Assembly: GCA_016191205.1 (NCBI GenBank)
Contig: JACPPB010000009.1
Coordinates: forward strand, 62,001 to 126,000
DNA from: Gammaproteobacteria bacterium
Lineage (GTDB): Bacteria; Pseudomonadota; Gammaproteobacteria; Pseudomonadales; Porticoccaceae
Length of the DNA: 64,000 bases
Reading direction: 5' to 3'
Within the stretch, counting starts at the first letter, position 1. Each line of letters starts with the position of its first letter. The notes beneath the pieces are model-generated. The model was given only the letters and a program-made list of their open reading frames with translations. It was not told the origin of the DNA and did not search any database. Both the position numbers and the translations under genes were made by a program. Positions 1 through 64,000 of the stretch are shown here, one piece after another.

Positions 1-1786
1 GTGGAGTGCCACCGTCAAAACTCCGGTACTGGATAACCGGGTCGAAGCGGGCTATGCGCCGACTGTTGATGTCCTGATTGGCATAGTGCAGGCGGAACCA
101 GGTGCGGGGCGACAGATGATAGGTGATTTGAGTTTCGACGCCGGCGGTGTTCCAGCGGGCGACGTTGTCGCGCACCAGGCGTTCGTTGTCGAAAAAAGGT
201 GGCAGGGCCGTGATGCTTTCGCGGTAGTCGTCCAGCCCGTCGCGGACCTGCTCGCGAAACAGCTTGATATCGAAGTCGATCCCCTGCGCGGGAAGGCGGG
301 CCAGGTAGGCCAGCTCCAGGCTGTTGATGCGTTCGGCGCCGAGGTTTGCCGCCACCCGACGCTGATCGTCGGTGATCACGTCGCCCAGGCGGAAAACCTG
401 GCGTTCGTCGGCTTCCGTGATCGAAGGCGCGCGCTGACCTCGCGCGTTGCTCAGGCGCAGGGTATGGTCCGGATGGATGAGGTAGTTGAACGACACGCGC
501 GGCGATACCAGCGTACCGATCGGGGTTTTTTCCAGCATCGCCCCGGTGGAGATAGTCAGGTCCGTGGTCGGCAGCCATTCGCTCTGGGCAAACAGGCGCA
601 GGCGTTGCTCATCGTGCGTGGCGCCATCGTCAAATAAGAACCGGCTTTCGACGCCATCCCAGCGCGTCCCTACACCCCACACGCCAGTCAGCGAGTCGCA
701 CAACCGTATCCGCTGCACCGCTTCGAGGTCGTAACGTTCCGATACGATGGTGTGAAAACCCTGTACCGAGTGCTGGTCCGGAATACCCAGCAGCAGCGGT
801 ACAAGAGCAGGGCTCACTCCGAGCAACGCGGAAATCGGGCCCAGATCGCGTACGCCATAAGTGCGCAAATAGTTGTGGTACAGGGTCAACTCGAAATCGC
901 TGGTGTCGGACAGTTGATGCCCCCAGCCAACGCGCTGGTGCTGGCCGTAGTAACGCACCGGCAGATATTCGTCCAGCCGGTCGGCATCCCCGAATACGGT
1001 GTCCTGGCGGCTGAAGCCGCCATCGAAACTGAGCGTATCGGCGAGGCTCGGGGTGTAGGTGGAGCGTAGCCCAAGGTTCCAGGTTTCGGCGCCGTCGTCG
1101 GGACCGGCGGCGTTGAAGTTTGGAAAGCCGTCGTTGTGGTCGAAGCCCAGGGACACGCGATAATTGAAATCCTCGATCTGGTCGCTGTGACGCACCCCCA
1201 CTTGCTGGGTGCCCCGATCGCCCGTGGTCGCGCGGACACGGGTGCCCCGATCCTGGACTGCCGACCGGGTGATGATGTTGACCGCGCCTGCAAAGGCGTT
1301 GGATCCGTGCGCCGCGGCACTGGGGCCGCGCACGATCTCGATGCGGTCGATGTCGTCGAGGTCGATGCCCAGCGCGCCCCAGACCACGGTGGACTGGACC
1401 GGGTCGTACACCGAGCGGCCGTCCACCATGACTTCGAGGTGGTTGGGCAGTTCGCGGCCCTGGCCGTGGTAATCGATGCCGAAGCGATTGGCGTTGGGTG
1501 CGTAGGCCTGGAATCCCGGCACTAACCGGAACACATCCACCCAGTTCATGGCGCCCGCGGCCCGCAGCATGTCGGCGGTGATCACGGTGACGCTGGCGGG
1601 AGCCCGGGCGGCGGTCTGCGGGAGGCGGCTCGCTACGGTCTGGAGTGGAATCTCGCCCAACAGATCGCCTTCACTGAGGGTGTCGGAGTGGGCTGGCGCG
1701 GCACCGCCCGTCATTGCCAACCATCCGATGGTCGCAGACAGGATGCGGATACCCTTTGGGAGCGCATTTTTAAGCTGTTGCAACAC
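1..1786 (-). CDS. TonB-dependent outer-membrane receptor, 3' end beyond the window
   Basis: Outer-membrane beta-barrel receptor that would import a ligand with TonB energy; the substrate is unknown. The N-terminus is a signal peptide (KGIRILSATIGWLAMTGGAA), followed by a plug domain with VTVITADMLRAAG, the plug motif RIEIVRGPSAA and AFAGAVNIITR. The visible 595 residues are plug plus much of the barrel, and the frame is open to base 1, so the C-terminus is missing. I chose a GTG start at 1786 because AAGGA lies 7 bases upstream and the signal peptide then begins properly; an ATG at 1828 in the same frame is the alternative. It resembles the receptor at 24546 in plug layout. It is divergent from the histidine phosphatase gene. 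Confidence 0.9.
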   Translation of the reverse strand, partial: MLQQLKNALPKGIRILSATIGWLAMTGGAAPAHSDTLSEGDLLGEIPLQTVASRLPQTAARAPASVTVITADMLRAAGAMNWVDVFRLVPGFQAYAPNANRFGIDYHGQGRELPNHLEVMVDGRSVYDPVQSTVVWGALGIDLDDIDRIEIVRGPSAAAHGSNAFAGAVNIITRSAVQDRGTRVRATTGDRGTQQVGVRHSDQIEDFNYRVSLGFDHNDGFPNFNAAGPDDGAETWNLGLRSTYTPSLADTLSFDGGFSRQDTVFGDADRLDEYLPVRYYGQHQRVGWGHQLSDTSDFELTLYHNYLRTYGVRDLGPISALLGVSPALVPLLLGIPDQHSVQGFHTIVSERYDLEAVQRIRLCDSLTGVWGVGTRWDGVESRFLFDDGATHDEQRLRLFAQSEWLPTTDLTISTGAMLEKTPIGTLVSPRVSFNYLIHPDHTLRLSNARGQRAPSITEADERQVFRLGDVITDDQRRVAANLGAERINSLELAYLARLPAQGIDFDIKLFREQVRDGLDDYRESITALPPFFDNERLVRDNVARWNTAGVETQITYHLSPRTWFRLHYANQDINSRRIARFDPVIQYRSFDGGTP

Positions 1787-2076
1787 TCTGCTGTCCTTGC
1801 ACGGCAGGCGGAAACCAAAGTGCAGCATTGTAGCGGCGGACTGTCGCTTTGCCAGCCAAGGGCTTTTGGAGGCGGCGGTTTGGCTGACAGCCCTGGCGTC
1901 GGCGTGTACCATTCCGGTCGCTCCACCGCCTCCGGTCAGCGTGGTCGTGACGGCGACCCGCTGCGCCATCGCGAGCGGCGCTCATGCGGTCGTGACCGGG
2001 ATGTTGTATCGCCGGGATCGGTGCCCAAGTCCACCATCGTCAGGCCATCGCGCAGCAGCAGGCTCTTGAGGTGCCC
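1787..2076. other. Divergent intergenic region without a convincing gene
   Basis: This 290-base stretch separates the outward-reading receptor and histidine-phosphatase genes, so it should carry both promoters, but I see no strong -35/-10 pair. One + strand frame reads a lipobox-like LASAC followed by a proline run, then continues as low-quality sequence to a stop near 2069. It has no start with a ribosome-binding site, so I do not call it a gene. Confidence 0.4.
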
Positions 2077-2778
2077 ATGAGTGAAATCTACTTTGTCCGC
2101 CACGGTCAGGCCTCGCTGGGCGCACGCAACTACGACCAGCTGTCGCCGCTCGGCTGGGAACAGGCACGCTGGCTGGGCGAACACTACCGCGCCCGCGGTC
2201 TTGATTTCGACCGGGTCATCGTGGGCGACATGCAGCGTCACAAGGAGACGCTGCAGGGCATCGGCGAGGGCATGGGGCGCACCTTCGACGCCGCCGTCGA
2301 CCGCCGCCTGAACGAGTTCACCTTTCGCCCGGTGATGCGCCTGTACTGTCAGCGCCACCGGCCGGAAGCCCCCGAACCGACCACGGCAGCGGAGTTTTTC
2401 GGCATCCTGCGCGAAGTCATGGCGGCCTGGATCGCCGGCGATCTGGATGCTGAGCTGGCCGCGCAGGCAGAGCATGGCGGCCAGCGCACCGAGACCTGGC
2501 GGGAATTCAACGAGCGTGTGGTGGCGGGCGTCGAGGCGGCGCGCGCGGGAAAGCACGGCGAGCGGGTATTGATCGTCTCCTCCGGCGGGCCCAAGTCGCT
2601 GGCGATAAAGCATGTCATGGGCCTGTCCGATGCCGCCGCCATCGAACTGATGATGCAGATCCGCAACACGTCCACCACCCGCTTTCTGAGCGACGGCGCG
2701 CGGTTATCGCTGCATGCCTTCAATGCGCTCGCGCACATGGAGCGGCCCGATCGCGAACACGCGATCACCATGGTCTAA
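2077..2778 (+). CDS. Histidine phosphatase family protein
   Basis: Phosphohydrolase of the phosphoglycerate-mutase/SixA superfamily (233 residues). The N-terminal catalytic motif is YFVRHGQAS, in which the histidine becomes phosphorylated. A second conserved region, LIVSSGGPKSLAIKHVMG, stands where the family's late catalytic histidine would be; here it reads SSGG rather than the usual SHGG, so activity may be altered. The substrate is unknown. ATG 2077 is preferred over the in-frame GTG at 2071, because GAGG precedes it by 5 bases. It is the first gene of the catabolic run and lies 48 bases before the acyl-CoA dehydrogenase. Confidence 0.85.
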   Translation: MSEIYFVRHGQASLGARNYDQLSPLGWEQARWLGEHYRARGLDFDRVIVGDMQRHKETLQGIGEGMGRTFDAAVDRRLNEFTFRPVMRLYCQRHRPEAPEPTTAAEFFGILREVMAAWIAGDLDAELAAQAEHGGQRTETWREFNERVVAGVEAARAGKHGERVLIVSSGGPKSLAIKHVMGLSDAAAIELMMQIRNTSTTRFLSDGARLSLHAFNALAHMERPDREHAITMV

Positions 2779-2826
2779 CCGGCCACCCGATCACCACCGA
2801 ATCATTGCCAGAGGACTGACACGCCC

Positions 2827-4035
2827 ATGAATTTCGACTACTCAGACAAAGCCCGCGAGCTGCAACTGCGCTTGCAGCACTTCATGGACGCGGAAATCTA
2901 CCCGGTGGAGCACGCCTATCAGGAGTATTTCAAGACCGCGGCCAATCCCTGGGCCAGCCCGCCGCTGATGGTGGAACTCAAGGCCAAGGCCAAGCGGGCG
3001 GGGCTCTGGAACCTGTTCCTGCCGGCGCATCACCATGAAGACGGTCTGACCAATCTCGACTATGCACCCCTGGCCGAGATCATGGGCCGGGTGCTGTGGG
3101 CGCCCGAGGTGTTCAACTGCAATGCGCCCGACACCGGCAACATGGAAGTCTTCATCAAGTACGCCACCGAGGAACAGAAAGCGCGCTGGCTCGAGCCCCT
3201 GCTCGCCGGCGAGATCCGCTCGGCGTTTGCGATGACCGAACCCGATGTGGCCTCGTCGGATGCGACCAATGTGCAGTGCTCCATCGTGCGCGACGGCGAC
3301 GACTATGTGATCAATGGCCGCAAGTGGTTCATCACCGGGATCCTGCACGAGAACTGCAAGATCATGATCGTGATGGGCAAGACCGATCCGGACAACCCCA
3401 ACCGCCATGTGCAGCAGTCGCAGGTGCTGGTGCCCCGCGACACCCCCGGCGTGACGGTGACGCGCGCGCTCACCACGCTCGGTTACGCCGACCCGCCCCT
3501 GGGTCATGGCGAAGTGCTGTTCGACAACGTGCGGGTGCCGGTGGCCAATCTGCTGCTGGGTGAGGGGCGCGGTTTCGAGATCGCCCAGGGCCGCCTCGGC
3601 CCCGGCCGCATCCACCACTGCATGCGCCTGATCGGCTGCGCGCAGCGGGCGCTGGAGCTGATGTGCCAGCGGGTCGAGCGGCGCAGCACCTTCGGCCGCA
3701 AGCTGAGCGAGCACCAGTCGGTGCGCGAGGACATCGCGCAGTCGTTCTGCGATATCGAGCAGGCGCGTCTCCTTACTTTGCGCGCCGCCGAGAAAATCGA
3801 CCGCGAAGGCACCAAGGAAGCCCGCGATCTGATCGCCGCCATCAAGATCGTGACTCCGGCCATGGCGCAGCGAGTGATCGACCGCGCCATCCAGGTTCAT
3901 GGCGCCGGCGGCCTCACCGAGGATTATTTCCTCGCCGAGGCCTTCACCTACGCGCGCCAGATCCGCTTCGCCGACGGCCCGGATCAGGTGCACATGATGC
4001 AGTTGGGGCGCTCGCTGGTTAAGCAGTACGCCTGA
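2827..4035 (+). CDS. Acyl-CoA dehydrogenase family protein (ACAD10/11-like)
   Basis: FAD-dependent acyl-CoA dehydrogenase of 402 residues, the usual length. Family signatures are [14 protein letters not shown] (about residues 135-148), the arginine/FAD region [18 protein letters not shown] and the C-terminal [13 protein letters not shown]. The terminal [14 protein letters not shown] is typical of the ACAD11-like branch. AGAGGA lies upstream of the ATG. It is followed 31 bases later by an APH-type kinase. In mammalian ACAD10/ACAD11 and Pseudomonas putida LvaA/LvaC, such a kinase and dehydrogenase act together on 4-hydroxyacyl-CoA. A role in 4-hydroxy-acid catabolism is therefore inferred from context, not proven. 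Confidence 0.93.
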
Positions 4036-4066
4036 CACAGACAGACAGACAAGAGATCAAGACATC

Positions 4067-5113
4067 ATGAGCCAAGCGATCGATCAACTGCCCGAAGACC
4101 GGCTCGGCGCCTACCTGGCCGCCCATATCGCGGACTTCGGCAAGCTCCAGCGCGCCGAAAAATTCGAGGGCGGCCAGTCCAACCCGACCTTCCTGCTGAC
4201 CACCGACCGGGCGCGCTATGTGCTGCGCCGCAAGCCGCCGGGCAACGTGCTGCCGTCCGCCCATGCCGTGGACCGCGAGTACCGGGTGATGAAGGCGCTC
4301 GCCGACACCCCGGTGCCGGTGCCCCGGATGCGGGTGCTGTGCGAGGACGACAGCGTCATCGGCAGCATGTTTTTTGTCATGGATTACCTCGACGGCACGG
4401 TCTACTGGGACGCGCCCCTGGCGGCGATCGCCAAGGCCGACCGCACAATCATGTACGACCGCATGAACGCCATCCTGGCGCACCTGCACCAGGTCGATGT
4501 CGCGGCGGTGGGGCTCGCCGACTTCGGCAAGCCGGGCAACTATTTCGAGCGTCAGCTCGGGCGCTGGACCAAACAGTACCGGGCCGCGGAGACCGAGACC
4601 ATTCCCGCCATGGAGCAGTTGATGGCGTGGCTGCCGGGGCGGCTGCCGGCGGACGACGGCCGCGTCGCGCTGATCCATGGCGACTACCGGCTCGACAACA
4701 TGATCTTCGCCAAGGACCGTCCCGAAGTGCTCGCGGTGCTGGACTGGGAGCTGTCCACCCTGGGCCACCCGTTCTCGGATATCGCCTATCAGTGCATGCA
4801 GTTGCGGATTCCGGCCGACCCCAATCTGGGCAACCTGGGCGGGCTCGGTGGTCTCGACCGCCACGCGCTCGGCATTCCCACCGAGGAGGAATATGTGGCG
4901 CGCTACTGCGAGCGCATGGGGCTCGCGGAGATTCCGGACTGGTCGTTTTATCTCGCGTTCAGTTTCTTCCGCTTCGCCGCCATCCTGCAGGGCATCATGA
5001 AGCGCTATCAGGACGGCACCGCGTCCAGCACCCAGGCGCTCACCTACGGGCGGATGACGCGGCCGATGGCGGAAATGGCCATCGAGTTCCTGCGCGAACA
5101 AGGTGAGCTGTAA
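4067..5113 (+). CDS. APH-type phosphotransferase, candidate 4-hydroxyacyl-CoA kinase
   Basis: Protein-kinase-like small-molecule phosphotransferase, 348 residues. The nucleotide loop region is GGQSNPTFLL near residue 35. The catalytic loop is HGDYRLDN with H204, D206 and N211, and the metal-binding DWE motif starts at D226. These motifs define the aminoglycoside-phosphotransferase/choline-kinase fold. Its place directly after an ACAD10/11-like dehydrogenase suggests that it phosphorylates a 4-hydroxyacyl-CoA rather than an antibiotic, as LvaA does in levulinate catabolism. The small LvaB partner of P. putida is not visible here. The next gene starts 24 bases downstream. Confidence 0.9.
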   Translation: MSQAIDQLPEDRLGAYLAAHIADFGKLQRAEKFEGGQSNPTFLLTTDRARYVLRRKPPGNVLPSAHAVDREYRVMKALADTPVPVPRMRVLCEDDSVIGSMFFVMDYLDGTVYWDAPLAAIAKADRTIMYDRMNAILAHLHQVDVAAVGLADFGKPGNYFERQLGRWTKQYRAAETETIPAMEQLMAWLPGRLPADDGRVALIHGDYRLDNMIFAKDRPEVLAVLDWELSTLGHPFSDIAYQCMQLRIPADPNLGNLGGLGGLDRHALGIPTEEEYVARYCERMGLAEIPDWSFYLAFSFFRFAAILQGIMKRYQDGTASSTQALTYGRMTRPMAEMAIEFLREQGEL

Positions 5114-5137
5114 CCAAAAAAATCAGGGGGCACGGCG

Positions 5138-6115
5138 ATGAAAGCACTGGTCTGCGAGGCCTACGGCCCGGTTGAAAATCTGGTCTATCGGGACATGCCG
5201 GACCCGGTACCGGGCGCGGGTGAAATCCGGGTGGCGATCGAGGCCATCGGCGTCAACTTCCCCGACGGCCTGCTGGTGGAAGGCAAGTACCAGGCGAAAC
5301 CCCAGGTTCCCTTCATGCCGGGTGGCGAATTCGCCGGGCAGGTGGCGGCGCTGGGCCCGGGCGCGAGCGGTTTCGCGGTGGGCGACCGGGTGCTGGGCTG
5401 GAATGTGGGACGCGGCGCCTATGCCGAGCAGATCGCGGTGCCGGCCGGGGAGCTGTTTCCATTGCCGGCCTCGATGTCCATGGATCAGGGTGCGGCGCTC
5501 TTGTGCGCCACCGCGACGGCACACCATGCCCTGCGCCAGCGCGGCCGGTTGCAGGCGGGCGAGACCCTGGTGGTGCTGGGTGCCGCCGGCGGCACCGGCA
5601 TCGCCGCCGTGCAGATCGGCAAGGCCATCGGCGCGCGGGTGATCGCGGTCTGTTCCAGCGACGAGAAAATCGCCTTTGCCAAAACCCAGGGTGCGGATGA
5701 AGGCATCAACTACAGTCGTGACGATCTGAACCAGGCGATCAAAACGCTGACCGACGGGCGCGGCGCCGATGTGGTCTACGATGCCGTCGGCGGCGATGCC
5801 TTCGATGCCTGTTCCCGCGCCATGGCCTGGGACGGGCGTCTGCTGATCGTGGGCTTTGCCTCCGGGCGCATTCCGACCCTGCCGGTCAACCTGACCTTGG
5901 TCAAAGGCTACTCGGTGATTGGTGTGTTCTGGGGCGCCTTTACCCAGCGCGAGCCGGCGGCCTACGCCGCCAACATGCGCGAGCTGTTCGCCTGGTTCGA
6001 GCAGGGCAAGGTGGTGCCGGTGATCGACCGGGTGTTCAAGCTCGCCGACGGCGTCAAGGCGATTCAGTACGTCACCGGGCGCGGCGCGCGCGGCAAAGTG
6101 GTGATCCGGCCCTGA
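5138..6115 (+). CDS. NADPH:quinone oxidoreductase family protein, tandem copy 1
   Basis: Zinc-free medium-chain dehydrogenase of 325 residues. The nucleotide-binding loop GAAGGTG is at residues 148-154, and no structural zinc cysteines are seen. Such enzymes reduce quinones or enoyl-type double bonds with NADPH. AGGGGG precedes the ATG. It is followed after 23 bases by a close paralogue at 6139. The first about 30 residues and the part from about residue 129 onward are almost identical between copies, whereas residues about 60-127 differ markedly. The likely role is a reduction step in the same catabolic operon; the substrate is unknown. Confidence 0.9.
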   Translation: MKALVCEAYGPVENLVYRDMPDPVPGAGEIRVAIEAIGVNFPDGLLVEGKYQAKPQVPFMPGGEFAGQVAALGPGASGFAVGDRVLGWNVGRGAYAEQIAVPAGELFPLPASMSMDQGAALLCATATAHHALRQRGRLQAGETLVVLGAAGGTGIAAVQIGKAIGARVIAVCSSDEKIAFAKTQGADEGINYSRDDLNQAIKTLTDGRGADVVYDAVGGDAFDACSRAMAWDGRLLIVGFASGRIPTLPVNLTLVKGYSVIGVFWGAFTQREPAAYAANMRELFAWFEQGKVVPVIDRVFKLADGVKAIQYVTGRGARGKVVIRP

Positions 6116-6138
6116 GCTCCGGTTGAGGAGAAAAAAGC

Positions 6139-7116
6139 ATGAAGGCACTGGTGTGCGAGGCCTATGGGCCGGTCGAAAATCTGGTCTATCGGGACCTGCC
6201 GGACCCGGTGCCGGGTGCGGGCGAAATCCTGGTGGCGGTGCGCGCCATCGGGGTGAATTTTACCGATGGCCTGCTGGTGGAAGGGAAGTATCAGGCCCGG
6301 CCGCCCTGTCCCTTTGCGCCCGGCTCCGAAGTCAGCGGCGACGTGATCGCGCTGGGCGCGGGAGTGAATGATTTCAAGGTGGGCGATCGGGTACTGAGCC
6401 TCACCACGCGCTTCGGCGCCTATGCCGAGAAAATCGCGCTGCCCGCGACGGCTGCAAACAAATTGCCACCCTTTATGAACTACGACCAGGGCGCTGCACT
6501 GCTGGGCGCCACCGGCACCGCCCACCACGCGCTGCGCCAGCGCGGCCGTCTGCAAGCGGGCGAGACCCTGGTGGTGCTGGGTGCGGCCGGCGGTACCGGT
6601 TGCGCCGCGGTGCAGATCGGCAAGGCCATCGGCGCGCGGGTGATCGCGGTCTGTTCCAGCGACGAGAAAATCGCCTTTGCCAAAGCCCAGGGCGCGGATG
6701 AAGGCATCAACTACAGTCGCGAGGATCTGAATCAGGCGATCAAGCGGCTGACCGACGGGCGCGGCGCCGATGTGGTCTACGATGCCGTCGGCGGCGATGC
6801 CTTCGATGCCTGCTCCCGCGCCATGGCCTGGGACGGGCGTCTGCTGATCGTGGGCTTTGCCTCCGGGCGCATCCCTACCCTGCCGGTCAACCTGACGTTG
6901 GTGAAAGGGTATGCGGTGATCGGCGTGTTCTGGGGCGCTTTCACCGAGAAGGAACCCGCGGCGCACGCGGCCAACATGCGCGAGCTGTTCGGCTGGATCG
7001 AGACCGGCCAGGTGAAGCCCGTGATCGACGCGGTGTTCCCGCTGAGGGACGGTATCGCCGCGATCAAGAAGGTGACCGGCCGCGACGTCATGGGCAAGGT
7101 CATCGTAAAACCCTGA
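6139..7116 (+). CDS. NADPH:quinone oxidoreductase family protein, tandem copy 2
   Basis: Second 325-residue medium-chain dehydrogenase of the pair, again without zinc cysteines and with the GAAGGTG dinucleotide loop. A GAGGAG ribosome-binding site precedes the ATG. It differs from copy 1 mostly between residues about 60 and 127, the catalytic-domain part likely to line the substrate pocket (here FGAYAEKIALPA, against RGAYAEQIAVPA). This suggests that the duplicates diverged in substrate choice while the cofactor domain was kept alike by gene conversion. The following dehydrogenase gene starts 9 bases after the stop. Confidence 0.9.
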   Translation: MKALVCEAYGPVENLVYRDLPDPVPGAGEILVAVRAIGVNFTDGLLVEGKYQARPPCPFAPGSEVSGDVIALGAGVNDFKVGDRVLSLTTRFGAYAEKIALPATAANKLPPFMNYDQGAALLGATGTAHHALRQRGRLQAGETLVVLGAAGGTGCAAVQIGKAIGARVIAVCSSDEKIAFAKAQGADEGINYSREDLNQAIKRLTDGRGADVVYDAVGGDAFDACSRAMAWDGRLLIVGFASGRIPTLPVNLTLVKGYAVIGVFWGAFTEKEPAAHAANMRELFGWIETGQVKPVIDAVFPLRDGIAAIKKVTGRDVMGKVIVKP

Positions 7117-7125
7117 GGACAAGTC

Positions 7126-7896
7126 ATGGACCCCAAACGCTTCGATCTCACCGGCCGGGTGGCACTGGTGACCGGCGCCTCCAGCGGTTTCGGAGAGCAC
7201 TTCACCCGCGTGCTGGCGGCGGCCGGAGCCCGGGTGGTGGCCGGCGCGCGGCGCGAGGACCGCCTGCATAAACTGGTGGATGAAATCGCCGCCAGTGGGG
7301 GCGCGGCGCTCGCGGTCGCCATGGATGTCACCGACGCGGCCAGCGTCGCGGCGGCCTTCGCGGCGGCGGAGGCGAAATTCGGCACCGTGGATCTGCTGGT
7401 CAACAACGCCGGAGTCGCGGCGCCCGGGACATTGCACAAGACCGCGGAAGCCGACTGGGACTGGGTGGTGGACACCAATCTCAAGGGTGCCTGGCTGGTG
7501 GCGGCGGAAGCGGCGCGACGGATGCTGGCTGCCCGGCGCGGCGGCGCCATCGTCAATATCGCCTCGGTGCTGGGCATGGCCACCAGCCGCGGCCACGGCG
7601 TCTATTCGGCGACCAAGGCGGGCGTGATCCAGCTCACCAAACACATGGCGCTGGAGCTCGCCGGCAAGAACATCCGCGTCAATGCCATCTGCCCCGGCTA
7701 CTTCAAGACCGAGATGAACGACGAATACTTCGACAGCGCGGCCGGCCAGGCTTACATCGCCGCCACGCCGGGCGGCCGTCTGGGCCGCATGGAGGAGATG
7801 GACGGACCGCTGTTGCTGCTTGCCAGCGACGCCGGCTCCTTCATCAACGGCGCCCTGCTGCCGGTGGACGGCGGTCATCTGGTGATGTCCATCTGA
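7126..7896 (+). CDS. Short-chain dehydrogenase/reductase (SDR)
   Basis: Classical SDR of 256 residues that oxidises or reduces an alcohol/ketone with NAD(P). The cofactor motif TGASSGFG is at residues 16-23, NNAG is present, and the catalytic pair is Y160/K164 (YSATK). The C-terminal PVDGGHL is typical. GAGGA stands before the ATG. This is the first of three SDRs in a row with gaps of 9 and 42 bases. The position after the acyl-CoA dehydrogenase and quinone-oxidoreductase genes suggests successive hydroxyacyl or cyclic-alcohol oxidations. The exact substrate cannot be read from sequence. Confidence 0.92.
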   Translation: MDPKRFDLTGRVALVTGASSGFGEHFTRVLAAAGARVVAGARREDRLHKLVDEIAASGGAALAVAMDVTDAASVAAAFAAAEAKFGTVDLLVNNAGVAAPGTLHKTAEADWDWVVDTNLKGAWLVAAEAARRMLAARRGGAIVNIASVLGMATSRGHGVYSATKAGVIQLTKHMALELAGKNIRVNAICPGYFKTEMNDEYFDSAAGQAYIAATPGGRLGRMEEMDGPLLLLASDAGSFINGALLPVDGGHLVMSI

Positions 7897-7905
7897 GGAG
7901 CAAAA

Positions 7906-8670
7906 ATGGCTACCAAACTCTTTGATCTGAGCGGACGCATCGCGCTGATTGCCGGCGCGAGTCGCGGCATCGGCGAAGCCATCGCCAGGCTGCTGGCCGA
8001 ACAGGGTGCCCACGTCATCGTCACCAGCCGCAAGCTCGACGGTTGCCAGCGCGTGGTGGACGAGATTCGCGCCGCCGGCCACAGCGCCGAGGCGATGGCC
8101 TGTCATATCGGCGAGATGGAGCAGATCGAAGCCGCCTTTGCCCAGGTTCGCGCCACCCATGGCCGCCTCGACATCCTGGTCAACAACGCCGCCGCCAACC
8201 CCTATTTTGGTCATGTGGTGGACACCGACCTGCCCGCCTTCCAGAAAACCCTGGATGTGAATATCCGCGGCTACTTTTACATGTCGGCGGGCGCCATAAA
8301 GCTGATGCGCGAAGGGGGCGGCGGCGCCATCGTCAACGTCGGCTCGGTCAACGGCATCACCCCGGGAACCTTGCAGGGTATTTATTCGATTTCGAAGGCC
8401 GCGATCATCAGCATGACCAAGACCTTCGCCAAGGAGTGCGCGGGCGAGAACATCCGCGTCAATGCGCTCCTGCCCGGTCTCACCAAAACCAAATTCGCCG
8501 GCGCCCTGTTCACCAACGAAGACGTGCACCGCGAGATCATGGCGGGCATCCCCATGGGTCGCCACGCGGAGCCTGGGGAAATGGCCGGCGCAGTGCTCTA
8601 CCTGGTGTCGGACGCGGCCAGCTACACCACGGGTATCTGCCTGACCGTCGATGGCGGCCTGACCATTTGA
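7906..8670 (+). CDS. Short-chain dehydrogenase/reductase (SDR)
   Basis: Second SDR, 254 residues. The motifs are AGASRGIG (cofactor), NNAA in place of NNAG, YSISK with Y160/K164, and TVDGGLTI at the end. GAGGAG lies just upstream of the ATG. The asparagine-alanine variant of the NNAG motif is common in the family. It is clearly part of the same operon; the substrate is unknown. Confidence 0.92.
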   Translation: MATKLFDLSGRIALIAGASRGIGEAIARLLAEQGAHVIVTSRKLDGCQRVVDEIRAAGHSAEAMACHIGEMEQIEAAFAQVRATHGRLDILVNNAAANPYFGHVVDTDLPAFQKTLDVNIRGYFYMSAGAIKLMREGGGGAIVNVGSVNGITPGTLQGIYSISKAAIISMTKTFAKECAGENIRVNALLPGLTKTKFAGALFTNEDVHREIMAGIPMGRHAEPGEMAGAVLYLVSDAASYTTGICLTVDGGLTI

Positions 8671-8712
8671 TGTCCTGAAACTGAACGGCTGACAACACCC
8701 GGAGGCGGCACG

Positions 8713-9483
8713 ATGCGAACCCACTACAATTTCGATAACCAGGTGGTGCTGATCACCGGCGCGGGTTCCGGTTTCGGCAAGCTGGCCGCCGAGCAGTTCG
8801 CGGCGGCGGGTGCGCGCCTGGCCCTGTGCGACCTCAACGAAAAAGCCGTCGGCACCGTGGCCCGGCAACTGGAAGCCGGCGGCGCCCAAGTGATGGCCAT
8901 GGCCTGCGATGTCGGCGTGCCCGCGCAGGTGGCGGCTTTTTTCGCCGCCGTCGACGCCAGCTTCGACCGCCTCGACGTGGCGATCAACAATGCCGGCGTC
9001 TCCCACGCCAAGGTGCGGTTGCACGAAACCGATCTCGCCATGTGGGACCGCGTCATCGACACCAACCTCAAGGGCGTCTATCTGTGCATGCAGCAGGAGC
9101 TCGCCCGCATGGTCACCCGCAACAGCGGCGCCATCCTCAATGTGAGTTCGGCGGCGGGCATCATGGGCGCGCCCTTCATCAGCCTCTACAGCGCCAGCAA
9201 GCACGGGGTGATCGGACTGACCAAATCGGCGGCGCTGGAATACGGGCGCAAGGGGATCCGGGTCAATGCCCTGTGCCCGGCCTTCGCCCTCACGCCCATG
9301 GTCGAGGCCAGCCTGAATGCGAGCGGCGGCAAGAGCCGTGAAAACCTGGAGGCAGGCAACCCGATGCGGCGTCTGGGCGAAATGGACGAAGTGGTGCAGG
9401 CGATGCTGTGGGCCTGCTGCGACGACAACAGTTTCATGAACGGCGCCGTGATTCCCATCGACGGCGGGCTGTCCGCCACCTGA
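8713..9483 (+). CDS. Short-chain dehydrogenase/reductase (SDR)
   Basis: Third SDR, 256 residues, with TGAGSGFG, NNAG, the catalytic YSASK (Y159/K163) and a C-terminal PIDGGLSAT. GGAGG precedes the ATG. It shares the TG-x-x-SGFG cofactor motif with the SDR at 7126 more closely than with the one at 7906. It ends 7 bases before pdxH, so the two are probably co-transcribed. A physiological link between them is not obvious. Confidence 0.92.
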   Translation: MRTHYNFDNQVVLITGAGSGFGKLAAEQFAAAGARLALCDLNEKAVGTVARQLEAGGAQVMAMACDVGVPAQVAAFFAAVDASFDRLDVAINNAGVSHAKVRLHETDLAMWDRVIDTNLKGVYLCMQQELARMVTRNSGAILNVSSAAGIMGAPFISLYSASKHGVIGLTKSAALEYGRKGIRVNALCPAFALTPMVEASLNASGGKSRENLEAGNPMRRLGEMDEVVQAMLWACCDDNSFMNGAVIPIDGGLSAT

Positions 9484-9490
9484 CCACGTC

Positions 9491-10132
9491 ATGAGCATCG
9501 ACTTCAAGCGCCGGGAGTACCGCTACGGCAACCTGACTCGGGATTCGCTCCGCGAGTCGCCCTTCGAGCAATTCCAGTTGTGGCTCGACGAAGCCGTCGC
9601 TTCCCCCATCGTGGACCCGACCGCGATGGTGGTTGCCACACTCGACGCCGCGGGCCGGCCCTGGCAGCGGGCCGTGCTGCTCAAGGGTTTCGATGCCCGG
9701 GGCTTCGTGTTCTACACCAATCTGGGCAGTCACAAGGCGGCGCGGATTGCCGCCAGTGCCGAGGTCAGTCTGCATTTTCCGTGGTTTCTACTGGATCGCC
9801 AGGTCAGCGTCGCCGGCACCGCGAGCCCGGTTTCGCGACAGGAAGTAAGTGACTACTTCGCCACGCGGCCCCGGGACAGTCAGCTTGCCGCCTGGGCTTC
9901 CCGGCAAAGTACCGAACTCGCTTCGCGCGAAGAACTGGAAGCGGCGTTTGCAAAATGCGAAGCGCGCTTTGCCGGAGGCGATGTACCCGCGCCGGAGTTC
10001 TGGGGCGGCTTCCGGGTGGCGCCCAGCGCCTTTGAATTCTGGCAGGGCGGCGAAATGCGCCTGCACGACCGCTTCCGCTACCTGCCCGGCCCCACGCCGG
10101 GCGGTTGGCGAATAGTGCGTCTGGCACCCTGA
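9491..10132 (+). CDS. pdxH: Pyridoxamine/pyridoxine 5'-phosphate oxidase
   Basis: FMN-dependent oxidase that makes pyridoxal 5'-phosphate, 213 residues as usual for PdxH. Recognisable parts are the FMN-binding RAVLLKGFDARGFVFYTN, then SHKAARI, the PRDSQLAAWAS stretch, and the C-terminal RLHDRFRY and WRIVRLAP, where the conserved arginines bind the substrate phosphate. The start has only a weak ribosome-binding site. Downstream aminotransferase (19643) and PLP-homeostasis (53989) genes are users of the product, but there is no regulatory link in the sequence. Confidence 0.95.
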   Translation: MSIDFKRREYRYGNLTRDSLRESPFEQFQLWLDEAVASPIVDPTAMVVATLDAAGRPWQRAVLLKGFDARGFVFYTNLGSHKAARIAASAEVSLHFPWFLLDRQVSVAGTASPVSRQEVSDYFATRPRDSQLAAWASRQSTELASREELEAAFAKCEARFAGGDVPAPEFWGGFRVAPSAFEFWQGGEMRLHDRFRYLPGPTPGGWRIVRLAP

Positions 10133-10160
10133 TCCGACGACCCGATCCGACGAGGCAGCA

Positions 10161-10787
10161 ATGACGCGCATTCACCTGATCCGCCACGGCGAGACTGCCT
10201 GGAACGCCGAAGGCCGTATCCAGGGGCATGCCGACAACGCCCTGAACGAACTCGGGCGGCGCCAGGCGCTGGGCCTGCGCGAGGCCCTGGCTCACCTTGC
10301 GCCGGTGCGGGTCTACGCCAGCACCAGCCTGCGCGCGCGGGAAACCGCCGAGCTGGCGTTTGGTCACCTGGGGGTGGAGTTGGTCCCGGTGGAGAGCCTG
10401 CGTGAAATCTATCTGGCGGACTGGGAGGGCTTTCTCTACAAGGAGATCGAGCAGACGCATCCCGAGGACGTGCATGCGTTTCGGCACGAGCCTCACCGCT
10501 TCAACTACCCGGGCGCGGAAACCTTCGGCCAGTTGCAGGCCCGCGGGCTGCTGGCGCTGGAGGAAATCATCGCTCGCGAGCACGGCGGCGGCGATGTGGT
10601 GGTGGTCAGTCACGGAGCCATGATCCGCACCCTGTTGAGTTACTACCTCGACCGTCCCCTGAGCCGCCTCTGGGAGCCGCCGCGCATGCACAACTGCGCC
10701 CACAGCATCCTCGAAGTGCGGCCCGACGGCCCGCCCCGGGTGGTGCAGTACGCCGATCTGACCCAGGGCTTTGGCGCCCGCGAATAA
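10161..10787 (+). CDS. Histidine phosphatase family protein (CobC/GpmB-like)
   Basis: Phosphatase of 208 residues. The phospho-accepting motif is LIRHGETAWN near the N-terminus, ARETAEL carries the phosphate-pocket arginine, and VVVSHGAMIR carries the second catalytic histidine. Unlike the paralogue at 2077, all motifs are canonical. It resembles GpmB/CobC-type enzymes, but no cobalamin genes are nearby, so I do not assign a pathway. GAGG precedes the ATG. Confidence 0.9.
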   Translation: MTRIHLIRHGETAWNAEGRIQGHADNALNELGRRQALGLREALAHLAPVRVYASTSLRARETAELAFGHLGVELVPVESLREIYLADWEGFLYKEIEQTHPEDVHAFRHEPHRFNYPGAETFGQLQARGLLALEEIIAREHGGGDVVVVSHGAMIRTLLSYYLDRPLSRLWEPPRMHNCAHSILEVRPDGPPRVVQYADLTQGFGARE

Positions 10788-10793
10788 ATTCCC

Positions 10794-10834
10794 GGTCCGG
10801 CGCATGCTGGCGAAGCAATTTTGGCGCCCGGACC
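10794..10834 (+). terminator. Hairpin downstream of the histidine phosphatase gene
   Basis: GGTCCGGCGC (10794-10803) pairs with GCGCCCGGACC (10824-10834) with one bulged C and a 20-base loop. It lies directly after the stop and is followed by AAAAG rather than a T tract. It may stop or slow transcription at the end of the 2-10.8 kb run; this is a weak call. Confidence 0.35.
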
Positions 10835-10889
10835 AAAAGACCTGTGCTACCCTCGCGCCCCTGTTGAACAGCAGCCACGGGAGAGCGCG

Positions 10890-11273
10890 GTGACCGGTCA
10901 AGAGATATTGGAGTTCTGGCTCCAGGCAGTGAATGACGGCGATGTCGATACCCTGGTGAATCTTTACGTTGACGGCGCCACCCTCTTTCCGACGTTTTCG
11001 CCCCATGCCCTGGCCGATGCGGCGGCGATCCGGGGCTATTTCGAAGCCCTGGCATCGCGGCCCGCGCTGTCGGTCAGCCTCTATCGTTCGCGCCTGTATC
11101 AGCACGAGCTGCCGGGGGGATTGGTGGTATTGGCGGGCGTCTACGCCTTCAAGTTCGAAGTGGATGACGACCTGTTGACGTTCCCGTCGCGGTTCACCCT
11201 GGTGCTCGATCCTGGGGCCGAGCGTCCCATCCGGCATCACCATTCGGCCCAGGTTCCGCGTACCCTCAACTAG
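10890..11273 (+). CDS. NTF2-fold (SnoaL/CaMKII-association-like) protein
   Basis: Small protein of 127 residues with the DUF4440/SgcJ-type cone fold. Visible cues are an early FWLQAVNDGDVDTLVNLY, a central LFPTFSPH, IRGYFEAL, and RHHHSAQVP near the C-terminus, the usual position of the buried histidines. Members are small-molecule isomerases, cyclases or binding subunits; no function can be assigned. I chose GTG 10890 because GGGAG lies 6 bases before it; the frame is open further upstream from 10821. Confidence 0.75.
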   Translation: MTGQEILEFWLQAVNDGDVDTLVNLYVDGATLFPTFSPHALADAAAIRGYFEALASRPALSVSLYRSRLYQHELPGGLVVLAGVYAFKFEVDDDLLTFPSRFTLVLDPGAERPIRHHHSAQVPRTLN

Positions 11274-11377
11274 CGGGCTGCTTCGGAAGCGACTACTTAC
11301 GGCATTGATTCAGAACAACCAAGGGAATAAAACGCTATTGACGGCGCGGTTCGCGTTAACGACCATCGGGCCATGAC

Positions 11378-11403
11378 GGGAGGGCGCGCAAGCGCCCCTT
11401 CCC
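11378..11403 (+). terminator. Hairpin between the NTF2-fold and monooxygenase genes
   Basis: GGGAGGGCGC (11378-11387), loop GCAA, and GCGCCC with TCCC (11392-11403, two bulged bases) form a GC-rich stem. No T tract follows. It could act as a rho-independent-like terminator or as a leader structure for the monooxygenase gene, whose ATG starts 31 bases later. Confidence 0.35.
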
Positions 11404-11433
11404 TTGCAAACCAATTCAGACAACAGGAGTGTA

Positions 11434-12936
11434 ATGATGGGTATCAGTGAGAGTGGGAACATTGCGCGCAAGCTCGAGGCAGGCAAGCGCAAGCCCCGGG
11501 TGATCGTGATCGGGACCGGGCTGTCCGGGATCTGCATGGGCGTCCGGCTGATGTCCGCCGGCTACGACGATCTGGTGCTGCTGGAGCAGGCCGACCGTTG
11601 CGGTGGTACCTGGCACTACAACCAGTACCCCGGTCTGCGTTGCGACGTGCCCTCGCACTACTACCAGTACAGTTTCGAGCCCAGCGCCGACTGGAGCCAG
11701 CGGTTCTGCGGGGGCGCGGAGATTCGGGAGTACTTCGAGGGAGTGGCGCGCAAATACCATGTCTTCGAACGCATCCGCTTCAACACCCAGGTAAAGCACG
11801 CGGAGTGGACCGGCAGCGAGTGGGCCGTCGATCTGGAGCAGGGCGGCAACAGCGAACAACTGCGTTGCGACATCCTGATCAGTTCCTGCGGCATCCTGGT
11901 GCGGCCGAAGTATCCCGATATCCCCGGCCTCGACACCTTCGCCGGCAAAACCATTCACACCGCCCGCTGGGACCATAGCGTGGACCTGACCGGCAAGCGC
12001 GCGGCCATCATCGGCTGCGGTTCCACCGGCGTGCAGATGGTCGAGCCCCTGTCCAAGGTGTGCAGCAAGGTGATTTCCTTTCAGCGCACGCCCCAGTGGG
12101 TGTTGCCGATTCCCAACCGAAAATATCCCGAATTCGGCAAACGTCTGGCGCGCCGGTTTCCCATCATTTCCAAGGCGTACTACGTCACCTTCCGCTTTGC
12201 CATGGAACAGATGATGGGCCGCGGCATCATCAAGGATGGCTGGTCGCGCAAAATGGTGGGCAAGATCTGCAAGTGGAATCTGGAGTCGGTCAAGGATCCG
12301 GTGCTGCGCGCCAAGCTGACCCCCAACTACACCGCCATGTGCAAGCGCCTGGTGATGTCCTCCGACTATTATCCGGCGCTGCAGAAACCCAACGTCGAGC
12401 TGGTCACCGAGGGCATCGATCACGTCGAGCCGCGCGGGATCGTCACCAAGGATGGCAAGCTGCACGAATTGGACGTCATTGCGCTCGCCACCGGCTATCA
12501 CGCCAATGAATACATGCTGCCCATGACCATGACGGGGGAAAACGGCGTCACCCTGGATGATGTGTGGAAGGACGGCCCGCGCGGCTACCGAACGGTGGCG
12601 CTGCCGGGTTTCCCCAACTTCTTCATGGTGATGGGTCCGCACAGCCCGGTGGGCAATTTTTCGCTCACCTCCATTGCGGAGACCCAGTCCACTTACATCA
12701 TGCGGTTTGTGAACCTGTGGGCGGAACGCAAATTCGAAACCGTCCGCCCGCGCGAGGATGCCACCGAGCGCTTCAACGCCGAGATGCTGGCGAACATGAA
12801 GACCACGGTGTGGACCACGGGCTGCAAAAGCTGGTACCTGGACGAGAAAGGCGTACCGGGTTCCTGGCCCTGGACCGCCACCAAGTTCCGCAACGATTTG
12901 CAGGACCCAAGGTTGCAGGAATACGAGATTGCCTGA
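11434..12936 (+). CDS. Flavin-containing monooxygenase, Baeyer-Villiger type
   Basis: FAD/NADPH monooxygenase of 500 residues that would insert oxygen next to a ketone or oxidise a heteroatom. The FAD loop GTGLSG is at residues 27-32. The Baeyer-Villiger fingerprint F-x-G-x3-H-x3-W-D is exact (F169, H175, W179, D180), and the NADPH loop GCGSTG follows soon after. Further flavoprotein cues are LATGY near residue 350 and a C-terminal WTTGCKSWYL. AGGAG lies 4 bases before ATG 11434 and 7 before ATG 11437, so either may be used. Its neighbours give no substrate; ketone, steroid or terpenoid degradation are options. Confidence 0.92.
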   Translation: MMGISESGNIARKLEAGKRKPRVIVIGTGLSGICMGVRLMSAGYDDLVLLEQADRCGGTWHYNQYPGLRCDVPSHYYQYSFEPSADWSQRFCGGAEIREYFEGVARKYHVFERIRFNTQVKHAEWTGSEWAVDLEQGGNSEQLRCDILISSCGILVRPKYPDIPGLDTFAGKTIHTARWDHSVDLTGKRAAIIGCGSTGVQMVEPLSKVCSKVISFQRTPQWVLPIPNRKYPEFGKRLARRFPIISKAYYVTFRFAMEQMMGRGIIKDGWSRKMVGKICKWNLESVKDPVLRAKLTPNYTAMCKRLVMSSDYYPALQKPNVELVTEGIDHVEPRGIVTKDGKLHELDVIALATGYHANEYMLPMTMTGENGVTLDDVWKDGPRGYRTVALPGFPNFFMVMGPHSPVGNFSLTSIAETQSTYIMRFVNLWAERKFETVRPREDATERFNAEMLANMKTTVWTTGCKSWYLDEKGVPGSWPWTATKFRNDLQDPRLQEYEIA

Positions 12937-12946
12937 GTGCCAACGG

Positions 12947-12965
12947 CCCCGGGTTCGCCCCGGGG
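12947..12965 (+). terminator. Hairpin after the monooxygenase gene
   Basis: CCCCGGG (12947-12953), loop TTCGC, CCCGGGG (12959-12965): a perfect 7-bp stem 10 bases after the stop codon. There is no T tract. It sits just upstream of the strong promoter at 12978 and plausibly separates the two transcription units. Confidence 0.45.
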
Positions 12966-12977
12966 TCGCCTGCGCGA

Positions 12978-13005
12978 TTGACAATGGATATCAGGGCGGA
13001 ATAAT
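12978..13005 (+). promoter_or_regulatory. Sigma70-type promoter for the CsgG-like lipoprotein gene
   Basis: A perfect TTGACA (12978-12983), a 16-base spacer, and AATAAT (13000-13005, five of six matches to TATAAT). The lipoprotein ATG is 64 bases downstream, with GGAG before it. This is the best promoter match noticed in the window. Confidence 0.65.
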
Positions 13006-13068
13006 GATCGCTCGTGAGACCAGATCTCGCGAATCCACCCTCGATTTGTCCGCAGCGGAGATACCGAC

Positions 13069-13896
13069 ATGCCAAGGACTGCCCAAGCCGGGTTTTCCCC
13101 CCTCAGCGCCATCGCCGCCATGGTGGTTTCATCGATGGTCGCCATTGGCGGCTGCAACGCCACCACGCCGACGCTGGGCGGTGGCAGCAACACCGCCACC
13201 GGCGCCGCCGCGGGCGGCAGCAGCCAGGGCGCCAACCCGCAACTCGAGCATTGCGACAGCAGCCTGGGCACCATCGGGGTCGATGAAGACCGGACCGCGA
13301 CCTGGTATTACCGCCTGAGCACGGAATACAAACTCGATTCCACGGTGCCCGTGCTGCGCGCCATGATTCAGCAATCGAACTGTTTCGTGGTGGTTGAGCG
13401 TGGCGCGGCGCTGAACAACATGATGCGCGAGCGCGAAATGGCCGAATCCGGCGAAATGCGCCAGGGCAGCAAAATGGGCAAGGGCCAGATGGTTGCCGCC
13501 GACTACACCATGAGCCCGACCATCAATTTCAGCGAGAAGGGTACGGGCGCCATTGGTGGTCTGCTCGGCGGTGCACTCGGCGGCGTCGCCGGCGTGGTGG
13601 CCGGCGGGCTCAAGGCGAACGAAGCCTCGACCACGCTGCTGCTGATCGACAATCGCTCCGGCGTGCAGTTGTCGGCCGCGCAAGGCAGCGCCAAGAACTA
13701 CGATATCGCCGGCTTTGGCGGCGGCTTTTTCGGTGGCGTAGCCGGCCTCGGGGGTTACACCAATACCCCCGAAGGCAAGATCATCACGGCGTCCTTCATG
13801 GACTCCTTCAATCAGATGGTGCGCGCGCTGCGCAACTACAAGGCGCAGAGTGTCGAGGGCGGCCTGGGCACCGGCGGTACCCTGAAAGTGAATTAG
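13069..13896 (+). CDS. CsgG/HfaB-like lipoprotein with a glycine-rich segment
   Basis: 275-residue exported protein. A hydrophobic signal ends in AIGGC, so C29 is the probable lipidated cysteine. A linker rich in Gly, Ser and Thr follows, then TVPVLRAMIQQSNCFVVVERG, a pattern typical of CsgG/HfaB-type outer-membrane proteins. Residues about 158-185 are a glycine-rich hydrophobic stretch (GGLLGGALGGVAGVVAGG), like glycine-zipper outer-membrane proteins. No curli or holdfast genes are near. It is a single-gene unit with its own strong promoter (12978) and a perfect terminator (13936), which suggests high expression. Structural or envelope function is inferred only. Confidence 0.75.
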   Translation: MPRTAQAGFSPLSAIAAMVVSSMVAIGGCNATTPTLGGGSNTATGAAAGGSSQGANPQLEHCDSSLGTIGVDEDRTATWYYRLSTEYKLDSTVPVLRAMIQQSNCFVVVERGAALNNMMREREMAESGEMRQGSKMGKGQMVAADYTMSPTINFSEKGTGAIGGLLGGALGGVAGVVAGGLKANEASTTLLLIDNRSGVQLSAAQGSAKNYDIAGFGGGFFGGVAGLGGYTNTPEGKIITASFMDSFNQMVRALRNYKAQSVEGGLGTGGTLKVN

Positions 13897-13935
13897 CCCG
13901 TGCTGGCGGCGTGCCCTCGTGGTGCGTCACTTGCC

Positions 13936-13963
13936 AAAAAGGCCGGCACACGCCGGCCTTTTT
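13936..13963. terminator. Bidirectional rho-independent terminator
   Basis: AAAAAGGCCGGC (13936-13947), loop ACAC, GCCGGCCTTTTT (13952-13963): a perfect 12-bp stem that has a T tract in both directions. It lies between the convergent lipoprotein and macro-domain genes and should serve both. Confidence 0.93.
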
Positions 13964-13967
13964 GATG

Positions 13968-14447
13968 TCATTCCTCCACTCCGGCAATCAGCGGATTGAA
14001 GATGGTGTAGAGAAACACTTTGGCGGGCAGGTCTGCCAGGTGTTTCTGGATCAGCGGTTTTATCTCGCGCCAGTCGAGATCGCCGACCCCGGTGCCGATT
14101 TTCGGCAGGGCCAGACTTCTGAAATTTTCGCGCAGCGCCAGCTCCCGCAGTTGCGCCAGCGCCTGGTCCACCCATTCGACCCTGGCTTTGCCGTGATGGT
14201 CGTCCGCGGCGGCACGCACAAACAGGCTCACCACACGCGGGCCGGCGCCGCTGCGCCATGACCAGAGGCCGCCGGGTTCGGGCGGCGTTGTGGAACAGAG
14301 CTGCGCGAAATCCTCGATAATCCCCGGGTGCTTCTGGCTGACGGCCAGTGCCACGCCCTGGGAAAAGTCCTCGTCCGGCGCGATGCCCTGTACGATGGCG
14401 TCGGCTTTGCTGAACGCGATATTGCCGACCAAAGCTTCTTTGATCAT
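13968..14447 (-). CDS. Macro-domain protein
   Basis: 159-residue protein resembling macro domains, which bind or hydrolyse ADP-ribose derivatives. The N-terminal GNIAFSKADAIVQ matches the start of the fold, and the C-terminal LALPKIGTGVGDLDWREIKP matches the conserved glycine-rich ligand loop with the following helix. The frame is open 93 codons upstream, but ATG 14447 has GAGGA 8 bases before it and begins the domain exactly. It is divergent from purU and shares a terminator with the lipoprotein gene. Which ADP-ribosyl compound it acts on is unknown. Confidence 0.8.
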   Translation of the reverse strand: MIKEALVGNIAFSKADAIVQGIAPDEDFSQGVALAVSQKHPGIIEDFAQLCSTTPPEPGGLWSWRSGAGPRVVSLFVRAAADDHHGKARVEWVDQALAQLRELALRENFRSLALPKIGTGVGDLDWREIKPLIQKHLADLPAKVFLYTIFNPLIAGVEE

Positions 14448-14610
14448 GGGGATCGTCCTCACACAGGTGTTCGAAGTCGTGGTTCCAGTATGAGAGGCGG
14501 TTGAATACGCACCATGATGCAAGTCATGGGTTTGATTTTTGTGGACACCGCGTATTTCATGGCGCGAATTTTTCAACAGGACTATTTCCAATGAGCGGAG
14601 GGCCTCAAGG

Positions 14611-15474
14611 GTGACCGTCCCAGCACACAGCATCCGTCTCATCCTGTCCTGCCCGGACCGGGTCGGGATCGTTGCGGCAATCAGTTCATTTTTTGCGGCG
14701 GAAGGTGGTCTGATCACCGAAGCCAACCACTATCGCGACCCGGAGTCGGAATGGTTCTTTGCCCGGCAGGTGATCGCGGCGGCCTCGTTGCCCTACGGCA
14801 TTGACGAGCTGCGCCGCCGTTTCGCGCCGATCGCGGCGGAGTTTGCCCTGAACTGGCAGGCCGTCGCCACGGACACGCCCAAGCGCGTGGTCGTCATGGT
14901 CAGCCGGCAGGCGCATTGCCTCGCCGATCTGCTGTACCGCTGGCGCAGCGGCGAATTGCCCTGCGAAATCGCCGCCGTGGTTTCCAATCACGACGATCTG
15001 CGCGGTTATGTGGAGTGGCACGGCATTCCCTACCACCACCTGCCGGTGGCAGCCGGCGCCCGCGCCGCGCATTTTGACGCCATCGCGGAAGTGTTCGCGG
15101 AACTGAACCCCGACGTGGTGGTGCTGGCGCGCTACATGCAAATCCTGCCTGGGCATCTGTGCCAAAACTATGCCGGCCGGCTGATCAACATCCATCACAG
15201 TTTTCTGCCGGCTTTCGCGGGGGCGCGGCCCTATCACCAGGCCGCCGAACGCGGTGTGAAGCTGATCGGTGCGACCTGCCACTATGTCACCGAAGAACTC
15301 GATGCCGGTCCCATCATCGATCAGGACATTGCCCGCATCAGCCATCACGACAGCGTCGACGACATGGTGCGCAAGGGCAAGGACATCGAGAAGATCGTGC
15401 TGGCGCGGGGGCTGCGTTTTCACCTCGAAGACCGGGTGTTGATCCACGGCAACAAAACCGTGGTTTTCGAGTAG
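14611..15474 (+). CDS. purU: Formyltetrahydrofolate deformylase
   Basis: Hydrolyses 10-formyl-tetrahydrofolate to formate and tetrahydrofolate, balancing one-carbon pools. 287 residues: an N-terminal ACT domain (SIRLILSCPDRVGIVAAISS) and a formyltransferase-fold domain with catalytic N193, H195 (INIHHSFLPAF) and D231 (EELDAGPIIDQD). GTG 14611 is taken as the start: GGAGG lies 9 bases upstream and the ACT domain begins right after it. The long upstream extension of the frame is not family-like. It may work with frmA (18500), since both handle one-carbon units. Confidence 0.94.
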   Translation: MTVPAHSIRLILSCPDRVGIVAAISSFFAAEGGLITEANHYRDPESEWFFARQVIAAASLPYGIDELRRRFAPIAAEFALNWQAVATDTPKRVVVMVSRQAHCLADLLYRWRSGELPCEIAAVVSNHDDLRGYVEWHGIPYHHLPVAAGARAAHFDAIAEVFAELNPDVVVLARYMQILPGHLCQNYAGRLINIHHSFLPAFAGARPYHQAAERGVKLIGATCHYVTEELDAGPIIDQDIARISHHDSVDDMVRKGKDIEKIVLARGLRFHLEDRVLIHGNKTVVFE

Positions 15475-15553
15475 ACGCCGGCGCGCGCCCTGTTGCACTA
15501 TCGCGCCGCGCACGCGGGGCACTGTCGCCGTGCACATCGACAAGGAGCGGCAC

Positions 15554-16627
15554 TTGAGTACGCAAACCCCGTCTGGCACCGAAGCTGCCGTTACCGAAGC
15601 TGCCGTTACCGAAGCAACGGAAGTCACCGATGTCGCCATCATCGGTGCCGGGCCGGTCGGTCTGTTTGCGGTGTTCGAATGCGGCATGCTGCAACTGCGC
15701 TGCCACGTCATCGATGCACTGCCGACGCTGGGCGGACAGTGCGTCGCGCTCTATCCGGAAAAGCCCATCTACGATATTCCCGCCGCGCCCGAGTTGACGG
15801 CCAGCGAGCTGATCGCGCGCCTCCAGCAGCAGATCGCGCCCTTCCAGCCCCGCTTTCATCTGGATCAACAGGTCACCGAACTCCAGCGTCGGGACGCCGC
15901 TTGGGAGCTGACGACCTCCCGGGGAACGCGGATTCGCGCCCGGGCCGTGATGGTCGCCGCCGGGGTCGGCGCGTTCGGCCCCAACCGCCCGCCCCTGCCC
16001 GGCATCGAGCAGTACGAAGGGCGCTGCGTGCACTACCTGGTCGCGGAACGGGAGCGCTTCCGGGGTCAGCGGCTGGTGATCGCCGGCGGCGGCGACTCCG
16101 CGGTGGACTGGGCCATTGCGCTGGCCGATAGCGCCGCCGAGATTCATGTCATCCACCGCCGCGAACAATTTCGTGCCGCGCCCGAAACCAGCGCGCGCCT
16201 CCACGAACTGGCGGCGGCGGGGAAAATTCAGTTGGTCATTCCCTACCAGTTGGCGGCGCTTGAAGGCGACGGCGAGCGGCTGGGCGCGGTCGTCGTCAAA
16301 ACCCTCAAGGGCGAGGAGCGGCGCATCGAGGCTGATCACCTGCTCGCCTTTTTCGGGCTCGCCAGCAAGCTCGGTCCCATCAACGATTGGGGGCTGGGCG
16401 CCCACAACGGCGTGATCCCGGTGGATCCGTCCACGTGCGCCACGAGTTTGCCCGGCGTGTTCGCCATCGGCGATATCGCGAACTATCCCCGCAAGCTGAA
16501 GCTGATTCTGACGGGTTTTGCCGAGGCGGCCCATGCCGCCCATGCCGCCTATGCCGTGGTACATCCCGACCGGGCACTGCATTTTGAGCATTCGACCACG
16601 GTCGGCGTTCCGCTCCGAGAACCCTGA
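15554..16627 (+). CDS. Ferredoxin/flavodoxin-NADP reductase, thioredoxin-reductase-like
   Basis: FAD enzyme of 357 residues of the type-2 ferredoxin-NADP reductase family (TrxR-like without the CxxC). The FAD loop GAGPVG is at residues 31-36, GGQCVALYPEKPIYDIP is the family hallmark, the NADPH loop is GGGDSAVDW, and the C-terminal motif is FAIGDIANYP. I prefer TTG 15554, with AAGGAG 6 bases upstream, over GTG 15530. A 2Fe-2S ferredoxin gene follows 48 bases downstream, its likely redox partner. The final electron acceptor, perhaps an oxygenase or P450, is not encoded nearby. Confidence 0.9.
   Translation: MSTQTPSGTEAAVTEAAVTEATEVTDVAIIGAGPVGLFAVFECGMLQLRCHVIDALPTLGGQCVALYPEKPIYDIPAAPELTASELIARLQQQIAPFQPRFHLDQQVTELQRRDAAWELTTSRGTRIRARAVMVAAGVGAFGPNRPPLPGIEQYEGRCVHYLVAERERFRGQRLVIAGGGDSAVDWAIALADSAAEIHVIHRREQFRAAPETSARLHELAAAGKIQLVIPYQLAALEGDGERLGAVVVKTLKGEERRIEADHLLAFFGLASKLGPINDWGLGAHNGVIPVDPSTCATSLPGVFAIGDIANYPRKLKLILTGFAEAAHAAHAAYAVVHPDRALHFEHSTTVGVPLREP
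15581..15610 (+). repeat. Tandem 15-bp duplication in the reductase N-terminus
   Basis: GAAGCTGCCGTTACC occurs twice head to tail, encoding EAAVT-EAAVT in the non-conserved leader before the FAD loop. It keeps the frame. It looks like replication slippage. Confidence 0.9.
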
Positions 16628-16675
16628 GCCGCCGCACGCCATCATCCCAACCATTGCGAACCACAGGAGTCATTC

Positions 16676-16990
16676 ATGCCGGTAATCCATTTCGTCACCA
16701 CCTCGGGTGAAACGCTCACGCTGGCCGCGGAAAACGGCCGCTCGATCATGGAGGTGGCCAAGGCCAACGACCTGCCCATGCTCGCGGCCTGTGGCGGCGC
16801 CTTGGCCTGCGCCACCTGCCATGTGATCGTCGATGAGGACTGGTACGACCGCCTCGATCCGCCCAGCGAGGACGAGGAAGACCTGCTGGATACCGCGCAC
16901 GGACTCACCCCCACCTCCCGGCTGTGCTGCCAGATCCGGGTCAGCGACGCGCTCGACGGCATTCGGGTGACGCTCACGCCCATGGACTGA
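16676..16990 (+). CDS. 2Fe-2S ferredoxin, adrenodoxin type
   Basis: Small electron carrier of 104 residues. Cluster ligands fit C39-x5-C45-x2-C48 and C84 (or C85), as in adrenodoxin/putidaredoxin-type ferredoxins. The acidic stretch DPPSEDEEDLLD before the last cysteine is the usual partner-docking region. AGGAG lies 6 bases before the ATG. It stands directly behind a ferredoxin-NADP reductase gene, so an NADPH-reductase-ferredoxin chain is likely. A general or oxygenase-feeding role fits better than Fe-S assembly, because no isc genes are present. Confidence 0.94.
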   Translation: MPVIHFVTTSGETLTLAAENGRSIMEVAKANDLPMLAACGGALACATCHVIVDEDWYDRLDPPSEDEEDLLDTAHGLTPTSRLCCQIRVSDALDGIRVTLTPMD

Positions 16991-17066
16991 GAGGGTCGCG
17001 CTCCGCGGTGGCCAGCGCGGAGCGGGGTGTGATACAACCATCCCGTGCCCTGCGAGGACTCCCACC

Positions 17067-17915
17067 ATGACGCCCCCGAACAGCCCCCGCGCCCGGTTTG
17101 CCGCCCAGCTCGGCCGGCCGGACGCCGAGATCGATCTGATCGAGGCCGCGCTGCTGATCGCCGCCGAGCACGACGTCGGCGTGAATCTGGCGTCGTGCCG
17201 CGCGCAGCTCGACGCCCTGGCGCTGCGTGCGCGCCAGGTGCTGGCAACCCCGCATCCCGACGCCGCCCGGCTATGTGAGTTTGTTGCCGGGACCGAAGGT
17301 TTTCGCGGCAACGCCAGGGACTACTACAATCCCGACAACAGCTACCTCGACCGGGTGCTCGCAACCCGCGCCGGCATACCGATTTCGCTGGCGCTGATCT
17401 ACCTGCGCATTGCCGAAGCACTCGGCCTGGAAGCGGCGGGCGTCGGGTTCCCCGGCCATTTTCTGGTGCGGATCGCGGCACCCGGCAGCGCCACGGCCGA
17501 GCTGATCGATCCCTTCACCGGGCGCACCCTCAGCCGCGACGACTGTCGTGCGCTGCTCCACACGGGCACCCGGGGCACGGTGGAATTTTCCGAGCAACTG
17601 CTGCAACCCGCGCGCAAACGCGAGATCCTGCAGCGCATGCTGCGCAACCTGAAGATGATCTACCTTCAGCGCGAGGACTTCGGCGAGAGCTTGAGCCTGT
17701 GCGACCGCCTGCTGCTGATCGATGCCGATGCGCTGCAGGATGTAATGGATCGCGTTCTGATACTGGAGAAACTGGAGTGTTTCGGGCCGGCCGCCGACGA
17801 ACTGGAGCGGCTCGCGGCCCATGCCGAGTTCGCCGCCCGCCCCGAGGCGTTGGCGTCGGTCACGCGTAAAATCGAGCAGCTGCGCAGCCGCACCGGCAGC
17901 GCCACCCTGCACTGA
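17067..17915 (+). CDS. SirB1-like transglutaminase-fold/TPR protein
   Basis: 282-residue protein of the SirB1 family: an N-terminal transglutaminase-like domain, with the conserved YYNPDNSYLDRVLATRAGIP, ISLALIYLRIAEALGL and GFPGHFLVR, then helical repeats (about residues 185-280) with TPR-like spacing. In many proteobacteria this protein accompanies prfA/hemK, but here it is apart. The biochemical role is not established. AGGA lies 8 bases before the ATG. Confidence 0.85.
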   Translation: MTPPNSPRARFAAQLGRPDAEIDLIEAALLIAAEHDVGVNLASCRAQLDALALRARQVLATPHPDAARLCEFVAGTEGFRGNARDYYNPDNSYLDRVLATRAGIPISLALIYLRIAEALGLEAAGVGFPGHFLVRIAAPGSATAELIDPFTGRTLSRDDCRALLHTGTRGTVEFSEQLLQPARKREILQRMLRNLKMIYLQREDFGESLSLCDRLLLIDADALQDVMDRVLILEKLECFGPAADELERLAAHAEFAARPEALASVTRKIEQLRSRTGSATLH

Positions 17916-17940
17916 ACCGACACTTGAGAGCGAGCCCCGG

Positions 17941-18450
17941 ATGAATGATGCCGTCACACTCCCCAAAGCCAACCTGATGCAGAAATTCGCGGCCTCCCGC
18001 CCGGGCGCCTGGCTGCTGGCGCGCGTCGGGCATCATCTGGACCGGGTTTTTCTGCGTCTCTCCGGGGAGCGGATCATGTTGTCTGGCCTGCTCGTCGGGC
18101 TGCCCGTGGTGATGGTGGACGCCATCGGCGCCAGGACCGGCCGGGTGCGGCGCATCCCTCTGCTGTGCATCCGGGATCAGCAAGCGGAAGGCGACTTCGC
18201 CCTCATCGCGTCGAACTTCGGCCAGGGGCACAACCCCGCCTGGTACTTCAACCTGAAGGCCAATCCCGAAGTCTCCTGCACCCTGAACGGCAAGGTTGCG
18301 CGCTATCGTGCCCACGAAGCGGAGGGCGACGAGTATCAGCGCTTCTGGCGCTACGCGCTCGCCACCTATATCGGGTTCCCGGGCTACAAACAGCGGGCCG
18401 GCGCGCGCCGCATCCCGATCATGGTGCTGCGGCGGTTCGGCGGGGCGTAG
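17941..18450 (+). CDS. DDN-like nitroreductase/quinone reductase (possible F420 or flavin cofactor)
   Basis: 169-residue beta-barrel protein of the deazaflavin-dependent nitroreductase (DDN) family: GARTGRVRRIPLL, LIASNFGQGHNPAWYFNLKANP and a final RIPIMVLRR are typical. Mycobacterial relatives use F420H2. Most gammaproteobacteria lack F420, so this homologue may use another flavin or an imported cofactor; no F420 biosynthesis gene is in the window. It starts 25 bases after the SirB1-like gene and converges on frmA. Confidence 0.85.
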   Translation: MNDAVTLPKANLMQKFAASRPGAWLLARVGHHLDRVFLRLSGERIMLSGLLVGLPVVMVDAIGARTGRVRRIPLLCIRDQQAEGDFALIASNFGQGHNPAWYFNLKANPEVSCTLNGKVARYRAHEAEGDEYQRFWRYALATYIGFPGYKQRAGARRIPIMVLRRFGGA

Positions 18451-18499
18451 AAAAACACGGTCGGGCCATGGGCTCGGCAGCTTGTTGAAAGGCTGCTGA

Positions 18500-19606
18500 T
18501 CAGTACACCACCACCGCGCGGATACTTTCGCCCGCGTGCATCAGGTCGAAGCCGCGGTTGATGTCGGCGAGCGGCAAGGTGTGGGTGATCAGCGGATCGA
18601 TGCTGATTTTCCCCTCCATGTACCAGTCGACGATGCGTGGCACGTCGGTGCGGCCGCGGGCGCCGCCGAACGCGACCCCGTGCCAGGAGCGGCCGGTGAC
18701 GAGCTGGAATGGTCGGGTGGCGATTTCCTGGCCGGCGCCGGCCACCCCGATGATGTAGGACTCGCCCCAGCCCTTGTGGCAGCATTCCAGCGCCTGGCGC
18801 ATCACCTTGACGTTGCCGATGCACTCGAAGCTGTAGTCGGCCCCGCCCCGGGTGAGATCGAGCACCGCCGCCACCACGTCCGGTTCTTGCGAGGCATCGA
18901 TGAAATCGGTCATCCCGAACTGGCGCGCCAGCGCCACCTTGGCCGGATTGATATCGACGCCGATGATCTGGCGCGCCCCCACCAGACGCGCGCCCTGGAT
19001 CACATTGAGGCCGATGCCGCCGAGGCCGAACACCACCACCCGCGAACCGGGCTCCACCTTGGCACGAAACACCACGGCGCCGATGCCGGTGGTGACGCCG
19101 CAGCCGATGTAACAGATCTTGTCGAAGGGCGCGTCGGGGCGCACCTTGGCCAGCGCGATTTCGGGCAACACCGTGTAGTTGGAAAACGTCGAGCAGCCCA
19201 TGTAGTGCAAAAGCGGCTTGCCGTCGAGGGAGAAGCGGCTGCTGCCGTCTGGCATCCGGCCCTGGCCCTGGGTGGTGCGGATCGCCTGGCACAGATTGGT
19301 TTTCGGATGCAGGCAGTACTCGCACTGACGGCATTCGGGCGTGTACAGCGGGATCACATGATCGCCGGGCGCCACCGAGGTCACCCCCGCGCCCACTTCC
19401 ACCACCACGCCGGCGCCTTCGTGGCCCAGGATCGCCGGAAACAGGCCTTCGGGATCGTCACCCGACAGCGTGAAGGCATCCGTGTGGCAGATTCCGGTGG
19501 CCTTGACCTCGATCAGCACTTCACCGGCGCGCGGGCCTTCCAGGTCCACATCGCAGATCTCCAGGGGTTTGCCGGCGCCGAAGGCCACGGCGGCTTTGGT
19601 TTTCAT
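18500..19606 (-). CDS. frmA: S-(hydroxymethyl)glutathione dehydrogenase (class III alcohol dehydrogenase)
   Basis: NAD-dependent oxidation of the glutathione adduct of formaldehyde to S-formylglutathione; it also acts on GSNO and long alcohols. 368 residues. Catalytic zinc ligands are in GICHTDAF (C40) and GHEGAG (H62-E63); structural zinc cysteines are C92, C95, C98 and C106; the NAD loop is GLGGIG. ATG 19606 begins MKTKAAVAF as in the family. The usual partner, S-formylglutathione hydrolase, is not adjacent. gshB at 48644 supplies glutathione synthesis. Confidence 0.95.
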
Positions 19607-19642
19607 AGGCAAGTCTCGGTCGAGAGAAACAGCACCAGGCAT

Positions 19643-20962
19643 TCAGCCCAGCACATCGCGAATCGATTGTCGCAACCGTGCGACGAACAGGTCAATTTCC
19701 GCTTCGCTGATGACCAGCGGCGGCGACATCACCAGGTTGTCGCCCACGGCGCGGCACAGCAGGCCGTTCTGCCAGCAGCGGTTATGCACCGGCACGCCAA
19801 CGCCGCCCGGGTATTTGGCCGGATCGGGCGCCAGGGTCACGGCGCCCAGCAGGCCGTAGTTGCGGATGTCGATCAGGTGCGGAATGTCGCGCAGGCTGTG
19901 CAGGGCATTTTCCCAGTAGCGACCGATGGGGCCGGAAGCGCGCGTCAGCAGCCCCTCGCGTTCGTAAATTTCGAAGGCGGCCAAGCCCGCTGCCGCCGCC
20001 ACCGGCGAGCCCGCGTAGGTATTGCCGTGGAAGATTTCCGGTGCGCCCGCGGGCGCCGCGTCGAAAATGGCCTGCTGGATGTCCCGGTGCACGAACACGC
20101 CACCCATGGGCACGGTGCCGCCATTGATGGCTTTGGCGGTGGTCATGATGTCCGGCGTCACGCCGAACTCGATGGCGGCGAAGACCGAGCCGGTGCGCCC
20201 GAAGCCGGTGACCACCTCGTCGAAGATCAGCAGGATGTCGTGGCGGGTACAGATCTCGCGCAGGCGTTGCAGATAACCCAAGGGTGGCGGCACCATGCCG
20301 CCGGCGCCGACGATGGGCTCCACCACCACCGCGCAGATATTCTCGGCGCCGCGCTGGGCGATGAGTTTTTCCAGGGCGTCGAGTTTGTGCGCGCCCTGTT
20401 CCGGCAGTCCGCGACTGAAGGCATTGGCGGGAATATCGAGCAGGTCGGGCAAAAAATCGACGTTGTCCAGGGTCGGAAAACCCTTGCGGTTGTTGGGAAT
20501 TCCTTGCAGCGAGGTGCCGCCGATATTGACGCCGTGGTAGCCGCGCTCGCGGGCGATGAAGCGCGTCTTGCCGGCCTTGCCCCGGGCGCGCTGCCAGACG
20601 TGGGCGATCTTCATCGCCGTCTCGACCGATTCGGAACCCGAGTTGGTGAAGAACACCCGGTCGAGCCCCGGCGGCGCATATTCCGCCAGTTTCTCGGCGA
20701 AACGAAAGGTCACCGGCGCACCGAACTGGAACGGTGGCGCGAAATCCATCTCCAGTAACTGCTTGTGGACGGCATCGGCGATTTCACGCCGGCTGTGGCC
20801 GAGATTGACGCACCAGAGCCCGGCAGTGATGTCGAGTACCTCGCGCCCGTCCGGCGTGTAGACGAAGCAGCCTTCGGCGCGCGCGATCAGGCGCGGGTTC
20901 TGGCGAAAGCCCCGCACATTGGTAAAAGGCTGCCACCAGTGGGTGAGATTGGGGTCGGTCAT
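19643..20962 (-). CDS. Omega-amino acid-pyruvate aminotransferase (class III)
   Basis: PLP-dependent class III transaminase of 439 residues. The PLP lysine is K277 in TTAKAINGG; the cofactor-binding FTNSGSESVETAMK and IFDEVVTGFGRTG are present. WWQPFTNVR at the N-terminus is typical of the beta-alanine/omega-amino-acid:pyruvate branch. The amino donor is unknown (beta-alanine, taurine or a diamine are options). It is divergent from the six-gene cluster at 21134, with a 171-base gap. It probably runs on into frmA, since the stop and the frmA start are only 36 bases apart. Confidence 0.92.
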   Translation of the reverse strand: MTDPNLTHWWQPFTNVRGFRQNPRLIARAEGCFVYTPDGREVLDITAGLWCVNLGHSRREIADAVHKQLLEMDFAPPFQFGAPVTFRFAEKLAEYAPPGLDRVFFTNSGSESVETAMKIAHVWQRARGKAGKTRFIARERGYHGVNIGGTSLQGIPNNRKGFPTLDNVDFLPDLLDIPANAFSRGLPEQGAHKLDALEKLIAQRGAENICAVVVEPIVGAGGMVPPPLGYLQRLREICTRHDILLIFDEVVTGFGRTGSVFAAIEFGVTPDIMTTAKAINGGTVPMGGVFVHRDIQQAIFDAAPAGAPEIFHGNTYAGSPVAAAAGLAAFEIYEREGLLTRASGPIGRYWENALHSLRDIPHLIDIRNYGLLGAVTLAPDPAKYPGGVGVPVHNRCWQNGLLCRAVGDNLVMSPPLVISEAEIDLFVARLRQSIRDVLG

Positions 20963-21133
20963 CGGAGGGTTCGGCGCGTGCGGGGGGTCGGCCAGTTTAA
21001 GTAAAAAAAGCAGTGCTTCCCAGTTCGGTTGCGACCCACTCGCAATTGGCCGGTTGACCTGCTATCGTCGGCGGGTGTCAGCACAAACATCAACTTGCAA
21101 CCGTAACCATATGATAACACTCCGGTCTTTCGC
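20963..21133. promoter_or_regulatory. Divergent promoter region of the transaminase gene and the ThDP cluster
   Basis: 171 bases between outward-reading genes. The last about 60 bases before the + strand start are clearly richer in A and T than the surroundings, as expected for a promoter, but no clear -35/-10 pair or operator repeat is visible. Confidence 0.3.
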
Positions 21134-22912
21134 ATGAGCTCACCCACCAGCGGAACGGCAATGGAAGGCCAACTACTTGAATACGGTGATCTGATCATCG
21201 CCTACCTGGAGCAACTGGGTGTCGAGTATGTGTTCGGCATCCCGGGTGGCGCGATCGAACCTTTCTACAACGCGCTGGCGCGCAGCGAACGCCGCGGTGG
21301 TCCCCGCGCCATCGTCGCGCGGCACGAGACCGGCGCCGCCTTCATGGCCGACGGCTACTCGCGCAACACCGGCAAGCTCGGTGTGTGCTGCGCCACCACC
21401 GGGCCGGGTGCCACCAACCTGATCACCGGGGTGGCCAGCGCCTACGAAAACCATATTCCGATGCTGGTGATTACGGCACAGACGGCGTTGTCGACGTTTG
21501 GCAGGGGAGCGCTGCAAGAATCATCCTGTACCGGAATCAACACGGTCGAACTGTTTCATTACTGCACCCGTTACAGCACGCTCATTTCGCATGTCGAGCA
21601 GTTCGAGCACAAGCTCACCACCGCCATCATGACGGCATTTGCATCGCCAATGGGCCCCGCTCATATCAGCGTACCGCTGGATGTAATGCGCAATGCCTAC
21701 CCTTACAAAGCCCCGAGCTTTTCACTGCCCAAGCTGCTTCAGAAGCCTGCCCTGTTTGATCAAGAAGCCGTCGACAAGCTTTATGACGAACTGATGGTCG
21801 CCAAGCATCCCGTATTTCTCTTGGGCGACGAGGCCGGAGAAGCCATAGGCCTGGTACTGACGCTCGCCATCAAGCTACAGGCTCAACTTATAGTCACTCC
21901 CCACGGCAAGAGCTTGGTTAGTCCGTTCCACCCCCTGTTTAGAGGAGTAATCGGATTTTCCGGCCATAAGAGCGCCCAGAACCTACTTTCTGATCCTCGT
22001 GTAGACAGAATTTTCGTCATTGGCGCTAATCTTGGGGAATGGGCGAGCAATGGTTGGGACCGACGCCTGTTTAGTCAGCGACTGATTCATATTGAGTCTA
22101 CCGAAGCGAATCTCGCCCGTACCCCGATGGCTGCACTCCATGTAAGAGGGCGAATAAAAACCATTTTCGAGCAGATACTGGATAAGTGCGGTCGGGAGCC
22201 CCGGCTGGTAGCAGTTGGCAAGTCCGATGGGCAGGGCGACCAAGACCCCGCCAAACGATATTTTTCCCTCGATGATGATGAGAAATATGATTCGGACGCG
22301 ACGCCGATCAAGCCGCAGCGATTGATGCGGATTCTGCCAACGATTTTTCCGCCCAATACCCACTATCTCGCTGACTCCGGGAACAGTTTTTCGTGGGCCA
22401 TTCACTACCTCCACCCCTATGACCGAAGGATGTCGGGGCAACGCGACGGCCGTGGTGGTTTGTTTCAGGTGGCCATGGAGTTCGCGTCCATGGGGTGGGC
22501 CATTGGCGGTGCAATTGGTGTAGCGCTGGCATGCCGACCCGACCCAGTGGTGTGTCTGGTCGGAGACGGCAGCATGTTGATGGCCGGGCAGGAAATAACA
22601 GTAGCCATTCAGGAAAAACTGCCAGTCATATTCGTTGTTCTAAACGACAGCGCCTATGGCATGGTCAAGCATGGCCAGAAAAAAACGGGCGCGGAACCTA
22701 TCGGCTACCGGCTGCCGCAGGTGGATTTCGCAGCCTTCGCCGAGTCCATGGGTGTGCCCGGTTATTTGATCAATTCGCCCCAAGACCTGCGCAGTCTGAA
22801 CGGTAGACAGATATGCGGGAGGGAAGGACCGAGTCTTCTGGACGTTCGAATTGATCCGGAAGAAGCGCCACCCATTGGTTTGAGAACCCAGGTACTTAGC
22901 CGGGACTGTTGA
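21134..22912 (+). CDS. ThDP-dependent acetolactate-synthase-like enzyme
   Basis: 592 residues in the three-domain acetolactate synthase/oxalyl-CoA decarboxylase layout. The catalytic glutamate is E65 (RHETGAAFMADGYSR), the glycine-rich TTGPGATNLITG follows, and the ThDP/Mg motif runs from G477-D478-G479 to N504. It should decarboxylate a 2-oxo acid and transfer the carbanion. It lacks an adjacent ilvH-type regulatory subunit, so it is unlikely to be the housekeeping branched-chain enzyme. Base composition drops from about 21480 to 22450. It is 9 bases from two citrate-synthase-fold genes, an unusual partnership. The acceptor substrate is unknown. Confidence 0.88.
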   Translation: MSSPTSGTAMEGQLLEYGDLIIAYLEQLGVEYVFGIPGGAIEPFYNALARSERRGGPRAIVARHETGAAFMADGYSRNTGKLGVCCATTGPGATNLITGVASAYENHIPMLVITAQTALSTFGRGALQESSCTGINTVELFHYCTRYSTLISHVEQFEHKLTTAIMTAFASPMGPAHISVPLDVMRNAYPYKAPSFSLPKLLQKPALFDQEAVDKLYDELMVAKHPVFLLGDEAGEAIGLVLTLAIKLQAQLIVTPHGKSLVSPFHPLFRGVIGFSGHKSAQNLLSDPRVDRIFVIGANLGEWASNGWDRRLFSQRLIHIESTEANLARTPMAALHVRGRIKTIFEQILDKCGREPRLVAVGKSDGQGDQDPAKRYFSLDDDEKYDSDATPIKPQRLMRILPTIFPPNTHYLADSGNSFSWAIHYLHPYDRRMSGQRDGRGGLFQVAMEFASMGWAIGGAIGVALACRPDPVVCLVGDGSMLMAGQEITVAIQEKLPVIFVVLNDSAYGMVKHGQKKTGAEPIGYRLPQVDFAAFAESMGVPGYLINSPQDLRSLNGRQICGREGPSLLDVRIDPEEAPPIGLRTQVLSRDC

Positions 22913-22921
22913 CGCAACATT

Positions 22922-23746
22922 ATGACTGCCAACCAATCCGAGACGATTTCGACCAAAATCTGGCGTGAAGAACCCGAGCCGGACAATCCCTTTGCCGCCC
23001 GGGCCTGCTATTGCTCGGGTTACGACGTCTACGGCGATCTGTTGGGGAAAATCACCTGGATCGAATATGTCTGGCTGTTGTTCCGGCTCGATCCGCCCAC
23101 CCCGGTGCAGAAAACCCTGCTCGAAGGTCTGGCGGTGGGGCTGGCCAATCCCGGGCCGCGCGATCCCAGCATACACGCCGCGATGAGCGCGGGGGTGGGA
23201 GGCTCGACCCACGCCTCCGCGCTCATCGCGGCCATCGCGGTCGGCGCCGGCAATCTGGGCGGCGCGCGGGAGGTGCTGACCGCGATGCAGTACTGGGCGC
23301 AGTGCGGCACCGATCTCGATGCCTGGCGCGGGATCATCGCGACGCCACCGGTGGAGGAGCGTACCGATGTGTGGCCCGCCATGGAACACACACCGGGCTT
23401 CGATCCCAACGGCGCGCGCTGTCCGACTCCGGTCCGGCAGTTGCTCGACCATCTGGCAACCCACAGTGACGGCGCGATACTCCCCTGGCTCGCCGCGCAC
23501 CGCGAAACCCTGGAGCAGTGCGCGGCCTCCCCGCTGGCGTTTTCCGGCGTAGCGGCCGCAACCCTGCACGAGCTGGGTTTCAGCCCCGAGCAAGGCGAGA
23601 TGCTGTTTCTGATGTTGCGTCTGCCTGGCGCCGCCGCCCATGCCCTGGAGCAGCACATGAACTGGGCACGATTTCCTTTTTTTGGCAGCGGCCTCACCCT
23701 GACCGACGATCCGGGTCCGGTTGCCAGGACGGGGAAGCAGCCATGA
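22922..23746 (+). CDS. Half-size citrate-synthase-fold protein A, atypical active site
   Basis: 274 residues resembling the citrate synthase/citryl-CoA lyase fold: DVYGDLLGKITWIEYVWLLFR at the N-terminus, ANPGPRDPS, and STHASALIAAIAVGAGNLGGARE. In citrate synthase the last motif contains a catalytic histidine before Gly-Gly-Ala; here that place is L112. The second histidine region (GFGH) reads TPGFDPNG, without a histidine. An aldol-type citrate reaction by the standard mechanism is therefore doubtful. Its last four bases (ATGA) overlap the start of a second protein of the same fold. I infer a hetero-oligomer, with function unknown. Confidence 0.72.
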   Translation: MTANQSETISTKIWREEPEPDNPFAARACYCSGYDVYGDLLGKITWIEYVWLLFRLDPPTPVQKTLLEGLAVGLANPGPRDPSIHAAMSAGVGGSTHASALIAAIAVGAGNLGGAREVLTAMQYWAQCGTDLDAWRGIIATPPVEERTDVWPAMEHTPGFDPNGARCPTPVRQLLDHLATHSDGAILPWLAAHRETLEQCAASPLAFSGVAAATLHELGFSPEQGEMLFLMLRLPGAAAHALEQHMNWARFPFFGSGLTLTDDPGPVARTGKQP

Positions 23747-24543
23747 CTGGGCCGGCAATGCTCAAGGAGTTCGAAGACAACTGGGTCACCGCCATGGGCG
23801 CCTGGTTTCCCGGCGAGCGGGTGGTGCTGCGGGGCAAGGATGTGCTGAGCGATCTGGGGCGACGGCCTTGGATGGAATATCTGGTTTACGCAATAACGGG
23901 AAGAGAATCACCCGAGTTGGCAAGACTAATCGAGGGTATCTGGGCCATTAGTTGCAGTTACCCTGATCCCAGATTGTGGAACAACCGAGTAGCTGCCTTA
24001 GCGGGAACCAGTCGATCAACAGGCGTATTGGCAATCGCCTCCGCCGTTTCGGTTACAGAGGCGACACTTTACGGATTGAGACCAATCAAGCGGGCGATGG
24101 ATTTTTTCTACCGCGCCGATAGCAAGCTGAAGCAAGGGCAATCCCTCGAAGAAGTGATTCGAACCGAACTCAAGAGCTTTAGGGTGGTGTCCGGTTATGG
24201 CAGGCCGATCGCCGAAACAGATGAACGTATTTCACCGCTGCTGAGATTTGCGAAGACCCTTGGCAAGGGTAACGGGCCCTATGTAAAACTAGCCCTCCAA
24301 GTCCACGACTATCTAAAGAACTCGAGATACAAAAACCAGATCAATATCGCTGCACTTGCTGCCGCGATCCTGGCGGATGAAGGGCTGTCGCCGGAGGACT
24401 TGTACAACCTCGCAACCTTGGCATTTGTTGCTGGCATGTTTCCCTGTTACATCGACGCAAGACAAAAGCCGGAGGGTGCGTTGTATCCATTGCGAACCAC
24501 CCGCATCAATTATAGGGGCGCTGAAACGCGGCACTGGGGATAA
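23743..24543 (+). CDS. Half-size citrate-synthase-fold protein B, atypical active site
   Basis: 266 residues, again citrate-synthase-like: DVLSDLGRRPWMEYLVYAITGR at the N-terminus and STGVLAIASAVSVTEATLYGLRP in the core. The place of the first catalytic histidine is Y110, and the second motif reads GYGRPIAETDER with R154 where GFGH has histidine. ATG 23743 overlaps the stop of protein A. The first 45 codons are GC-rich like the neighbours; from about 23880 the DNA becomes much richer in A and T, which suggests a recombination joint inside the gene. The stop is 2 bases from the TonB-dependent receptor start, so the genes are probably coupled. Confidence 0.72.
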   Translation: MTGPAMLKEFEDNWVTAMGAWFPGERVVLRGKDVLSDLGRRPWMEYLVYAITGRESPELARLIEGIWAISCSYPDPRLWNNRVAALAGTSRSTGVLAIASAVSVTEATLYGLRPIKRAMDFFYRADSKLKQGQSLEEVIRTELKSFRVVSGYGRPIAETDERISPLLRFAKTLGKGNGPYVKLALQVHDYLKNSRYKNQINIAALAAAILADEGLSPEDLYNLATLAFVAGMFPCYIDARQKPEGALYPLRTTRINYRGAETRHWG

Positions 24544-24545
24544 AG

Positions 24546-26681
24546 ATGCATAAATTAAGCTATCTCGGCTTGCTTGTTCTCGCGTTGCCGCTGGCAGGAA
24601 ACACCCAGCCGCAGTCCACGGCGGAGGAGGAGTTGACTGAGCTCTATGGCAGCGAGGAGTTCGTAAGGATCGCCACCGGCGTAGCCCAGCCGGTCTCCAA
24701 GGCGCCAGCGGTGGCGTCCGTGATCACGGCAGACGACATCAAAAAGATGGGCGCCACGGATATCGACGAGGCGTTGGAGACAGTGCCAGGGCTCCACGTA
24801 GCGCGCAGCGATGTGGGCTATAACCCACAGTACATTTTTCGAGGCATTGCCGGAGACTTGAATCCCCAAGTACTGATGCTGATCAATGGTATTCCGATAA
24901 CCAACCTGTTCCACGGCGACAGGAATATTGGCTGGGGCGGTATGCCGGTGGAGGCCATCTCCCGTATCGAGGTGGTGCGGGGGCCGGGCTCTGCTGTCTA
25001 TGGCGCCGATGCCTTTGCCGGAGTGATCAATATCATCACCAAAACCCCGGCCGAGATGAATGGGCTGTCGATGGGCGTCCGCGCTGGCAGCTTCGATACC
25101 CGGGACGGCTGGCTGCAATATGGTGGCGTCAGCGACGAGTTTCGCTTCGGCGCCATTGTCGAGGCACACAAAACCGACGGGCAGCGGGAGCGCGTGGGCG
25201 CCGATGCCCAGAGTTTTCTAGATCTGGTATCCGGCACCAGTGCCTCCCTGGCGCCCGGGCCGGTGAGTCTGCGGCGGGACAATCTGGACGCGCGCGTCGA
25301 GCTGGGCTATCGCAACCTGACCTTTCACGGCGGTGCGCAAATCCGCAGCGATGAAGGCGTCGGCATTGGTGCCGCGCAGACCTTGGATCCCAAGGGCGGC
25401 GTTTCCAGCGACCGTTACAATGCCGATCTGACCTACGACAATCCAACGTTCACCGACACTCTGGGCATCAAGGTCCAGGGCAGCGCCCTGTTCACCACTC
25501 AGGAAGTGGCAAACAATCTGCAACTGTTTCCGCCCGGCTCCCGGGGACCGTTTTTCACCCCGCTGGGCACGCCCATTTTCCCGCCGTTTCCCGATGGCGT
25601 GATCGGCAACCCCGAGGTGTTCGAACGCCATTACCGCCTGAACAGCGTGCTGTCGTATTCCGGGTTCGCGGACCATCAGATTGCGTTTGGCGCCGGCTAC
25701 TACTACGGCGAGGTGTACAAGACCAAGGAAACGAAGAATTTCGGATTCGATCCGACCACCGGTTTCCCGATCCTGCCCGGTAGCCCGCTGGTGGATGTCT
25801 CGAACACCCCTCTGGTCTTTCTGCCCGAAGGTCGGCGCGAGAACACCAGCGTCTTTCTGCAGGATATCTGGCATCTGGCCAATGACTGGGAGCTGACCGC
25901 CGGCGCGCGCTACGATCATTTTTCGGATTTTGGCGACACCACCAACCCGCGCGTCGCCCTGGTATGGTCGGCGCGTCAGAATCTCACCATCAAGGCGCTC
26001 TACGGCGAGGCGTTCCGGGCACCCTCTTTTGCAAACACCTCAGAACGGTCAAACCCAGCGCTTCTTGGGAATCCCAATCTGAAACCTGAGAAATTGGATA
26101 GCTCGGAATTAGCATTCAACTACCGCCCAACCTTCGACCTGAGTCTGGATTTCAACCTGTTCCAGTACACCTGGCAGGACATCATTCAGTTCATTCCCGA
26201 TGCCGCCGGTGGCACCCGCACCGCGCAGAACTCCGGCGAGCAGAAAGGCCATGGCGCGGAATTCGCGCTCACCTGGGAGGCTACCAAAACCCTCAAGCTG
26301 TCCGGCAACCTCGCCTGGCAGAAATCCGAGGATCAGGCGACCCACGAAGATTCCGGCAACGCGCCGGGACATCAGACCTATGCGCGTGCCGACTGGATTC
26401 TCAGTCCCGGCTGGAATCTCGATGCACAGACCAACTGGGTGGCGGATCGCAATCGCGTGGTGGGCGATCCGCGCGGTAAAATCGACGATTACGTGATGAC
26501 GGATCTGACCTTGCGCAATACGAGCCTGGTGCCGAAGCTGGAGTTCGCACTGCTGGTCAAGAACCTGTTCGACGCCCATGCCCGCGAACCCAGTCTGAAT
26601 GGCACTCCGGTGCCCGCGATTCCCAACGATTTGCCGCTGGCGGGCCGGGCGGCTTTTGTGGAAGTACGTTACACCCCTTGA
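24546..26681 (+). CDS. TonB-dependent outer-membrane receptor
   Basis: 711 residues: signal peptide (LGLLVLALPLAGNTQPQ), a possible energy-coupling segment around EELTELYGSEEF, plug domain with SVITADDIKKMGATDIDEAL and RIEVVRGPGSAVYGADAFAG, then a barrel ending in FVEVRYTP with the terminal aromatic pattern of outer-membrane proteins. GGGA precedes the ATG. It is located between the citrate-synthase-fold gene (2-base gap) and a periplasmic binding-protein gene, so it may feed or sense the ligand processed by these proteins. A short patch near 26030-26110 is AT-richer than the rest. Confidence 0.92.
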   Translation: MHKLSYLGLLVLALPLAGNTQPQSTAEEELTELYGSEEFVRIATGVAQPVSKAPAVASVITADDIKKMGATDIDEALETVPGLHVARSDVGYNPQYIFRGIAGDLNPQVLMLINGIPITNLFHGDRNIGWGGMPVEAISRIEVVRGPGSAVYGADAFAGVINIITKTPAEMNGLSMGVRAGSFDTRDGWLQYGGVSDEFRFGAIVEAHKTDGQRERVGADAQSFLDLVSGTSASLAPGPVSLRRDNLDARVELGYRNLTFHGGAQIRSDEGVGIGAAQTLDPKGGVSSDRYNADLTYDNPTFTDTLGIKVQGSALFTTQEVANNLQLFPPGSRGPFFTPLGTPIFPPFPDGVIGNPEVFERHYRLNSVLSYSGFADHQIAFGAGYYYGEVYKTKETKNFGFDPTTGFPILPGSPLVDVSNTPLVFLPEGRRENTSVFLQDIWHLANDWELTAGARYDHFSDFGDTTNPRVALVWSARQNLTIKALYGEAFRAPSFANTSERSNPALLGNPNLKPEKLDSSELAFNYRPTFDLSLDFNLFQYTWQDIIQFIPDAAGGTRTAQNSGEQKGHGAEFALTWEATKTLKLSGNLAWQKSEDQATHEDSGNAPGHQTYARADWILSPGWNLDAQTNWVADRNRVVGDPRGKIDDYVMTDLTLRNTSLVPKLEFALLVKNLFDAHAREPSLNGTPVPAIPNDLPLAGRAAFVEVRYTP

Positions 26682-26705
26682 CCCCCGGCCACGAACTGGC
26701 AGGGG
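26682..26705 (+). terminator. Hairpin between the receptor and the periplasmic protein genes
   Basis: CCCC-G-GCC (within 26683-26690) pairs with GGC-A-GGGG (26698-26705) with one mismatch, just after the receptor stop. It is followed by CCTTTG, with no long T tract. It may be an attenuator or RNA-processing structure that lowers expression of the downstream signalling genes. Confidence 0.35.
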
Positions 26706-26741
26706 CCTTTGATAACCTTCAAGGAAAAGGATACGACCAGG

Positions 26742-27641
26742 ATGGGACCCATGGCCCGTGCCATAGCAGTAGTACTGGCATTGTTGACGGCTTCCCACGC
26801 GCTGGGCGAGAGAGTGCTGATTCTTTACCCTCAGGTCCGTGAGCCCTACACGAAGATCTACCAGGACACCCTGGAAGGCATTGACCAAGCCTACAAGGGC
26901 CCATACACGACGCTCGTGATACAACCCGGGCAACATCTTGAACCCGGCGTGATCGCGCGCGCGGCTCCCAGCCTCTATGTCGCTTTGGGCAACGATGCGG
27001 CGCGTGAATTGGGGATAGTGGCGCCGGAAGGGCCCGTCATCACGACGGCGAGCCAGGACGTTGACTTCAAGGTGCGCCATCAACTGACCTATTACCCGGA
27101 TCCGGATACGCTCATCACCCAGTTGCAAAGGTTTCAGCCGGGTATTCGCTCGCTCTTCCTGGTTGCCGAAAGCGATACGGATGCCTATGAGGATCGGGTG
27201 CGGGAGACCCTGGCCCGCGCGGGAATTGGACTCAGGGTGTGTGCCGCCGGTAGCCTGGCGGCAGCGGCGGTCTGCTATCGCCAACTGCTGGATGCGGCCA
27301 CGACGCGGGATGCCATCTGGATCCTCCACGGCGGCAAGTTGATGGAGCCGGCCCTGCTGACGAATATTTTGTCCACCGCCTGGGAGCGGCAACTGACGGT
27401 GCTGTCGTCGAATCCCGATCATGTGCGCCGAGGCGCGCTGCTTTCGCTCTACCCGGATAATCTCAGCGCGGGACGTCAGCTTGGCGACATGATCACGGCC
27501 TGCCTGGCCCCGGGCAAATGCACGCGCTCGGAAACCCGCTATTTGCGCACCATGGGCGTTGCGCTCAATGAGCGCACCAGTCGCCACCTGGGTCTCGTCA
27601 TCAGTCCCGAGGCGCGGAAAAGCGCCGACCTGGTTCTCTGA
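26742..27641 (+). CDS. Periplasmic ABC-substrate-binding-like protein
   Basis: 299 residues with a signal peptide (IAVVLALLTASHALGE). The fold is that of uncharacterised ABC-type substrate-binding proteins (PF04392-like): LYVALGNDAAREL, LFLVAESDTDAYEDRVRETL, and ISPEARKSADLVL at the C-terminus are typical. No ABC permease or ATPase is adjacent, so the protein more likely presents a ligand to the membrane kinase encoded 14 bases downstream. The start is uncertain: ATG 26742 (AAGGA about 10 bases upstream) and ATG 26751 both retain the signal peptide. Confidence 0.8.
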   Translation: MGPMARAIAVVLALLTASHALGERVLILYPQVREPYTKIYQDTLEGIDQAYKGPYTTLVIQPGQHLEPGVIARAAPSLYVALGNDAARELGIVAPEGPVITTASQDVDFKVRHQLTYYPDPDTLITQLQRFQPGIRSLFLVAESDTDAYEDRVRETLARAGIGLRVCAAGSLAAAAVCYRQLLDAATTRDAIWILHGGKLMEPALLTNILSTAWERQLTVLSSNPDHVRRGALLSLYPDNLSAGRQLGDMITACLAPGKCTRSETRYLRTMGVALNERTSRHLGLVISPEARKSADLVL

Positions 27642-27655
27642 GGAAGCCTGGCCTG

Positions 27656-30600
27656 ATGCTGACATTTCGATTGCGCAACCTCCGGTTTCGGCAGCAACTC
27701 ACGCTGCTGTTCGTCATCGGCGCGCTGCTGATGGCGCTGGTTGGCTCGCTCGGCGCCAGCAAATTCGCCAGCGATCTGGTGGCGCGGGAAATGCGCCAGC
27801 AGGGCATCAATGTGGCGCACACCCTGGGCCTTCACGCCAAGCTCGCCATGCTGTACGAGAGCAAGGAAGCTGCCGCCGATGCCGTCAAATCCATCGCCGG
27901 TTTCCCCGACATCGAGGTACTCGACATCCACTCCGTCGCAGGAACCTTGCTGTATGGCGGCGGCGCGTCGGTATTTCCGCAGGAGGTGTCGGCGGACAGT
28001 GCCGATTTTGCCGAGCTCGACCTGCCGGATCGCTGGTTGTTCAGGTTGCAGGTGTATGCGGAACCCTCGCCGGACACTACTGGTACCGGAGAAGTGGAAC
28101 GCCCCGAACGTCTCGGTAGCGTGACCATTGCGCTGTACAAGCGCACCCAGCAGGAATTGGCGCAGCGCATCTTCCAGGGGATCACCCTGGTATTTTCCCT
28201 GGCAGCCGGGTTGTTGCTGTTGCTCCTGATCCGGATGACGCACCGTTTGACCAGCCCACTCGAAGCGCTGGCGCTGATCATGGGCCAGGCCGAGCAGGGC
28301 GATCTGCGGGTACGAGCCGACCTGCATCGCGGTCAGGCCGACGTGTTCCAGATGCAGCACGCATTCAATGCCATGATGGATGAGCTCGAAAATCGCGACG
28401 CCGAGCTGCAGCGGGCCCGCGATGCCGCCGTGGAATCCGCCCGCCTTAAGGGCGAGTTCGCCGCCAACGTGACCCACGAGTTGCGCACGCCCATGAACGG
28501 GGTGCTGGGTCTGCTCGATTTGCTGTCCGACGGCAAGCTCAATGCCCGCCAGGCCGAATATGTCGATCTGGCCCGCAAGTCCGCCGAGGGCTTGCTGAGC
28601 CTGGTGGACAACATCCTGGATTTTTCGAAGAACGACAGCGGGATGGCGCGACAGGAAGCAGGCGAAATCATTCTGCGCGATTTCATCGAGGAGCTGGTGG
28701 AACTGGTCGGGACCCAGGCGCTGGGCAAGGGCGTCGATATCGGCTACTCCATGGCGATGGACGTTCCGGCGACGCTCAGCATCGATGCGTCCAAGGTCAA
28801 GCAGGTGTTGATCAACCTGTTGGGGAATGCGGTGAAGTTCACCGATGCGGGCGAAGTATTTCTCACTGTCACCCGGTCGTCCGGCACGCAGTCTTCCCTG
28901 CGCTTTGCAGTGTCCGATACCGGTATCGGCATTGATCCTGCGTTGCAGCAGCAGATTTTCGAACCCTTTACCCAGGGCGATGCGTCCGCCAGCAAACGCT
29001 ATCAGGGCACGGGGCTCGGTCTGACCATCTCGCGCCAGCTCGTCGAGATGATGGGTGGCGAGATCGGGCTCGACAGCGCGCCGGGTCGTGGCAGTACTTT
29101 CTGGTTCGAGCTGCCCTGTGTCGCCCCGCTCGCGCTACCCACGCCGGCGCGCTTGCCAGGGAGCGATGCGGGTACCGCGCTGTGCATACTCGCGAGCGAC
29201 AACAGTTATGGCTTTATCGCCGATACTCTGATGCGCCATGGCGTGCGTGCGGTCCATGCCGTGAACATGCAGGCCGCGCGCGGGCATCTGGTCGAATCCG
29301 GTGCCAGCAACGGCGCCGACCTGGTGCTGGTCGATGAAGGCATCTATTTCGCGCACAGCGACGAATTCGATCTGCTTGCCGCCGCGGTACCTGGCCGGGT
29401 GCAGGTGCTGCGCAATCCGTTCGCCAAACTGCAGATAACCACGGCGGATATCAGGGTGCTGGACAAGCCGTTGAGTTTTGCGCCAATTGCACACCTGGCC
29501 GAGGCGTTGCGTACCGGCGTGGTGGGTGAGCCGGTTGCCGCCGCACCGGCATTGCCGGGCGCCGAAGCATTCGGACACCTGCGCGTACTGCTGGTGGAAG
29601 ACAACGCGGTCAACCAGAAAGTCGCTTCTGAAATGCTGTTGCGTCTGGGGATCGCGGCGGATCTTGCCGAACATGGGCAGCAGGCGCTCGGCATGGTGGC
29701 GCGCGCCGACTACGACCTGATCCTGATTGACTGCAACATGCCGGTGATGGATGGTTACGACGCGACCCGCAGGATTCGCGCGCTGGAAACCGATCGCACG
29801 GTACCGATAATCGCCATGACCGCCGGCACCGGCGAGCAGGAACGGAAGCGCGCCATCGATGCGGGGTTCAGCGATTTTCTCCACAAGCCTGTGCGACTCG
29901 AGCTGCTTGCCGCCGGGATTGCGCGCTGGGCGCCCGTGCGCTCCCGTGTCGCGAAGACGGTGTCGCCGCCCGATCCCGGGCAAGCCTACAGCGAACAGGC
30001 GATGAACGAATTGCACGTCAGTGTGGGTGATGTCACCTACCGGATGATCGAGTCCTTCCTGGAAGATACCCCGGTTTACCTGGATTCGCTGAAAGCCGCG
30101 CTGCGCGACGGCGACGCCCAGCGTGCCTACGAGATTGCCCACACCATCCGGGGCAGCGCCAGCAATTTCGGTGCGAAGGCGTTTGTGGATGCCATTCTTG
30201 CGCTCGAAGCCTTCAGCAAGGCGGGCGATTTGTCGGGCAGCGATACTCTGCTCGACATCGGCAATGAGCGGTTCGCCGCCCTGCGCAAGGATCTCGAACG
30301 GCACCGGGCGAGTGAGTCGGGGCACCACACCGGCGCGCCGGGCAAATACCGGTTACTGATCGCGGATGATGACCGCACCTTGCGTCTTGCACTGCGCGGC
30401 ACCTTTGCCGGCGACGAATTCGATGTGCTGGAGGCGGCCGACGGCGCCCAAGCCATCGCCCTGTGCGAGCGGGTCATGCCCGACATCATTCTTATGGACG
30501 CCATGATGCCGGAAGTCAGTGGCTTCGATGCCTGCCGGCGTATTCGCCAGTTGCCCGGCGGCGCCGAGCTGCCGGTGCTGATGGTCACTTCCCTCGACGA

Positions 30601-32068
30601 TGAGGATGCCATCGTGCGGGCGTTCGCCGCCGGCGCCTCGGATTACATCACCAAACCGATTCACTTCGTCGTGCTGAAGGAGCGGGTGGGTCGCCTGATC
30701 AAGGCGAATCGGGCCGAAGCCCGCGCCCGGACCCTGGCTTTTGCCGATGCGCTGACCGGGCTGCCCAACCGCGCCCGGCTGACCCAGGAGCTGGGGCTGG
30801 CGCTCAATCAGGCGACCATCAACAACGAACGCATCGCGGTGTTTTTTCTCGATCTGGACAATTTCAAGAACATCAACGACAGCCTCGGGCACCAGGTCGG
30901 CGATCTGCTGCTGAAAGCGGTGGCCGATCGCCTGCGTTCCAGCGTCCGGCGCAGCGATTTCATTGCCCGTCTCGGTGGTGATGAGTTTACCGTGATCCTG
31001 CGCCGCGTCGAAAGCGAGGAGGTGGTTGCGACCATTGCCCGCAATATTCTCGTCGCCCTGAATGAGCCCTTTGTCTTTATCCACAAGCGCATGATGGTTT
31101 CCACGAGCATCGGCATTTCGATGTTTCCGGACCATGGCACGGACGTCAGTTCACTGCTCAAGCATGCCGATCTGGCCATGTTCAAAGCCAAGGAGACCAA
31201 GAATCAGTTCTGCTTCTACCAGGACGGAATGGAAGATGTGGTGTCGCATAAATTGCAGCTCCAGCAGGAACTGCGCCAGGCCATCGACAACGATCTGCTG
31301 GTGCTCTATTTCCAGCCCCAGTACGACTTGACGACAGACAGGGCCGTAGCTGCCGAGGCCTTGGTGCGCTGGCCCCGCCACGACGGCCAGGTGCTGACGC
31401 CGGGTGCCTTCATTCCGCTGGCGGAGGAGACCGGCCTGATCACCGAGGTGACCGATCTGGTGCTGGAAAAAGCCTGCGGCGCGATCCGGGGCTGGCTGAT
31501 CCGCGGCTATGCCGTGAAACTCTCGGTGAACCTGTCCGGCAAGGATTTCGAAGTGCCCGGACGCTTGGTCCAGCGGGTTACCGAGCTGACGCGCAAGTAT
31601 GAGATCCCGGCGCGGCTGCTCGAACTGGAAATCACCGAGAGCATGCTGATGGCGGACCCCGAACGCAGCCGCGCGGAGTTGCTCGAACTGAAGAATGCCG
31701 GATTCAGTCTGTCGATCGACGATTTCGGCAGCGGCTATTCATCGCTCTACTATCTGAAAAACCTGCCGGTTGACGTGCTGAAGATCGACCGGGCTTTCAT
31801 CAAGGATCTGGACGACCCGCAGAACCGCCGCGACATTCCGGTGATTACCGGCATCATTGCGCTGGCGCGCAGTCTGGGCTTGCACACGGTTGCCGAAGGT
31901 GTGGAAACGCATCACCAACGGGCGGTGCTTCAGTCGCTCGGTTGCGAAATGATCCAGGGCTACCTGATCAGCAGGCCGTTGGCCCAGACGGAGTTTGCGC
32001 AGACATTTCTCGAGCAATTCCGGGTGGCTTCCAAGGGACCGCACCTGCGGCAGGTAAAACCGGGATAA
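27656..32068 (+). CDS. Giant hybrid sensor kinase with receivers, Hpt, GGDEF and EAL domains
   Basis: 1470 residues. Order: membrane segment 16-36, periplasmic sensor of about 135 residues, membrane segment 172-193, HAMP, HisKA (H274 in THELRTPMNG), HATPase, a degenerate receiver, a receiver (D692), Hpt (H829 in AHTIRGSASNFGA), a receiver (D948), GGDEF (intact, 1107-1111), EAL (intact, E1234) with DDFGSGYSSL. Both the full phosphorelay and both cyclic-di-GMP active sites look functional. GAGGAA precedes the ATG. Following a TonB-dependent receptor and a periplasmic binding protein, it probably senses a ligand-bound envelope complex and sets cyclic-di-GMP levels. No separate response regulator is adjacent. 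Confidence 0.93.
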   Translation: MLTFRLRNLRFRQQLTLLFVIGALLMALVGSLGASKFASDLVAREMRQQGINVAHTLGLHAKLAMLYESKEAAADAVKSIAGFPDIEVLDIHSVAGTLLYGGGASVFPQEVSADSADFAELDLPDRWLFRLQVYAEPSPDTTGTGEVERPERLGSVTIALYKRTQQELAQRIFQGITLVFSLAAGLLLLLLIRMTHRLTSPLEALALIMGQAEQGDLRVRADLHRGQADVFQMQHAFNAMMDELENRDAELQRARDAAVESARLKGEFAANVTHELRTPMNGVLGLLDLLSDGKLNARQAEYVDLARKSAEGLLSLVDNILDFSKNDSGMARQEAGEIILRDFIEELVELVGTQALGKGVDIGYSMAMDVPATLSIDASKVKQVLINLLGNAVKFTDAGEVFLTVTRSSGTQSSLRFAVSDTGIGIDPALQQQIFEPFTQGDASASKRYQGTGLGLTISRQLVEMMGGEIGLDSAPGRGSTFWFELPCVAPLALPTPARLPGSDAGTALCILASDNSYGFIADTLMRHGVRAVHAVNMQAARGHLVESGASNGADLVLVDEGIYFAHSDEFDLLAAAVPGRVQVLRNPFAKLQITTADIRVLDKPLSFAPIAHLAEALRTGVVGEPVAAAPALPGAEAFGHLRVLLVEDNAVNQKVASEMLLRLGIAADLAEHGQQALGMVARADYDLILIDCNMPVMDGYDATRRIRALETDRTVPIIAMTAGTGEQERKRAIDAGFSDFLHKPVRLELLAAGIARWAPVRSRVAKTVSPPDPGQAYSEQAMNELHVSVGDVTYRMIESFLEDTPVYLDSLKAALRDGDAQRAYEIAHTIRGSASNFGAKAFVDAILALEAFSKAGDLSGSDTLLDIGNERFAALRKDLERHRASESGHHTGAPGKYRLLIADDDRTLRLALRGTFAGDEFDVLEAADGAQAIALCERVMPDIILMDAMMPEVSGFDACRRIRQLPGGAELPVLMVTSLDDEDAIVRAFAAGASDYITKPIHFVVLKERVGRLIKANRAEARARTLAFADALTGLPNRARLTQELGLALNQATINNERIAVFFLDLDNFKNINDSLGHQVGDLLLKAVADRLRSSVRRSDFIARLGGDEFTVILRRVESEEVVATIARNILVALNEPFVFIHKRMMVSTSIGISMFPDHGTDVSSLLKHADLAMFKAKETKNQFCFYQDGMEDVVSHKLQLQQELRQAIDNDLLVLYFQPQYDLTTDRAVAAEALVRWPRHDGQVLTPGAFIPLAEETGLITEVTDLVLEKACGAIRGWLIRGYAVKLSVNLSGKDFEVPGRLVQRVTELTRKYEIPARLLELEITESMLMADPERSRAELLELKNAGFSLSIDDFGSGYSSLYYLKNLPVDVLKIDRAFIKDLDDPQNRRDIPVITGIIALARSLGLHTVAEGVETHHQRAVLQSLGCEMIQGYLISRPLAQTEFAQTFLEQFRVASKGPHLRQVKPG

Positions 32069-32154
32069 CCTGAAACGGTTCACGACGTCTGTTGGCGCGC
32101 GGCGCAAGCATTCGTTGCGAATCATGCCGATCCCGGTGATGTTCAGAATACCCG

Positions 32155-33954
32155 TCAGAACCAGGCGTCGCGCATCTCGAAGGGCACCGGATTGCCGCGT
32201 TGCAGCAGTGTGGCCTGATAGTCGATCTGCGCCAGTTCCCAATCGAAGTAATAGCGCGCCGTGTGCAGCTTGCCGCGATAAAAATCCCGGTCGTCGGCGT
32301 GGCAGTCTGTGTCCAGCCCCGTCGCCGCCGCCAGCGCCTGCTTGAGCCACAGCCAGGCGGCCAGCACTCGCCCGTACAGGTCGAGATAGAGCGTGGCATT
32401 TGCCAGGCCCTGGTCGATGTCGGCGTCGAGCTGGCGCAGCAGCGCGGTGGTGGTGACGTCCAGGGTTTGCAGGCCGCGCTCCAGCTGCCGGGCGAGGCGC
32501 GCGGTTTCTCCCCAGTGTTCCGCGCGGGCAATGTCCGCGCGTGCCGCTTCCAGCAGGATGCGGTGTCCCGCGCCATCCTTCAGCCGCAGCTTGCGGCCCA
32601 GCAGGTCGAGGCCGTGGATCGCCTCGGCACCTTCGTGGATGGGATTCAGGCGCTGATCGCGATAAAGCTGTTCGGCGCCGTATTCGCGCATGTAGCCGGC
32701 GCCACCCAGAATCTGGATGGCGTGGTCATTGCCCACGCAACCGTATTTCGACGGCCAGGATTTGACGATGGGGGTGATGAGGTCGAGCAGCAGCGCCGCG
32801 CGTTCGCGCTGGCCGGGATCGGGCGCCGTGTGCTGGTCCTCGAACAGGGCGCTGGCGAACAGGCACATGAACAGACCGCCCTCGGCATAGGCTTTCTGCG
32901 CCAGCAGCAAGCGTCGCACATCGGCGTGCGCCACCAGCATCACCTGGGGTGAGGATGGATCGGAGCAGGATGCGAGGCGTCCCTGAGGGCGTTGGCGCGC
33001 GTATTCCAGTGACAGATTGTAGCCCTGATAGGCGATGGCCGCGGCGCCCAGGCCGATACCGATGCGCGCCTCGTTCATCATCTGGAACATGTAGCCCAGG
33101 CCCTTGTGGGGCTCGCCGACCAGATAGCCGATGGCGCCGTCGCGCTCACCGAAATTGAGCACGGTGTTGGTGGCGTTGCGATAGCCCATCTTGTGGTTGA
33201 GGCCCGCCAGGGCCACGTCGTTGCGCACGCCCGGACTGCCGTCCGCGTGCAGGACATGCTTGGGCACGATGAACAGCGAAATGCCTTTTACGCCGGGCGG
33301 CGCACCACGGATTTTCGCCAGCACCATGTGAATCACGTTGCCGGTAATGTCGTGGTCGGCGCAACTGATGAACATTTTCTGGCCGAACAATCGATAGCTG
33401 CCGTCGTCTGCGGGTTCGGCCGTCACCTTGATGTCGCCCAGCGCCGAGCCCTGCGCGGGCTCGGTCAGCGCCATGGTGCCGTTGGCGCGGCCGGACATCA
33501 GCAGCGGTAGATAATGCGCTTTTTGCTCCGGCGAGCCGAACGCGCGAATCAGATTGATCACACCGATGGTGATGAAGGGATAGGCCGCGGTGCTGACGTT
33601 GGCGGCATTCATGTAGGCCATCACCATCCGGAAGATGACTTCCGGAAGCTGCGCGCCGCCTTCGTCGCCCCGCTCGTGGGCGGCGAGAAAACCGGCTTCG
33701 ACAAAAGCGTCCCAGGCGGCCTTGGTCTCCGGAATCAACTGCACGCGCTCGCCGTCGAAGCTGGGCTCGTTGGCATCGCCCTTGGCGTTGTGGTTGGCGA
33801 AATACTTTTCCGCGACGGTTTTCGCGGTGGCGAGCGTCGCGTCGAATACTTCGCGGGAGTGATCGGCGTACTCGGGACGATCGAGCAGCGCTCCGGTGTC
33901 AAGTGCTTCGTAAAGCTGAAAAGCGATATCGCGGTCGTTGAGCAGTGTGGTCAT
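32155..33954 (-). CDS. Large acyl-CoA dehydrogenase (FadE-like)
   Basis: 599 residues, longer than the 380-400 of classical acyl-CoA dehydrogenases because of a C-terminal helical extension typical of the FadE12/AcdA-like group. Signatures: MALTEPAQGSALGDI (flavin/substrate site), KMFISCADHD, and QILGGAGYMREYGAEQLYRD followed by IHEGAEAIHGLDLLGRK with the likely catalytic glutamate. It oxidises an acyl-CoA to the 2-enoyl-CoA. The convergent end with the kinase gene leaves 86 bases. Together with the acyl-CoA ligase at 34741 it suggests fatty-acid breakdown. Confidence 0.93.
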   Translation of the reverse strand: MTTLLNDRDIAFQLYEALDTGALLDRPEYADHSREVFDATLATAKTVAEKYFANHNAKGDANEPSFDGERVQLIPETKAAWDAFVEAGFLAAHERGDEGGAQLPEVIFRMVMAYMNAANVSTAAYPFITIGVINLIRAFGSPEQKAHYLPLLMSGRANGTMALTEPAQGSALGDIKVTAEPADDGSYRLFGQKMFISCADHDITGNVIHMVLAKIRGAPPGVKGISLFIVPKHVLHADGSPGVRNDVALAGLNHKMGYRNATNTVLNFGERDGAIGYLVGEPHKGLGYMFQMMNEARIGIGLGAAAIAYQGYNLSLEYARQRPQGRLASCSDPSSPQVMLVAHADVRRLLLAQKAYAEGGLFMCLFASALFEDQHTAPDPGQRERAALLLDLITPIVKSWPSKYGCVGNDHAIQILGGAGYMREYGAEQLYRDQRLNPIHEGAEAIHGLDLLGRKLRLKDGAGHRILLEAARADIARAEHWGETARLARQLERGLQTLDVTTTALLRQLDADIDQGLANATLYLDLYGRVLAAWLWLKQALAAATGLDTDCHADDRDFYRGKLHTARYYFDWELAQIDYQATLLQRGNPVPFEMRDAWF

Positions 33955-34164
33955 GGCAGTGGCTTCTTGTTATGGCTGGTGGTCAAGTGGGGCATCGGTG
34001 TGGATGCCGATCAATATCGGGAGCACTGCATATAACCCGTCATTCCCGCGCAAGAGGTTGTGTGAGGGTGATGCGTTGACGGTTTCCAGGCGCGCCCGGT
34101 GATCATGCGCATTTGCCGTTTTTGAGCGCAACAAAAAGGGTCAAGTGCAGCGCCTTGCTTTCGG
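33955..34164. other. Intergenic stretch upstream of the acyl-CoA dehydrogenase gene
   Basis: 210 bases between the acyl-CoA dehydrogenase start and the 3' end of hicA, all genes on the minus strand. It should contain the dehydrogenase promoter; I see no clear motif and no open frame of interest. Confidence 0.3.
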
Positions 34165-34353
34165 CTATTTGATTGGCCCTACGCCAAGGTCCTTGCATAT
34201 TTTCCTTGCCAGGATGTCTTTGATTTCCGCATGTCGCGGAATGGCCGACCGCTTGTTCAGGGCTGGGCTATGCCACCATGAATGTTTCCCGCCTTCCCTC
34301 AAAAGATCACATCCCTGGCTGCGCGGATATTGTAGAAGTTCATTGCGCTTCAT
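34165..34353 (-). CDS. hicA: HicA-type mRNA interferase toxin
   Basis: 62 residues, the usual size of HicA. It has the double-stranded-RNA-binding-like pattern: KRNELLQYPRSQGCDLLREGGKHSWW, in two parts, with the family's catalytic histidine as H24 in GGKHSWW, then a C-terminal LARKICKDLG. It would cleave mRNA when free of antitoxin. The ATG overlaps the antitoxin stop (ATGA), so translation is coupled. The gene order antitoxin-toxin is the less common hicB-hicA arrangement. Confidence 0.85.
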   Translation of the reverse strand: MKRNELLQYPRSQGCDLLREGGKHSWWHSPALNKRSAIPRHAEIKDILARKICKDLGVGPIK

Positions 34354-34562
34354 ACCGCAATTTTTTCTTCCGTGTAACTGCCGCCAGCAGCGGACAGTGC
34401 ATCCTGGCGGTTGAACTCCAACGCTTCTTTTAACGTAACCGTCAATGTTTTCTTCAATTCATCGTAGGTTCTTTCCTGACAATTGACTCCCGGAACCTCC
34501 TCGACCCATCCGACCCACCAATCGTTTTCCTGCTTTATAACAACGGTATATTCGTTTTGCAT
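34350..34562 (-). CDS. hicB: HicB-type antitoxin
   Basis: 70 residues with the degenerate RNase H-like HicB fold: YTVVIKQENDWWVGWVEEVPG, VNCQERTYDELKKTLTVTLKEAL. A strong AAAGGAGG ribosome-binding site lies 8 bases upstream of ATG 34562. No separate DNA-binding domain is apparent, so autoregulation may depend on the complex or on a short form. It lies just downstream of a 133-bp inverted-repeat element that may carry its promoter. Confidence 0.87.
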   Translation of the reverse strand: MQNEYTVVIKQENDWWVGWVEEVPGVNCQERTYDELKKTLTVTLKEALEFNRQDALSAAGGSYTEEKIAV

Positions 34563-34603
34563 ATTGATTGCCTCCTTTACGTTTGTTCGATGACGCTGAC
34601 AGG

Positions 34604-34736
34604 TTGCTGAAAAACTGCTGCGGGCACCATCTGCTTCGTTGCGCGGTGCTCGCTCCCTCGCCTATCGGCTTGATAGGTCTCGGTCGCTGCGCGACGTTCG
34701 CCGCGCATCTGGCCCCCTCGCGACGTTTTTCAGCAA
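34604..34736. repeat. 133-bp element with 12-bp terminal inverted repeats (MITE/REP-like)
   Basis: TTGCTGAAAAAC (34604-34615) and GTTTTTCAGCAA (34725-34736) are perfect inverted repeats at the ends. An inner hairpin CCTATC-GGCTT-GATAGG lies in the middle. The inner 72 bases (34627-34698) recur at 51586-51657 with 9 mismatches. No target-site duplication is evident. It sits 4 bases after the stop of the acyl-CoA ligase gene, so it can also act as a terminator. Confidence 0.75.
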
Positions 34737-34740
34737 TCCG

Positions 34741-36363
34741 CTAACCGTAACTGTAGTCGCGGAACTGATCGCGCAGGTCCTTCTTGCTCACCTTGCCGGT
34801 CGCGGTGTGGGGAATGAACTCGACGAATACGCAGTCTTCGGGAATCCACCAGGTGGCGATCTTGTCCTTGAGAAACGCGAGGATGGTTTCCTTGGCGGGA
34901 TCGGTGCCGGGGCGCTTCACCACCACCAGCAGCGGGCGCTCGGTCCATTTCGGGTGCGGCACGCCGATCACGGCCGCCTCCAGTACATCGGGATGACCCA
35001 TGGCGGCGTTCTCGACTTCGATGGAGCTGATCCACTCGCCGCCCGACTTGATCACGTCCTTGGTGCGGTCGGTGATCTGCATGTAGCCGTGCGGATCGAT
35101 AGCGGCGACATCCCCGGTGTCGAACCAGCCGTCCGGCAGGTGCGCATCCGAAGTATCGAGTCGGTAGTAGCTCTTGCACACCCAGGGGCCGCGCACCTGG
35201 AGCCGGCCCGAGCTTTTGCCGTCCCAGGGCAGCTCGGCGCCGCTGGCGTCCACGATGCGCATCTGCACGCCGTAAATGAGCCGGCCGGCCTTGAGGCGGT
35301 AGGCGGTTTTTTCCGCATCCGGGAGTTCGTCCATCCACGGCAGCAAGGTATTGAGGGTGCCGAGCGGGCTCATCTCGGTCATGCCCCAGCCGACGTGGGC
35401 GTAGACACCGAACTGGTCCAGCGCACGCAGCAGGGCTTCCGGGCAGGCCGCACCACCGATTACCACTCGCTTCAGCGAAGGCACCGCGCCACCGCTGTCG
35501 CGCAGGTGATTCACCAGGGCGAGCCACACGGTGGGCACTCCCAGCGCCAGATCCACGGCTTCTTCGTTGATCAGTCGGGCAAGCGTTTCGCCGTCGCCCA
35601 TCTTGGGTCCGGGAAACACCAGCCGGGCGCCGGCCGCGGCGGCGGAATACACCACACCCCAGGCGTTGACGTGAAACATCGGCACCACCGGCATCACCGT
35701 ATCCCCGGCCGCAAGGCCGATCACGTCGCGCATGCTGGTGGCCAGGCAGTGCAACACGGTGCTGCGATGGGAGTAGAGCACGCCCTTGGGGTGACCGGTG
35801 GTGCCCGAGGTGTAACACAGTGAGCAGGCACTGTTCTCGTTGAGCGGGGGCCAGTCGTAGTGATCAGGCTGATCGGCGATCAGAGCCTCGTAGCAATGCA
35901 CATTTTTGAGGGTTGTCGCGGGCATGGTGGCCTGACTGGTCAGCACCACGAAGCCCTTGACGGTTTGCAGTTGGTCCTGAAGCTTTTCCAGCAGGGGCAC
36001 GAAGGTAACATCGGTGAAGATCCACTGATCCTCGGCGTGGTTGGCGATATAGGCGATCTGCTCGGGAAACAGGCGTGGATTGATGGTGTGGCAGACATAG
36101 CCCGCGCCGCTGATGCCGTAATACAGCTCGAAATGCCGGTAGTCGTTCCAGGCCAGGGTCGCAATGCGGTCGCCGCGCGCCAGTCCCAAACCGTCGAGGA
36201 CATTGGCGAGTCGGCGGGAGCGGGCAAAGGCCTCGCCGAAGGTGTACCTGTGACGCGGGTTGTCGGTGGTTACCGAGACGATTTCGGTGTCCCGGAACAC
36301 CCGGTCCGCGAACTGCATGATGGAGGTGATGGTGAGGGGATCGTCCATCATCTGGCCGAGCAT
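34741..36363 (-). CDS. Long-chain fatty-acid-CoA ligase-like AMP-forming enzyme
   Basis: 540 residues, ANL superfamily. The P-loop-like motif is CYTSGTTGHPKGVLYSHRS, then GWGMTEMSP, TGDVAAIDPHGYMQITDRTKD, and the C-terminal GKVSKKDLRDQ with the catalytic lysine. It activates a carboxylic acid to the acyl-CoA with ATP; chain length is not readable. ATG 36363 has GGAGG 5 bases upstream and is preferred over an in-frame TTG at 36375. It probably supplies the acyl-CoA dehydrogenase at 32155. Confidence 0.92.
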   Translation of the reverse strand: MLGQMMDDPLTITSIMQFADRVFRDTEIVSVTTDNPRHRYTFGEAFARSRRLANVLDGLGLARGDRIATLAWNDYRHFELYYGISGAGYVCHTINPRLFPEQIAYIANHAEDQWIFTDVTFVPLLEKLQDQLQTVKGFVVLTSQATMPATTLKNVHCYEALIADQPDHYDWPPLNENSACSLCYTSGTTGHPKGVLYSHRSTVLHCLATSMRDVIGLAAGDTVMPVVPMFHVNAWGVVYSAAAAGARLVFPGPKMGDGETLARLINEEAVDLALGVPTVWLALVNHLRDSGGAVPSLKRVVIGGAACPEALLRALDQFGVYAHVGWGMTEMSPLGTLNTLLPWMDELPDAEKTAYRLKAGRLIYGVQMRIVDASGAELPWDGKSSGRLQVRGPWVCKSYYRLDTSDAHLPDGWFDTGDVAAIDPHGYMQITDRTKDVIKSGGEWISSIEVENAAMGHPDVLEAAVIGVPHPKWTERPLLVVVKRPGTDPAKETILAFLKDKIATWWIPEDCVFVEFIPHTATGKVSKKDLRDQFRDYSYG

Positions 36364-36501
36364 GGTTACCTCCAATGCGTCAATTCGCGGGGTTGTTGCC
36401 GCGGGGCCGGCGTCACGGGGCGCAGGCGGCGGTCGGTGATCGGGATGGCCGCGAGTCTAGCACAGCAGTCTCCGCCGTCCTCGGCGCGCGAGGCGCGACG
36501 T

Positions 36502-36990
36502 CTAGTTGCGACTCAGGCCCGCGCTGACGACCAGTTGTTCGAGCAGATCGAAATCCGGGATGAGCGCGGGTTCGCCGCGCACCTCGACGACGAGCGCGGC
36601 GCCGCGCGGGGCCGCTACGTCCAGGGCCCGCAGATCGCTGTCCGCGCTCAGGCGCAATGGTCGGGGCAACTCCCGAATCGCAAGCCCATAAAACCCCTGG
36701 CTGGCCGCCGGGCCGACGGCGTTGATGATCGCCACGCGATGACTCGCCCACGGCGCCGCCGACGCCCCGTCAGCTATGCCTTCGTAGGCGAGCAAAGGAA
36801 TTTCACAACCGCGCCACGGCAACCAGCCGTGCAGCCAGGGCTGGTCCGCCGGCGCCGGCTGCGGCGCTTCTTCGAGGATTTCCGCCACTGCGGCCAGAGG
36901 CAGCAGCAGTTGCAGTCGATCAGTCGCCAGAGAGAGCAGCAGACTATCGACTTCGATCGTTTTTTGATTGCGTTCACCGGCGTCGCTCAA
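36502..36990 (-). CDS. chpC: CheW-like adaptor of the Pil-Chp system
   Basis: 162-residue CheW-domain protein: LLSLATDRLQLLLPLAAVAEIL at the start, then PWLHGWLPWRGCEIPLLAYE in the core, and a C-terminal LIPDFDLLEQLV. In Pseudomonas, ChpC couples additional inputs to ChpA. It overlaps chpB by 4 bases (ATGA) and is the last gene of the operon. A short hairpin, CCTCG-GCGCG-CGAGG, follows at 36479-36493. Confidence 0.85.
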   Translation of the reverse strand: MSDAGERNQKTIEVDSLLLSLATDRLQLLLPLAAVAEILEEAPQPAPADQPWLHGWLPWRGCEIPLLAYEGIADGASAAPWASHRVAIINAVGPAASQGFYGLAIRELPRPLRLSADSDLRALDVAAPRGAALVVEVRGEPALIPDFDLLEQLVVSAGLSRN

Positions 36991-37910
36991 GATGCCTCCA
37001 CCTGCGGCCCGCAGGCCGGTGTGCCATAACGAAAGTTAAAGCGGCGAGCCAACGCCGCGACATCGCCACTGTAGTCCACCTCACCCCGGGCCAGCACGGC
37101 TTCCGGCATGGCCGACGCGACGCATGTATCCGGACGCTGTGCCCAGATTTCGCCGCCGTGTTCGCGTATGTGTTCGCTGCCCAGGGCGCCATCGTCCCCC
37201 ATGCCGCTGAACACAATCATGCCGGCAGACTCGCGATAGGCCAGCGCAAGGGTCTCGGCGACCTGATCCGCGCTCGGGCGATAGGGTCCGGGCCAGGGGG
37301 TCGATAGAATCCGCATACCCCGGTCGCGGTTGATGCGTAGTTTGTGGTCCGGAGCGACTACGGTGAGGGTGCCTTCGAGGAAATAGTTGCCTGTGGCCGC
37401 GACCTGAATATGCCAGCGGGGGGCGCGGATCGCGAGTTGTCGCACCAACTGGGGAAAATGCGTGGATGTCAGGTGTTGCACGTAGAGCAGTGCAAGTTTG
37501 GGCGTCGGGATGGTGGCGGCAAGGAACCGCTCCACCGCATCCGGCCCCCCGGTGGAGGCGGCCAGCAACCATACCCGCTCGGCGCGGGCCGCCGGTTGTC
37601 CCGAGTCCCCGACAAACCGGGGAGCACTCTCAATACGTTGACGTAGATACCGCTTCCAGGCGGAGTAGTCGGCATCCGCGGCTGCGATAAAGGCAGGTTC
37701 CAGCTCGAGCTCAAAACAGTCGTGGCGAGGGGGGCGATCCGCTCTGTCACCGGTTCCGAGCCATATCAGCAGGTCGAAACGGTCATGATCCGCGGCAGCC
37801 GCAGTTGGTCCGGGCGCGGCATCGAGCAGTACGACGTGCCCCAATTCCTCCAGCGCCCGACACAGCAGGGCGCGCGCTGCCGGATGTTGCGCGATCACGC
37901 CTACCTTCAC
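36987..37910 (-). CDS. chpB: CheB-type protein-glutamate methylesterase of the Pil-Chp system
   Basis: 307 residues. The C-terminal methylesterase domain has the catalytic serine S119 (AASTGGPDAV), histidine H146 (YVQHLTSTHF) and aspartate in SGMGDDGA (D239/D240). The N-terminal about 100 residues look like a receiver that has lost its acidic pocket. It removes methyl groups from PilJ. Four-base overlaps with chpA and chpC point to translational coupling. Confidence 0.92.
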   Translation of the reverse strand: MKVGVIAQHPAARALLCRALEELGHVVLLDAAPGPTAAAADHDRFDLLIWLGTGDRADRPPRHDCFELELEPAFIAAADADYSAWKRYLRQRIESAPRFVGDSGQPAARAERVWLLAASTGGPDAVERFLAATIPTPKLALLYVQHLTSTHFPQLVRQLAIRAPRWHIQVAATGNYFLEGTLTVVAPDHKLRINRDRGMRILSTPWPGPYRPSADQVAETLALAYRESAGMIVFSGMGDDGALGSEHIREHGGEIWAQRPDTCVASAMPEAVLARGEVDYSGDVAALARRFNFRYGTPACGPQVEAS

Positions 37911-40900
37911 TGCACGCCTGAAACTTTGGCCAATAATTCCTCGACCACGGACAACAGCACTTCCTCCTGATAGGGCTTGCCGAGGTAGCGGTTCACACCC
38001 AGCTCCAGTGCCCTTTCACGGTGCTTGTCACCGCTGCGCGACGTGATCATCGCGATAGGGAGGTCACGCAGTGGTTCGGACGCGCGCACCTGGCGGGCAA
38101 CTTCGAAACCGTCCATGCGCGGCATCTCGATGTCGAGCAACATCAGATCGGGTTTGATTTCCTGCAGTAATTGCATTGCCTCCAGGCCATCGCGGGCAGT
38201 GAGCACGCGATAACCGTTACGTTCCAGCAGCCGGCTGGTCGCCTTGCGCACGGTGACCGAATCGTCCACGACGACAATGGTGGCGGCGGCGAGCGCAGGA
38301 GCGGACACGGCGCGCGGATCCGGTTCTGCCAGCGCGGGCTGTGGCAGGTCGCGCACGGAGCCGCTGTAGTCTGCGATGAGTGCTACCAGGTCGACAATGG
38401 GCACCACGCGGCCGTCGCCCAGCAGCGTGGCGCCGGCCAGCCCGCGCACCTTGGCAAACTGGGGGCCCAGGGATTTCACCACGATTTCCTGGCTCGGCTC
38501 CAGGGCGTCGACCTGAACGGCGACATTGCCGGACTTGCTTTTGATGAGGACTACCGACAGCTTGCCAGCCGCCGCGGGCAGCGGAGTAGGGACTCCATCG
38601 ATCAGGCGCACCAGGGGACATACTTTGTAGAACGCGCCCTCGAAATGCAGGCGCTGCTCCGGGTCCGCATAGAGTGAAGCCAATTCGACATTGCTCAGCT
38701 TGACCACACCGGCGACGCTGTTGAGCAGCACACCGTACAACTCGCCACCCGCCTTCATCAGCAGCGCGCGATTGACGGAGGCGGTAAACGGCAGACGCAA
38801 CGTAAATTCGGTGCCGTAATTGCGCCGTGATGTCAGGCTCACCGTACCGCCGAGCTGGCGGACCTCGTTATCCACCACATCCATGCCCAGCCCGCGGCCG
38901 GATATCTGGCTGACCGCCTGCGACGTGGAAAACCCGGGCCGGAAAATCAGTTGCATGATGTCCTGATCGCTCAGGCTGTCGCCGGTGGGTAGCAACTGCA
39001 AGCTGGCCGCTTTGGCGCGGATAGCCTCCACGTCCAGTCCGCGGCCATCGTCGGAGAGACGAATCACAATGTCCCCGGCCTCGCGCGCGAAGGTGATGGC
39101 TACGGTGCCGGTCTCGGGTTTGCCTGCCAGGCGGCGGCGCTCCGACGACTCGATGCCATGGTCGATCGCATTGCGGATCAAGTGTTCCAGTGAGGGGACG
39201 ATGCGCTCCAGTACGGCGCGATCCATCTCTCCCTCGATATTGTCCAGTCGCAGCTCGATGGATTTGTCGAGTTCGCTCCCGGTCTGCCGGACGATACGCC
39301 GCAGCCGCGGCAGCACACGCGAAAACGGCACCATGCGGGTGAGGGTCAGGTTTTCGTGCAGATCCCGATTGACCCGCGCCTGCTGGACCAGCAGGGTCTC
39401 GGTGTCCTGCGCCTTGTCCAGCAGGGTGTCCTTGAGGTCCTGCAGGTCCGACGCGGACTCTTCCAGGCCCCGGGCGAGCTGCTGCAACTGCGAATAGCGA
39501 TCCATTTCCAGCGGATCGAAGTCGTCTTCGTGGCCGGCGGCATCCAGCTCTTCGCGTCGCAGCCGTGTCTGGGTTTCGGTTTCCAGGCTCAGGTGCCGCA
39601 CCTGATCACGAAAACGCGTGACAGTGATTTCCATTTCTTCGAGCAGTGCACGAAACTGATGCAGTTGCTGCTCGATACGGCTGCGGCTGATGCTGGTTTC
39701 GCCAACCAGATTGACCAGATTGTCGAGAATGGGTGCGGCGATCTTCACCATCTCGCGCGGTTCAGCGAAGGTTCCGCCGACGTCCTGGCCAGCACGGTTT
39801 TTGGCGCTGACCGCAGACCTGCGCCAGGGTGCCGGTAACCGCGGCGCTTCATCGGCGCGCACAGACGGTAGCTGAACCGCGTCGCGTGGCGGCGTGGGCG
39901 CGGGTTCCAGGGTCTGAAGTGGCAGCGTCAGGTGCGGCTGCGCAGCCGACGGCGGTGCGGGGGGCGTCGGCAGTTGCACGACATGACCGCCGGCGGGAGC
40001 GGCTGATTCCGTGAGGGGCGGCGCCAGGTCGGGAGAGCGGAGCGCGACTTCGGGTTCGCGCAGCAGCCCGCGAATACGTTCGAGCTCGGTCTCGATCTTG
40101 TCGTAGTGGGCGAGACCTGCCGCGAAAAAGCCGTCGCTGCCGGCATCAGCCGTCGCTTCGGCGCGCAGCACCAGCGTTTCAAAATCGTGGCACAGGGTGC
40201 CGAGGGTTCGGCACCCCGCCATGCGGGCACCGCCCTTCAGGGTGTGGAGTGTGCGCTTGAGGGCGCTGGCACTGTCCAACGGATCAGCGCCGGCCCGCCA
40301 CTGGTTCAAGGCGTGCTCCAGCTGCTCGCCGAGATCGGCGGCTTCTTCCAGAAATACGCCAACCAATTCGGCATCCACGCGATCACGATGATCCGGTGCG
40401 CTATGCCCGATCCAGTCGGTGGCGGTCGGCGTTGCGGCGGCCCCGCCGCCAGCGCCGACTTGGTCAGCTGGCAACGCGGCGGCGCTGAGTTCCGTGGTTG
40501 AGGGTGCGGCGGCGACGGGTTGGGGCGCGGTTGCTTCTGGCTCCGGTGCCTGAGCGGGCCCACTCAGGGCGTGCGCTGTAGCGCACGCCCTGAGTGCGTC
40601 GCGTTGAGTGGTAGCGAGCGCGGCGACAGGGTGGTTCGCGGCCACGGCATCCAGCATGGCCAGGAGCAGATCTGTACTCGTGCTCAGGGTTGCGCGCGCG
40701 TCCGCCGTCAACGGCAGTCGGGTGACCTGCCGGCATGCGGCGGCCAGCAACGACGCCAGTTCCTCGAGAGCGGGCAACTCGGCGGCGTTGGCGCTTTGCG
40801 CCAGCTCTTCCAGTTCGGTCGCAAGCTCTGGCAACCGGAAGTTCGACTCCGCGTGGTCGGTTCCGCGCGTCGCGAATTGTTCCGGTGCCGCCAGCAGCTG

Positions 40901-43543
40901 CACCAGCCCTTCGGCCATCAGTCGGCGCAGGTGCTCGCGCCCTTCATGGGCTGCCGGCTGGGTCAGATCGACCCGAACGGCTTCGATCTGATCGCCGAGC
41001 TGCGCCAAGTCGATGGCGGTGGCTGCATCGCCGGTGAGCAGGGCGCGGCTGGCGCTCAGGGCCTGATCGAACAAATCCAGGCTTGCCGCGTCCGGCGCCT
41101 GGTCGCGCTCGCTGTACAGGTTTGCGAGCGCTTCCAGCGCCCGGATCATGCGGGGCAGATGCGGGTCGCCCATGCGCTCGCAGCATCCCACCAGCATGTG
41201 CAGAGCCCGCGACACCGCCGCGGAAGGCGGGCTCGGGGATTCGCGGCGCTGGGCTGTCACATAGGCGGCTATCGTTTCCAGCTGTGTGGCGGCTTCGCTG
41301 CCGGATGCGACGGCGAACGGCCGGATATCGGGTGCAGGCACCACTCCCACCGGGATCGGTTCCGGCGCTATGGGTGCGGGGGTGGTGCCGCTGGCAAGGC
41401 TCTCCGCTGACAGGCGCAGCTGCACACCGGCGGCGTCGAGTTCTCCCGCGGTGCCGGCAGCAAAGGCTTCGATCAGTTTCGGCAGCTTGATGATGGCGCC
41501 GCTGACCACCTCCGCCACGGGCACCGACCAGGGGATGTAGCCGTCGCGAACCTTGTTCAGCAGGCTTTCCACCGCCCACGCCAATTCGGCGATGGCTTTC
41601 GCGTCCACCATGCGGCCGCTGCCTTTGAGGGTGTGGAAGCCGCGTCGGAGATCGGCCAGCACCTCTGTGTCGGTTCCGGGCGAGCGCGTCTCGAGCTCGC
41701 GTATGGATTCGAGAACCTCGCGGGCCTCCTCGACGAAAATCTCGCGAATTTCCGGGTCCGCTCCGGCCTCCGATGCGGGGGTGCCGATCGCCGTCGGCGC
41801 CGGGCCGACAGCCGGCGTCACGTCACCTGCCGGAGGCGCAACTGTCGCCGTAGGCGGCGGTACCACCGCGGCGGTTGCGCTTCCGCTTGTGGCTGGCGGC
41901 GGTTCGACCTCGAAGGCGGCGAGTTCGCGGGTCTTGGTCTCGGCGTGCTGCAGGAAGTGTTCACAGGCAGCGGCATCGGCCTGAACCAGGGACTCCAGGT
42001 AGTACTCGCACGCGATGAGCGCGTCCGCGAGCGCGTCAAGCTGCGACCAGGACGCCCTTGCGCCGGGATGCATCAATTGCCGGGCGACGTGCTCTCCGCA
42101 CGCGGCCACCACCAAACCCAGGCGGTCCTGTTCGATGAATTCCAGCGCGCGGGCAATTTGCGTGGCGCGCGCGGGTAATCCTTCCAGATGCAGCGGGTTG
42201 TTGCGCGCCGAGATATAGCTCACCACGGCGTCCTTGATTTCGTCGAGCAGTCCGCGGGCGGTGGCAACGACGGCGGCGGCGGCGTCGTCGACCCAGGCAA
42301 TATGGCGCTGATCCTCCTCCATCTCCGGGGGCGCTTCATCGCACACCAGTGCTTCCAGGGCGCTGATCTGGTCTGCCCATTGCGACCAGGAAACCTGGAG
42401 CGGAAGCTCGGTTAGCTCGCGGTACGCCGCCGCTGCCCTTGCCGCTGCCGGATGGTCGGTAGCTACCAGCGTATCGCGCACGCGCAGCAGCGGGGGTGAC
42501 AGCGTCGCGGCTGCCTGTCCAAGGTCGATGCCGGCATCGACCAACTGATCGCTCAGGTCCTGAAGCTGGCGTAATTCGATCTCCAGTTCGTCGTGTAGCG
42601 CGGCGTTCGGGCGATACGCGACGGAACGTTCGGCTTGCGCCAGCGGATGCCGGGGCAGGGCCTCGTCGAGGTGAAACAGGCGGCGCAGCTGTGCTGTCCC
42701 GGGTTGCTCCTCCCCGGCTATGGCAACGTAATAAAGTAGATTTTTCACCAGATTACGTGCCACCGGCGGTGCGGAGGAGGCAAAGGCTCCGGGATCGCAA
42801 CAAGCGCGCAGGTCGCGGTCGAGCTCCTGCAACAGTTGCCGCAGTGCCGGACCTGCCGGTGCTGCGGCGCTCAAGCCCGCGAGGACGGAATATCCGGCGC
42901 GCCACAGCAATTCCCGCTGGTGGCCGGCAAAAAGCTCCTGCATGCGCTCCGCGACCTTGCTCATGCGCTGCAGCGGGAGGCCGATCAGGGGTTCCCCCTT
43001 CAGCAGGCTCAGCAGCCCGACCTGGTAAATCTGGCGCAATTTCCGGCACAGCGTCGCCAGCTCCAGGTGATCGATGGCGGCGGGCGGGGATTGGCTACGT
43101 TGGTCGAAGGGTGTGAGATCGGGATTGAACACGCCGCTTTCGGTTGCCAGCGGTTGTCCCTGTAGTGCACGCAAGTCGTTGCGGGGCGACAGCAAGACGG
43201 CCGGTTGATCGCTGTGCTCTGCAATGGCGAGGCTGAGATAGCCGGGCATGGCGACGGCAGCGGCTGCCAGCGCCTCGCCCGCCGCCACCCGGTCGCTCAC
43301 TTGGTCACTGAGCAGGGCGTCCACCAGGACCACCATCTCCGTCAGCAGTTGCGCGCCGCCATGGCAATCGGCCATCTCCATCGATCCCGCCACCTGGTGC
43401 AGATACGCCCTGCAGAACTGGAGTTGCTGCTGGTCGCTGGGGTCGCGCAAGTAGTTTTCCAGCGCTACGCCGGCAGCCTCCAGCGTAGCGCCGACTTCGT
43501 CGATCAGCCACTGGAGGCCCCAGGGACCGGAATCAGCTCCCAT
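37907..43543 (-). CDS. chpA: ChpA-type hybrid CheA kinase of the type IV pilus chemosensory system
   Basis: 1878 residues, shorter than P. aeruginosa ChpA (about 2470). N-terminal FimL/Hpt-like part with H49 (YLHQVAGSME); clear Hpt domains near residues 638 (HTLKGSGRMVDA) and 1101 (HTLKGGARMAG); a degenerate site near 783 (LHMLVGC). Then a CheA dimerisation and kinase core (NAIDHGIESSERR about 1461), a CheW-like domain, and a C-terminal receiver (phospho-acceptor about D1803, LLDIEMPRMDG). Long Ala/Pro-rich linkers join the Hpt units, and one contains a 36-bp perfect palindrome. It passes phosphate to PilG/PilH. Confidence 0.93.
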   Translation of the reverse strand: MGADSGPWGLQWLIDEVGATLEAAGVALENYLRDPSDQQQLQFCRAYLHQVAGSMEMADCHGGAQLLTEMVVLVDALLSDQVSDRVAAGEALAAAAVAMPGYLSLAIAEHSDQPAVLLSPRNDLRALQGQPLATESGVFNPDLTPFDQRSQSPPAAIDHLELATLCRKLRQIYQVGLLSLLKGEPLIGLPLQRMSKVAERMQELFAGHQRELLWRAGYSVLAGLSAAAPAGPALRQLLQELDRDLRACCDPGAFASSAPPVARNLVKNLLYYVAIAGEEQPGTAQLRRLFHLDEALPRHPLAQAERSVAYRPNAALHDELEIELRQLQDLSDQLVDAGIDLGQAAATLSPPLLRVRDTLVATDHPAAARAAAAYRELTELPLQVSWSQWADQISALEALVCDEAPPEMEEDQRHIAWVDDAAAAVVATARGLLDEIKDAVVSYISARNNPLHLEGLPARATQIARALEFIEQDRLGLVVAACGEHVARQLMHPGARASWSQLDALADALIACEYYLESLVQADAAACEHFLQHAETKTRELAAFEVEPPPATSGSATAAVVPPPTATVAPPAGDVTPAVGPAPTAIGTPASEAGADPEIREIFVEEAREVLESIRELETRSPGTDTEVLADLRRGFHTLKGSGRMVDAKAIAELAWAVESLLNKVRDGYIPWSVPVAEVVSGAIIKLPKLIEAFAAGTAGELDAAGVQLRLSAESLASGTTPAPIAPEPIPVGVVPAPDIRPFAVASGSEAATQLETIAAYVTAQRRESPSPPSAAVSRALHMLVGCCERMGDPHLPRMIRALEALANLYSERDQAPDAASLDLFDQALSASRALLTGDAATAIDLAQLGDQIEAVRVDLTQPAAHEGREHLRRLMAEGLVQLLAAPEQFATRGTDHAESNFRLPELATELEELAQSANAAELPALEELASLLAAACRQVTRLPLTADARATLSTSTDLLLAMLDAVAANHPVAALATTQRDALRACATAHALSGPAQAPEPEATAPQPVAAAPSTTELSAAALPADQVGAGGGAAATPTATDWIGHSAPDHRDRVDAELVGVFLEEAADLGEQLEHALNQWRAGADPLDSASALKRTLHTLKGGARMAGCRTLGTLCHDFETLVLRAEATADAGSDGFFAAGLAHYDKIETELERIRGLLREPEVALRSPDLAPPLTESAAPAGGHVVQLPTPPAPPSAAQPHLTLPLQTLEPAPTPPRDAVQLPSVRADEAPRLPAPWRRSAVSAKNRAGQDVGGTFAEPREMVKIAAPILDNLVNLVGETSISRSRIEQQLHQFRALLEEMEITVTRFRDQVRHLSLETETQTRLRREELDAAGHEDDFDPLEMDRYSQLQQLARGLEESASDLQDLKDTLLDKAQDTETLLVQQARVNRDLHENLTLTRMVPFSRVLPRLRRIVRQTGSELDKSIELRLDNIEGEMDRAVLERIVPSLEHLIRNAIDHGIESSERRRLAGKPETGTVAITFAREAGDIVIRLSDDGRGLDVEAIRAKAASLQLLPTGDSLSDQDIMQLIFRPGFSTSQAVSQISGRGLGMDVVDNEVRQLGGTVSLTSRRNYGTEFTLRLPFTASVNRALLMKAGGELYGVLLNSVAGVVKLSNVELASLYADPEQRLHFEGAFYKVCPLVRLIDGVPTPLPAAAGKLSVVLIKSKSGNVAVQVDALEPSQEIVVKSLGPQFAKVRGLAGATLLGDGRVVPIVDLVALIADYSGSVRDLPQPALAEPDPRAVSAPALAAATIVVVDDSVTVRKATSRLLERNGYRVLTARDGLEAMQLLQEIKPDLMLLDIEMPRMDGFEVARQVRASEPLRDLPIAMITSRSGDKHRERALELGVNRYLGKPYQEEVLLSVVEELLAKVSGVQ
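40561..40596. repeat. 36-bp perfect palindrome inside the chpA coding region
   Basis: CACTCAGGGCGTGCGC (40561-40576), loop TGTA, GCGCACGCCCTGAGTG (40581-40596): 16 paired bases without mismatch. It encodes 12 residues in frame in the Ala/Pro-rich linker between two Hpt domains, so it does not disturb a domain. Confidence 0.95.
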
Positions 43544-44495
43544 GGGACGCCTCGTCGTCGGCCGGGCGGCGGTAGGCCGCGACCCCGGGGTGCTCGACGC
43601 GGGTCAGGCCGGCCGGACACCAGTCGTGGGATTCACCCGGACCCAGAATCAGATGGCCGCCGGGCTTGAGGCGCTGGGCGAGAAAATTAAGCGTGTCGTG
43701 GCGGCGCCAGCGACGGAAATAAATCAGCAGGTTCTGGCAGAAAATGATATCCGCTCCTTCGGGGAAAAATCCCCGCTGCCGCAGCAGCAGGTTGTCCACG
43801 ACAAAAGCCAGCCGACTGCGCACTTCAATGCGAAATCGGAAGCGTCCGGCACCGACCGGTTCCAGAAAACGCGTCGCATACTCCTTGGGAAGGTCGAGCA
43901 GGGCGTGAGCGGGGTAGGTGCCAGTGCGGGCTTCCTGCAGCGCCGACCGGCTCAGGTCGGTCCCGATCACGGCAAAGTCACCGCTACGTCGGGCGGTGCT
44001 GAATCCCTCGATGGCATCCAGCGCGAGGGAATAAGCTTCTTGCCCGGTGGAGCAGCCGACGCTCCATAAATTGAGGCTGCTGCCGCCGCTGGCGGCGTGA
44101 CGCTGCACGCTGTGGCGGACGAACGCGTGGGATTCCCGATGCCGGAAAAACCGGGTTTCCTTGATCAGCAGGCGGTCCATCAACAGACGCCTTTCACCCT
44201 CGCCGGCGGCGGTCTGCAGCATGCGTTCAAAATATTCATCCGGATCCGTCAAGCCCAATTCCAGTAGTCGTTGCTCGAGTTGGCGACGGACAAAGGGCTC
44301 GCGGCGCTGGTCCACCACAACCCCGGTTTCCCGTTCGAAACAGTCGGCCCACAGCTGGTAGTGACCATCCTCCAGCGCGCGAACCTCCGGCTGGAGGACA
44401 CCGTCATCAGGACCGCAGGCGGCCTGCCGTTGGTTGCGACCACTCCCGGTAGCGTCCGCTGCGCCGGGGTGGCTGACCCTCTGGGTGGTGGTCAT
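43533..44495 (-). CDS. pilK: CheR-type chemoreceptor methyltransferase
   Basis: 320 residues. SAM-binding motifs [15 protein letters not shown] and [13 protein letters not shown], and the late [12 protein letters not shown], are CheR signatures; the N-terminal helical domain contains [18 protein letters not shown]. It methylates glutamates of PilJ, opposing ChpB. It overlaps pilJ by 4 bases and chpA by 11 bases. Confidence 0.93.
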
Positions 44496-47026
44496 CGGCG
44501 CGAGTAATCAGGGTTCGGATCGAGATCGAATTCGTCGAGGTTGATTTCCGCAAGCTCCTGATGGAGGGCGCCGCTGAGATCGATCTCGGTGGTTGGCGCA
44601 GCACTCTCGGAGTGTCGCGCGGGCGACGGGGCTGCTTGCAGATCCGCGAGCTCGATGTCCTCCAGCGCCGCATGGTGTGCAGCGGTGGCATGTGACACGG
44701 GCCGTTCCCGTGCCGGGGTTGCGCGCGGCCGCTGGAGGCCCGCTCCATCCATTGCCGGCTTTTTATCGGCGAGGACGGTGGCGTGGGACAGCCCTGGGTG
44801 GTGCGCCGGTGTCTGGTTCGGGTGCAGGCGATCGATTTCATCCATCGCCGCCTTGCTTTCGGCTAGGACGGAGGTGATGTGTGGTTGTGGGTGCCGCATG
44901 GCGGGCGCGGTGGCGCTGGCCTGGCGCGAGGTCTGCGTCACGTCCGGTTGTGGGGAGGCGGGTACAGTGGATGTCGGCTTCGCTCTGGCCGGCGGCCGCG
45001 GCGAGACTTCCGGCAGTCGGAAGCCGGACACCGATTCGCGCAGATCGACCGCCATTTCGGCGAGTTCACCGATGGATGTGGCGGTCTGGTTGGCGTGCTC
45101 CAGTGTGCGCGACGTGATCTCCTGGATCACGTTCATGGTGTTCGAGATGTGGCCTGCGGTGGTCGACTGGTGACGTGCCGCGGTGGAAATATCCTGGATC
45201 AACTCCGCCAGGTTGGTGGAGACCGTTTCGATTTCGCCCAATGCCACGCCTGCGTCCAGACTGAGGGCGGCCCCCGCGACCACTTCGGCGGTGGTCTGTT
45301 CCATGGAGGCCACGGCCTCGGTGGTGTCCGACTGGATCGCCGCGACGAGTGCGGCAATCTGCTTGGTGGCACTGGCCGAGCGTTCGGCCAGGCGTTGCAC
45401 TTCATCGGCCACCACCGCAAAGCCGCGTCCGGCATCGCCCGCCATGGAGGCTTGAATCGCGGCGTTGAGTGCCAGAATATTGGTTTGATCGGCGATGTCG
45501 CCGATCAGTGAGACGATATCGCCGATTTCCTGGGAGCCTTCACCCAGGCGCTTGATCCGTTTCGACGTTTCCTGGATCTGGTCGCGGATCCGGTCCATCC
45601 CGGTGATGGTGTTGCGCACGACTGCCGCGCCACGGGAGGCAATTGATACCGAGCGCTCGGCGACGGCGGCGGATTCGGTGGCGTTGGCGGACACCTGATC
45701 GATGGTGATCGCCATCTGATTGATCGCGGCGGAAGCGTCGGTAATTTCGTGTGATTGATTTTCGGCGGCATGCGACAGTTGCAGGGCGGTGGCGCGCGTG
45801 TCATCCGATGCCGCCGATACATCGGCCGCGGTATTGACGATGCGCGCCACCAACTCGCGCAATTGCTGAATGGAGTAGTTGATGGCGTCGGCGATGGCGC
45901 CGGTGAAGTCCTCGGTTACGGTCGCTTCCACGGTCAGATCGCCTTGACCCAGGTCCTGGATTTCGTTGAGCAAGCGCAGGATGGCATCCTGGTTGGACTG
46001 GTTGGCCTCCGCGGTTTCACGCAGCCGGCGGCGCGTGTCCGCGACCAGGATGAAGGCCAGTACAGCGAGTCCGGCCACCAGCAGCCCGACACCGGCAATC
46101 GCCACGGCGGTGATATTGAATCCGGGCAGTATTTCCCCATCGGCGCCCCCCAACCCGCGGATGCCTTGGGACAGACCATCACCCTGTACGACCAGATTGT
46201 TGCGGCTGGCTATGATCGCCGCCGTCGCTGCCTGGCTGGCCACCACGCCGGGAGCAAATCCCTCGATGGCATCCAGCGCCGCCGCCAGTGGCCGGAAACT
46301 GTCGGCTGCCACGGCGAGTTGCAGGCGCGCCGCCTGATTGCGGGCGGGCGAGAAGTTCTGGGCTTCATCGCCACTGCGCAGCCCCGATAGTACCGACGCA
46401 AAATGTTCTTTTTGTTCCCGCAGGCCGGGCAGGATTTCGGCGACGTTCCGACCTGGCTGGGAGAGCGCGGTAATCGCAGCAGAAATCTTCTCGGCGGCGG
46501 CGGCCAGGGAGTAGGCGGCGTCCACCTCTGCCGTGGATGCCTGGGCGGCAACCAGGGTTTTGCCGAGCACGCCGGTGGTCTCGCGTAGTCTGGGGGTCGC
46601 GTCCCGGGCGGCGGCCACGGCCTGCCGAAAGCTCGTTGCTTCTGCACCGTGGGCTTCAATGGCCTCGACCTGGGTTTGGATCCGCTTCCATTCCAGACCA
46701 AAGGCCGCAATCTGTCCCGCGGGCAGCTGGTCCGCGAGATTTTTTTCGACGTCGAGCCAGATGGCGTCCATGCGGGCGCGTAAACGAAGCATGGTACGAC
46801 CAGCTTCGTCATCGCCAAGCGACGCGGCAGTGGCGGTTTGCGACAGCTGCTCGACCAGCACTCGCACATCCGCAGCCATCTGCACGCTGGCCCGGTCGTA
46901 CTCGGAATTTCGGTATAGCGTGAAAAAAATGTAGCCAAGGACGATCGTCAGCGCGATCAGCCCCGCCACCAGGACGAGCACCGGTAGACCGGTGAGCGCG
47001 CGTCCTCTCGCTGCTTTCGTTTCCAT
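44492..47026 (-). CDS. pilJ: PilJ-type methyl-accepting chemoreceptor with a long C-terminal tail
   Basis: 844 residues against about 680 in P. aeruginosa. TM1 at about 12-40, periplasmic PilJ-type helical domain, TM2 at about 303-332, HAMP, then the MCP signalling hairpin with [20 protein letters not shown] and [18 protein letters not shown]. From about residue 670 a proline- and alanine-rich extension of some 170 residues carries imperfect repeats ([16 protein letters not shown] and [15 protein letters not shown]) and an acidic end ([12 protein letters not shown]). The receptor senses surface contact or pilus tension; the tail is unusual. Confidence 0.92.
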
Positions 47027-47059
47027 GGGGATAAGACGGCTCCAGCTGCTGGTGTTGGG

Positions 47060-47632
47060 TTAATTTGTCTGCGCAGCGGGTCTGCGTAGCGAGGCGTCGC
47101 GAAACGTGGGATCCTGGAAGAGCAGGGCGGGATCGAACAGCGGCAAGATACGCTGGTTGGCGTCGATCAGCCCACCCGCCACAAATCGATGAAAAGGTCC
47201 GGCCTGGAGTTCTTGCCGTTCGCGGAACATGTCATGGGCAAAATGCCGCAATCCGTCGACCCGATCCACGATAACGCCCGCGGAAAAATCGTCCGAGACC
47301 ATGACCAGTATGCGCTGGTGTTTGGATGGGGACGTCAAGCCCTGCCCCAGAAATTCGGCACCGTCGACCACTGGCAGGAGCTTGCCGCGCACATTGGCGA
47401 TACCGCGCATCCACGGCTGCACCTGCGGCAGGCGCGTCAGGTGGCGTACCGGAAGAATTTCCGAAAGGCATTCGAGATCGACCAGCGCATCGCAGCCCGC
47501 GAGCTGGAATGCGACCATGGTCGCCACCGGGGAGTACTCGGCCTGCGCCGGCAGCCGACTCGCCGCCTTGGTGAAGGTTCGGGCTAAATCCTGCAGCAGG
47601 GTAAACGGATCGGGCGGTGCTACAGCGTTCAT
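47060..47632 (-). CDS. pilI: CheW-like coupling protein
   Basis: 190 residues with a single CheW domain: VATMVAFQLAGCDALVDLECLSEIL, in two parts, RLPQVQPWMRGIANVRGKLLPVVD and VIVDRVDGLRHF. It links PilJ to ChpA. It lies 33 bases before pilJ and 7 bases after pilH in transcription order. Confidence 0.92.
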   Translation of the reverse strand: MNAVAPPDPFTLLQDLARTFTKAASRLPAQAEYSPVATMVAFQLAGCDALVDLECLSEILPVRHLTRLPQVQPWMRGIANVRGKLLPVVDGAEFLGQGLTSPSKHQRILVMVSDDFSAGVIVDRVDGLRHFAHDMFRERQELQAGPFHRFVAGGLIDANQRILPLFDPALLFQDPTFRDASLRRPAAQTN

Positions 47633-47639
47633 GCGGCCA

Positions 47640-48002
47640 TCACGGAATCAGGCTCTCGATCATGGCGATCAACTCGCGCTCGCGAACCGGCTTGGTCACA
47701 TAGCCCCGCGCGCCCTGCCGCGCGCCCCAGACGCGATCCGCCTGCTGGTCCTTGTTGGAAACCATAATGATGGGAATGTGCCGCGTTTCCGCGCTCTGCG
47801 TCAGCAGGCGCGTGGCTTGAAAACCGTTCAGGCCCGGCATGACGATATCCATCAGGACGACGTCCGGCCGCTGGTCGCGCGCCACCTGCACGCCGATCTC
47901 GGCGCCGGCGGCGGAGATCACGGCGTAGCCGTTACGGTTGAGGATTCCGGTCAGGCCCAAGGTATCCACGGGTGAGTCATCGATGATCAAGACCTTCGGC
48001 AT
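47640..48002 (-). CDS. pilH: CheY-like response regulator PilH
   Basis: 120-residue single-domain receiver: acidic pair D8/D9, phospho-acceptor D52 (VVLMDIVMPG) and the conserved lysine in YVTKPV. In P. aeruginosa PilH favours retraction control or acts as a phosphate sink for PilG. It follows pilG by 36 bases. Confidence 0.94.
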   Translation of the reverse strand: MPKVLIIDDSPVDTLGLTGILNRNGYAVISAAGAEIGVQVARDQRPDVVLMDIVMPGLNGFQATRLLTQSAETRHIPIIMVSNKDQQADRVWGARQGARGYVTKPVRERELIAMIESLIP

Positions 48003-48038
48003 CAGTCGCCGTCCCCAGTGCTGAAAAGGTATTCCACG

Positions 48039-48470
48039 CTACGGCCCGTCCTGGGAAGATTCCGCCGTGGTCGGCTCCGCCGTATCGGGCCGGGCGCCAC
48101 CGGCCATGCGCTCGACCACATCCATCAATTCCTGGCGGCTGAACGGTTTGGTGAGGTAGGCATCCGCGCCCACGATGCGCCCGCGGGCCTTGTCGAACAG
48201 ACCGTCCTTGCTCGACAGCATTACCACGGGGATGTGGCGAAAGCGGCGGTTGTTCTTGATCAGGGCGCAAGTCTGGTAACCATCCAGGCGCGGCATCATG
48301 ATGTCGACGAAAATGAGGTCCGGCGGCGCGTCGGCGATCTTGGCCAGCGAGTCGAACCCGTCTACGGCGGTGACCACTTCGCAACCGGCGCGCACCAGCA
48401 ACGTTTCCGCCGTTTTGCGGATGGTGTTGCTGTCATCGATTACCATGATTTTCAAGGTGTTCGAGCTCAC
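48039..48470 (-). CDS. pilG: CheY-like response regulator PilG
   Basis: 143 residues: receiver with acidic pair D12/D13, phospho-acceptor D56 (LIFVDIMMPR) and YLTKPF. The start is GTG 48470 (GGGGA just upstream), since the family starts near LKIMVIDDS; the upstream extension is not conserved. The short C-terminal tail is rich in Thr and Glu. It is the first gene of the operon and is divergent from gshB. Confidence 0.93.
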   Translation of the reverse strand: MSSNTLKIMVIDDSNTIRKTAETLLVRAGCEVVTAVDGFDSLAKIADAPPDLIFVDIMMPRLDGYQTCALIKNNRRFRHIPVVMLSSKDGLFDKARGRIVGADAYLTKPFSRQELMDVVERMAGGARPDTAEPTTAESSQDGP

Positions 48471-48570
48471 TGGTCCCCCGCGCGCAACGCGGTGCGGCGC
48501 CCGGACTGGGACCACAAACCACGCGCCATAACGAGTTTCTTATGTAACACAACATCGGGTTATTATCTAT

Positions 48571-48594
48571 ATTTGGCGGCCTTGATCGCCAAAT
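48571..48594. promoter_or_regulatory. Inverted repeat in the pilG-gshB divergent promoter region
   Basis: ATTTGGCG (48571-48578) and CGCCAAAT (48587-48594) form a perfect 8-bp inverted repeat with an 8-base spacer, next to an AT-rich stretch (48541-48572) that is the natural promoter site of both genes. The size and symmetry fit a dimeric regulator binding site. Confidence 0.5.
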
Positions 48595-48643
48595 GAACCG
48601 CGCTTTAGCGACTTTGTGCCCGCCTTGTCAGGAGTTAACCGCG

Positions 48644-49591
48644 ATGTCCCGCAACCTTGGGGTGATCATGGATCCGATCGCGTCCATCAACCCGAAAAAA
48701 GATACGACGCTGGCTCTGCTGCTGGCCGCGCAGGCGCGTGGCTGGTCGCTATGGTACATGGAGCAGGCGGATCTGGCGCTGGAAGACTGTGTGCCTGTTG
48801 CCCGGCAGAGGCCGCTGTGGGTGCGCGATTCACTTACCAACTGGTTCGATTTGGGCGAGCCCGAAGAACGGCCGCTCAATGCGCTCGACTGTGTGCTGAT
48901 GCGCAAGGACCCACCGTTCGACAGCGAATACGTCTACAGCACCTACCTGCTGGAGGCGGTGGAGCGGCTCGGGGTGCTGGTGGTCAACCGTCCGGGTAGT
49001 CTGCGCGACTGCAACGAAAAGATTTTCGCCACCCGGTTTCCGCAATGTACCCCGCCGCTGCTGGTGAGTCGGGATCCGGCGCGGCTGCGTGCCTTCCATG
49101 GCCGCCACGGCGACGTGATTTACAAACCCCTGGATGGCATGGGAGGGATCGGGATTTTCCGGGCGCGCACCGACGAGCCCAATCTCAGCGTCATCATCGA
49201 AACCCTGACCCAGCATGGTCGTACCACGATCATGGCGCAACGCTACATCCCGGAAATTACCGAGGGCGACAAGCGCATCCTGGTGGTGGACGGCGAGGCC
49301 GTGCCCTACTGTCTGGCGCGGGTGCCGGCGGTGGGGGAGGTGCGCGGCAACCTGGCGGCGGGCGGCAGCGGAATCGTGCAGCCGCTGTCGGAACGGGACC
49401 GCTGGATCGTCGCACAGGTCGCGCCGACGCTGCGCGACCTCGGGCTGTTGTTCGTGGGACTCGATGTCATCGGCGATTATCTGACCGAGATCAACGTCAC
49501 CAGCCCGACCTGCGCGCGTGAAATCGACTACGCAAAGGACACCGATATCGGCGGCCGTCTGCTGGCCGCAATCGAGCGGCGACTGCCTTGA
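48644..49591 (+). CDS. gshB: Glutathione synthetase
   Basis: ATP-grasp ligase, 315 residues, that joins gamma-glutamylcysteine and glycine. Visible: MDPIASINPKKDTTLALL at the N-terminus, MRKDPPFDSEYVYSTYLLE, YKPLDGMGGIGIFR (glycine-rich loop), QRYIPEITEGDKRILVVDG and the metal-binding EINVTSPT. AGGAG lies 9 bases before ATG 48644. Its 3' end overlaps the tonB start. Confidence 0.96.
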   Translation: MSRNLGVIMDPIASINPKKDTTLALLLAAQARGWSLWYMEQADLALEDCVPVARQRPLWVRDSLTNWFDLGEPEERPLNALDCVLMRKDPPFDSEYVYSTYLLEAVERLGVLVVNRPGSLRDCNEKIFATRFPQCTPPLLVSRDPARLRAFHGRHGDVIYKPLDGMGGIGIFRARTDEPNLSVIIETLTQHGRTTIMAQRYIPEITEGDKRILVVDGEAVPYCLARVPAVGEVRGNLAAGGSGIVQPLSERDRWIVAQVAPTLRDLGLLFVGLDVIGDYLTEINVTSPTCAREIDYAKDTDIGGRLLAAIERRLP

Positions 49592-50484
49592 GTTCGAGCG
49601 TTCCCCGATTTCCGCAGACGTTCAACAATCACGACCAGGACCGCTTGGGCTTTGCGCTGCTGCTGGCGCTCGCGCTTCATGTGATTGTCCTGTTCGGTGT
49701 GGGTTTTGCGATCGATAAACCCAAGCAGGCGGCCCCGTCGCTGGAGGTCACTCTGGCAGTAACCGCCGCGGAGCGACCTCCGGAAAAGGTCGATTTCCTG
49801 GCGCAAAGCAACCAGTTGGGCGGCGGGGACCAACCGGACCCCAGTGAGTTGAGTCAGGTGCAGGCGGCAGATTTCACTGAAACTCGGGTGCAGGAGGCGC
49901 AGCCGGTGGTGGAATCGCCCGTCCCGCCGGCGCCGGAAAGTGGCGATGGATCTGCTCCGATAACCACCCTGGCGCCGAGCCCCGCCGCTGCGGCACCCAT
50001 TCCCTCGGATACCGCCGTGACCGATGCCGCCGAGCCGCAACCGCCGCCCCAGGCCAGCGAGGAAATCGCCAGCCTGCGCGCCAAGCTGGACAAGCTGCGC
50101 AACGCCTATAGCCATCTGCCCAATGTATTGCGCATCACCGCCGTCAGCACCCGCGCCGACCAGGCGGCGGCTTACCTCGACGAATGGGAAACGGTCGTGG
50201 AGACCGTCGGCAACGAGCACTATCCCGAGGAGGCGCGCAGGGACCGCATCTTCGGCGACTTGCGGCTCGCAGTGCGTCTGCGGCCTGACGGTACGGTCGA
50301 GAAGGTGGACATCCTGGTGAGCTCGGGCCAGCGCATTCTCGATCTCGCGGCCATCCGCACCATCCGGATGGCAGCGCCGTTCAAACCCTTTCCGGCCGAA
50401 CTCCGCCAATGGGACCGGATGGAAATCATCCGCACCTGGCAGTTCATGCCCGGCAACCGCATGCGGACCAGCGGCGTGGACTGA
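49588..50484 (+). CDS. tonB: TonB-like energy transducer
   Basis: 298 residues. One membrane anchor (LGFALLLALALHVIVLFGVG) near residue 20-40, then a Pro/Ala-rich periplasmic linker and a coiled segment (EEIASLRAKLDKLRNAY). The C-terminal TonB domain contains NEHYPEEARRDRIFGDLRLA, RLRPDGTVEKVDILVSSG and the final WQFMPGN. It transmits proton-motive force to TonB-dependent receptors such as those at 1 and 24546. TTG 49588 overlaps the gshB stop (TTGA). No exbB/exbD is adjacent. This gene order matches the P. aeruginosa tonB3 locus, which is linked to twitching motility. Confidence 0.9.
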   Translation: MSSSVPRFPQTFNNHDQDRLGFALLLALALHVIVLFGVGFAIDKPKQAAPSLEVTLAVTAAERPPEKVDFLAQSNQLGGGDQPDPSELSQVQAADFTETRVQEAQPVVESPVPPAPESGDGSAPITTLAPSPAAAAPIPSDTAVTDAAEPQPPPQASEEIASLRAKLDKLRNAYSHLPNVLRITAVSTRADQAAAYLDEWETVVETVGNEHYPEEARRDRIFGDLRLAVRLRPDGTVEKVDILVSSGQRILDLAAIRTIRMAAPFKPFPAELRQWDRMEIIRTWQFMPGNRMRTSGVD

Positions 50485-50549
50485 CAGCCGGTCGCCGCGT
50501 CGCCGGGCGGAGCTTGTTTTGTGCGGACCTCGACCCAATACTGCCAGGC

Positions 50550-51134
50550 ATGGAAAAACCTGCGACCAGCGGACAGTTTGTCAGCCTGGACCACCATTTT
50601 TTGATCGCCATGCCCGGGTTACTGGACCCGGCATTTGCCCGTTCCCTGGTCTATATCTGCAAGCACACGCCCGACGGCGCCATGGGTTTGCGTGTCGATC
50701 ATTCCCTGGACGTGACGCTGCGGGAGCTCTTCCTGCAGCTGCATTTGCCTTGCAACGGCGCGTTGGCCGACCGCCTGCTGCTGGCCGGAGGACCGGTGCG
50801 CAGCGAGTGGGGGTTTGTCCTGCACCCCCAAACGCAGCGCAAATGGCAATCCACCCTGGATATCGCCGACGGCGTCGCGCTGACCGCGTCGCGCGACATC
50901 ATCGAGGCGCTGGCAACCGGTACCGAGGCGCCCGAGCAAAGTCTGGTTGCACTGGGCTACGCCGGCTGGGGCGCGGGCCAACTGGAGCAGGAACTGCGCG
51001 CCAACGCCTGGCTCACCGTGCCCGGTGAGCCGGCCCTGCTGTTTGATGAACCACCCGAACACCGGACCCGGACGGTGGCTGCCCGCATCGGTGTCGATCT
51101 CGCCAAATTGAGCGCCAGTGTCGGTCACGCCTGA
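50550..51134 (+). CDS. yqgE: YqgE/AlgH family protein
   Basis: 194 residues of the DUF179 family: LIAMPGLLDPAFARSLVYIC, DGAMGLRVD, LLLAGGPVRSEWGFVLHP and LGYAGWGAGQLEQEL. The function is still unclear; in Pseudomonas the name AlgH reflects a link to alginate regulation. ATG 50550 begins the conserved part. It overlaps yqgF by 17 bases, consistent with an operon gshB-tonB-yqgE-yqgF. Confidence 0.93.
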   Translation: MEKPATSGQFVSLDHHFLIAMPGLLDPAFARSLVYICKHTPDGAMGLRVDHSLDVTLRELFLQLHLPCNGALADRLLLAGGPVRSEWGFVLHPQTQRKWQSTLDIADGVALTASRDIIEALATGTEAPEQSLVALGYAGWGAGQLEQELRANAWLTVPGEPALLFDEPPEHRTRTVAARIGVDLAKLSASVGHA

Positions 51135-51558
51135 AGCGCACGTGACCCTGCTGTGCTTCGATTTTGGCACCCGCCAGATCGGCGTTGCCTATGGACAGAC
51201 TTTCTCCGGCACCGCGCAACCGGTCGCAGTGTTGCGCGCGCGCGACGGTCAACCCCAGTGGGAACAGGTGATGCGGCTGGTCGCCGAATGGCAGCCGCAG
51301 CGGTTGCTGGTCGGGTTGCCGCTCAACATGGATGGCACGGAGAGTGAATTTTGCACCCGTGCGCGCCGCTTCGCCGGCCGCCTGCACGCACGGACGGGCA
51401 AGCCCGTGACCCTGGTGGATGAACGCCTGTCGACGGTCGAGGCGAAACTCGACAGTGTCGGCGGCCGCGATTATCGTCGCCACCCGGTGGATGGTTTGGC
51501 CGCGGCGCTGATTCTGGGCACCTGGTTAAACGAGCCCGCCGCAGGCCGTGATCTTTGA
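51118..51558 (+). CDS. yqgF: Holliday-junction-resolvase-like RNase, YqgF/RuvX family
   Basis: 146 residues with the RNase H-like fold: LLCFDFGTRQIGVA (first acidic residue), LLVGLPLNMDGTE, and LVDERLSTVEA. The family processes 16S rRNA ends. The start may be GTG 51118 (overlapping yqgE) or GTG 51142. Downstream comes a dispersed repeat, not the pyrimidine genes known from Pseudomonas. Confidence 0.93.
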   Translation: MSVTPEAHVTLLCFDFGTRQIGVAYGQTFSGTAQPVAVLRARDGQPQWEQVMRLVAEWQPQRLLVGLPLNMDGTESEFCTRARRFAGRLHARTGKPVTLVDERLSTVEAKLDSVGGRDYRRHPVDGLAAALILGTWLNEPAAGRDL

Positions 51559-51585
51559 CAACGCCACATGACCGCTGTGTGGCCG

Positions 51586-51657
51586 CCATCTGCTTCGTCG
51601 CGCGGTGCTCGCTCCCTGGCTTATGTGTTTGACAGGTCTTGGTCGCTGCGCGCCGTT
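51586..51657. repeat. Second copy of the dispersed 72-bp repeat
   Basis: Aligns without gaps to 34627-34698, with 63 of 72 bases equal. The flanking terminal inverted repeats of the first copy are absent. It fills the gap between convergent yqgF and pilU and may serve as their terminator. Confidence 0.85.
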
Positions 51658-51670
51658 TTGCAACAAGGAG

Positions 51671-52828
51671 TCAGCGTTGGAACAGACGAGAGCGCTCCTC
51701 GCTTTCGTCTGCCTTGAGTATGAGGTCGTCCGCCGCGTTCGCGAGATAGCTTGGGTCGGTCTCCGACAGTAGTTTGATCATCAGGCGCAGGTCGTTCTTC
51801 GAATCCGCTGCTGCGAGTGCATCTTCGTAATTGATGACACCGTCGTTATAGAGCTGGAACAGTGCCTGGTCGAAGGTCTGCATGCCCAGTTCGTTGGAGC
51901 GAACCATGAGTTCTTTCAGTTTGTGTACTTCCCCCTTGCGAATCAGGTCGGACACCAGTGGCGTGTTGATGAGGATTTCGACGGCGGCGCGTCGGCCCTT
52001 GCCGTCGGCGGTTGGGACCAACTGCTGTGCGATCATCGCGCGCAGATTGAGCGACAAATCCATCCACAATTGCGGGTGGCGTTCGGCCGGGAAAAAGTGC
52101 TGGATGCGGTCGAGCGCCTGGTTGGCGTTGTTGGCGTGCAGGGTGGTCAGCACCAGGTGCCCGGTTTCCGCGAAGGTGATGGCGAGCTCCATGGTTTCCC
52201 GGGTGCGGATCTCGCCGATCAGAATCACATCCGGCGCCTGCCGCAAGGTGTTTTTCAGAGCCACTTCGTAGGATTCGGTGTCGATACCCACCTCGCGCTG
52301 GGTAACGATGCAGCCGGCGTGCTGGTGGATGAACTCGATGGGATCCTCGATCGAGATAATATGCCCGCGACTGTTGCGGTTGCGGTGGCCCACCATCGCT
52401 GCCAGCGTGGTGGACTTCCCGGTGCCGGTGGCGCCGACCAGAAAGATGATGCCGCGCTTGGTCATCACCAGATCATTGAGGATGGGTGGTATCTGTAATT
52501 CGTCGACGGTCGGAATCTGGGTTTCAATCAGGCGCAACACCATGCCGACATCGTTGCGCTGATAGAACGCACTCACGCGAAAGCGGGCGTGCTCGACGTG
52601 CTCGGAAGTGATCGCGAAGTTGAGTTCGTGGTGGGCGTGAAACTCCGCGCGCTGCTTGTCGTCCATCACGGATTCCACCAGCTCGCTGGCCTGGCGTCCG
52701 GATAGGGCGACTTTTCCCACCGGGATGATCTTGCCGTTGATTTTCAGGCTCGGCGGCACGCCGCGGGTAATAAACAGATCCGATGCTCTTTTTTCCAGCA
52801 TCAGCTTCAGCAGGCTATCGAATTCCAT
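51671..52828 (-). CDS. pilU: Type IV pilus accessory retraction ATPase
   Basis: 385 residues, secretion-ATPase family. Walker A GATGTGKS at 132-139, the aspartate box SIEDPIEFIH, Walker B VILIGEIRTRETM and the histidine box TLHANNANQALDR. The C-terminal extension with LILKADESEERSRLF is typical of PilU. It assists PilT in pilus retraction. It lies 48 bases downstream of pilT. Confidence 0.95.
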   Translation of the reverse strand: MEFDSLLKLMLEKRASDLFITRGVPPSLKINGKIIPVGKVALSGRQASELVESVMDDKQRAEFHAHHELNFAITSEHVEHARFRVSAFYQRNDVGMVLRLIETQIPTVDELQIPPILNDLVMTKRGIIFLVGATGTGKSTTLAAMVGHRNRNSRGHIISIEDPIEFIHQHAGCIVTQREVGIDTESYEVALKNTLRQAPDVILIGEIRTRETMELAITFAETGHLVLTTLHANNANQALDRIQHFFPAERHPQLWMDLSLNLRAMIAQQLVPTADGKGRRAAVEILINTPLVSDLIRKGEVHKLKELMVRSNELGMQTFDQALFQLYNDGVINYEDALAAADSKNDLRLMIKLLSETDPSYLANAADDLILKADESEERSRLFQR

Positions 52829-52876
52829 TGTCCAACCCTCTGCGTCGCTCGCGCCACTGGTGAGTAGCGCTGTGAA

Positions 52877-53914
52877 TCAAGTGAAATCCTCGGGGATTTT
52901 TGCTTTTTCGCGTGCGGACTCTTTGGTTACGACTCTCTGTTGCACGAGACGACGCAGGCACTGATCCATGGTTTGCATGCCATGGCTGGCGCCGGTCTGG
53001 ATCGACGAATACATCTGGGCGACCTTGTCTTCGCGAATCAGGTTGCGAATCGCGGGGGTGCCGATCATGATTTCGTTGGCGGCAACGCGGCCGCCACCGA
53101 TTTTCTTCATCAGGGACTGCGAGATAACGGCCTGCAACGATTCGGAAAGCATCGAGCGCACCATGGATTTCTCCCCACCGGGAAATACGTCGACAATCCG
53201 GTCGATGGTTTTGGCCGCCGAGGTGGTGTGCAGCGTGGCAAACACAAGGTGTCCGGTTTCGGCCGCCGTCAGTGCGAGGCGAATGGTTTCCAGATCGCGC
53301 ATTTCACCCACCAGGATGATGTCGGGGTCCTCGCGCAGTGCCGAGCGCAGCGCTTCGCTGAAGCCATGGGTGTCCTTGTGGACTTCGCGCTGGTTGACCA
53401 GACACTTTTTGCTTTCGTGGACGAATTCGATCGGGTCTTCGATGGTAAGGATGTGCTGGTAGCGGTTTTCGTTGACGAAGTCGACCATGGCCGCCAGCGT
53501 GGTGCTCTTGCCGGAGCCCGTGGGTCCGGTCACCAGGACCAGCCCCCGCGGCAACATGGAGATGTCGCGGAAAATCTGCCCGAAGCCCAGATCGTCCAGC
53601 GTGAGCACCCGCGACGGGATGGTGCGGAACACACCGCCGGCACCGCGGTTCTGATTGAATGCGTTGACCCGGAAGCGCGCCACCCCGGGGACTTCGAAGG
53701 AGAAATCCGTTTCCAGGAACTCTTCATAGTCGCGTCGCTGTTTGTCGTTCATAATTTCGTAGATCAGCCCATGCACCTGCTTGTGTTCCATGGGGGGCAG
53801 GTTGATGCGGCGCACGTCGCCGTCAATGCGGATCATGGGCGGTAGTCCGGCGGACAGGTGTAAATCCGAGGCACCCTGCTTGACGCTGAATGCGAGCAGT
53901 TCGGTAATGTCCAT
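52877..53914 (-). CDS. pilT: Type IV pilus retraction ATPase
   Basis: 345 residues, the normal PilT length. Walker A GPTGSGKS at 130-137, aspartate box TIEDPIEFVH, Walker B IILVGEMRDLETI, histidine box TLHTTSAAKTIDR and AIRNLIRE near the C-terminus. ATG 53914 with AGGA 6 bases upstream is chosen; an in-frame upstream start would add 18 unlikely residues. Target motor of the Pil-Chp pathway; divergent from yggS. Confidence 0.96.
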   Translation of the reverse strand: MDITELLAFSVKQGASDLHLSAGLPPMIRIDGDVRRINLPPMEHKQVHGLIYEIMNDKQRRDYEEFLETDFSFEVPGVARFRVNAFNQNRGAGGVFRTIPSRVLTLDDLGFGQIFRDISMLPRGLVLVTGPTGSGKSTTLAAMVDFVNENRYQHILTIEDPIEFVHESKKCLVNQREVHKDTHGFSEALRSALREDPDIILVGEMRDLETIRLALTAAETGHLVFATLHTTSAAKTIDRIVDVFPGGEKSMVRSMLSESLQAVISQSLMKKIGGGRVAANEIMIGTPAIRNLIREDKVAQMYSSIQTGASHGMQTMDQCLRRLVQQRVVTKESAREKAKIPEDFT

Positions 53915-53988
53915 GTTCAGTCCTGTTGATTCCTGGTAGATCGCTGCCCCGACGCGAGCGCGCTGCACCGGCTGGCCGTCTCAAGTAT

Positions 53989-54696
53989 ATGTTCAATCTG
54001 GCGAAAAACATAAGCGCAGTGCGCGCGGAAATCCACCGGGCGGCGCAGGCCGCGGGCCGAAATGCCAACACTGTCATGTTGCTTGCCGTGAGCAAGGGCC
54101 AGCCGGTGGAAGCCATCGCCGCCGCCGTTGCCGCCGGTGTTCGCGACTTTGGTGAAAATCAGGTCCAGGAAGCGCTGAAAAAAATGGCAGCGCTCAGCCA
54201 GGAGCGCCTGCGCTGGCATTTCATCGGTCCGGTACAGTCCAACAAGACCCGCGCCATTGCGGAGCATTTCGACTGGCTCCACAGCCTGGACCGGTTGTCC
54301 ATCGCCGAGCGTCTCGCGCGCCAGCGCCCGCCCGGGATGGCGCCGCTGGACGTTTGTCTGCAAGTGAATATCGACCGCGAAGCGACCAAGGCCGGTGTCG
54401 ACCCGGACCAGCTCGAAGTCCTGGCGCGGGCCGTGGTGGCGCTGCCCAATCTCCGGCTGCGGGGCCTGATGGTCATTCCGCGACCGCGCGCGGGGATGGC
54501 GCAGCGTCAGCCGTTCCGGGAGCTGGCGTCCCTGCTGGCGCGGTTGCGCGCCACGTCGCCCCGGTTCGCGGGTTTGGATACACTGTCCATGGGCATGTCG
54601 GCGGACCTCGACGCCGCCATCGCCGAAGGCGCCACCGTGGTCCGCATCGGTCGCGCCATTTTCGGCCCGCGCCCGGACCCTCAACCCCACTCCTAG
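53989..54696 (+). CDS. yggS: PLP homeostasis protein (YggS/PROSC family)
   Basis: 235 residues, alanine-racemase-like barrel without the second domain. The PLP lysine is in LLAVSKGQPVE; FGENQVQEALKK, WHFIGPVQSNK and LSMGMSADLDAAI are family signatures. It binds and buffers pyridoxal phosphate. ATG 53989 starts the conserved part. It is located 11 bases before proC, its common partner. Confidence 0.95.
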   Translation: MFNLAKNISAVRAEIHRAAQAAGRNANTVMLLAVSKGQPVEAIAAAVAAGVRDFGENQVQEALKKMAALSQERLRWHFIGPVQSNKTRAIAEHFDWLHSLDRLSIAERLARQRPPGMAPLDVCLQVNIDREATKAGVDPDQLEVLARAVVALPNLRLRGLMVIPRPRAGMAQRQPFRELASLLARLRATSPRFAGLDTLSMGMSADLDAAIAEGATVVRIGRAIFGPRPDPQPHS

Positions 54697-54707
54697 AGAT
54701 TGGTTGC

Positions 54708-55544
54708 GTGCAGCACAGCAAACTGGTGTTTATCGGCGGCGGCAACATGGCCGCCAGCCTGGTCGGTGGCTTGATCGCGCAGGGCTATCCGGCGGCCTGC
54801 ATCACCGTCTGCGATCCCGTCGCCGAGGCGCGCACGCGCCTGGCGACGCAATTCGGGGTCGCCACCACGGATGACAACCGCGCCGCGGTCGGGGTGGCCG
54901 AGGTCGTGGTGCTGGCGGTCAAACCCCAGGTGATGGCATCCGTCGTTGCAGAGCTCGCCCCCGCGCTCGGGCGCGGGGCGCTGGTGATTTCCATCGCCGC
55001 TGGAGTGCCCGTCGCGGCGCTCGCCGGACTGCTGGGCGCGGACGTCGCCATCGTGCGCTGCATGCCCAACACCCCGGCGCTGGTGGGCGCCGGTGCTACC
55101 GGACTCTACGCCGGCGCCGGCGTCAGCGCCGACCAACGCCGCATCGCCGCGGAGATTCTGGGCGCCGTGGGTACCACGGTGTGGGTGGCGAGCGAGCGCG
55201 AAATCGACGCGGTCACGGCGGTCTCCGGCAGCGGCCCCGCCTACTTTTTTCTCGTGATGGAAGCCATGATGGCGGCAGGTATCACGCTCGGTCTGACGCC
55301 CGCGGTGGCGGGTCAGTTGACGCTCCAGACCGCTCTCGGGGCCGCCCGCATGGCGCTCGACAGCGATGTGGACGTGGCGGAACTGCGCCGGCGCGTCACC
55401 TCGCCGGGCGGCACTACCGCAGCGGCGCTCGCGGTGCTCGATGCCGGTGGACTGACCGCGCTCTTTGGTCGCGCGCTCGCCGCCGCCGATGCGCGCGGAC
55501 GGGAGATGGGTGCCGCCATGCTCCCGGAGTACCCGCGGTCATGA
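54708..55544 (+). CDS. proC: Pyrroline-5-carboxylate reductase
   Basis: Last step of proline synthesis with NAD(P)H; 278 residues. N-terminal dinucleotide site FIGGGNMAASLVGG, then VVLAVKPQ, VRCMPNTPALVGAGATGLY, SGSGPAYFF and TSPGGTTAAAL. GTG 54708 is the start that puts the Rossmann strand in place. It overlaps yggT by 4 bases (ATGA). Confidence 0.96.
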   Translation: MQHSKLVFIGGGNMAASLVGGLIAQGYPAACITVCDPVAEARTRLATQFGVATTDDNRAAVGVAEVVVLAVKPQVMASVVAELAPALGRGALVISIAAGVPVAALAGLLGADVAIVRCMPNTPALVGAGATGLYAGAGVSADQRRIAAEILGAVGTTVWVASEREIDAVTAVSGSGPAYFFLVMEAMMAAGITLGLTPAVAGQLTLQTALGAARMALDSDVDVAELRRRVTSPGGTTAAALAVLDAGGLTALFGRALAAADARGREMGAAMLPEYPRS

Positions 55545-56128
55545 ATACCGTGATCGGGTTGTTGGTCTACACCATTCAGTACGCGGGCGCACTGCTGGCC
55601 GCGTTGTTTCTGTTACGGTTTCTGCTGCAATTGGCGCGTGCCAGTTTTTACAACCCGATCTCGCAGTTCGTGTATCGGGCCAGCCGGATCCCGGTGGATG
55701 GCCTGACGCGCCTGTTGCCGGCGGTGGGTCGTTTCAACCTGGCCAGTCTGGCGCTCGCCCTGGCGATGGAATGGCTCGCCATAGTTTTCACGCTGCTGGT
55801 CGTGGGCGCCGGCTTGCCCGGAATCATTCTGCCGATGTGGTGGGGTGTGCTGGGGCTAGTGTCGCTGCTGGTCAATCTGTATTTCTACGGAATTTTCGCG
55901 ATGGTCGTGCTGAGCTGGGTGGCGCCCCAGACCCATCACCCCGCTGCCCTGTTGCTGATGCAGTTACTGGAGCCCGTACTTGGCCCGGCACGTCGCGTCA
56001 TTCCGCCGCTGGGCTGCCTGGATCTGTCGCCCATGCTGGTGCTGTTCGCGCTGGGCGCCCTGCGCCTGCTGCTCCGTAATCTGGCCGTGGGCAGCGGCAT
56101 GATCGCGGGGCTGGTGCCGGGATTTTGA
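55541..56128 (+). CDS. yggT: YggT family membrane protein
   Basis: 195 residues, two YggT repeats with about four to five membrane segments: LLVYTIQYAGALLAALFLLR, then LARASFYNPISQ with FVYRASRIPVDGLTRLLP, and a second unit ending in LLEPVLGPARRVIPPLGCLDLSP. The function is unknown; relatives occur with proC, where osmotic stress or septum roles were proposed. It is coupled to proC. Confidence 0.93.
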   Translation: MNTVIGLLVYTIQYAGALLAALFLLRFLLQLARASFYNPISQFVYRASRIPVDGLTRLLPAVGRFNLASLALALAMEWLAIVFTLLVVGAGLPGIILPMWWGVLGLVSLLVNLYFYGIFAMVVLSWVAPQTHHPAALLLMQLLEPVLGPARRVIPPLGCLDLSPMLVLFALGALRLLLRNLAVGSGMIAGLVPGF

Positions 56129-56131
56129 CCG

Positions 56132-56440
56132 GTGACGACCGCCGGGCCCTTCGGCCAGTGGCGCGATGACACCCTGGTTCTGCGCTGCCGGGTGCAAACC
56201 AATGCCCGCCGCGACGCCTTCCTCGGCGGCCATGGCGAACGCCTCAAGCTGGGGCTGGCGGCGCCGCCGGTGGACGGCAAGGCGAATGCCCGCGCGATCG
56301 AATTTCTGGCCGCCGCGTTCGGGGTGCCCAAATCGCGGGTGACGCTGGTGCGCGGCAGCCGCAGTCACGACAAGGTGTTCGCCATCGCCGCGCCGACCCG
56401 GTTGCCAGCGGAGGCGCTGGTGGCGGGTTCCCCGCCCTGA
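56132..56440 (+). CDS. yggU: YggU/DUF167 family protein
   Basis: 102 residues. [22 protein letters not shown], in two parts, then [20 protein letters not shown] and [18 protein letters not shown] match DUF167. GTG start 3 bases after the yggT stop. The function is unknown. Confidence 0.92.
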
Positions 56441-56520
56441 CGCGGACCTGCTCACCCCGGCCGCGCTTGCCTGCGTCCGACCCCGTCTTTAGACTTCCCG
56501 GGTTCCGAGAGTCGTACCCC

Positions 56521-57669
56521 ATGCCGGACAGCTTTCCCCCTGATTCCGTTGGTCTGGCCGTGCCAGAGGTCCACCACTTTGCCGAGCCGCTCGAACTGAG
56601 CTGCGGCCGGCGGCTGGCATCCTATGAGCTCGTGGTCGAAACCTACGGCGAGCTCAACGCCGCGCGCAGCAACGCCGTATTGATCTGCCACGCCCTGAGC
56701 GGTAACCATCACGCGGCCGGGTTCCACCGCGTGGACGATGCCAAACCCGGGTGGTGGGACGATTACATCGGTCCCGGCAAACCGATCGATACGCGATATT
56801 TCTACGTGGTCTGCCTGAACAATCTCGGCGGTTGTCATGGCAGCACCGGTCCGCGCACGATCAATCCCGAAACCGGCCTGCGTTGGGGCAAGCATTTTCC
56901 GCCGCTACGGGTGCGCGACTGGGTGCTGAGTCAGGCCCGGCTCGCCGACCGCCTGGGCATCGAGCAGTGGGCGGCGGTGATCGGCGGCAGCCTGGGCGGC
57001 ATGAACGCGATGCGCTGGGCGCTCGAATATCCCGCGCGCGTCCGCCACTGCGTGGTGATTGCCTCGGCCCTGAAGCTGACCGCGCAGAATATAGCCTTCA
57101 ACGAAATCGCCCGGCGCGCGATCCGCTCCGACCCGGATTTCCGCGACGGGGACTTTGCCGAACACGGTGTCGTGCCGCGCAACGGCCTCGCGCTCGCGCG
57201 GATGGTGGGCCATGTCACTTACCTTTCCCATGCCCTGATGGGACAGCGCTTCGGCCGCGAACTGCGTTCCGGCTCTTTTGCGCGCGGCCTGGAGGTGCCG
57301 GTCGAGTTCAAGGTGGAAAGTTACCTGCATTATCAGGGCGACAAGTTTGCCGAGAGTTTTGATGCCAACACCTACCTCCTGATCACCAAGATGCTCGACT
57401 ATTTTGATCTGGCGCGGGAATACGGCGACGATCCGGTGGCGGCGTTCCGGACCGCGCGCGCGCGGTTCCTGGTGGTCTCCTTCACCAGCGACTGGCGCTT
57501 TGCGCCGCAGCGTTCGCAGGAAATCGTCCAGGCCCTGGTCGCTGCCAACCGCGACGTGGCCTATGCGTGCATCGACTCCGACATGGGGCACGACGCCTTT
57601 CTGCTGCCCAATGCCCGCTACGAAAAACTGTTGCGGACCTACATGGCCCGGGTTGCGGAGACCTGCTGA
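56521..57669 (+). CDS. metX: Homoserine O-acyltransferase
   Basis: 382 residues, alpha/beta-hydrolase fold. It acylates homoserine for methionine synthesis; the succinyl-CoA type is likely in this lineage but is not proven. Nucleophile S157 in GGSLGGMNA, the [11 protein letters not shown] oxyanion region, [12 protein letters not shown], and the late DMGHDAFLL with the catalytic histidine. ATG 56521 is chosen over an upstream in-frame start. It overlaps metW by one base (TGATG). Confidence 0.95.
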
Positions 57670-58262
57670 TGCTGCGCGTCGATCTGGATATTGTGCGGCG
57701 CTGGATTGCGCCCGGCAGCCGGGTTCTGGATCTCGGCTGCGGCGATGGCGAGCTGCTGCGGGTGCTGATGGACAGCCGTGGTGTGGAAGGCTACGGCATC
57801 GAAATCGACCCGGAGAAAATCACCCACTGTGTCGCCCGCGGCGTCAATGTGATCGAAGCCGATGTCGATCAGGGGCTGACCGATTTCCCGGACAAGAGTT
57901 TCGACACCGTGCTGATGGCCAATTCCATGCAGGTGCTGCGCCGCCCCGATCACGCCATCGCCGAGATGCTGCGCGTAGGCGAGGAATGTATCGTCACCTT
58001 CCCCAATTTCGGCAATATCCGCACCCGCCTGTTCCTCGCGGCCTGGGGTCGCATGCCGGTCACCCGGCAGTTGCCCTACCAGTGGTACGACACACCCAAT
58101 ATCCACTTTTGCACGGTGCAGGATTTCGAGGCTCTGTGCCGGGAACGATCGATCCGGGTGCTGCACCGCGAATTTGTGGCCGAACAATTCCCCGATCGGC
58201 TGCTCAAAGGAGTATGGTCCAATCTGTTCAGTGCCACCGCGATCTACCATTTGGCGAAATAA
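57669..58262 (+). CDS. metW: MetW, partner of MetX
   Basis: 197 residues with a SAM-methyltransferase-like fold: VLDLGCGDGELLRVL, GYGIEIDPEKI and the MetW hallmark SFDTVLMANSMQVLRRPD; QWYDTPNIHFCTVQDFEALC follows. MetW is required for MetX activity in several proteobacteria. Its start overlaps the metX stop, so expression is coupled. Confidence 0.95.
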   Translation: MLRVDLDIVRRWIAPGSRVLDLGCGDGELLRVLMDSRGVEGYGIEIDPEKITHCVARGVNVIEADVDQGLTDFPDKSFDTVLMANSMQVLRRPDHAIAEMLRVGEECIVTFPNFGNIRTRLFLAAWGRMPVTRQLPYQWYDTPNIHFCTVQDFEALCRERSIRVLHREFVAEQFPDRLLKGVWSNLFSATAIYHLAK

Positions 58263-58295
58263 CCCGTCTCCAATGACTACCTGAGGACGCGACCT

Positions 58296-58751
58296 ATGAA
58301 AATAATGCAATTGTCTCCGCTGTCCCGCCTGTTGATCGTTCCCCTGCTGATTTTCGCGGGCAGTCTGTCGGCGGACGACCGGCCGTTCCGCGAATTCGGC
58401 GATTACCGCGTTTATTACAGCGCCTTCAACAGCAGCTTCGTGAGTCCGGAGGTCGCCGCTGCTTATGACATCGTGCGGGGCCGTGATCGCGGTCTGGTCA
58501 ATATCGCCGTCATGCCCGCCGGGACGATCGGCGGCCGGCCTGCTGTAGTAAAAGGAAAGGTTGCCAACATTTTCGCCCAGAGCCAAGAGTTGAAGTTTCT
58601 CGAGGTTCGCGAGGGCGATGCGGTTTACTACCTCGCGCCGTTCAACTTTGAAAACGAGGATTCGCTGACGTTCAACATCACGGTGAAACCGAATCCGGAC
58701 ATGCCCTCCTACACGCTGTCGTTTCAACACACGTTTTATCGTGATCGCTAA
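58296..58751 (+). CDS. DUF4426 exported protein
   Basis: 151 residues with a signal peptide (LLIVPLLIFAGSLSADD) and a small beta-rich domain: FGDYRVYYSAFNSSFVSPEVA, in two parts, and LSFQHTFYRDR at the C-terminus. Homologues stand at the same place, between metW and rdgB, in Pseudomonas. No function is known. Confidence 0.88.
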   Translation: MKIMQLSPLSRLLIVPLLIFAGSLSADDRPFREFGDYRVYYSAFNSSFVSPEVAAAYDIVRGRDRGLVNIAVMPAGTIGGRPAVVKGKVANIFAQSQELKFLEVREGDAVYYLAPFNFENEDSLTFNITVKPNPDMPSYTLSFQHTFYRDR

Positions 58752-58754
58752 GCC

Positions 58755-59366
58755 ATGAACACCGAGGTCATCCTGGCCAGCAACAATGCAGGCAAGCTCC
58801 GCGAGTTGCGCGGCCTGCTGGCCGAACTGGGCCTCGATCTGATATCCCAGGGCGAACTTGGGGTGAGCGCGGTCGCGGAGACCGGCAGCACGTTTGTCGA
58901 CAACGCCCTGCTCAAGGCGCGTCACGCGGCGCGGGAAAGCGGCCGCGCCGCGCTCGCCGATGATTCCGGCCTGGAAGTCGACTGGTTGCAGGGCGCACCG
59001 GGAGTGCATTCGGCACGCTTTGCCGGGGAAGGCGCCGACGATGCGCGCAACAATCGGAAACTCCTGGAGCTGCTCCGCGACGTGCCGGCCGCTCAGCGGA
59101 GCGCACGGTTTCGCTGCGTCCTGGTCTACGTCGATTCGGCCACCGATCCGGCGCCGCTGATTGGTGAAGGCGTGTGGGAGGGCCGCATCCTGGCGCAGCC
59201 GTGCGGCGGTGGCGGCTTTGGTTACGATCCCCTGTTTCTGATCCCCGAGCTCGGTTGCGCGGCGGCGGAACTGGCGGCGGCCGAGAAGAACGTCCGGAGT
59301 CACCGCGGCCATGCGTTGCGGGAACTGCTCCCGAAGCTGCGCGCGCGGGTTGCCGCCAAGTGTTGA
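58755..59366 (+). CDS. rdgB: Non-canonical purine NTP pyrophosphatase (ITP/XTP)
   Basis: 203 residues of the Ham1/RdgB family, which hydrolyses dITP/XTP. ASNNAGKLREL at the N-terminus, TFVDNALLKARHAA, ADDSGLEVD, GGFGYDPLFLIP and the C-terminal SHRGHALREL are all present. It starts 3 bases after the DUF4426 gene and overlaps hemW. Confidence 0.96.
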   Translation: MNTEVILASNNAGKLRELRGLLAELGLDLISQGELGVSAVAETGSTFVDNALLKARHAARESGRAALADDSGLEVDWLQGAPGVHSARFAGEGADDARNNRKLLELLRDVPAAQRSARFRCVLVYVDSATDPAPLIGEGVWEGRILAQPCGGGGFGYDPLFLIPELGCAAAELAAAEKNVRSHRGHALRELLPKLRARVAAKC

Positions 59367-60496
59367 AGCTGCCACCGCTGGCGCTTTATGTGCACGTTCC
59401 TTGGTGCGTACGCAAATGCCCCTACTGCGATTTCAATTCGCACCAGGCCGTGGGCGTACTGCCCGAGGCCGAGTACGTCCAGGCCCTGATCGCCGATCTG
59501 GACTGCGAGCGGGAGCGCGCACAGGGCCGCCGTTTCGGCAGTGTTTTTATCGGTGGCGGCACACCCAGCCTGTTTTCGGCGCCCGCCATCGCCGCGGTGC
59601 TGGACGCGGCGGACCGGCGCATCGGCTTCACCCCGGATGCCGAGATCACCCTGGAGGCGAATCCCGGTACCGCCGATGCGGACAACTTTCGCGGCTATCG
59701 CGCCGCCGGGGTCAACCGGCTGTCCATTGGCGTGCAATCGTTCTCCGATCCGCAGCTTGCGGCGCTCGGCCGTATTCACTCGGGTGGCGAGGCGCTGCGC
59801 GCGTTTGATCTGGCCCGCGCGGCCGGCTTCGAGAACATCAATCTCGATCTCATGCACTGTCTGCCGGGACAGACGCCGGCCCAGGCGGTCGCCGATCTGG
59901 AGCAGGCCATTGCCCTCGCCCCAGAGCATCTGTCCTGGTATCAGCTCACCATCGAGCCCAACACCCTGTTCTATCGCAAACCGCCGCGTCTGCCCGACGA
60001 GGCTGTGCTCGAAGCCATCAACACCGCCGGCGCGACGTTGCTCGACTTCGCCGGTTACCGGCAGTACGAGGTGTCGGCCCATGCGCGCGACGGGCGACAC
60101 AGCCGTCACAACGTCAATTATTGGGAATTCGGCGATTATATCGGGATCGGTGCCGGCGCCCACGGCAAGCTCACCGATCCGGACGCAGGCTGCATCCGGC
60201 GGCGGCGCAAGGTGCGTCATCCCCGGGAGTATCTCGCGCGGGACGACGACCGCTGCGCCGAACAGCTGACGCTGGCGGCAGTCGACCTGCCCCTGGAGTT
60301 TTTTCTGAACGCCCTGCGGTTGAACATCGGCGTGCCGGCGCGCTACTTTGCCGAGCGCACCGGCCAACCGCTGACGGTCATAGCGGGACCCTGGAGTGAT
60401 CTCGTCCGGCAGGGTCTGGCCGCACCGCTCACCGACCGGCTGGCGACGACGCCCACCGGGCACCGCTTCCTGGATACGGTGCTGGCCGCGTTTTGA
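59363..60496 (+). CDS. hemW: HemW radical-SAM heme chaperone
   Basis: 377 residues. Radical-SAM cluster motif C15-x3-C19-x2-C22 (WCVRKCPYCDFNSH), then IGGGTPSL, RLSIGVQSF and the HemW C-terminal domain. It is a heme-binding relative of coproporphyrinogen dehydrogenase. The start overlaps the rdgB stop: TTG 59363 or GTG 59360. Confidence 0.94.
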   Translation: MKLPPLALYVHVPWCVRKCPYCDFNSHQAVGVLPEAEYVQALIADLDCERERAQGRRFGSVFIGGGTPSLFSAPAIAAVLDAADRRIGFTPDAEITLEANPGTADADNFRGYRAAGVNRLSIGVQSFSDPQLAALGRIHSGGEALRAFDLARAAGFENINLDLMHCLPGQTPAQAVADLEQAIALAPEHLSWYQLTIEPNTLFYRKPPRLPDEAVLEAINTAGATLLDFAGYRQYEVSAHARDGRHSRHNVNYWEFGDYIGIGAGAHGKLTDPDAGCIRRRRKVRHPREYLARDDDRCAEQLTLAAVDLPLEFFLNALRLNIGVPARYFAERTGQPLTVIAGPWSDLVRQGLAAPLTDRLATTPTGHRFLDTVLAAF

Positions 60497-60528
60497 ATCG
60501 GCAGCAACGCCGGTGACATGGTTTTGAC

Positions 60529-62706
60529 ATGGATAGTGGTTACGATGGACGGTGGCCCATGGTGTCGTATCGGGAAATGAGCGATCTGCCGCTGCAAAAA
60601 AATCCGCCGTCTTATCGGGATGATCCGTCCGCTACCCGGGACGATGGCGTCGATTACCAGCAACCGGCGTACTACATCAACCGCCATCTCAGTCTGATGC
60701 AGTTCAACCTTCGGGTACTGGAGCAGGCGCTGACGGAGTCCTACCCGCTGCTGGAGCGATTGCAGTTTCTGCTCATTTTCAGCGCCAACCTCGACGAGTT
60801 CTATGAAATCCGGGTCGCCTGGCTCAAGCGTCAGATCAGCTTTGCGCGCGAGGTTGTCGCTACCGACGGGCTCCAGCCCCAGGATGTGCTGAAGGAACTC
60901 TGCGCCATCTGCCATGGTGCCATTCAGCGCCAGTACCGGATTCTGAATGAAACCCTGCTGCCGGCGCTGGAACGCGAAGGTATCCGGTTTCTGGCGCGGG
61001 ATACCTGGACTCCGGAAATCGATCGCTGGGCGCAGGAGTACCTGCGCGAACAGGTGTTACCGGTCATCAGTCCCATTGGTCTGGATCCGGCCCATCCCTT
61101 CCCGCGCCTGGTCAACAAAAGCCTCAACTTCATTGTCAGCCTGGAAGGCCGCGATGCCTTTGGCCGCGAGAGCGGCCTCGCCATTGTGCCGGCGCCGCGC
61201 TCGCTGCCGCGCATCATCCGGGTTCCGGACCAGCTGTGTCAGGGCGGAGACAATTTCGTGTTTCTGTCGTCGGTGATTCATTCGCACGTCGATTTTCTGT
61301 TTCCGGGCATGCGCGCGACGGGTTGTTATCAATTCCGGATCACCCGCGATGCGGATCTGGACCTGAACGCGGCGGAAGTCGAAGACATTGCACGCGCGTT
61401 GCGGGGCGAGCTGCACACGCGCCGCTTTGGCAGCGCGGTGCGACTGGAAGTGGCCGCCGAGTGTCCGCAGGAACTGGTCGAGTTTCTGCTCGATCAGTTC
61501 AATCTGGAGCACGCCGACCTCTACCACGTGGAAGGTCCGGTGAATCTGGGCCGCATGATGCAGCTGCGCGGCATGGTCAATCGGCCCGATCTGGTGTTTC
61601 CGCCGTTTACCCCCAGTCTGCCCGCGCCGCTGCGCGAGGACCCCAATTATTTCCAGGTGCTGACAGAATGCGACATGTTGTTGCATCACCCGTACCAGTC
61701 CTTTACCCCGGTGATCGATCTGTTGCGCCAGGCGGGGCGCGATCCGCTGGTACTGGCGATCAAGATGACGCTGTACCGCAGCGGCCCGCGCTCCGAGATC
61801 GTCGACTTGCTCGCGGAGGCCGCGCGGGCCGGCAAGGAAGTCACCGTGGTCATTGAATTGCGGGCGCGGTTCGACGAGGCGGAAAATCTCCAGCTCGCGA
61901 GCCAGTTGCAGGAAGCCGGTGCGGTGGTGACCTATGGTGTCGTGGGTTACAAGACGCACGCCAAGGCGATGCTCATCGTGCGGCGCGAGGGTCGAGAACT
62001 GAAGCGTTACGTCCATCTGGGCACCGGCAACTACCACGCCGGCAATGCCCGGCTCTACACCGACTACAGCCTGCTCAGCGCAAACGCCGATCTCGGCAGC
62101 GACCTGCACACTTTTTTCCAGCAGTTGACGGGCATGGGGCGCGCGGAGCATGTCAAAAAGCTGTTCACCGCACCCTTTACGCTGCAAACCAAACTGCTGG
62201 CGCTGATCGACCAGGAAATCCAGGTGGCGCGCGACGGCGGGGAGGCGCGCATCGTATTCAAGGCCAACGGACTCACGGACGCGAGCCTGATCCAGGCGCT
62301 CTACCGGGCAAGCGCTGCGGGGGTCAAGGTCGAGCTGATCATTCGCGGCATGTGCTGTCTGCGTCCGGGTCTGCCGGGCATATCGGAAAACATCCGCGTG
62401 ATTTCCGTCATTGGCCGCTTTCTCGAGCATTCGCGCGTGTATTACTTCCGCAACGGCAAGCCCGCGGTTTACTGCGCGAGCGCCGATCTCATGGAGCGCA
62501 ACCTGCGCAACCGCCTCGAAATCGCCTTTCCGCTGCTTGATCCGGCGCTGGCTCAGCGCGTGATCGGGGAACTGGAGACCCTGCTCACGGATAATTGTCA
62601 GAGCTGGGAGCTGCACGACGATGGATCTTATGTGCTTCGGCGGCCGCAACCTCCGGACGCCGAGTATCGCGCACAATCGAGTTTGCTGGCACGCCTGGCG
62701 GATTAG
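60529..62706 (+). CDS. ppk1: Polyphosphate kinase 1
   Basis: 725 residues; reversible synthesis of polyphosphate from ATP. N-terminal YYINRHLSLMQFNLRVLEQA, catalytic histidine H496 in YVHLGTGNYHAGNARLYTD, second conserved histidine H634 (HSRVYYFRNG), and NLRNRLEIAFPL at the end. The true start is uncertain: ATG 60529, or internal ATGs within the first 30 non-conserved codons. It is convergent with ppx, the classic pair for polyphosphate turnover. No clear Pho box was seen. Confidence 0.95.
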   Translation: MDSGYDGRWPMVSYREMSDLPLQKNPPSYRDDPSATRDDGVDYQQPAYYINRHLSLMQFNLRVLEQALTESYPLLERLQFLLIFSANLDEFYEIRVAWLKRQISFAREVVATDGLQPQDVLKELCAICHGAIQRQYRILNETLLPALEREGIRFLARDTWTPEIDRWAQEYLREQVLPVISPIGLDPAHPFPRLVNKSLNFIVSLEGRDAFGRESGLAIVPAPRSLPRIIRVPDQLCQGGDNFVFLSSVIHSHVDFLFPGMRATGCYQFRITRDADLDLNAAEVEDIARALRGELHTRRFGSAVRLEVAAECPQELVEFLLDQFNLEHADLYHVEGPVNLGRMMQLRGMVNRPDLVFPPFTPSLPAPLREDPNYFQVLTECDMLLHHPYQSFTPVIDLLRQAGRDPLVLAIKMTLYRSGPRSEIVDLLAEAARAGKEVTVVIELRARFDEAENLQLASQLQEAGAVVTYGVVGYKTHAKAMLIVRREGRELKRYVHLGTGNYHAGNARLYTDYSLLSANADLGSDLHTFFQQLTGMGRAEHVKKLFTAPFTLQTKLLALIDQEIQVARDGGEARIVFKANGLTDASLIQALYRASAAGVKVELIIRGMCCLRPGLPGISENIRVISVIGRFLEHSRVYYFRNGKPAVYCASADLMERNLRNRLEIAFPLLDPALAQRVIGELETLLTDNCQSWELHDDGSYVLRRPQPPDAEYRAQSSLLARLAD

Positions 62707-62743
62707 CCTTTGATCGCGCGCCGGTCAGCGGCCACGGCCGACT

Positions 62744-64000
62744 TCAGGCTACCTCGATGTTGAATCCGGCCTGCGCGAGATAGGCCCGTTCCTCGCAGAG
62801 CTCGGCCTGGGTCAGGGGGTGCTCCTGCAGCCAGCCGGCCGGGAAATCCAGCCGATAGCCGCGTTCCGTGGCATGGATGTCGAGGTTTGGAAGGCCATCC
62901 AGGGGCGCCACATACTTGAAGGCCACGGCAAGACGCAGCAGCAGACACAAGCGCGTCAGCGTGAGGCGATCAGCGCTGCTGAAAGACGCCAGCAGATTGC
63001 CGGGAAACTTGCGGCGATGCGCCCGCACCAGGGTCGCCAGCACGGTTTGCTGATCGCGGGAAAAACCCGGCAGATCGGCGTTCTGAATGATGTATTGACC
63101 GTGTTTGTGGAATTGCGAATGGGAAATGGTCAGACCGATTTCATGCAGTTGCGCGGCCCAGCGCAACAGTTCGCGGTGCTCGGGCGTTAGTTTCCAGTCA
63201 TCGCAGAGCCGGTTGAACAGGTTGTCGGCCACTTCCTGCACCCGGCGCGCGTGCAGTTCGGGCAGCCCACTCCGGTTGAACAGCGCATTGACGGTGCGCT
63301 CACGCACATCCTCGTGTTGCAGGCGCCCGATCAGGTCGTAGATGACGCCCTCGCGCAGCGCACCGGACGAGGCGTGCATCGTGGCAATGTCGAGAGCTTC
63401 GAACACCGCGCAGGCGATGGCGACGCCGGCGGCGAATACGCTGTAACGCGCGGGCTTGAGACCGGCGATGGCGCCCAGTGCATCGACATGGCCGCAGTCG
63501 ATCAGGGCGCGGCGCAATTGTTGAAGCCCGCCGCGCGTTATCTCTCCCCGGCTCCAGCCCTGGGCGCGCAGGGTTTCAGCGATGGCGATATGGGTTCCGG
63601 AAGAGCCGACGCAGTCACCCCAGCCGCGCGCGCGAAAATCTTCGCGGATGGCGAGAACCTCCAGGTAGGCGGCCTGATACGCGCCATCAAACCGCGCTGC
63701 CGTAATGGCGCCGGTGGGGAAAAACCGCTGCTGATAGCCGACACATCCCATATGCAGGCTTTCAAGCACGCGTGTCTCGAAGCGCTCGCCGATGATAAGC
63801 TCGGTGCTGCCCCCGCCGATATCCACCACCAGCCGGGCATGATCGTCATCCGCCTCGCTGTGAGCCACGCCCAGATACACCAGGCGAGCTTCCTCGCGCC
63901 CCGACACGACTTCGATGGGATGACCGAGGATGGCCTGTGCCGGACCGATGAACGCGCGCGCATTTTTTGCCGCGCGCAGCGTGTTGGTGCCGACCACCCT
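62744..64000 (-). CDS. ppx: Exopolyphosphatase (Ppx/GppA), 5' end beyond the window
   Basis: At least 418 visible residues; the N-terminal phosphate loop lies beyond base 64000. Present are NTLRAAKNARAFI, EEARLVYLGVAH, VVDIGGGSTELIIG (second phosphate motif), SSGTHIAIAETL and a C-terminal HD-like helical domain with LHEIGLTISHSQFHKHGQY. It hydrolyses polyphosphate (or pppGpp). It is convergent with ppk1, with 37 bases between the stops. Confidence 0.94.
   Translation of the reverse strand, partial: RVVGTNTLRAAKNARAFIGPAQAILGHPIEVVSGREEARLVYLGVAHSEADDDHARLVVDIGGGSTELIIGERFETRVLESLHMGCVGYQQRFFPTGAITAARFDGAYQAAYLEVLAIREDFRARGWGDCVGSSGTHIAIAETLRAQGWSRGEITRGGLQQLRRALIDCGHVDALGAIAGLKPARYSVFAAGVAIACAVFEALDIATMHASSGALREGVIYDLIGRLQHEDVRERTVNALFNRSGLPELHARRVQEVADNLFNRLCDDWKLTPEHRELLRWAAQLHEIGLTISHSQFHKHGQYIIQNADLPGFSRDQQTVLATLVRAHRRKFPGNLLASFSSADRLTLTRLCLLLRLAVAFKYVAPLDGLPNLDIHATERGYRLDFPAGWLQEHPLTQAELCEERAYLAQAGFNIEVA

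Follow-up and report, generated by a model that had tools for sequence, protein, structure and literature searches.

A conserved six-gene cluster joining a ThDP enzyme and two citrate-synthase-fold proteins to an envelope receptor and cyclic-di-GMP output

Do the six genes at 21134-32068 of the window (the whole 64,000-nucleotide stretch analysed) form one system, and if so, what does it do? Three encode putative enzymes, and the others a TonB-dependent outer-membrane receptor (TBDR), a periplasmic binding protein (SBP) and a hybrid kinase (HK). The six-gene layout given in a preliminary description of this DNA agrees with the coordinates, Pfam and NCBIfam models and profiles against citryl-CoA lyase (6hxp). 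All six open reading frames were verified on the plus strand, with gaps of 9, -4, 2, 60 and 14 bases. Pfam and NCBIfam back the assignments, with CS1 and CS2 weak in Pfam. A consensus scan of every gap in the cluster found no terminator-like sites. The features are as follows.

19643-20962, minus strand: class-III aminotransferase (Pfam Aminotran_3)
21134-22912, plus strand: ThDP-dependent putative carboligase, 592 aa, BbmA/CsmA/CybE-like clade (Pfam, PDB relatives, tree, residue table)
22922-23746, plus strand: CS1, citrate-synthase/citryl-CoA-lyase fold by profile against 6hxp, 274 aa, without catalytic His, His and Asp
23743-24543, plus strand: CS2, second citrate-synthase-fold protein by profile against 6hxp, 266 aa, catalytic triad absent
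24546-26681, plus strand: TBDR, 711 aa, plug and barrel (Pfam)
26742-27641, plus strand: SBP, orphan periplasmic binding protein, ABC_sub_bind/TrpX-like (PF04392, profile)
27656-32068, plus strand: hybrid kinase, 1470 aa, TM-periplasmic-TM-HAMP, HisKA, HATPase, REC, Hpt, REC, GGDEF, EAL (Pfam, TM scan)
27656-28390, plus strand: sensor module of the kinase, residues 1-245 (profile across SBP-adjacent partners)
30737-31978, plus strand: GGDEF and EAL output domains, signature motifs intact (Pfam, motif check)

CS1 and CS2 overlap by 4 bases, the CS2 ATG lying within ATGA. The SBP was read from the ATG at 26742; a longer TTG frame begins at 26709. The aminotransferase gene is divergent from the ThDP gene. 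It is found at that position in no other neighbourhood except that of the close relative L033 (81-85% identical), and is possibly associated with the cluster.

Recurrence of the cluster across genomes

A full set was defined as ThDP, CS1, CS2, TBDR, SBP and either a kinase or a GGDEF-EAL protein with the common sensor domain. Besides the window, 23 neighbourhoods from at least two classes of the phylum hold such a set inside 20 kb, in several gene orders. The orders include ThDP-CS1-CS2-TBDR-SBP-HK, a version with SBP-HK inverted, and TBDR-CS1-CS2-ThDP-SBP-HK, which four genomes of another class carry as a tight operon. Random control regions contained no match to ThDP, CS, TBDR or SBP (0/20), and the arrangement is therefore beyond chance. 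The neighbourhood search proposed in the preliminary description thus found the two trios side by side elsewhere. The SBP subfamily is present in 26 of 30 genomes with CS1 and in 6 of 244 others (Fisher p ~1e-26, genomes treated as independent of phylogeny). In four of these six, a ThDP enzyme of the cluster type is encoded at another place in the genome.

The six genes are one conserved system, not chance neighbours. That the enzyme trio and the envelope sensor are independent modules which merely happen to adjoin in this genome is scarcely credible. Each half does occur alone in a few genomes: G071, G201, G101 and G136 have the enzymes' half without SBP, and in G213 and G232 the receptor is present and the enzymes were not detected. 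Against this stand the linkage in 23 neighbourhoods, the varied orders and the strong co-occurrence. The preliminary description had offered two adjacent unrelated modules as its alternative, which the repeated linkage, differing orders and controls reject.

Unrelated-looking genes travelling together through many distantly related bacteria suggest an undescribed make-and-sense system, and a search of open-access papers by gene content returned no description of such a cluster. The favoured reading, with a probability of roughly 0.6, is a self-contained small-molecule signalling system in which a signal synthase is encoded with its own receptor.

The ThDP enzyme and the citrate-synthase-fold pair

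The ThDP enzyme has all three ThDP domains in Pfam, the catalytic Glu65 and a GDGS motif at 477-480. Its best NCBIfam models suggest the name acetolactate synthase (AHAS/AlsS), which is ruled out by cut-offs, tree and specificity residue. The scores are 268 bits against TIGR00118 (acolac_lg, cut-off 538) and 225 bits against TIGR02418 (AlsS, cut-off 551), neither of which is reached. Where AHAS enzymes have the specificity Trp of the acceptor pocket, and E. coli AHAS I has Gln, 32/32 cluster enzymes have Gly (Gly514 in the window). The best PDB relatives are BbmA (300 bits), CsmA (254 bits) and E. coli AHAS I (206 bits). In the tree, the ThDP proteins of the clusters fall together with BbmA and CsmA and are split from AHAS I and the same genomes' AHAS-type paralogs with support of 100/100; because the branches of BbmA and CsmA are long, the placement within the clade is unsure. 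The cluster enzyme has His177, Lys259, His278 and Gly514 in common with both BbmA and CsmA, and these residues are atypical of AHAS-type enzymes.

By clade membership and shared residues, including Pro256, the enzyme falls with the CybE/CsmA/BbmA-type alpha-hydroxy-beta-keto-acid synthases of furanolide pathways. CybE couples two 2-oxo acids, and CsmA and BbmA are its homologs (PMC12395478). The cluster enzyme is accordingly predicted from its family to be a carboligase of two 2-oxo acids, with which the earlier suggestion of a 2-oxo-acid-derived compound fits. The furanolide pathway (CybCEF) as such is ruled out: CybF, which follows CybE there, is of the 3-oxoacyl-ACP-synthase type (PMC8777810), whereas the cluster has a citrate-synthase-fold pair in its place and, in addition, a tie to receptors. 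No CybF-type ketosynthase family is recurrent in the cluster neighbourhoods.

CS1 and CS2 match 6hxp over most of their length (profile E 1.4e-21 and 1.1e-16), and by these profiles they belong to the citryl-CoA-lyase family in fold. They differ from citryl-CoA lyase and citrate synthase in lacking the catalytic His, His and Asp, in being nearly always a dissimilar pair, and in scoring far under the NCBIfam citryl-CoA lyase cut-offs. At the three catalytic positions CS1 has Asn/Gln/Glu, Pro/Ser and Thr/Ser/Gly, which are not conserved, and CS2 has Tyr, a gap or Arg, and Ala. CS2 also contains an invariant motif (R154-P155 / D160-E161-R162). The fold proposed for both proteins in the preliminary description therefore holds, but the citrate synthase catalytic residues are absent. 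Citrate synthase or citryl-CoA lyase activity is ruled out on these residues, and citrate-synthase-like chemistry should not be assumed. With the known triad gone from both proteins, the step following the ThDP enzyme is a guess. The retention of the pair together across a phylum despite loss of the textbook active site suggests new chemistry.

AlphaFold2 models from alignments of four and five sequences were unusable for CS1 (pLDDT 39) and weak for CS2 (pLDDT 55, pTM 0.60). Foldseek ranked 6hxp first for the low-confidence CS2 model with a poor rmsd, a result consistent with the sequence comparison but too weak to count by itself. A plasmid collection searched with CS2 gave no match.

Receptor, binding protein and cyclic-di-GMP output

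The Pfam plug of the TBDR begins at residue 50, with no N-terminal signalling extension. FecA/FpvA-type TonB signalling is ruled out by the lack of a signalling domain before the plug, and no FecR/FecI-type regulator pair recurs in the cluster neighbourhoods. Eight cluster genomes were tested for TBDR matches at E<=1e-30: in seven, these were confined to the cluster copies, and in the eighth, the cluster copy was matched as two pieces. The SBP (PF04392) has a hydrophobic N-terminal segment, and its profile matches 3lkv (E 4e-14) and 3lft (E 3e-13). Neither a permease or ATPase nor an exporter is recurrent in these neighbourhoods.

One alternative is a metallophore, with the trio making a hydroxy-carboxylate metal chelator, the TonB receptor re-importing it and the kinase monitoring the loaded complex. 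The best-scoring TBDR models are indeed heme, siderophore and B12 receptors, and one carrier, L035, is a member of the iron-oxidising Gallionellaceae. All these model scores are far under their cut-offs, however, and no inner-membrane importer of metal complexes or exporter is conserved. PF04392 is not a known siderophore-binding family, and the variants L104-L107 have no TBDR nearby, all of which makes this explanation improbable.

The hybrid kinase retains the relay residues His274, Asp692, His829 and Asp948, as well as its GGDEF and EAL motifs. The distance from SBP to sensor is 0-60 bases in most loci. Sixteen partner proteins encoded next to an SBP match the profile of the sensor module, those of the kinase-less L035 and L063 among them. 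The module's fusion partner is a kinase at some loci and GGDEF-EAL itself at others, so these outputs are interchangeable; in the window it leads through the kinase and a full phosphorelay to GGDEF-EAL. These architectures fit the earlier proposal of envelope sensing with a cyclic-di-GMP output. No GGDEF-EAL gene was seen beside the kinase in four genomes of another class, and cyclic-di-GMP is therefore not the universal output. The enzyme trio is also paired with unrelated sensor kinases where no TonB receptor or SBP is nearby: L104, L106 and L107 have a Ser/Thr-kinase-AAA-GAF-histidine kinase and a response regulator, and L055 has PAS/GAF kinases.

These pairings bear on a second alternative, in which an external compound (perhaps aromatic and 2-oxo-acid-like) is captured by TBDR and SBP, reported by the kinase to cyclic-di-GMP, and degraded by the ThDP and citrate-synthase-fold enzymes. 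Import is the usual role of TonB receptors, TrpX-type proteins, which the SBP family resembles, bind aromatic amino acids, citryl-CoA lyase is itself a lyase, and G213 and G232 have the receptor only. Breakdown is nevertheless unlikely, given that the ThDP clade comprises synthetic carboligases, that no inner-membrane transporter or downstream catabolic gene is conserved by the trio, and that the trio occurs with other sensor kinases away from TonB receptor and SBP.

A proposed make-and-sense mechanism

For the signalling system favoured here we infer a signal molecule, and synthesis over degradation, and likewise the substrates, product, export, ligand identity and direction of control. The ThDP enzyme would form an alpha-hydroxy-beta-keto acid or an acyloin from a pair of 2-oxo acids, one or both of them carrying a bulky side chain. 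This product would be turned into the signal by CS1 and CS2, which probably make up one hetero-oligomer and may still bind an acyl-CoA or the keto acid, with chemistry other than that of citrate synthase. The signal would exit the cell, re-enter the periplasm via the dedicated TonB receptor and be captured by the orphan SBP. The loaded SBP would act on the neighbouring TM-periplasmic-TM-HAMP sensor, and the His-Asp-His-Asp phosphorelay would then set GGDEF-EAL activity and thereby cyclic-di-GMP, the messenger by which bacteria choose between swimming and settling.

Parts of this scheme have precedents. In the NspS-MbaA polyamine sensor (Vibrio cholerae, Sinorhizobium) a permease-less periplasmic binding protein acts on a membrane GGDEF-EAL protein, an arrangement matched directly by L035 and L063 and through a kinase relay by the window. 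There the binding protein is PotD-like, whereas that of the cluster is PF04392/TrpX-like, and the ligand differs; most cluster loci also have a kinase relay, and the cluster adds a linked TonB receptor and dedicated enzyme genes. In the autoinducer-2 receptor LuxP-LuxQ, a periplasmic binding protein works with a hybrid kinase to read a small molecule that the cell itself makes. The cluster has a similar pair, but with another binding-protein family, no LuxS, a GGDEF-EAL-fused output and a TonB receptor.

In its boldest form the proposal is an undescribed bacterial chemical language, for and against which the odds are about even. In it, a ThDP carboligase would work with a citrate-synthase-fold heteromer of new chemistry to make a diffusible acyloin-derived signal. 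A TonB receptor dedicated to this signal would recapture it, and an SBP and kinase would read it and write directly to cyclic-di-GMP; the language would be used in many Pseudomonadota families, and more commonly with RuBisCO. If true, environmental bacteria would possess a cell-to-cell or self-sensing signal of a new type, with signal-making genes linked directly to receptor genes. The system can be tested stepwise in culture, as it comprises three enzymes, one ligand, one receptor and one messenger. Its users would include bacteria related to iron oxidisers and many that carry RuBisCO, groups with few known signals. RuBisCO was found in 23 of 30 CS1 genomes and in 109 of 244 others, a moderate association (p 0.0009, genomes treated as independent of phylogeny).

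Gene content and linkage of the cluster

The six same-direction open reading frames claimed in the preliminary description are all present in the window where it had placed them. A divergent gene pair lies upstream, with about 170 bases between:

18500-20962, reverse strand, class-III aminotransferase and zinc alcohol dehydrogenase
21134-22912, forward strand, ThDP enzyme
22922-23746, forward strand, citrate-synthase-fold protein CS1
23743-24543, forward strand, citrate-synthase-fold protein CS2
24546-26681, forward strand, TonB-dependent receptor (TBDR)
26742-27641, forward strand, periplasmic binding protein (SBP)
27656-32068, forward strand, hybrid kinase (HK) of 1470 residues

The gaps within the cluster are 9, -4, 2, 60 and 14 bases, and the site scan detected no terminator-like sites in any of them. 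Neighbourhoods (loci with L-numbers) were compared across the CS1-positive genomes of the class, five named loci from a second collection, and carriers in other classes. The full six-part set was found within 20 kb or less in 23 other neighbourhoods (L035, L036, L038, L040-L042, L044-L050, L056, L062-L065, L108-L111, L187; in L064 several cluster genes are in pieces, and contig ends cut several further loci). Matches to the ThDP, CS, TBDR, and SBP proteins were detected in 0 of 20 random 20-kb control regions from the same genomes. The earlier proposal that the enzyme trio (ThDP-CS1-CS2) and the receptor trio form a joint system is therefore strongly supported. Kinase-like or GGDEF-like matches occurred in 8 of the 20 control regions, so kinases alone carry little weight.

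The window's gene order is the commonest among the neighbourhoods. The SBP-HK pair is inverted behind TBDR in L038, L042, and L049, and in four genomes of another class (L108-L111) the genes run TBDR-CS1-CS2-ThDP-SBP-HK, overlapping or only a few bases apart. Retention of the cluster despite such rearrangement is the signature of selection for holding these genes together. When all neighbouring open reading frames were clustered, the only widely recurring families were the core ones of the cluster.

Enzymes of the cluster

The closest solved relatives of the ThDP enzyme are BbmA (300 bits) and CsmA (254 bits), synthases of furanolide pathways; E. coli acetolactate synthase (AHAS) I scores 206 bits. 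Acetolactate synthase is the best NCBIfam label, with a score far below every cut-off. A 50-sequence tree placed the cluster ThDP enzymes together with BbmA and CsmA, apart from AHAS I and from the AHAS-type paralogs that the cluster genomes also encode (split: 100/100). BbmA and CsmA are found on long branches, so the finer placement inside the ThDP clade is unsure. The cluster enzymes, BbmA, and CsmA all have His177, Pro256, Lys259, His278, and Gly514, whereas AHAS-type enzymes most often have other residues at these positions. Position 514, where we place the tryptophan that sets specificity in most AHAS, is Gly in 32/32 cluster enzymes, Trp in 9/15 AHAS-type paralogs, and Gln in AHAS I. 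Gly514 aligns with BbmA Gly484, the residue changed in PDB entry 8xod. Glu65, the catalytic residue, is retained, as is the GDGS/Asn504 cofactor motif. CsmA and BbmA (there spelled BpmA) are described as homologs of CybE, which converts 4-hydroxyphenylpyruvate and 2-oxoisovalerate to an alpha-hydroxy-beta-keto acid (PMC12395478). Judging by family and residues, the ThDP enzyme is likely a carboligase that joins two 2-oxo acids and has a spacious acceptor pocket. The upstream class-III aminotransferase, kept beside the cluster only in a close relative (L033, a Porticoccaceae genome bin), could supply the ThDP enzyme with a 2-oxo acid.

Citryl-CoA lyase 6hxp is the first match of both the CS1 (1e-21) and CS2 (1e-16) profiles, built from 19 sequences each. 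The catalytic His/His/Asp of this family, as known from citrate synthase, is absent in CS1 (aligned positions variable) and CS2 (Tyr, gap/Arg, Ala). Near-invariant are the polar residues Glu16, Arg80, His240, and Glu243 in CS1, and Arg77, Trp79, Asn81, Arg154, Asp160-Glu161-Arg162, Asn201, Asp212, Cys235, and Arg263 in CS2. Since the two are nearly always an adjoining, dissimilar pair, with gene ends that usually overlap or touch, they likely form a heteromer; their AF2 models are weak. In a single case an AMP-binding acyl-CoA ligase directly follows CS2 (L105:8057-9568), hinting at a CoA-ester or acyl-CoA substrate for the pair. Short-chain dehydrogenases within or beside the enzyme genes (L062:8050-8766 and L054:8997-9587, both assigned by Pfam, and L059 near 7923) are a possible tailoring step.

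Receptor side and proposed signalling

The window TBDR lacks a signalling extension. The SBP belongs to the ABC_sub_bind family (closest: 3lkv, 3lft), and across the neighbourhoods no permease or ATPase is repeatedly associated with it. In most loci its neighbour, 0-60 bases away, opens with a common TM-periplasmic-TM-HAMP sensor; the sensor profile was compiled from hits to the window's sensor (seed matches from the window alone), which makes its E-values optimistic. The sensor continues into a histidine kinase in most loci, and in the window, L045-L047, L050, and L056 the chain extends to GGDEF (and EAL where complete). The window kinase has intact His274, Asp692, His829, Asp948, GGDEF, and EAL motifs. 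A separate GGDEF-EAL protein lies nearby in L038, L042, L049, L058, L062, and L064 (REC-PAS-GGDEF-EAL in both that were scanned), and L035 (Sideroxyarcus) and L063 have no kinase, the sensor leading directly into PAS-GGDEF-EAL. The best evidence for the probable output is this exchange of domains behind a shared sensor, with most versions leading to cyclic-di-GMP. In L108-L111 the kinase has a REC domain and no GGDEF-EAL was seen nearby, so this output is not universal.

Signal-transduction genes accompany the trio even in loci that lack the TonB receptor and SBP, which favours a signal-producing over a catabolic role. In L104, L106, and L107 (another class) it is followed by a protein of 1727-1771 residues (L104:3657-8969, L106:11391-16571, L107:11325-16514) and a response regulator. 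The former is a Ser/Thr kinase-AAA-GAF-histidine kinase (scanned: L104, L106) and the latter is NarL-type (scanned: L106, L107); together they are possibly an alternative receptor for the trio's product. PAS/GAF hybrid kinases flank the trio in L055, and upstream are a REC-SpoIIE phosphatase in L040 and L041 and a chemoreceptor in L042.

The best reading of the cluster is signal synthesis plus sensing (probability about 0.6). The ThDP enzyme would join two 2-oxo acids and the CS1-CS2 complex would turn the product into a signal, perhaps with acyl-CoA. The signal would leave the cell and regain the periplasm via TBDR, where SBP would bind it and then act on the sensor, and a phosphorelay would alter GGDEF-EAL activity. 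Linkage, families, residues, and domain logic are shown by the analysis, whereas the nature of the signal and the direction (synthesis or breakdown) are inferred.

The cluster works like NspS-MbaA, which likewise combines an orphan binding protein with GGDEF-EAL, and like LuxP-LuxQ, but it belongs to neither system, its binding protein being of a different family. The first enzyme of the cluster groups with the CybE-type synthases of furanolide pathways, whereas the second step of that pathway is replaced. No description of this gene combination was found in the openly licensed papers searched.

Distribution and flanking genes

Among 274 genomes of the class, 30 carry CS1, and these belong to 22 families. 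The SBP subfamily is present in 26/30 CS1-positive vs 6/244 CS1-negative genomes (Fisher p ~1e-26, without phylogenetic correction). Four of these six (G064, G179, G204, G206) have a cluster-type ThDP enzyme elsewhere in the genome; of these, G179 additionally encodes CS2, and a fragment of CS2 lies at the end of a contig in G064. G213 (L182) and G232 (L183), both nearly complete, have SBP and the sensor kinase, with TBDR adjoining in G213 and on a separate contig in G232; the enzyme trio was not detected in either. These apparently receptor-only genomes are candidate listeners without production. G132 gave a weaker SBP match and has a ThDP-TBDR-SBP-HK arrangement that lacks the CS genes. Four CS1 genomes lack SBP, including the complete genome G136. 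On its contig C1 (L054), CS2 is in two pieces about 518 kb apart (near 3775510 and 3257642), as though an inversion or some other rearrangement had broken the gene. Eight cluster-bearing genomes were searched for relatives of the window's TonB receptor at E<=1e-30: seven gave cluster copies only, and in G293 the cluster copy matched as two pieces.

Named carriers are Porticoccaceae, Sideroxyarcus (Gallionellaceae), Candidatus Nitricoxidireducens bremensis (Sterolibacteriaceae), and two unclassified Gammaproteobacteria. RuBisCO is commoner in CS1 carriers (23/30 vs 109/244 other genomes of the class sample); it was not found in the window's own genome. This genome is the sole carrier within its order among those sampled. 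It may therefore have gained its copy by transfer, or kept it while its relatives lost theirs.

Downstream of the cluster is a convergent acyl-CoA dehydrogenase. The region 36987-52828 resembles a pilus-type chemotaxis (Pil-Chp) region, with a CheB-like protein, a CheA-type protein of 1878 residues, a chemoreceptor, and a type II/IV secretion ATPase, and is followed by a polyphosphate kinase at 60529.
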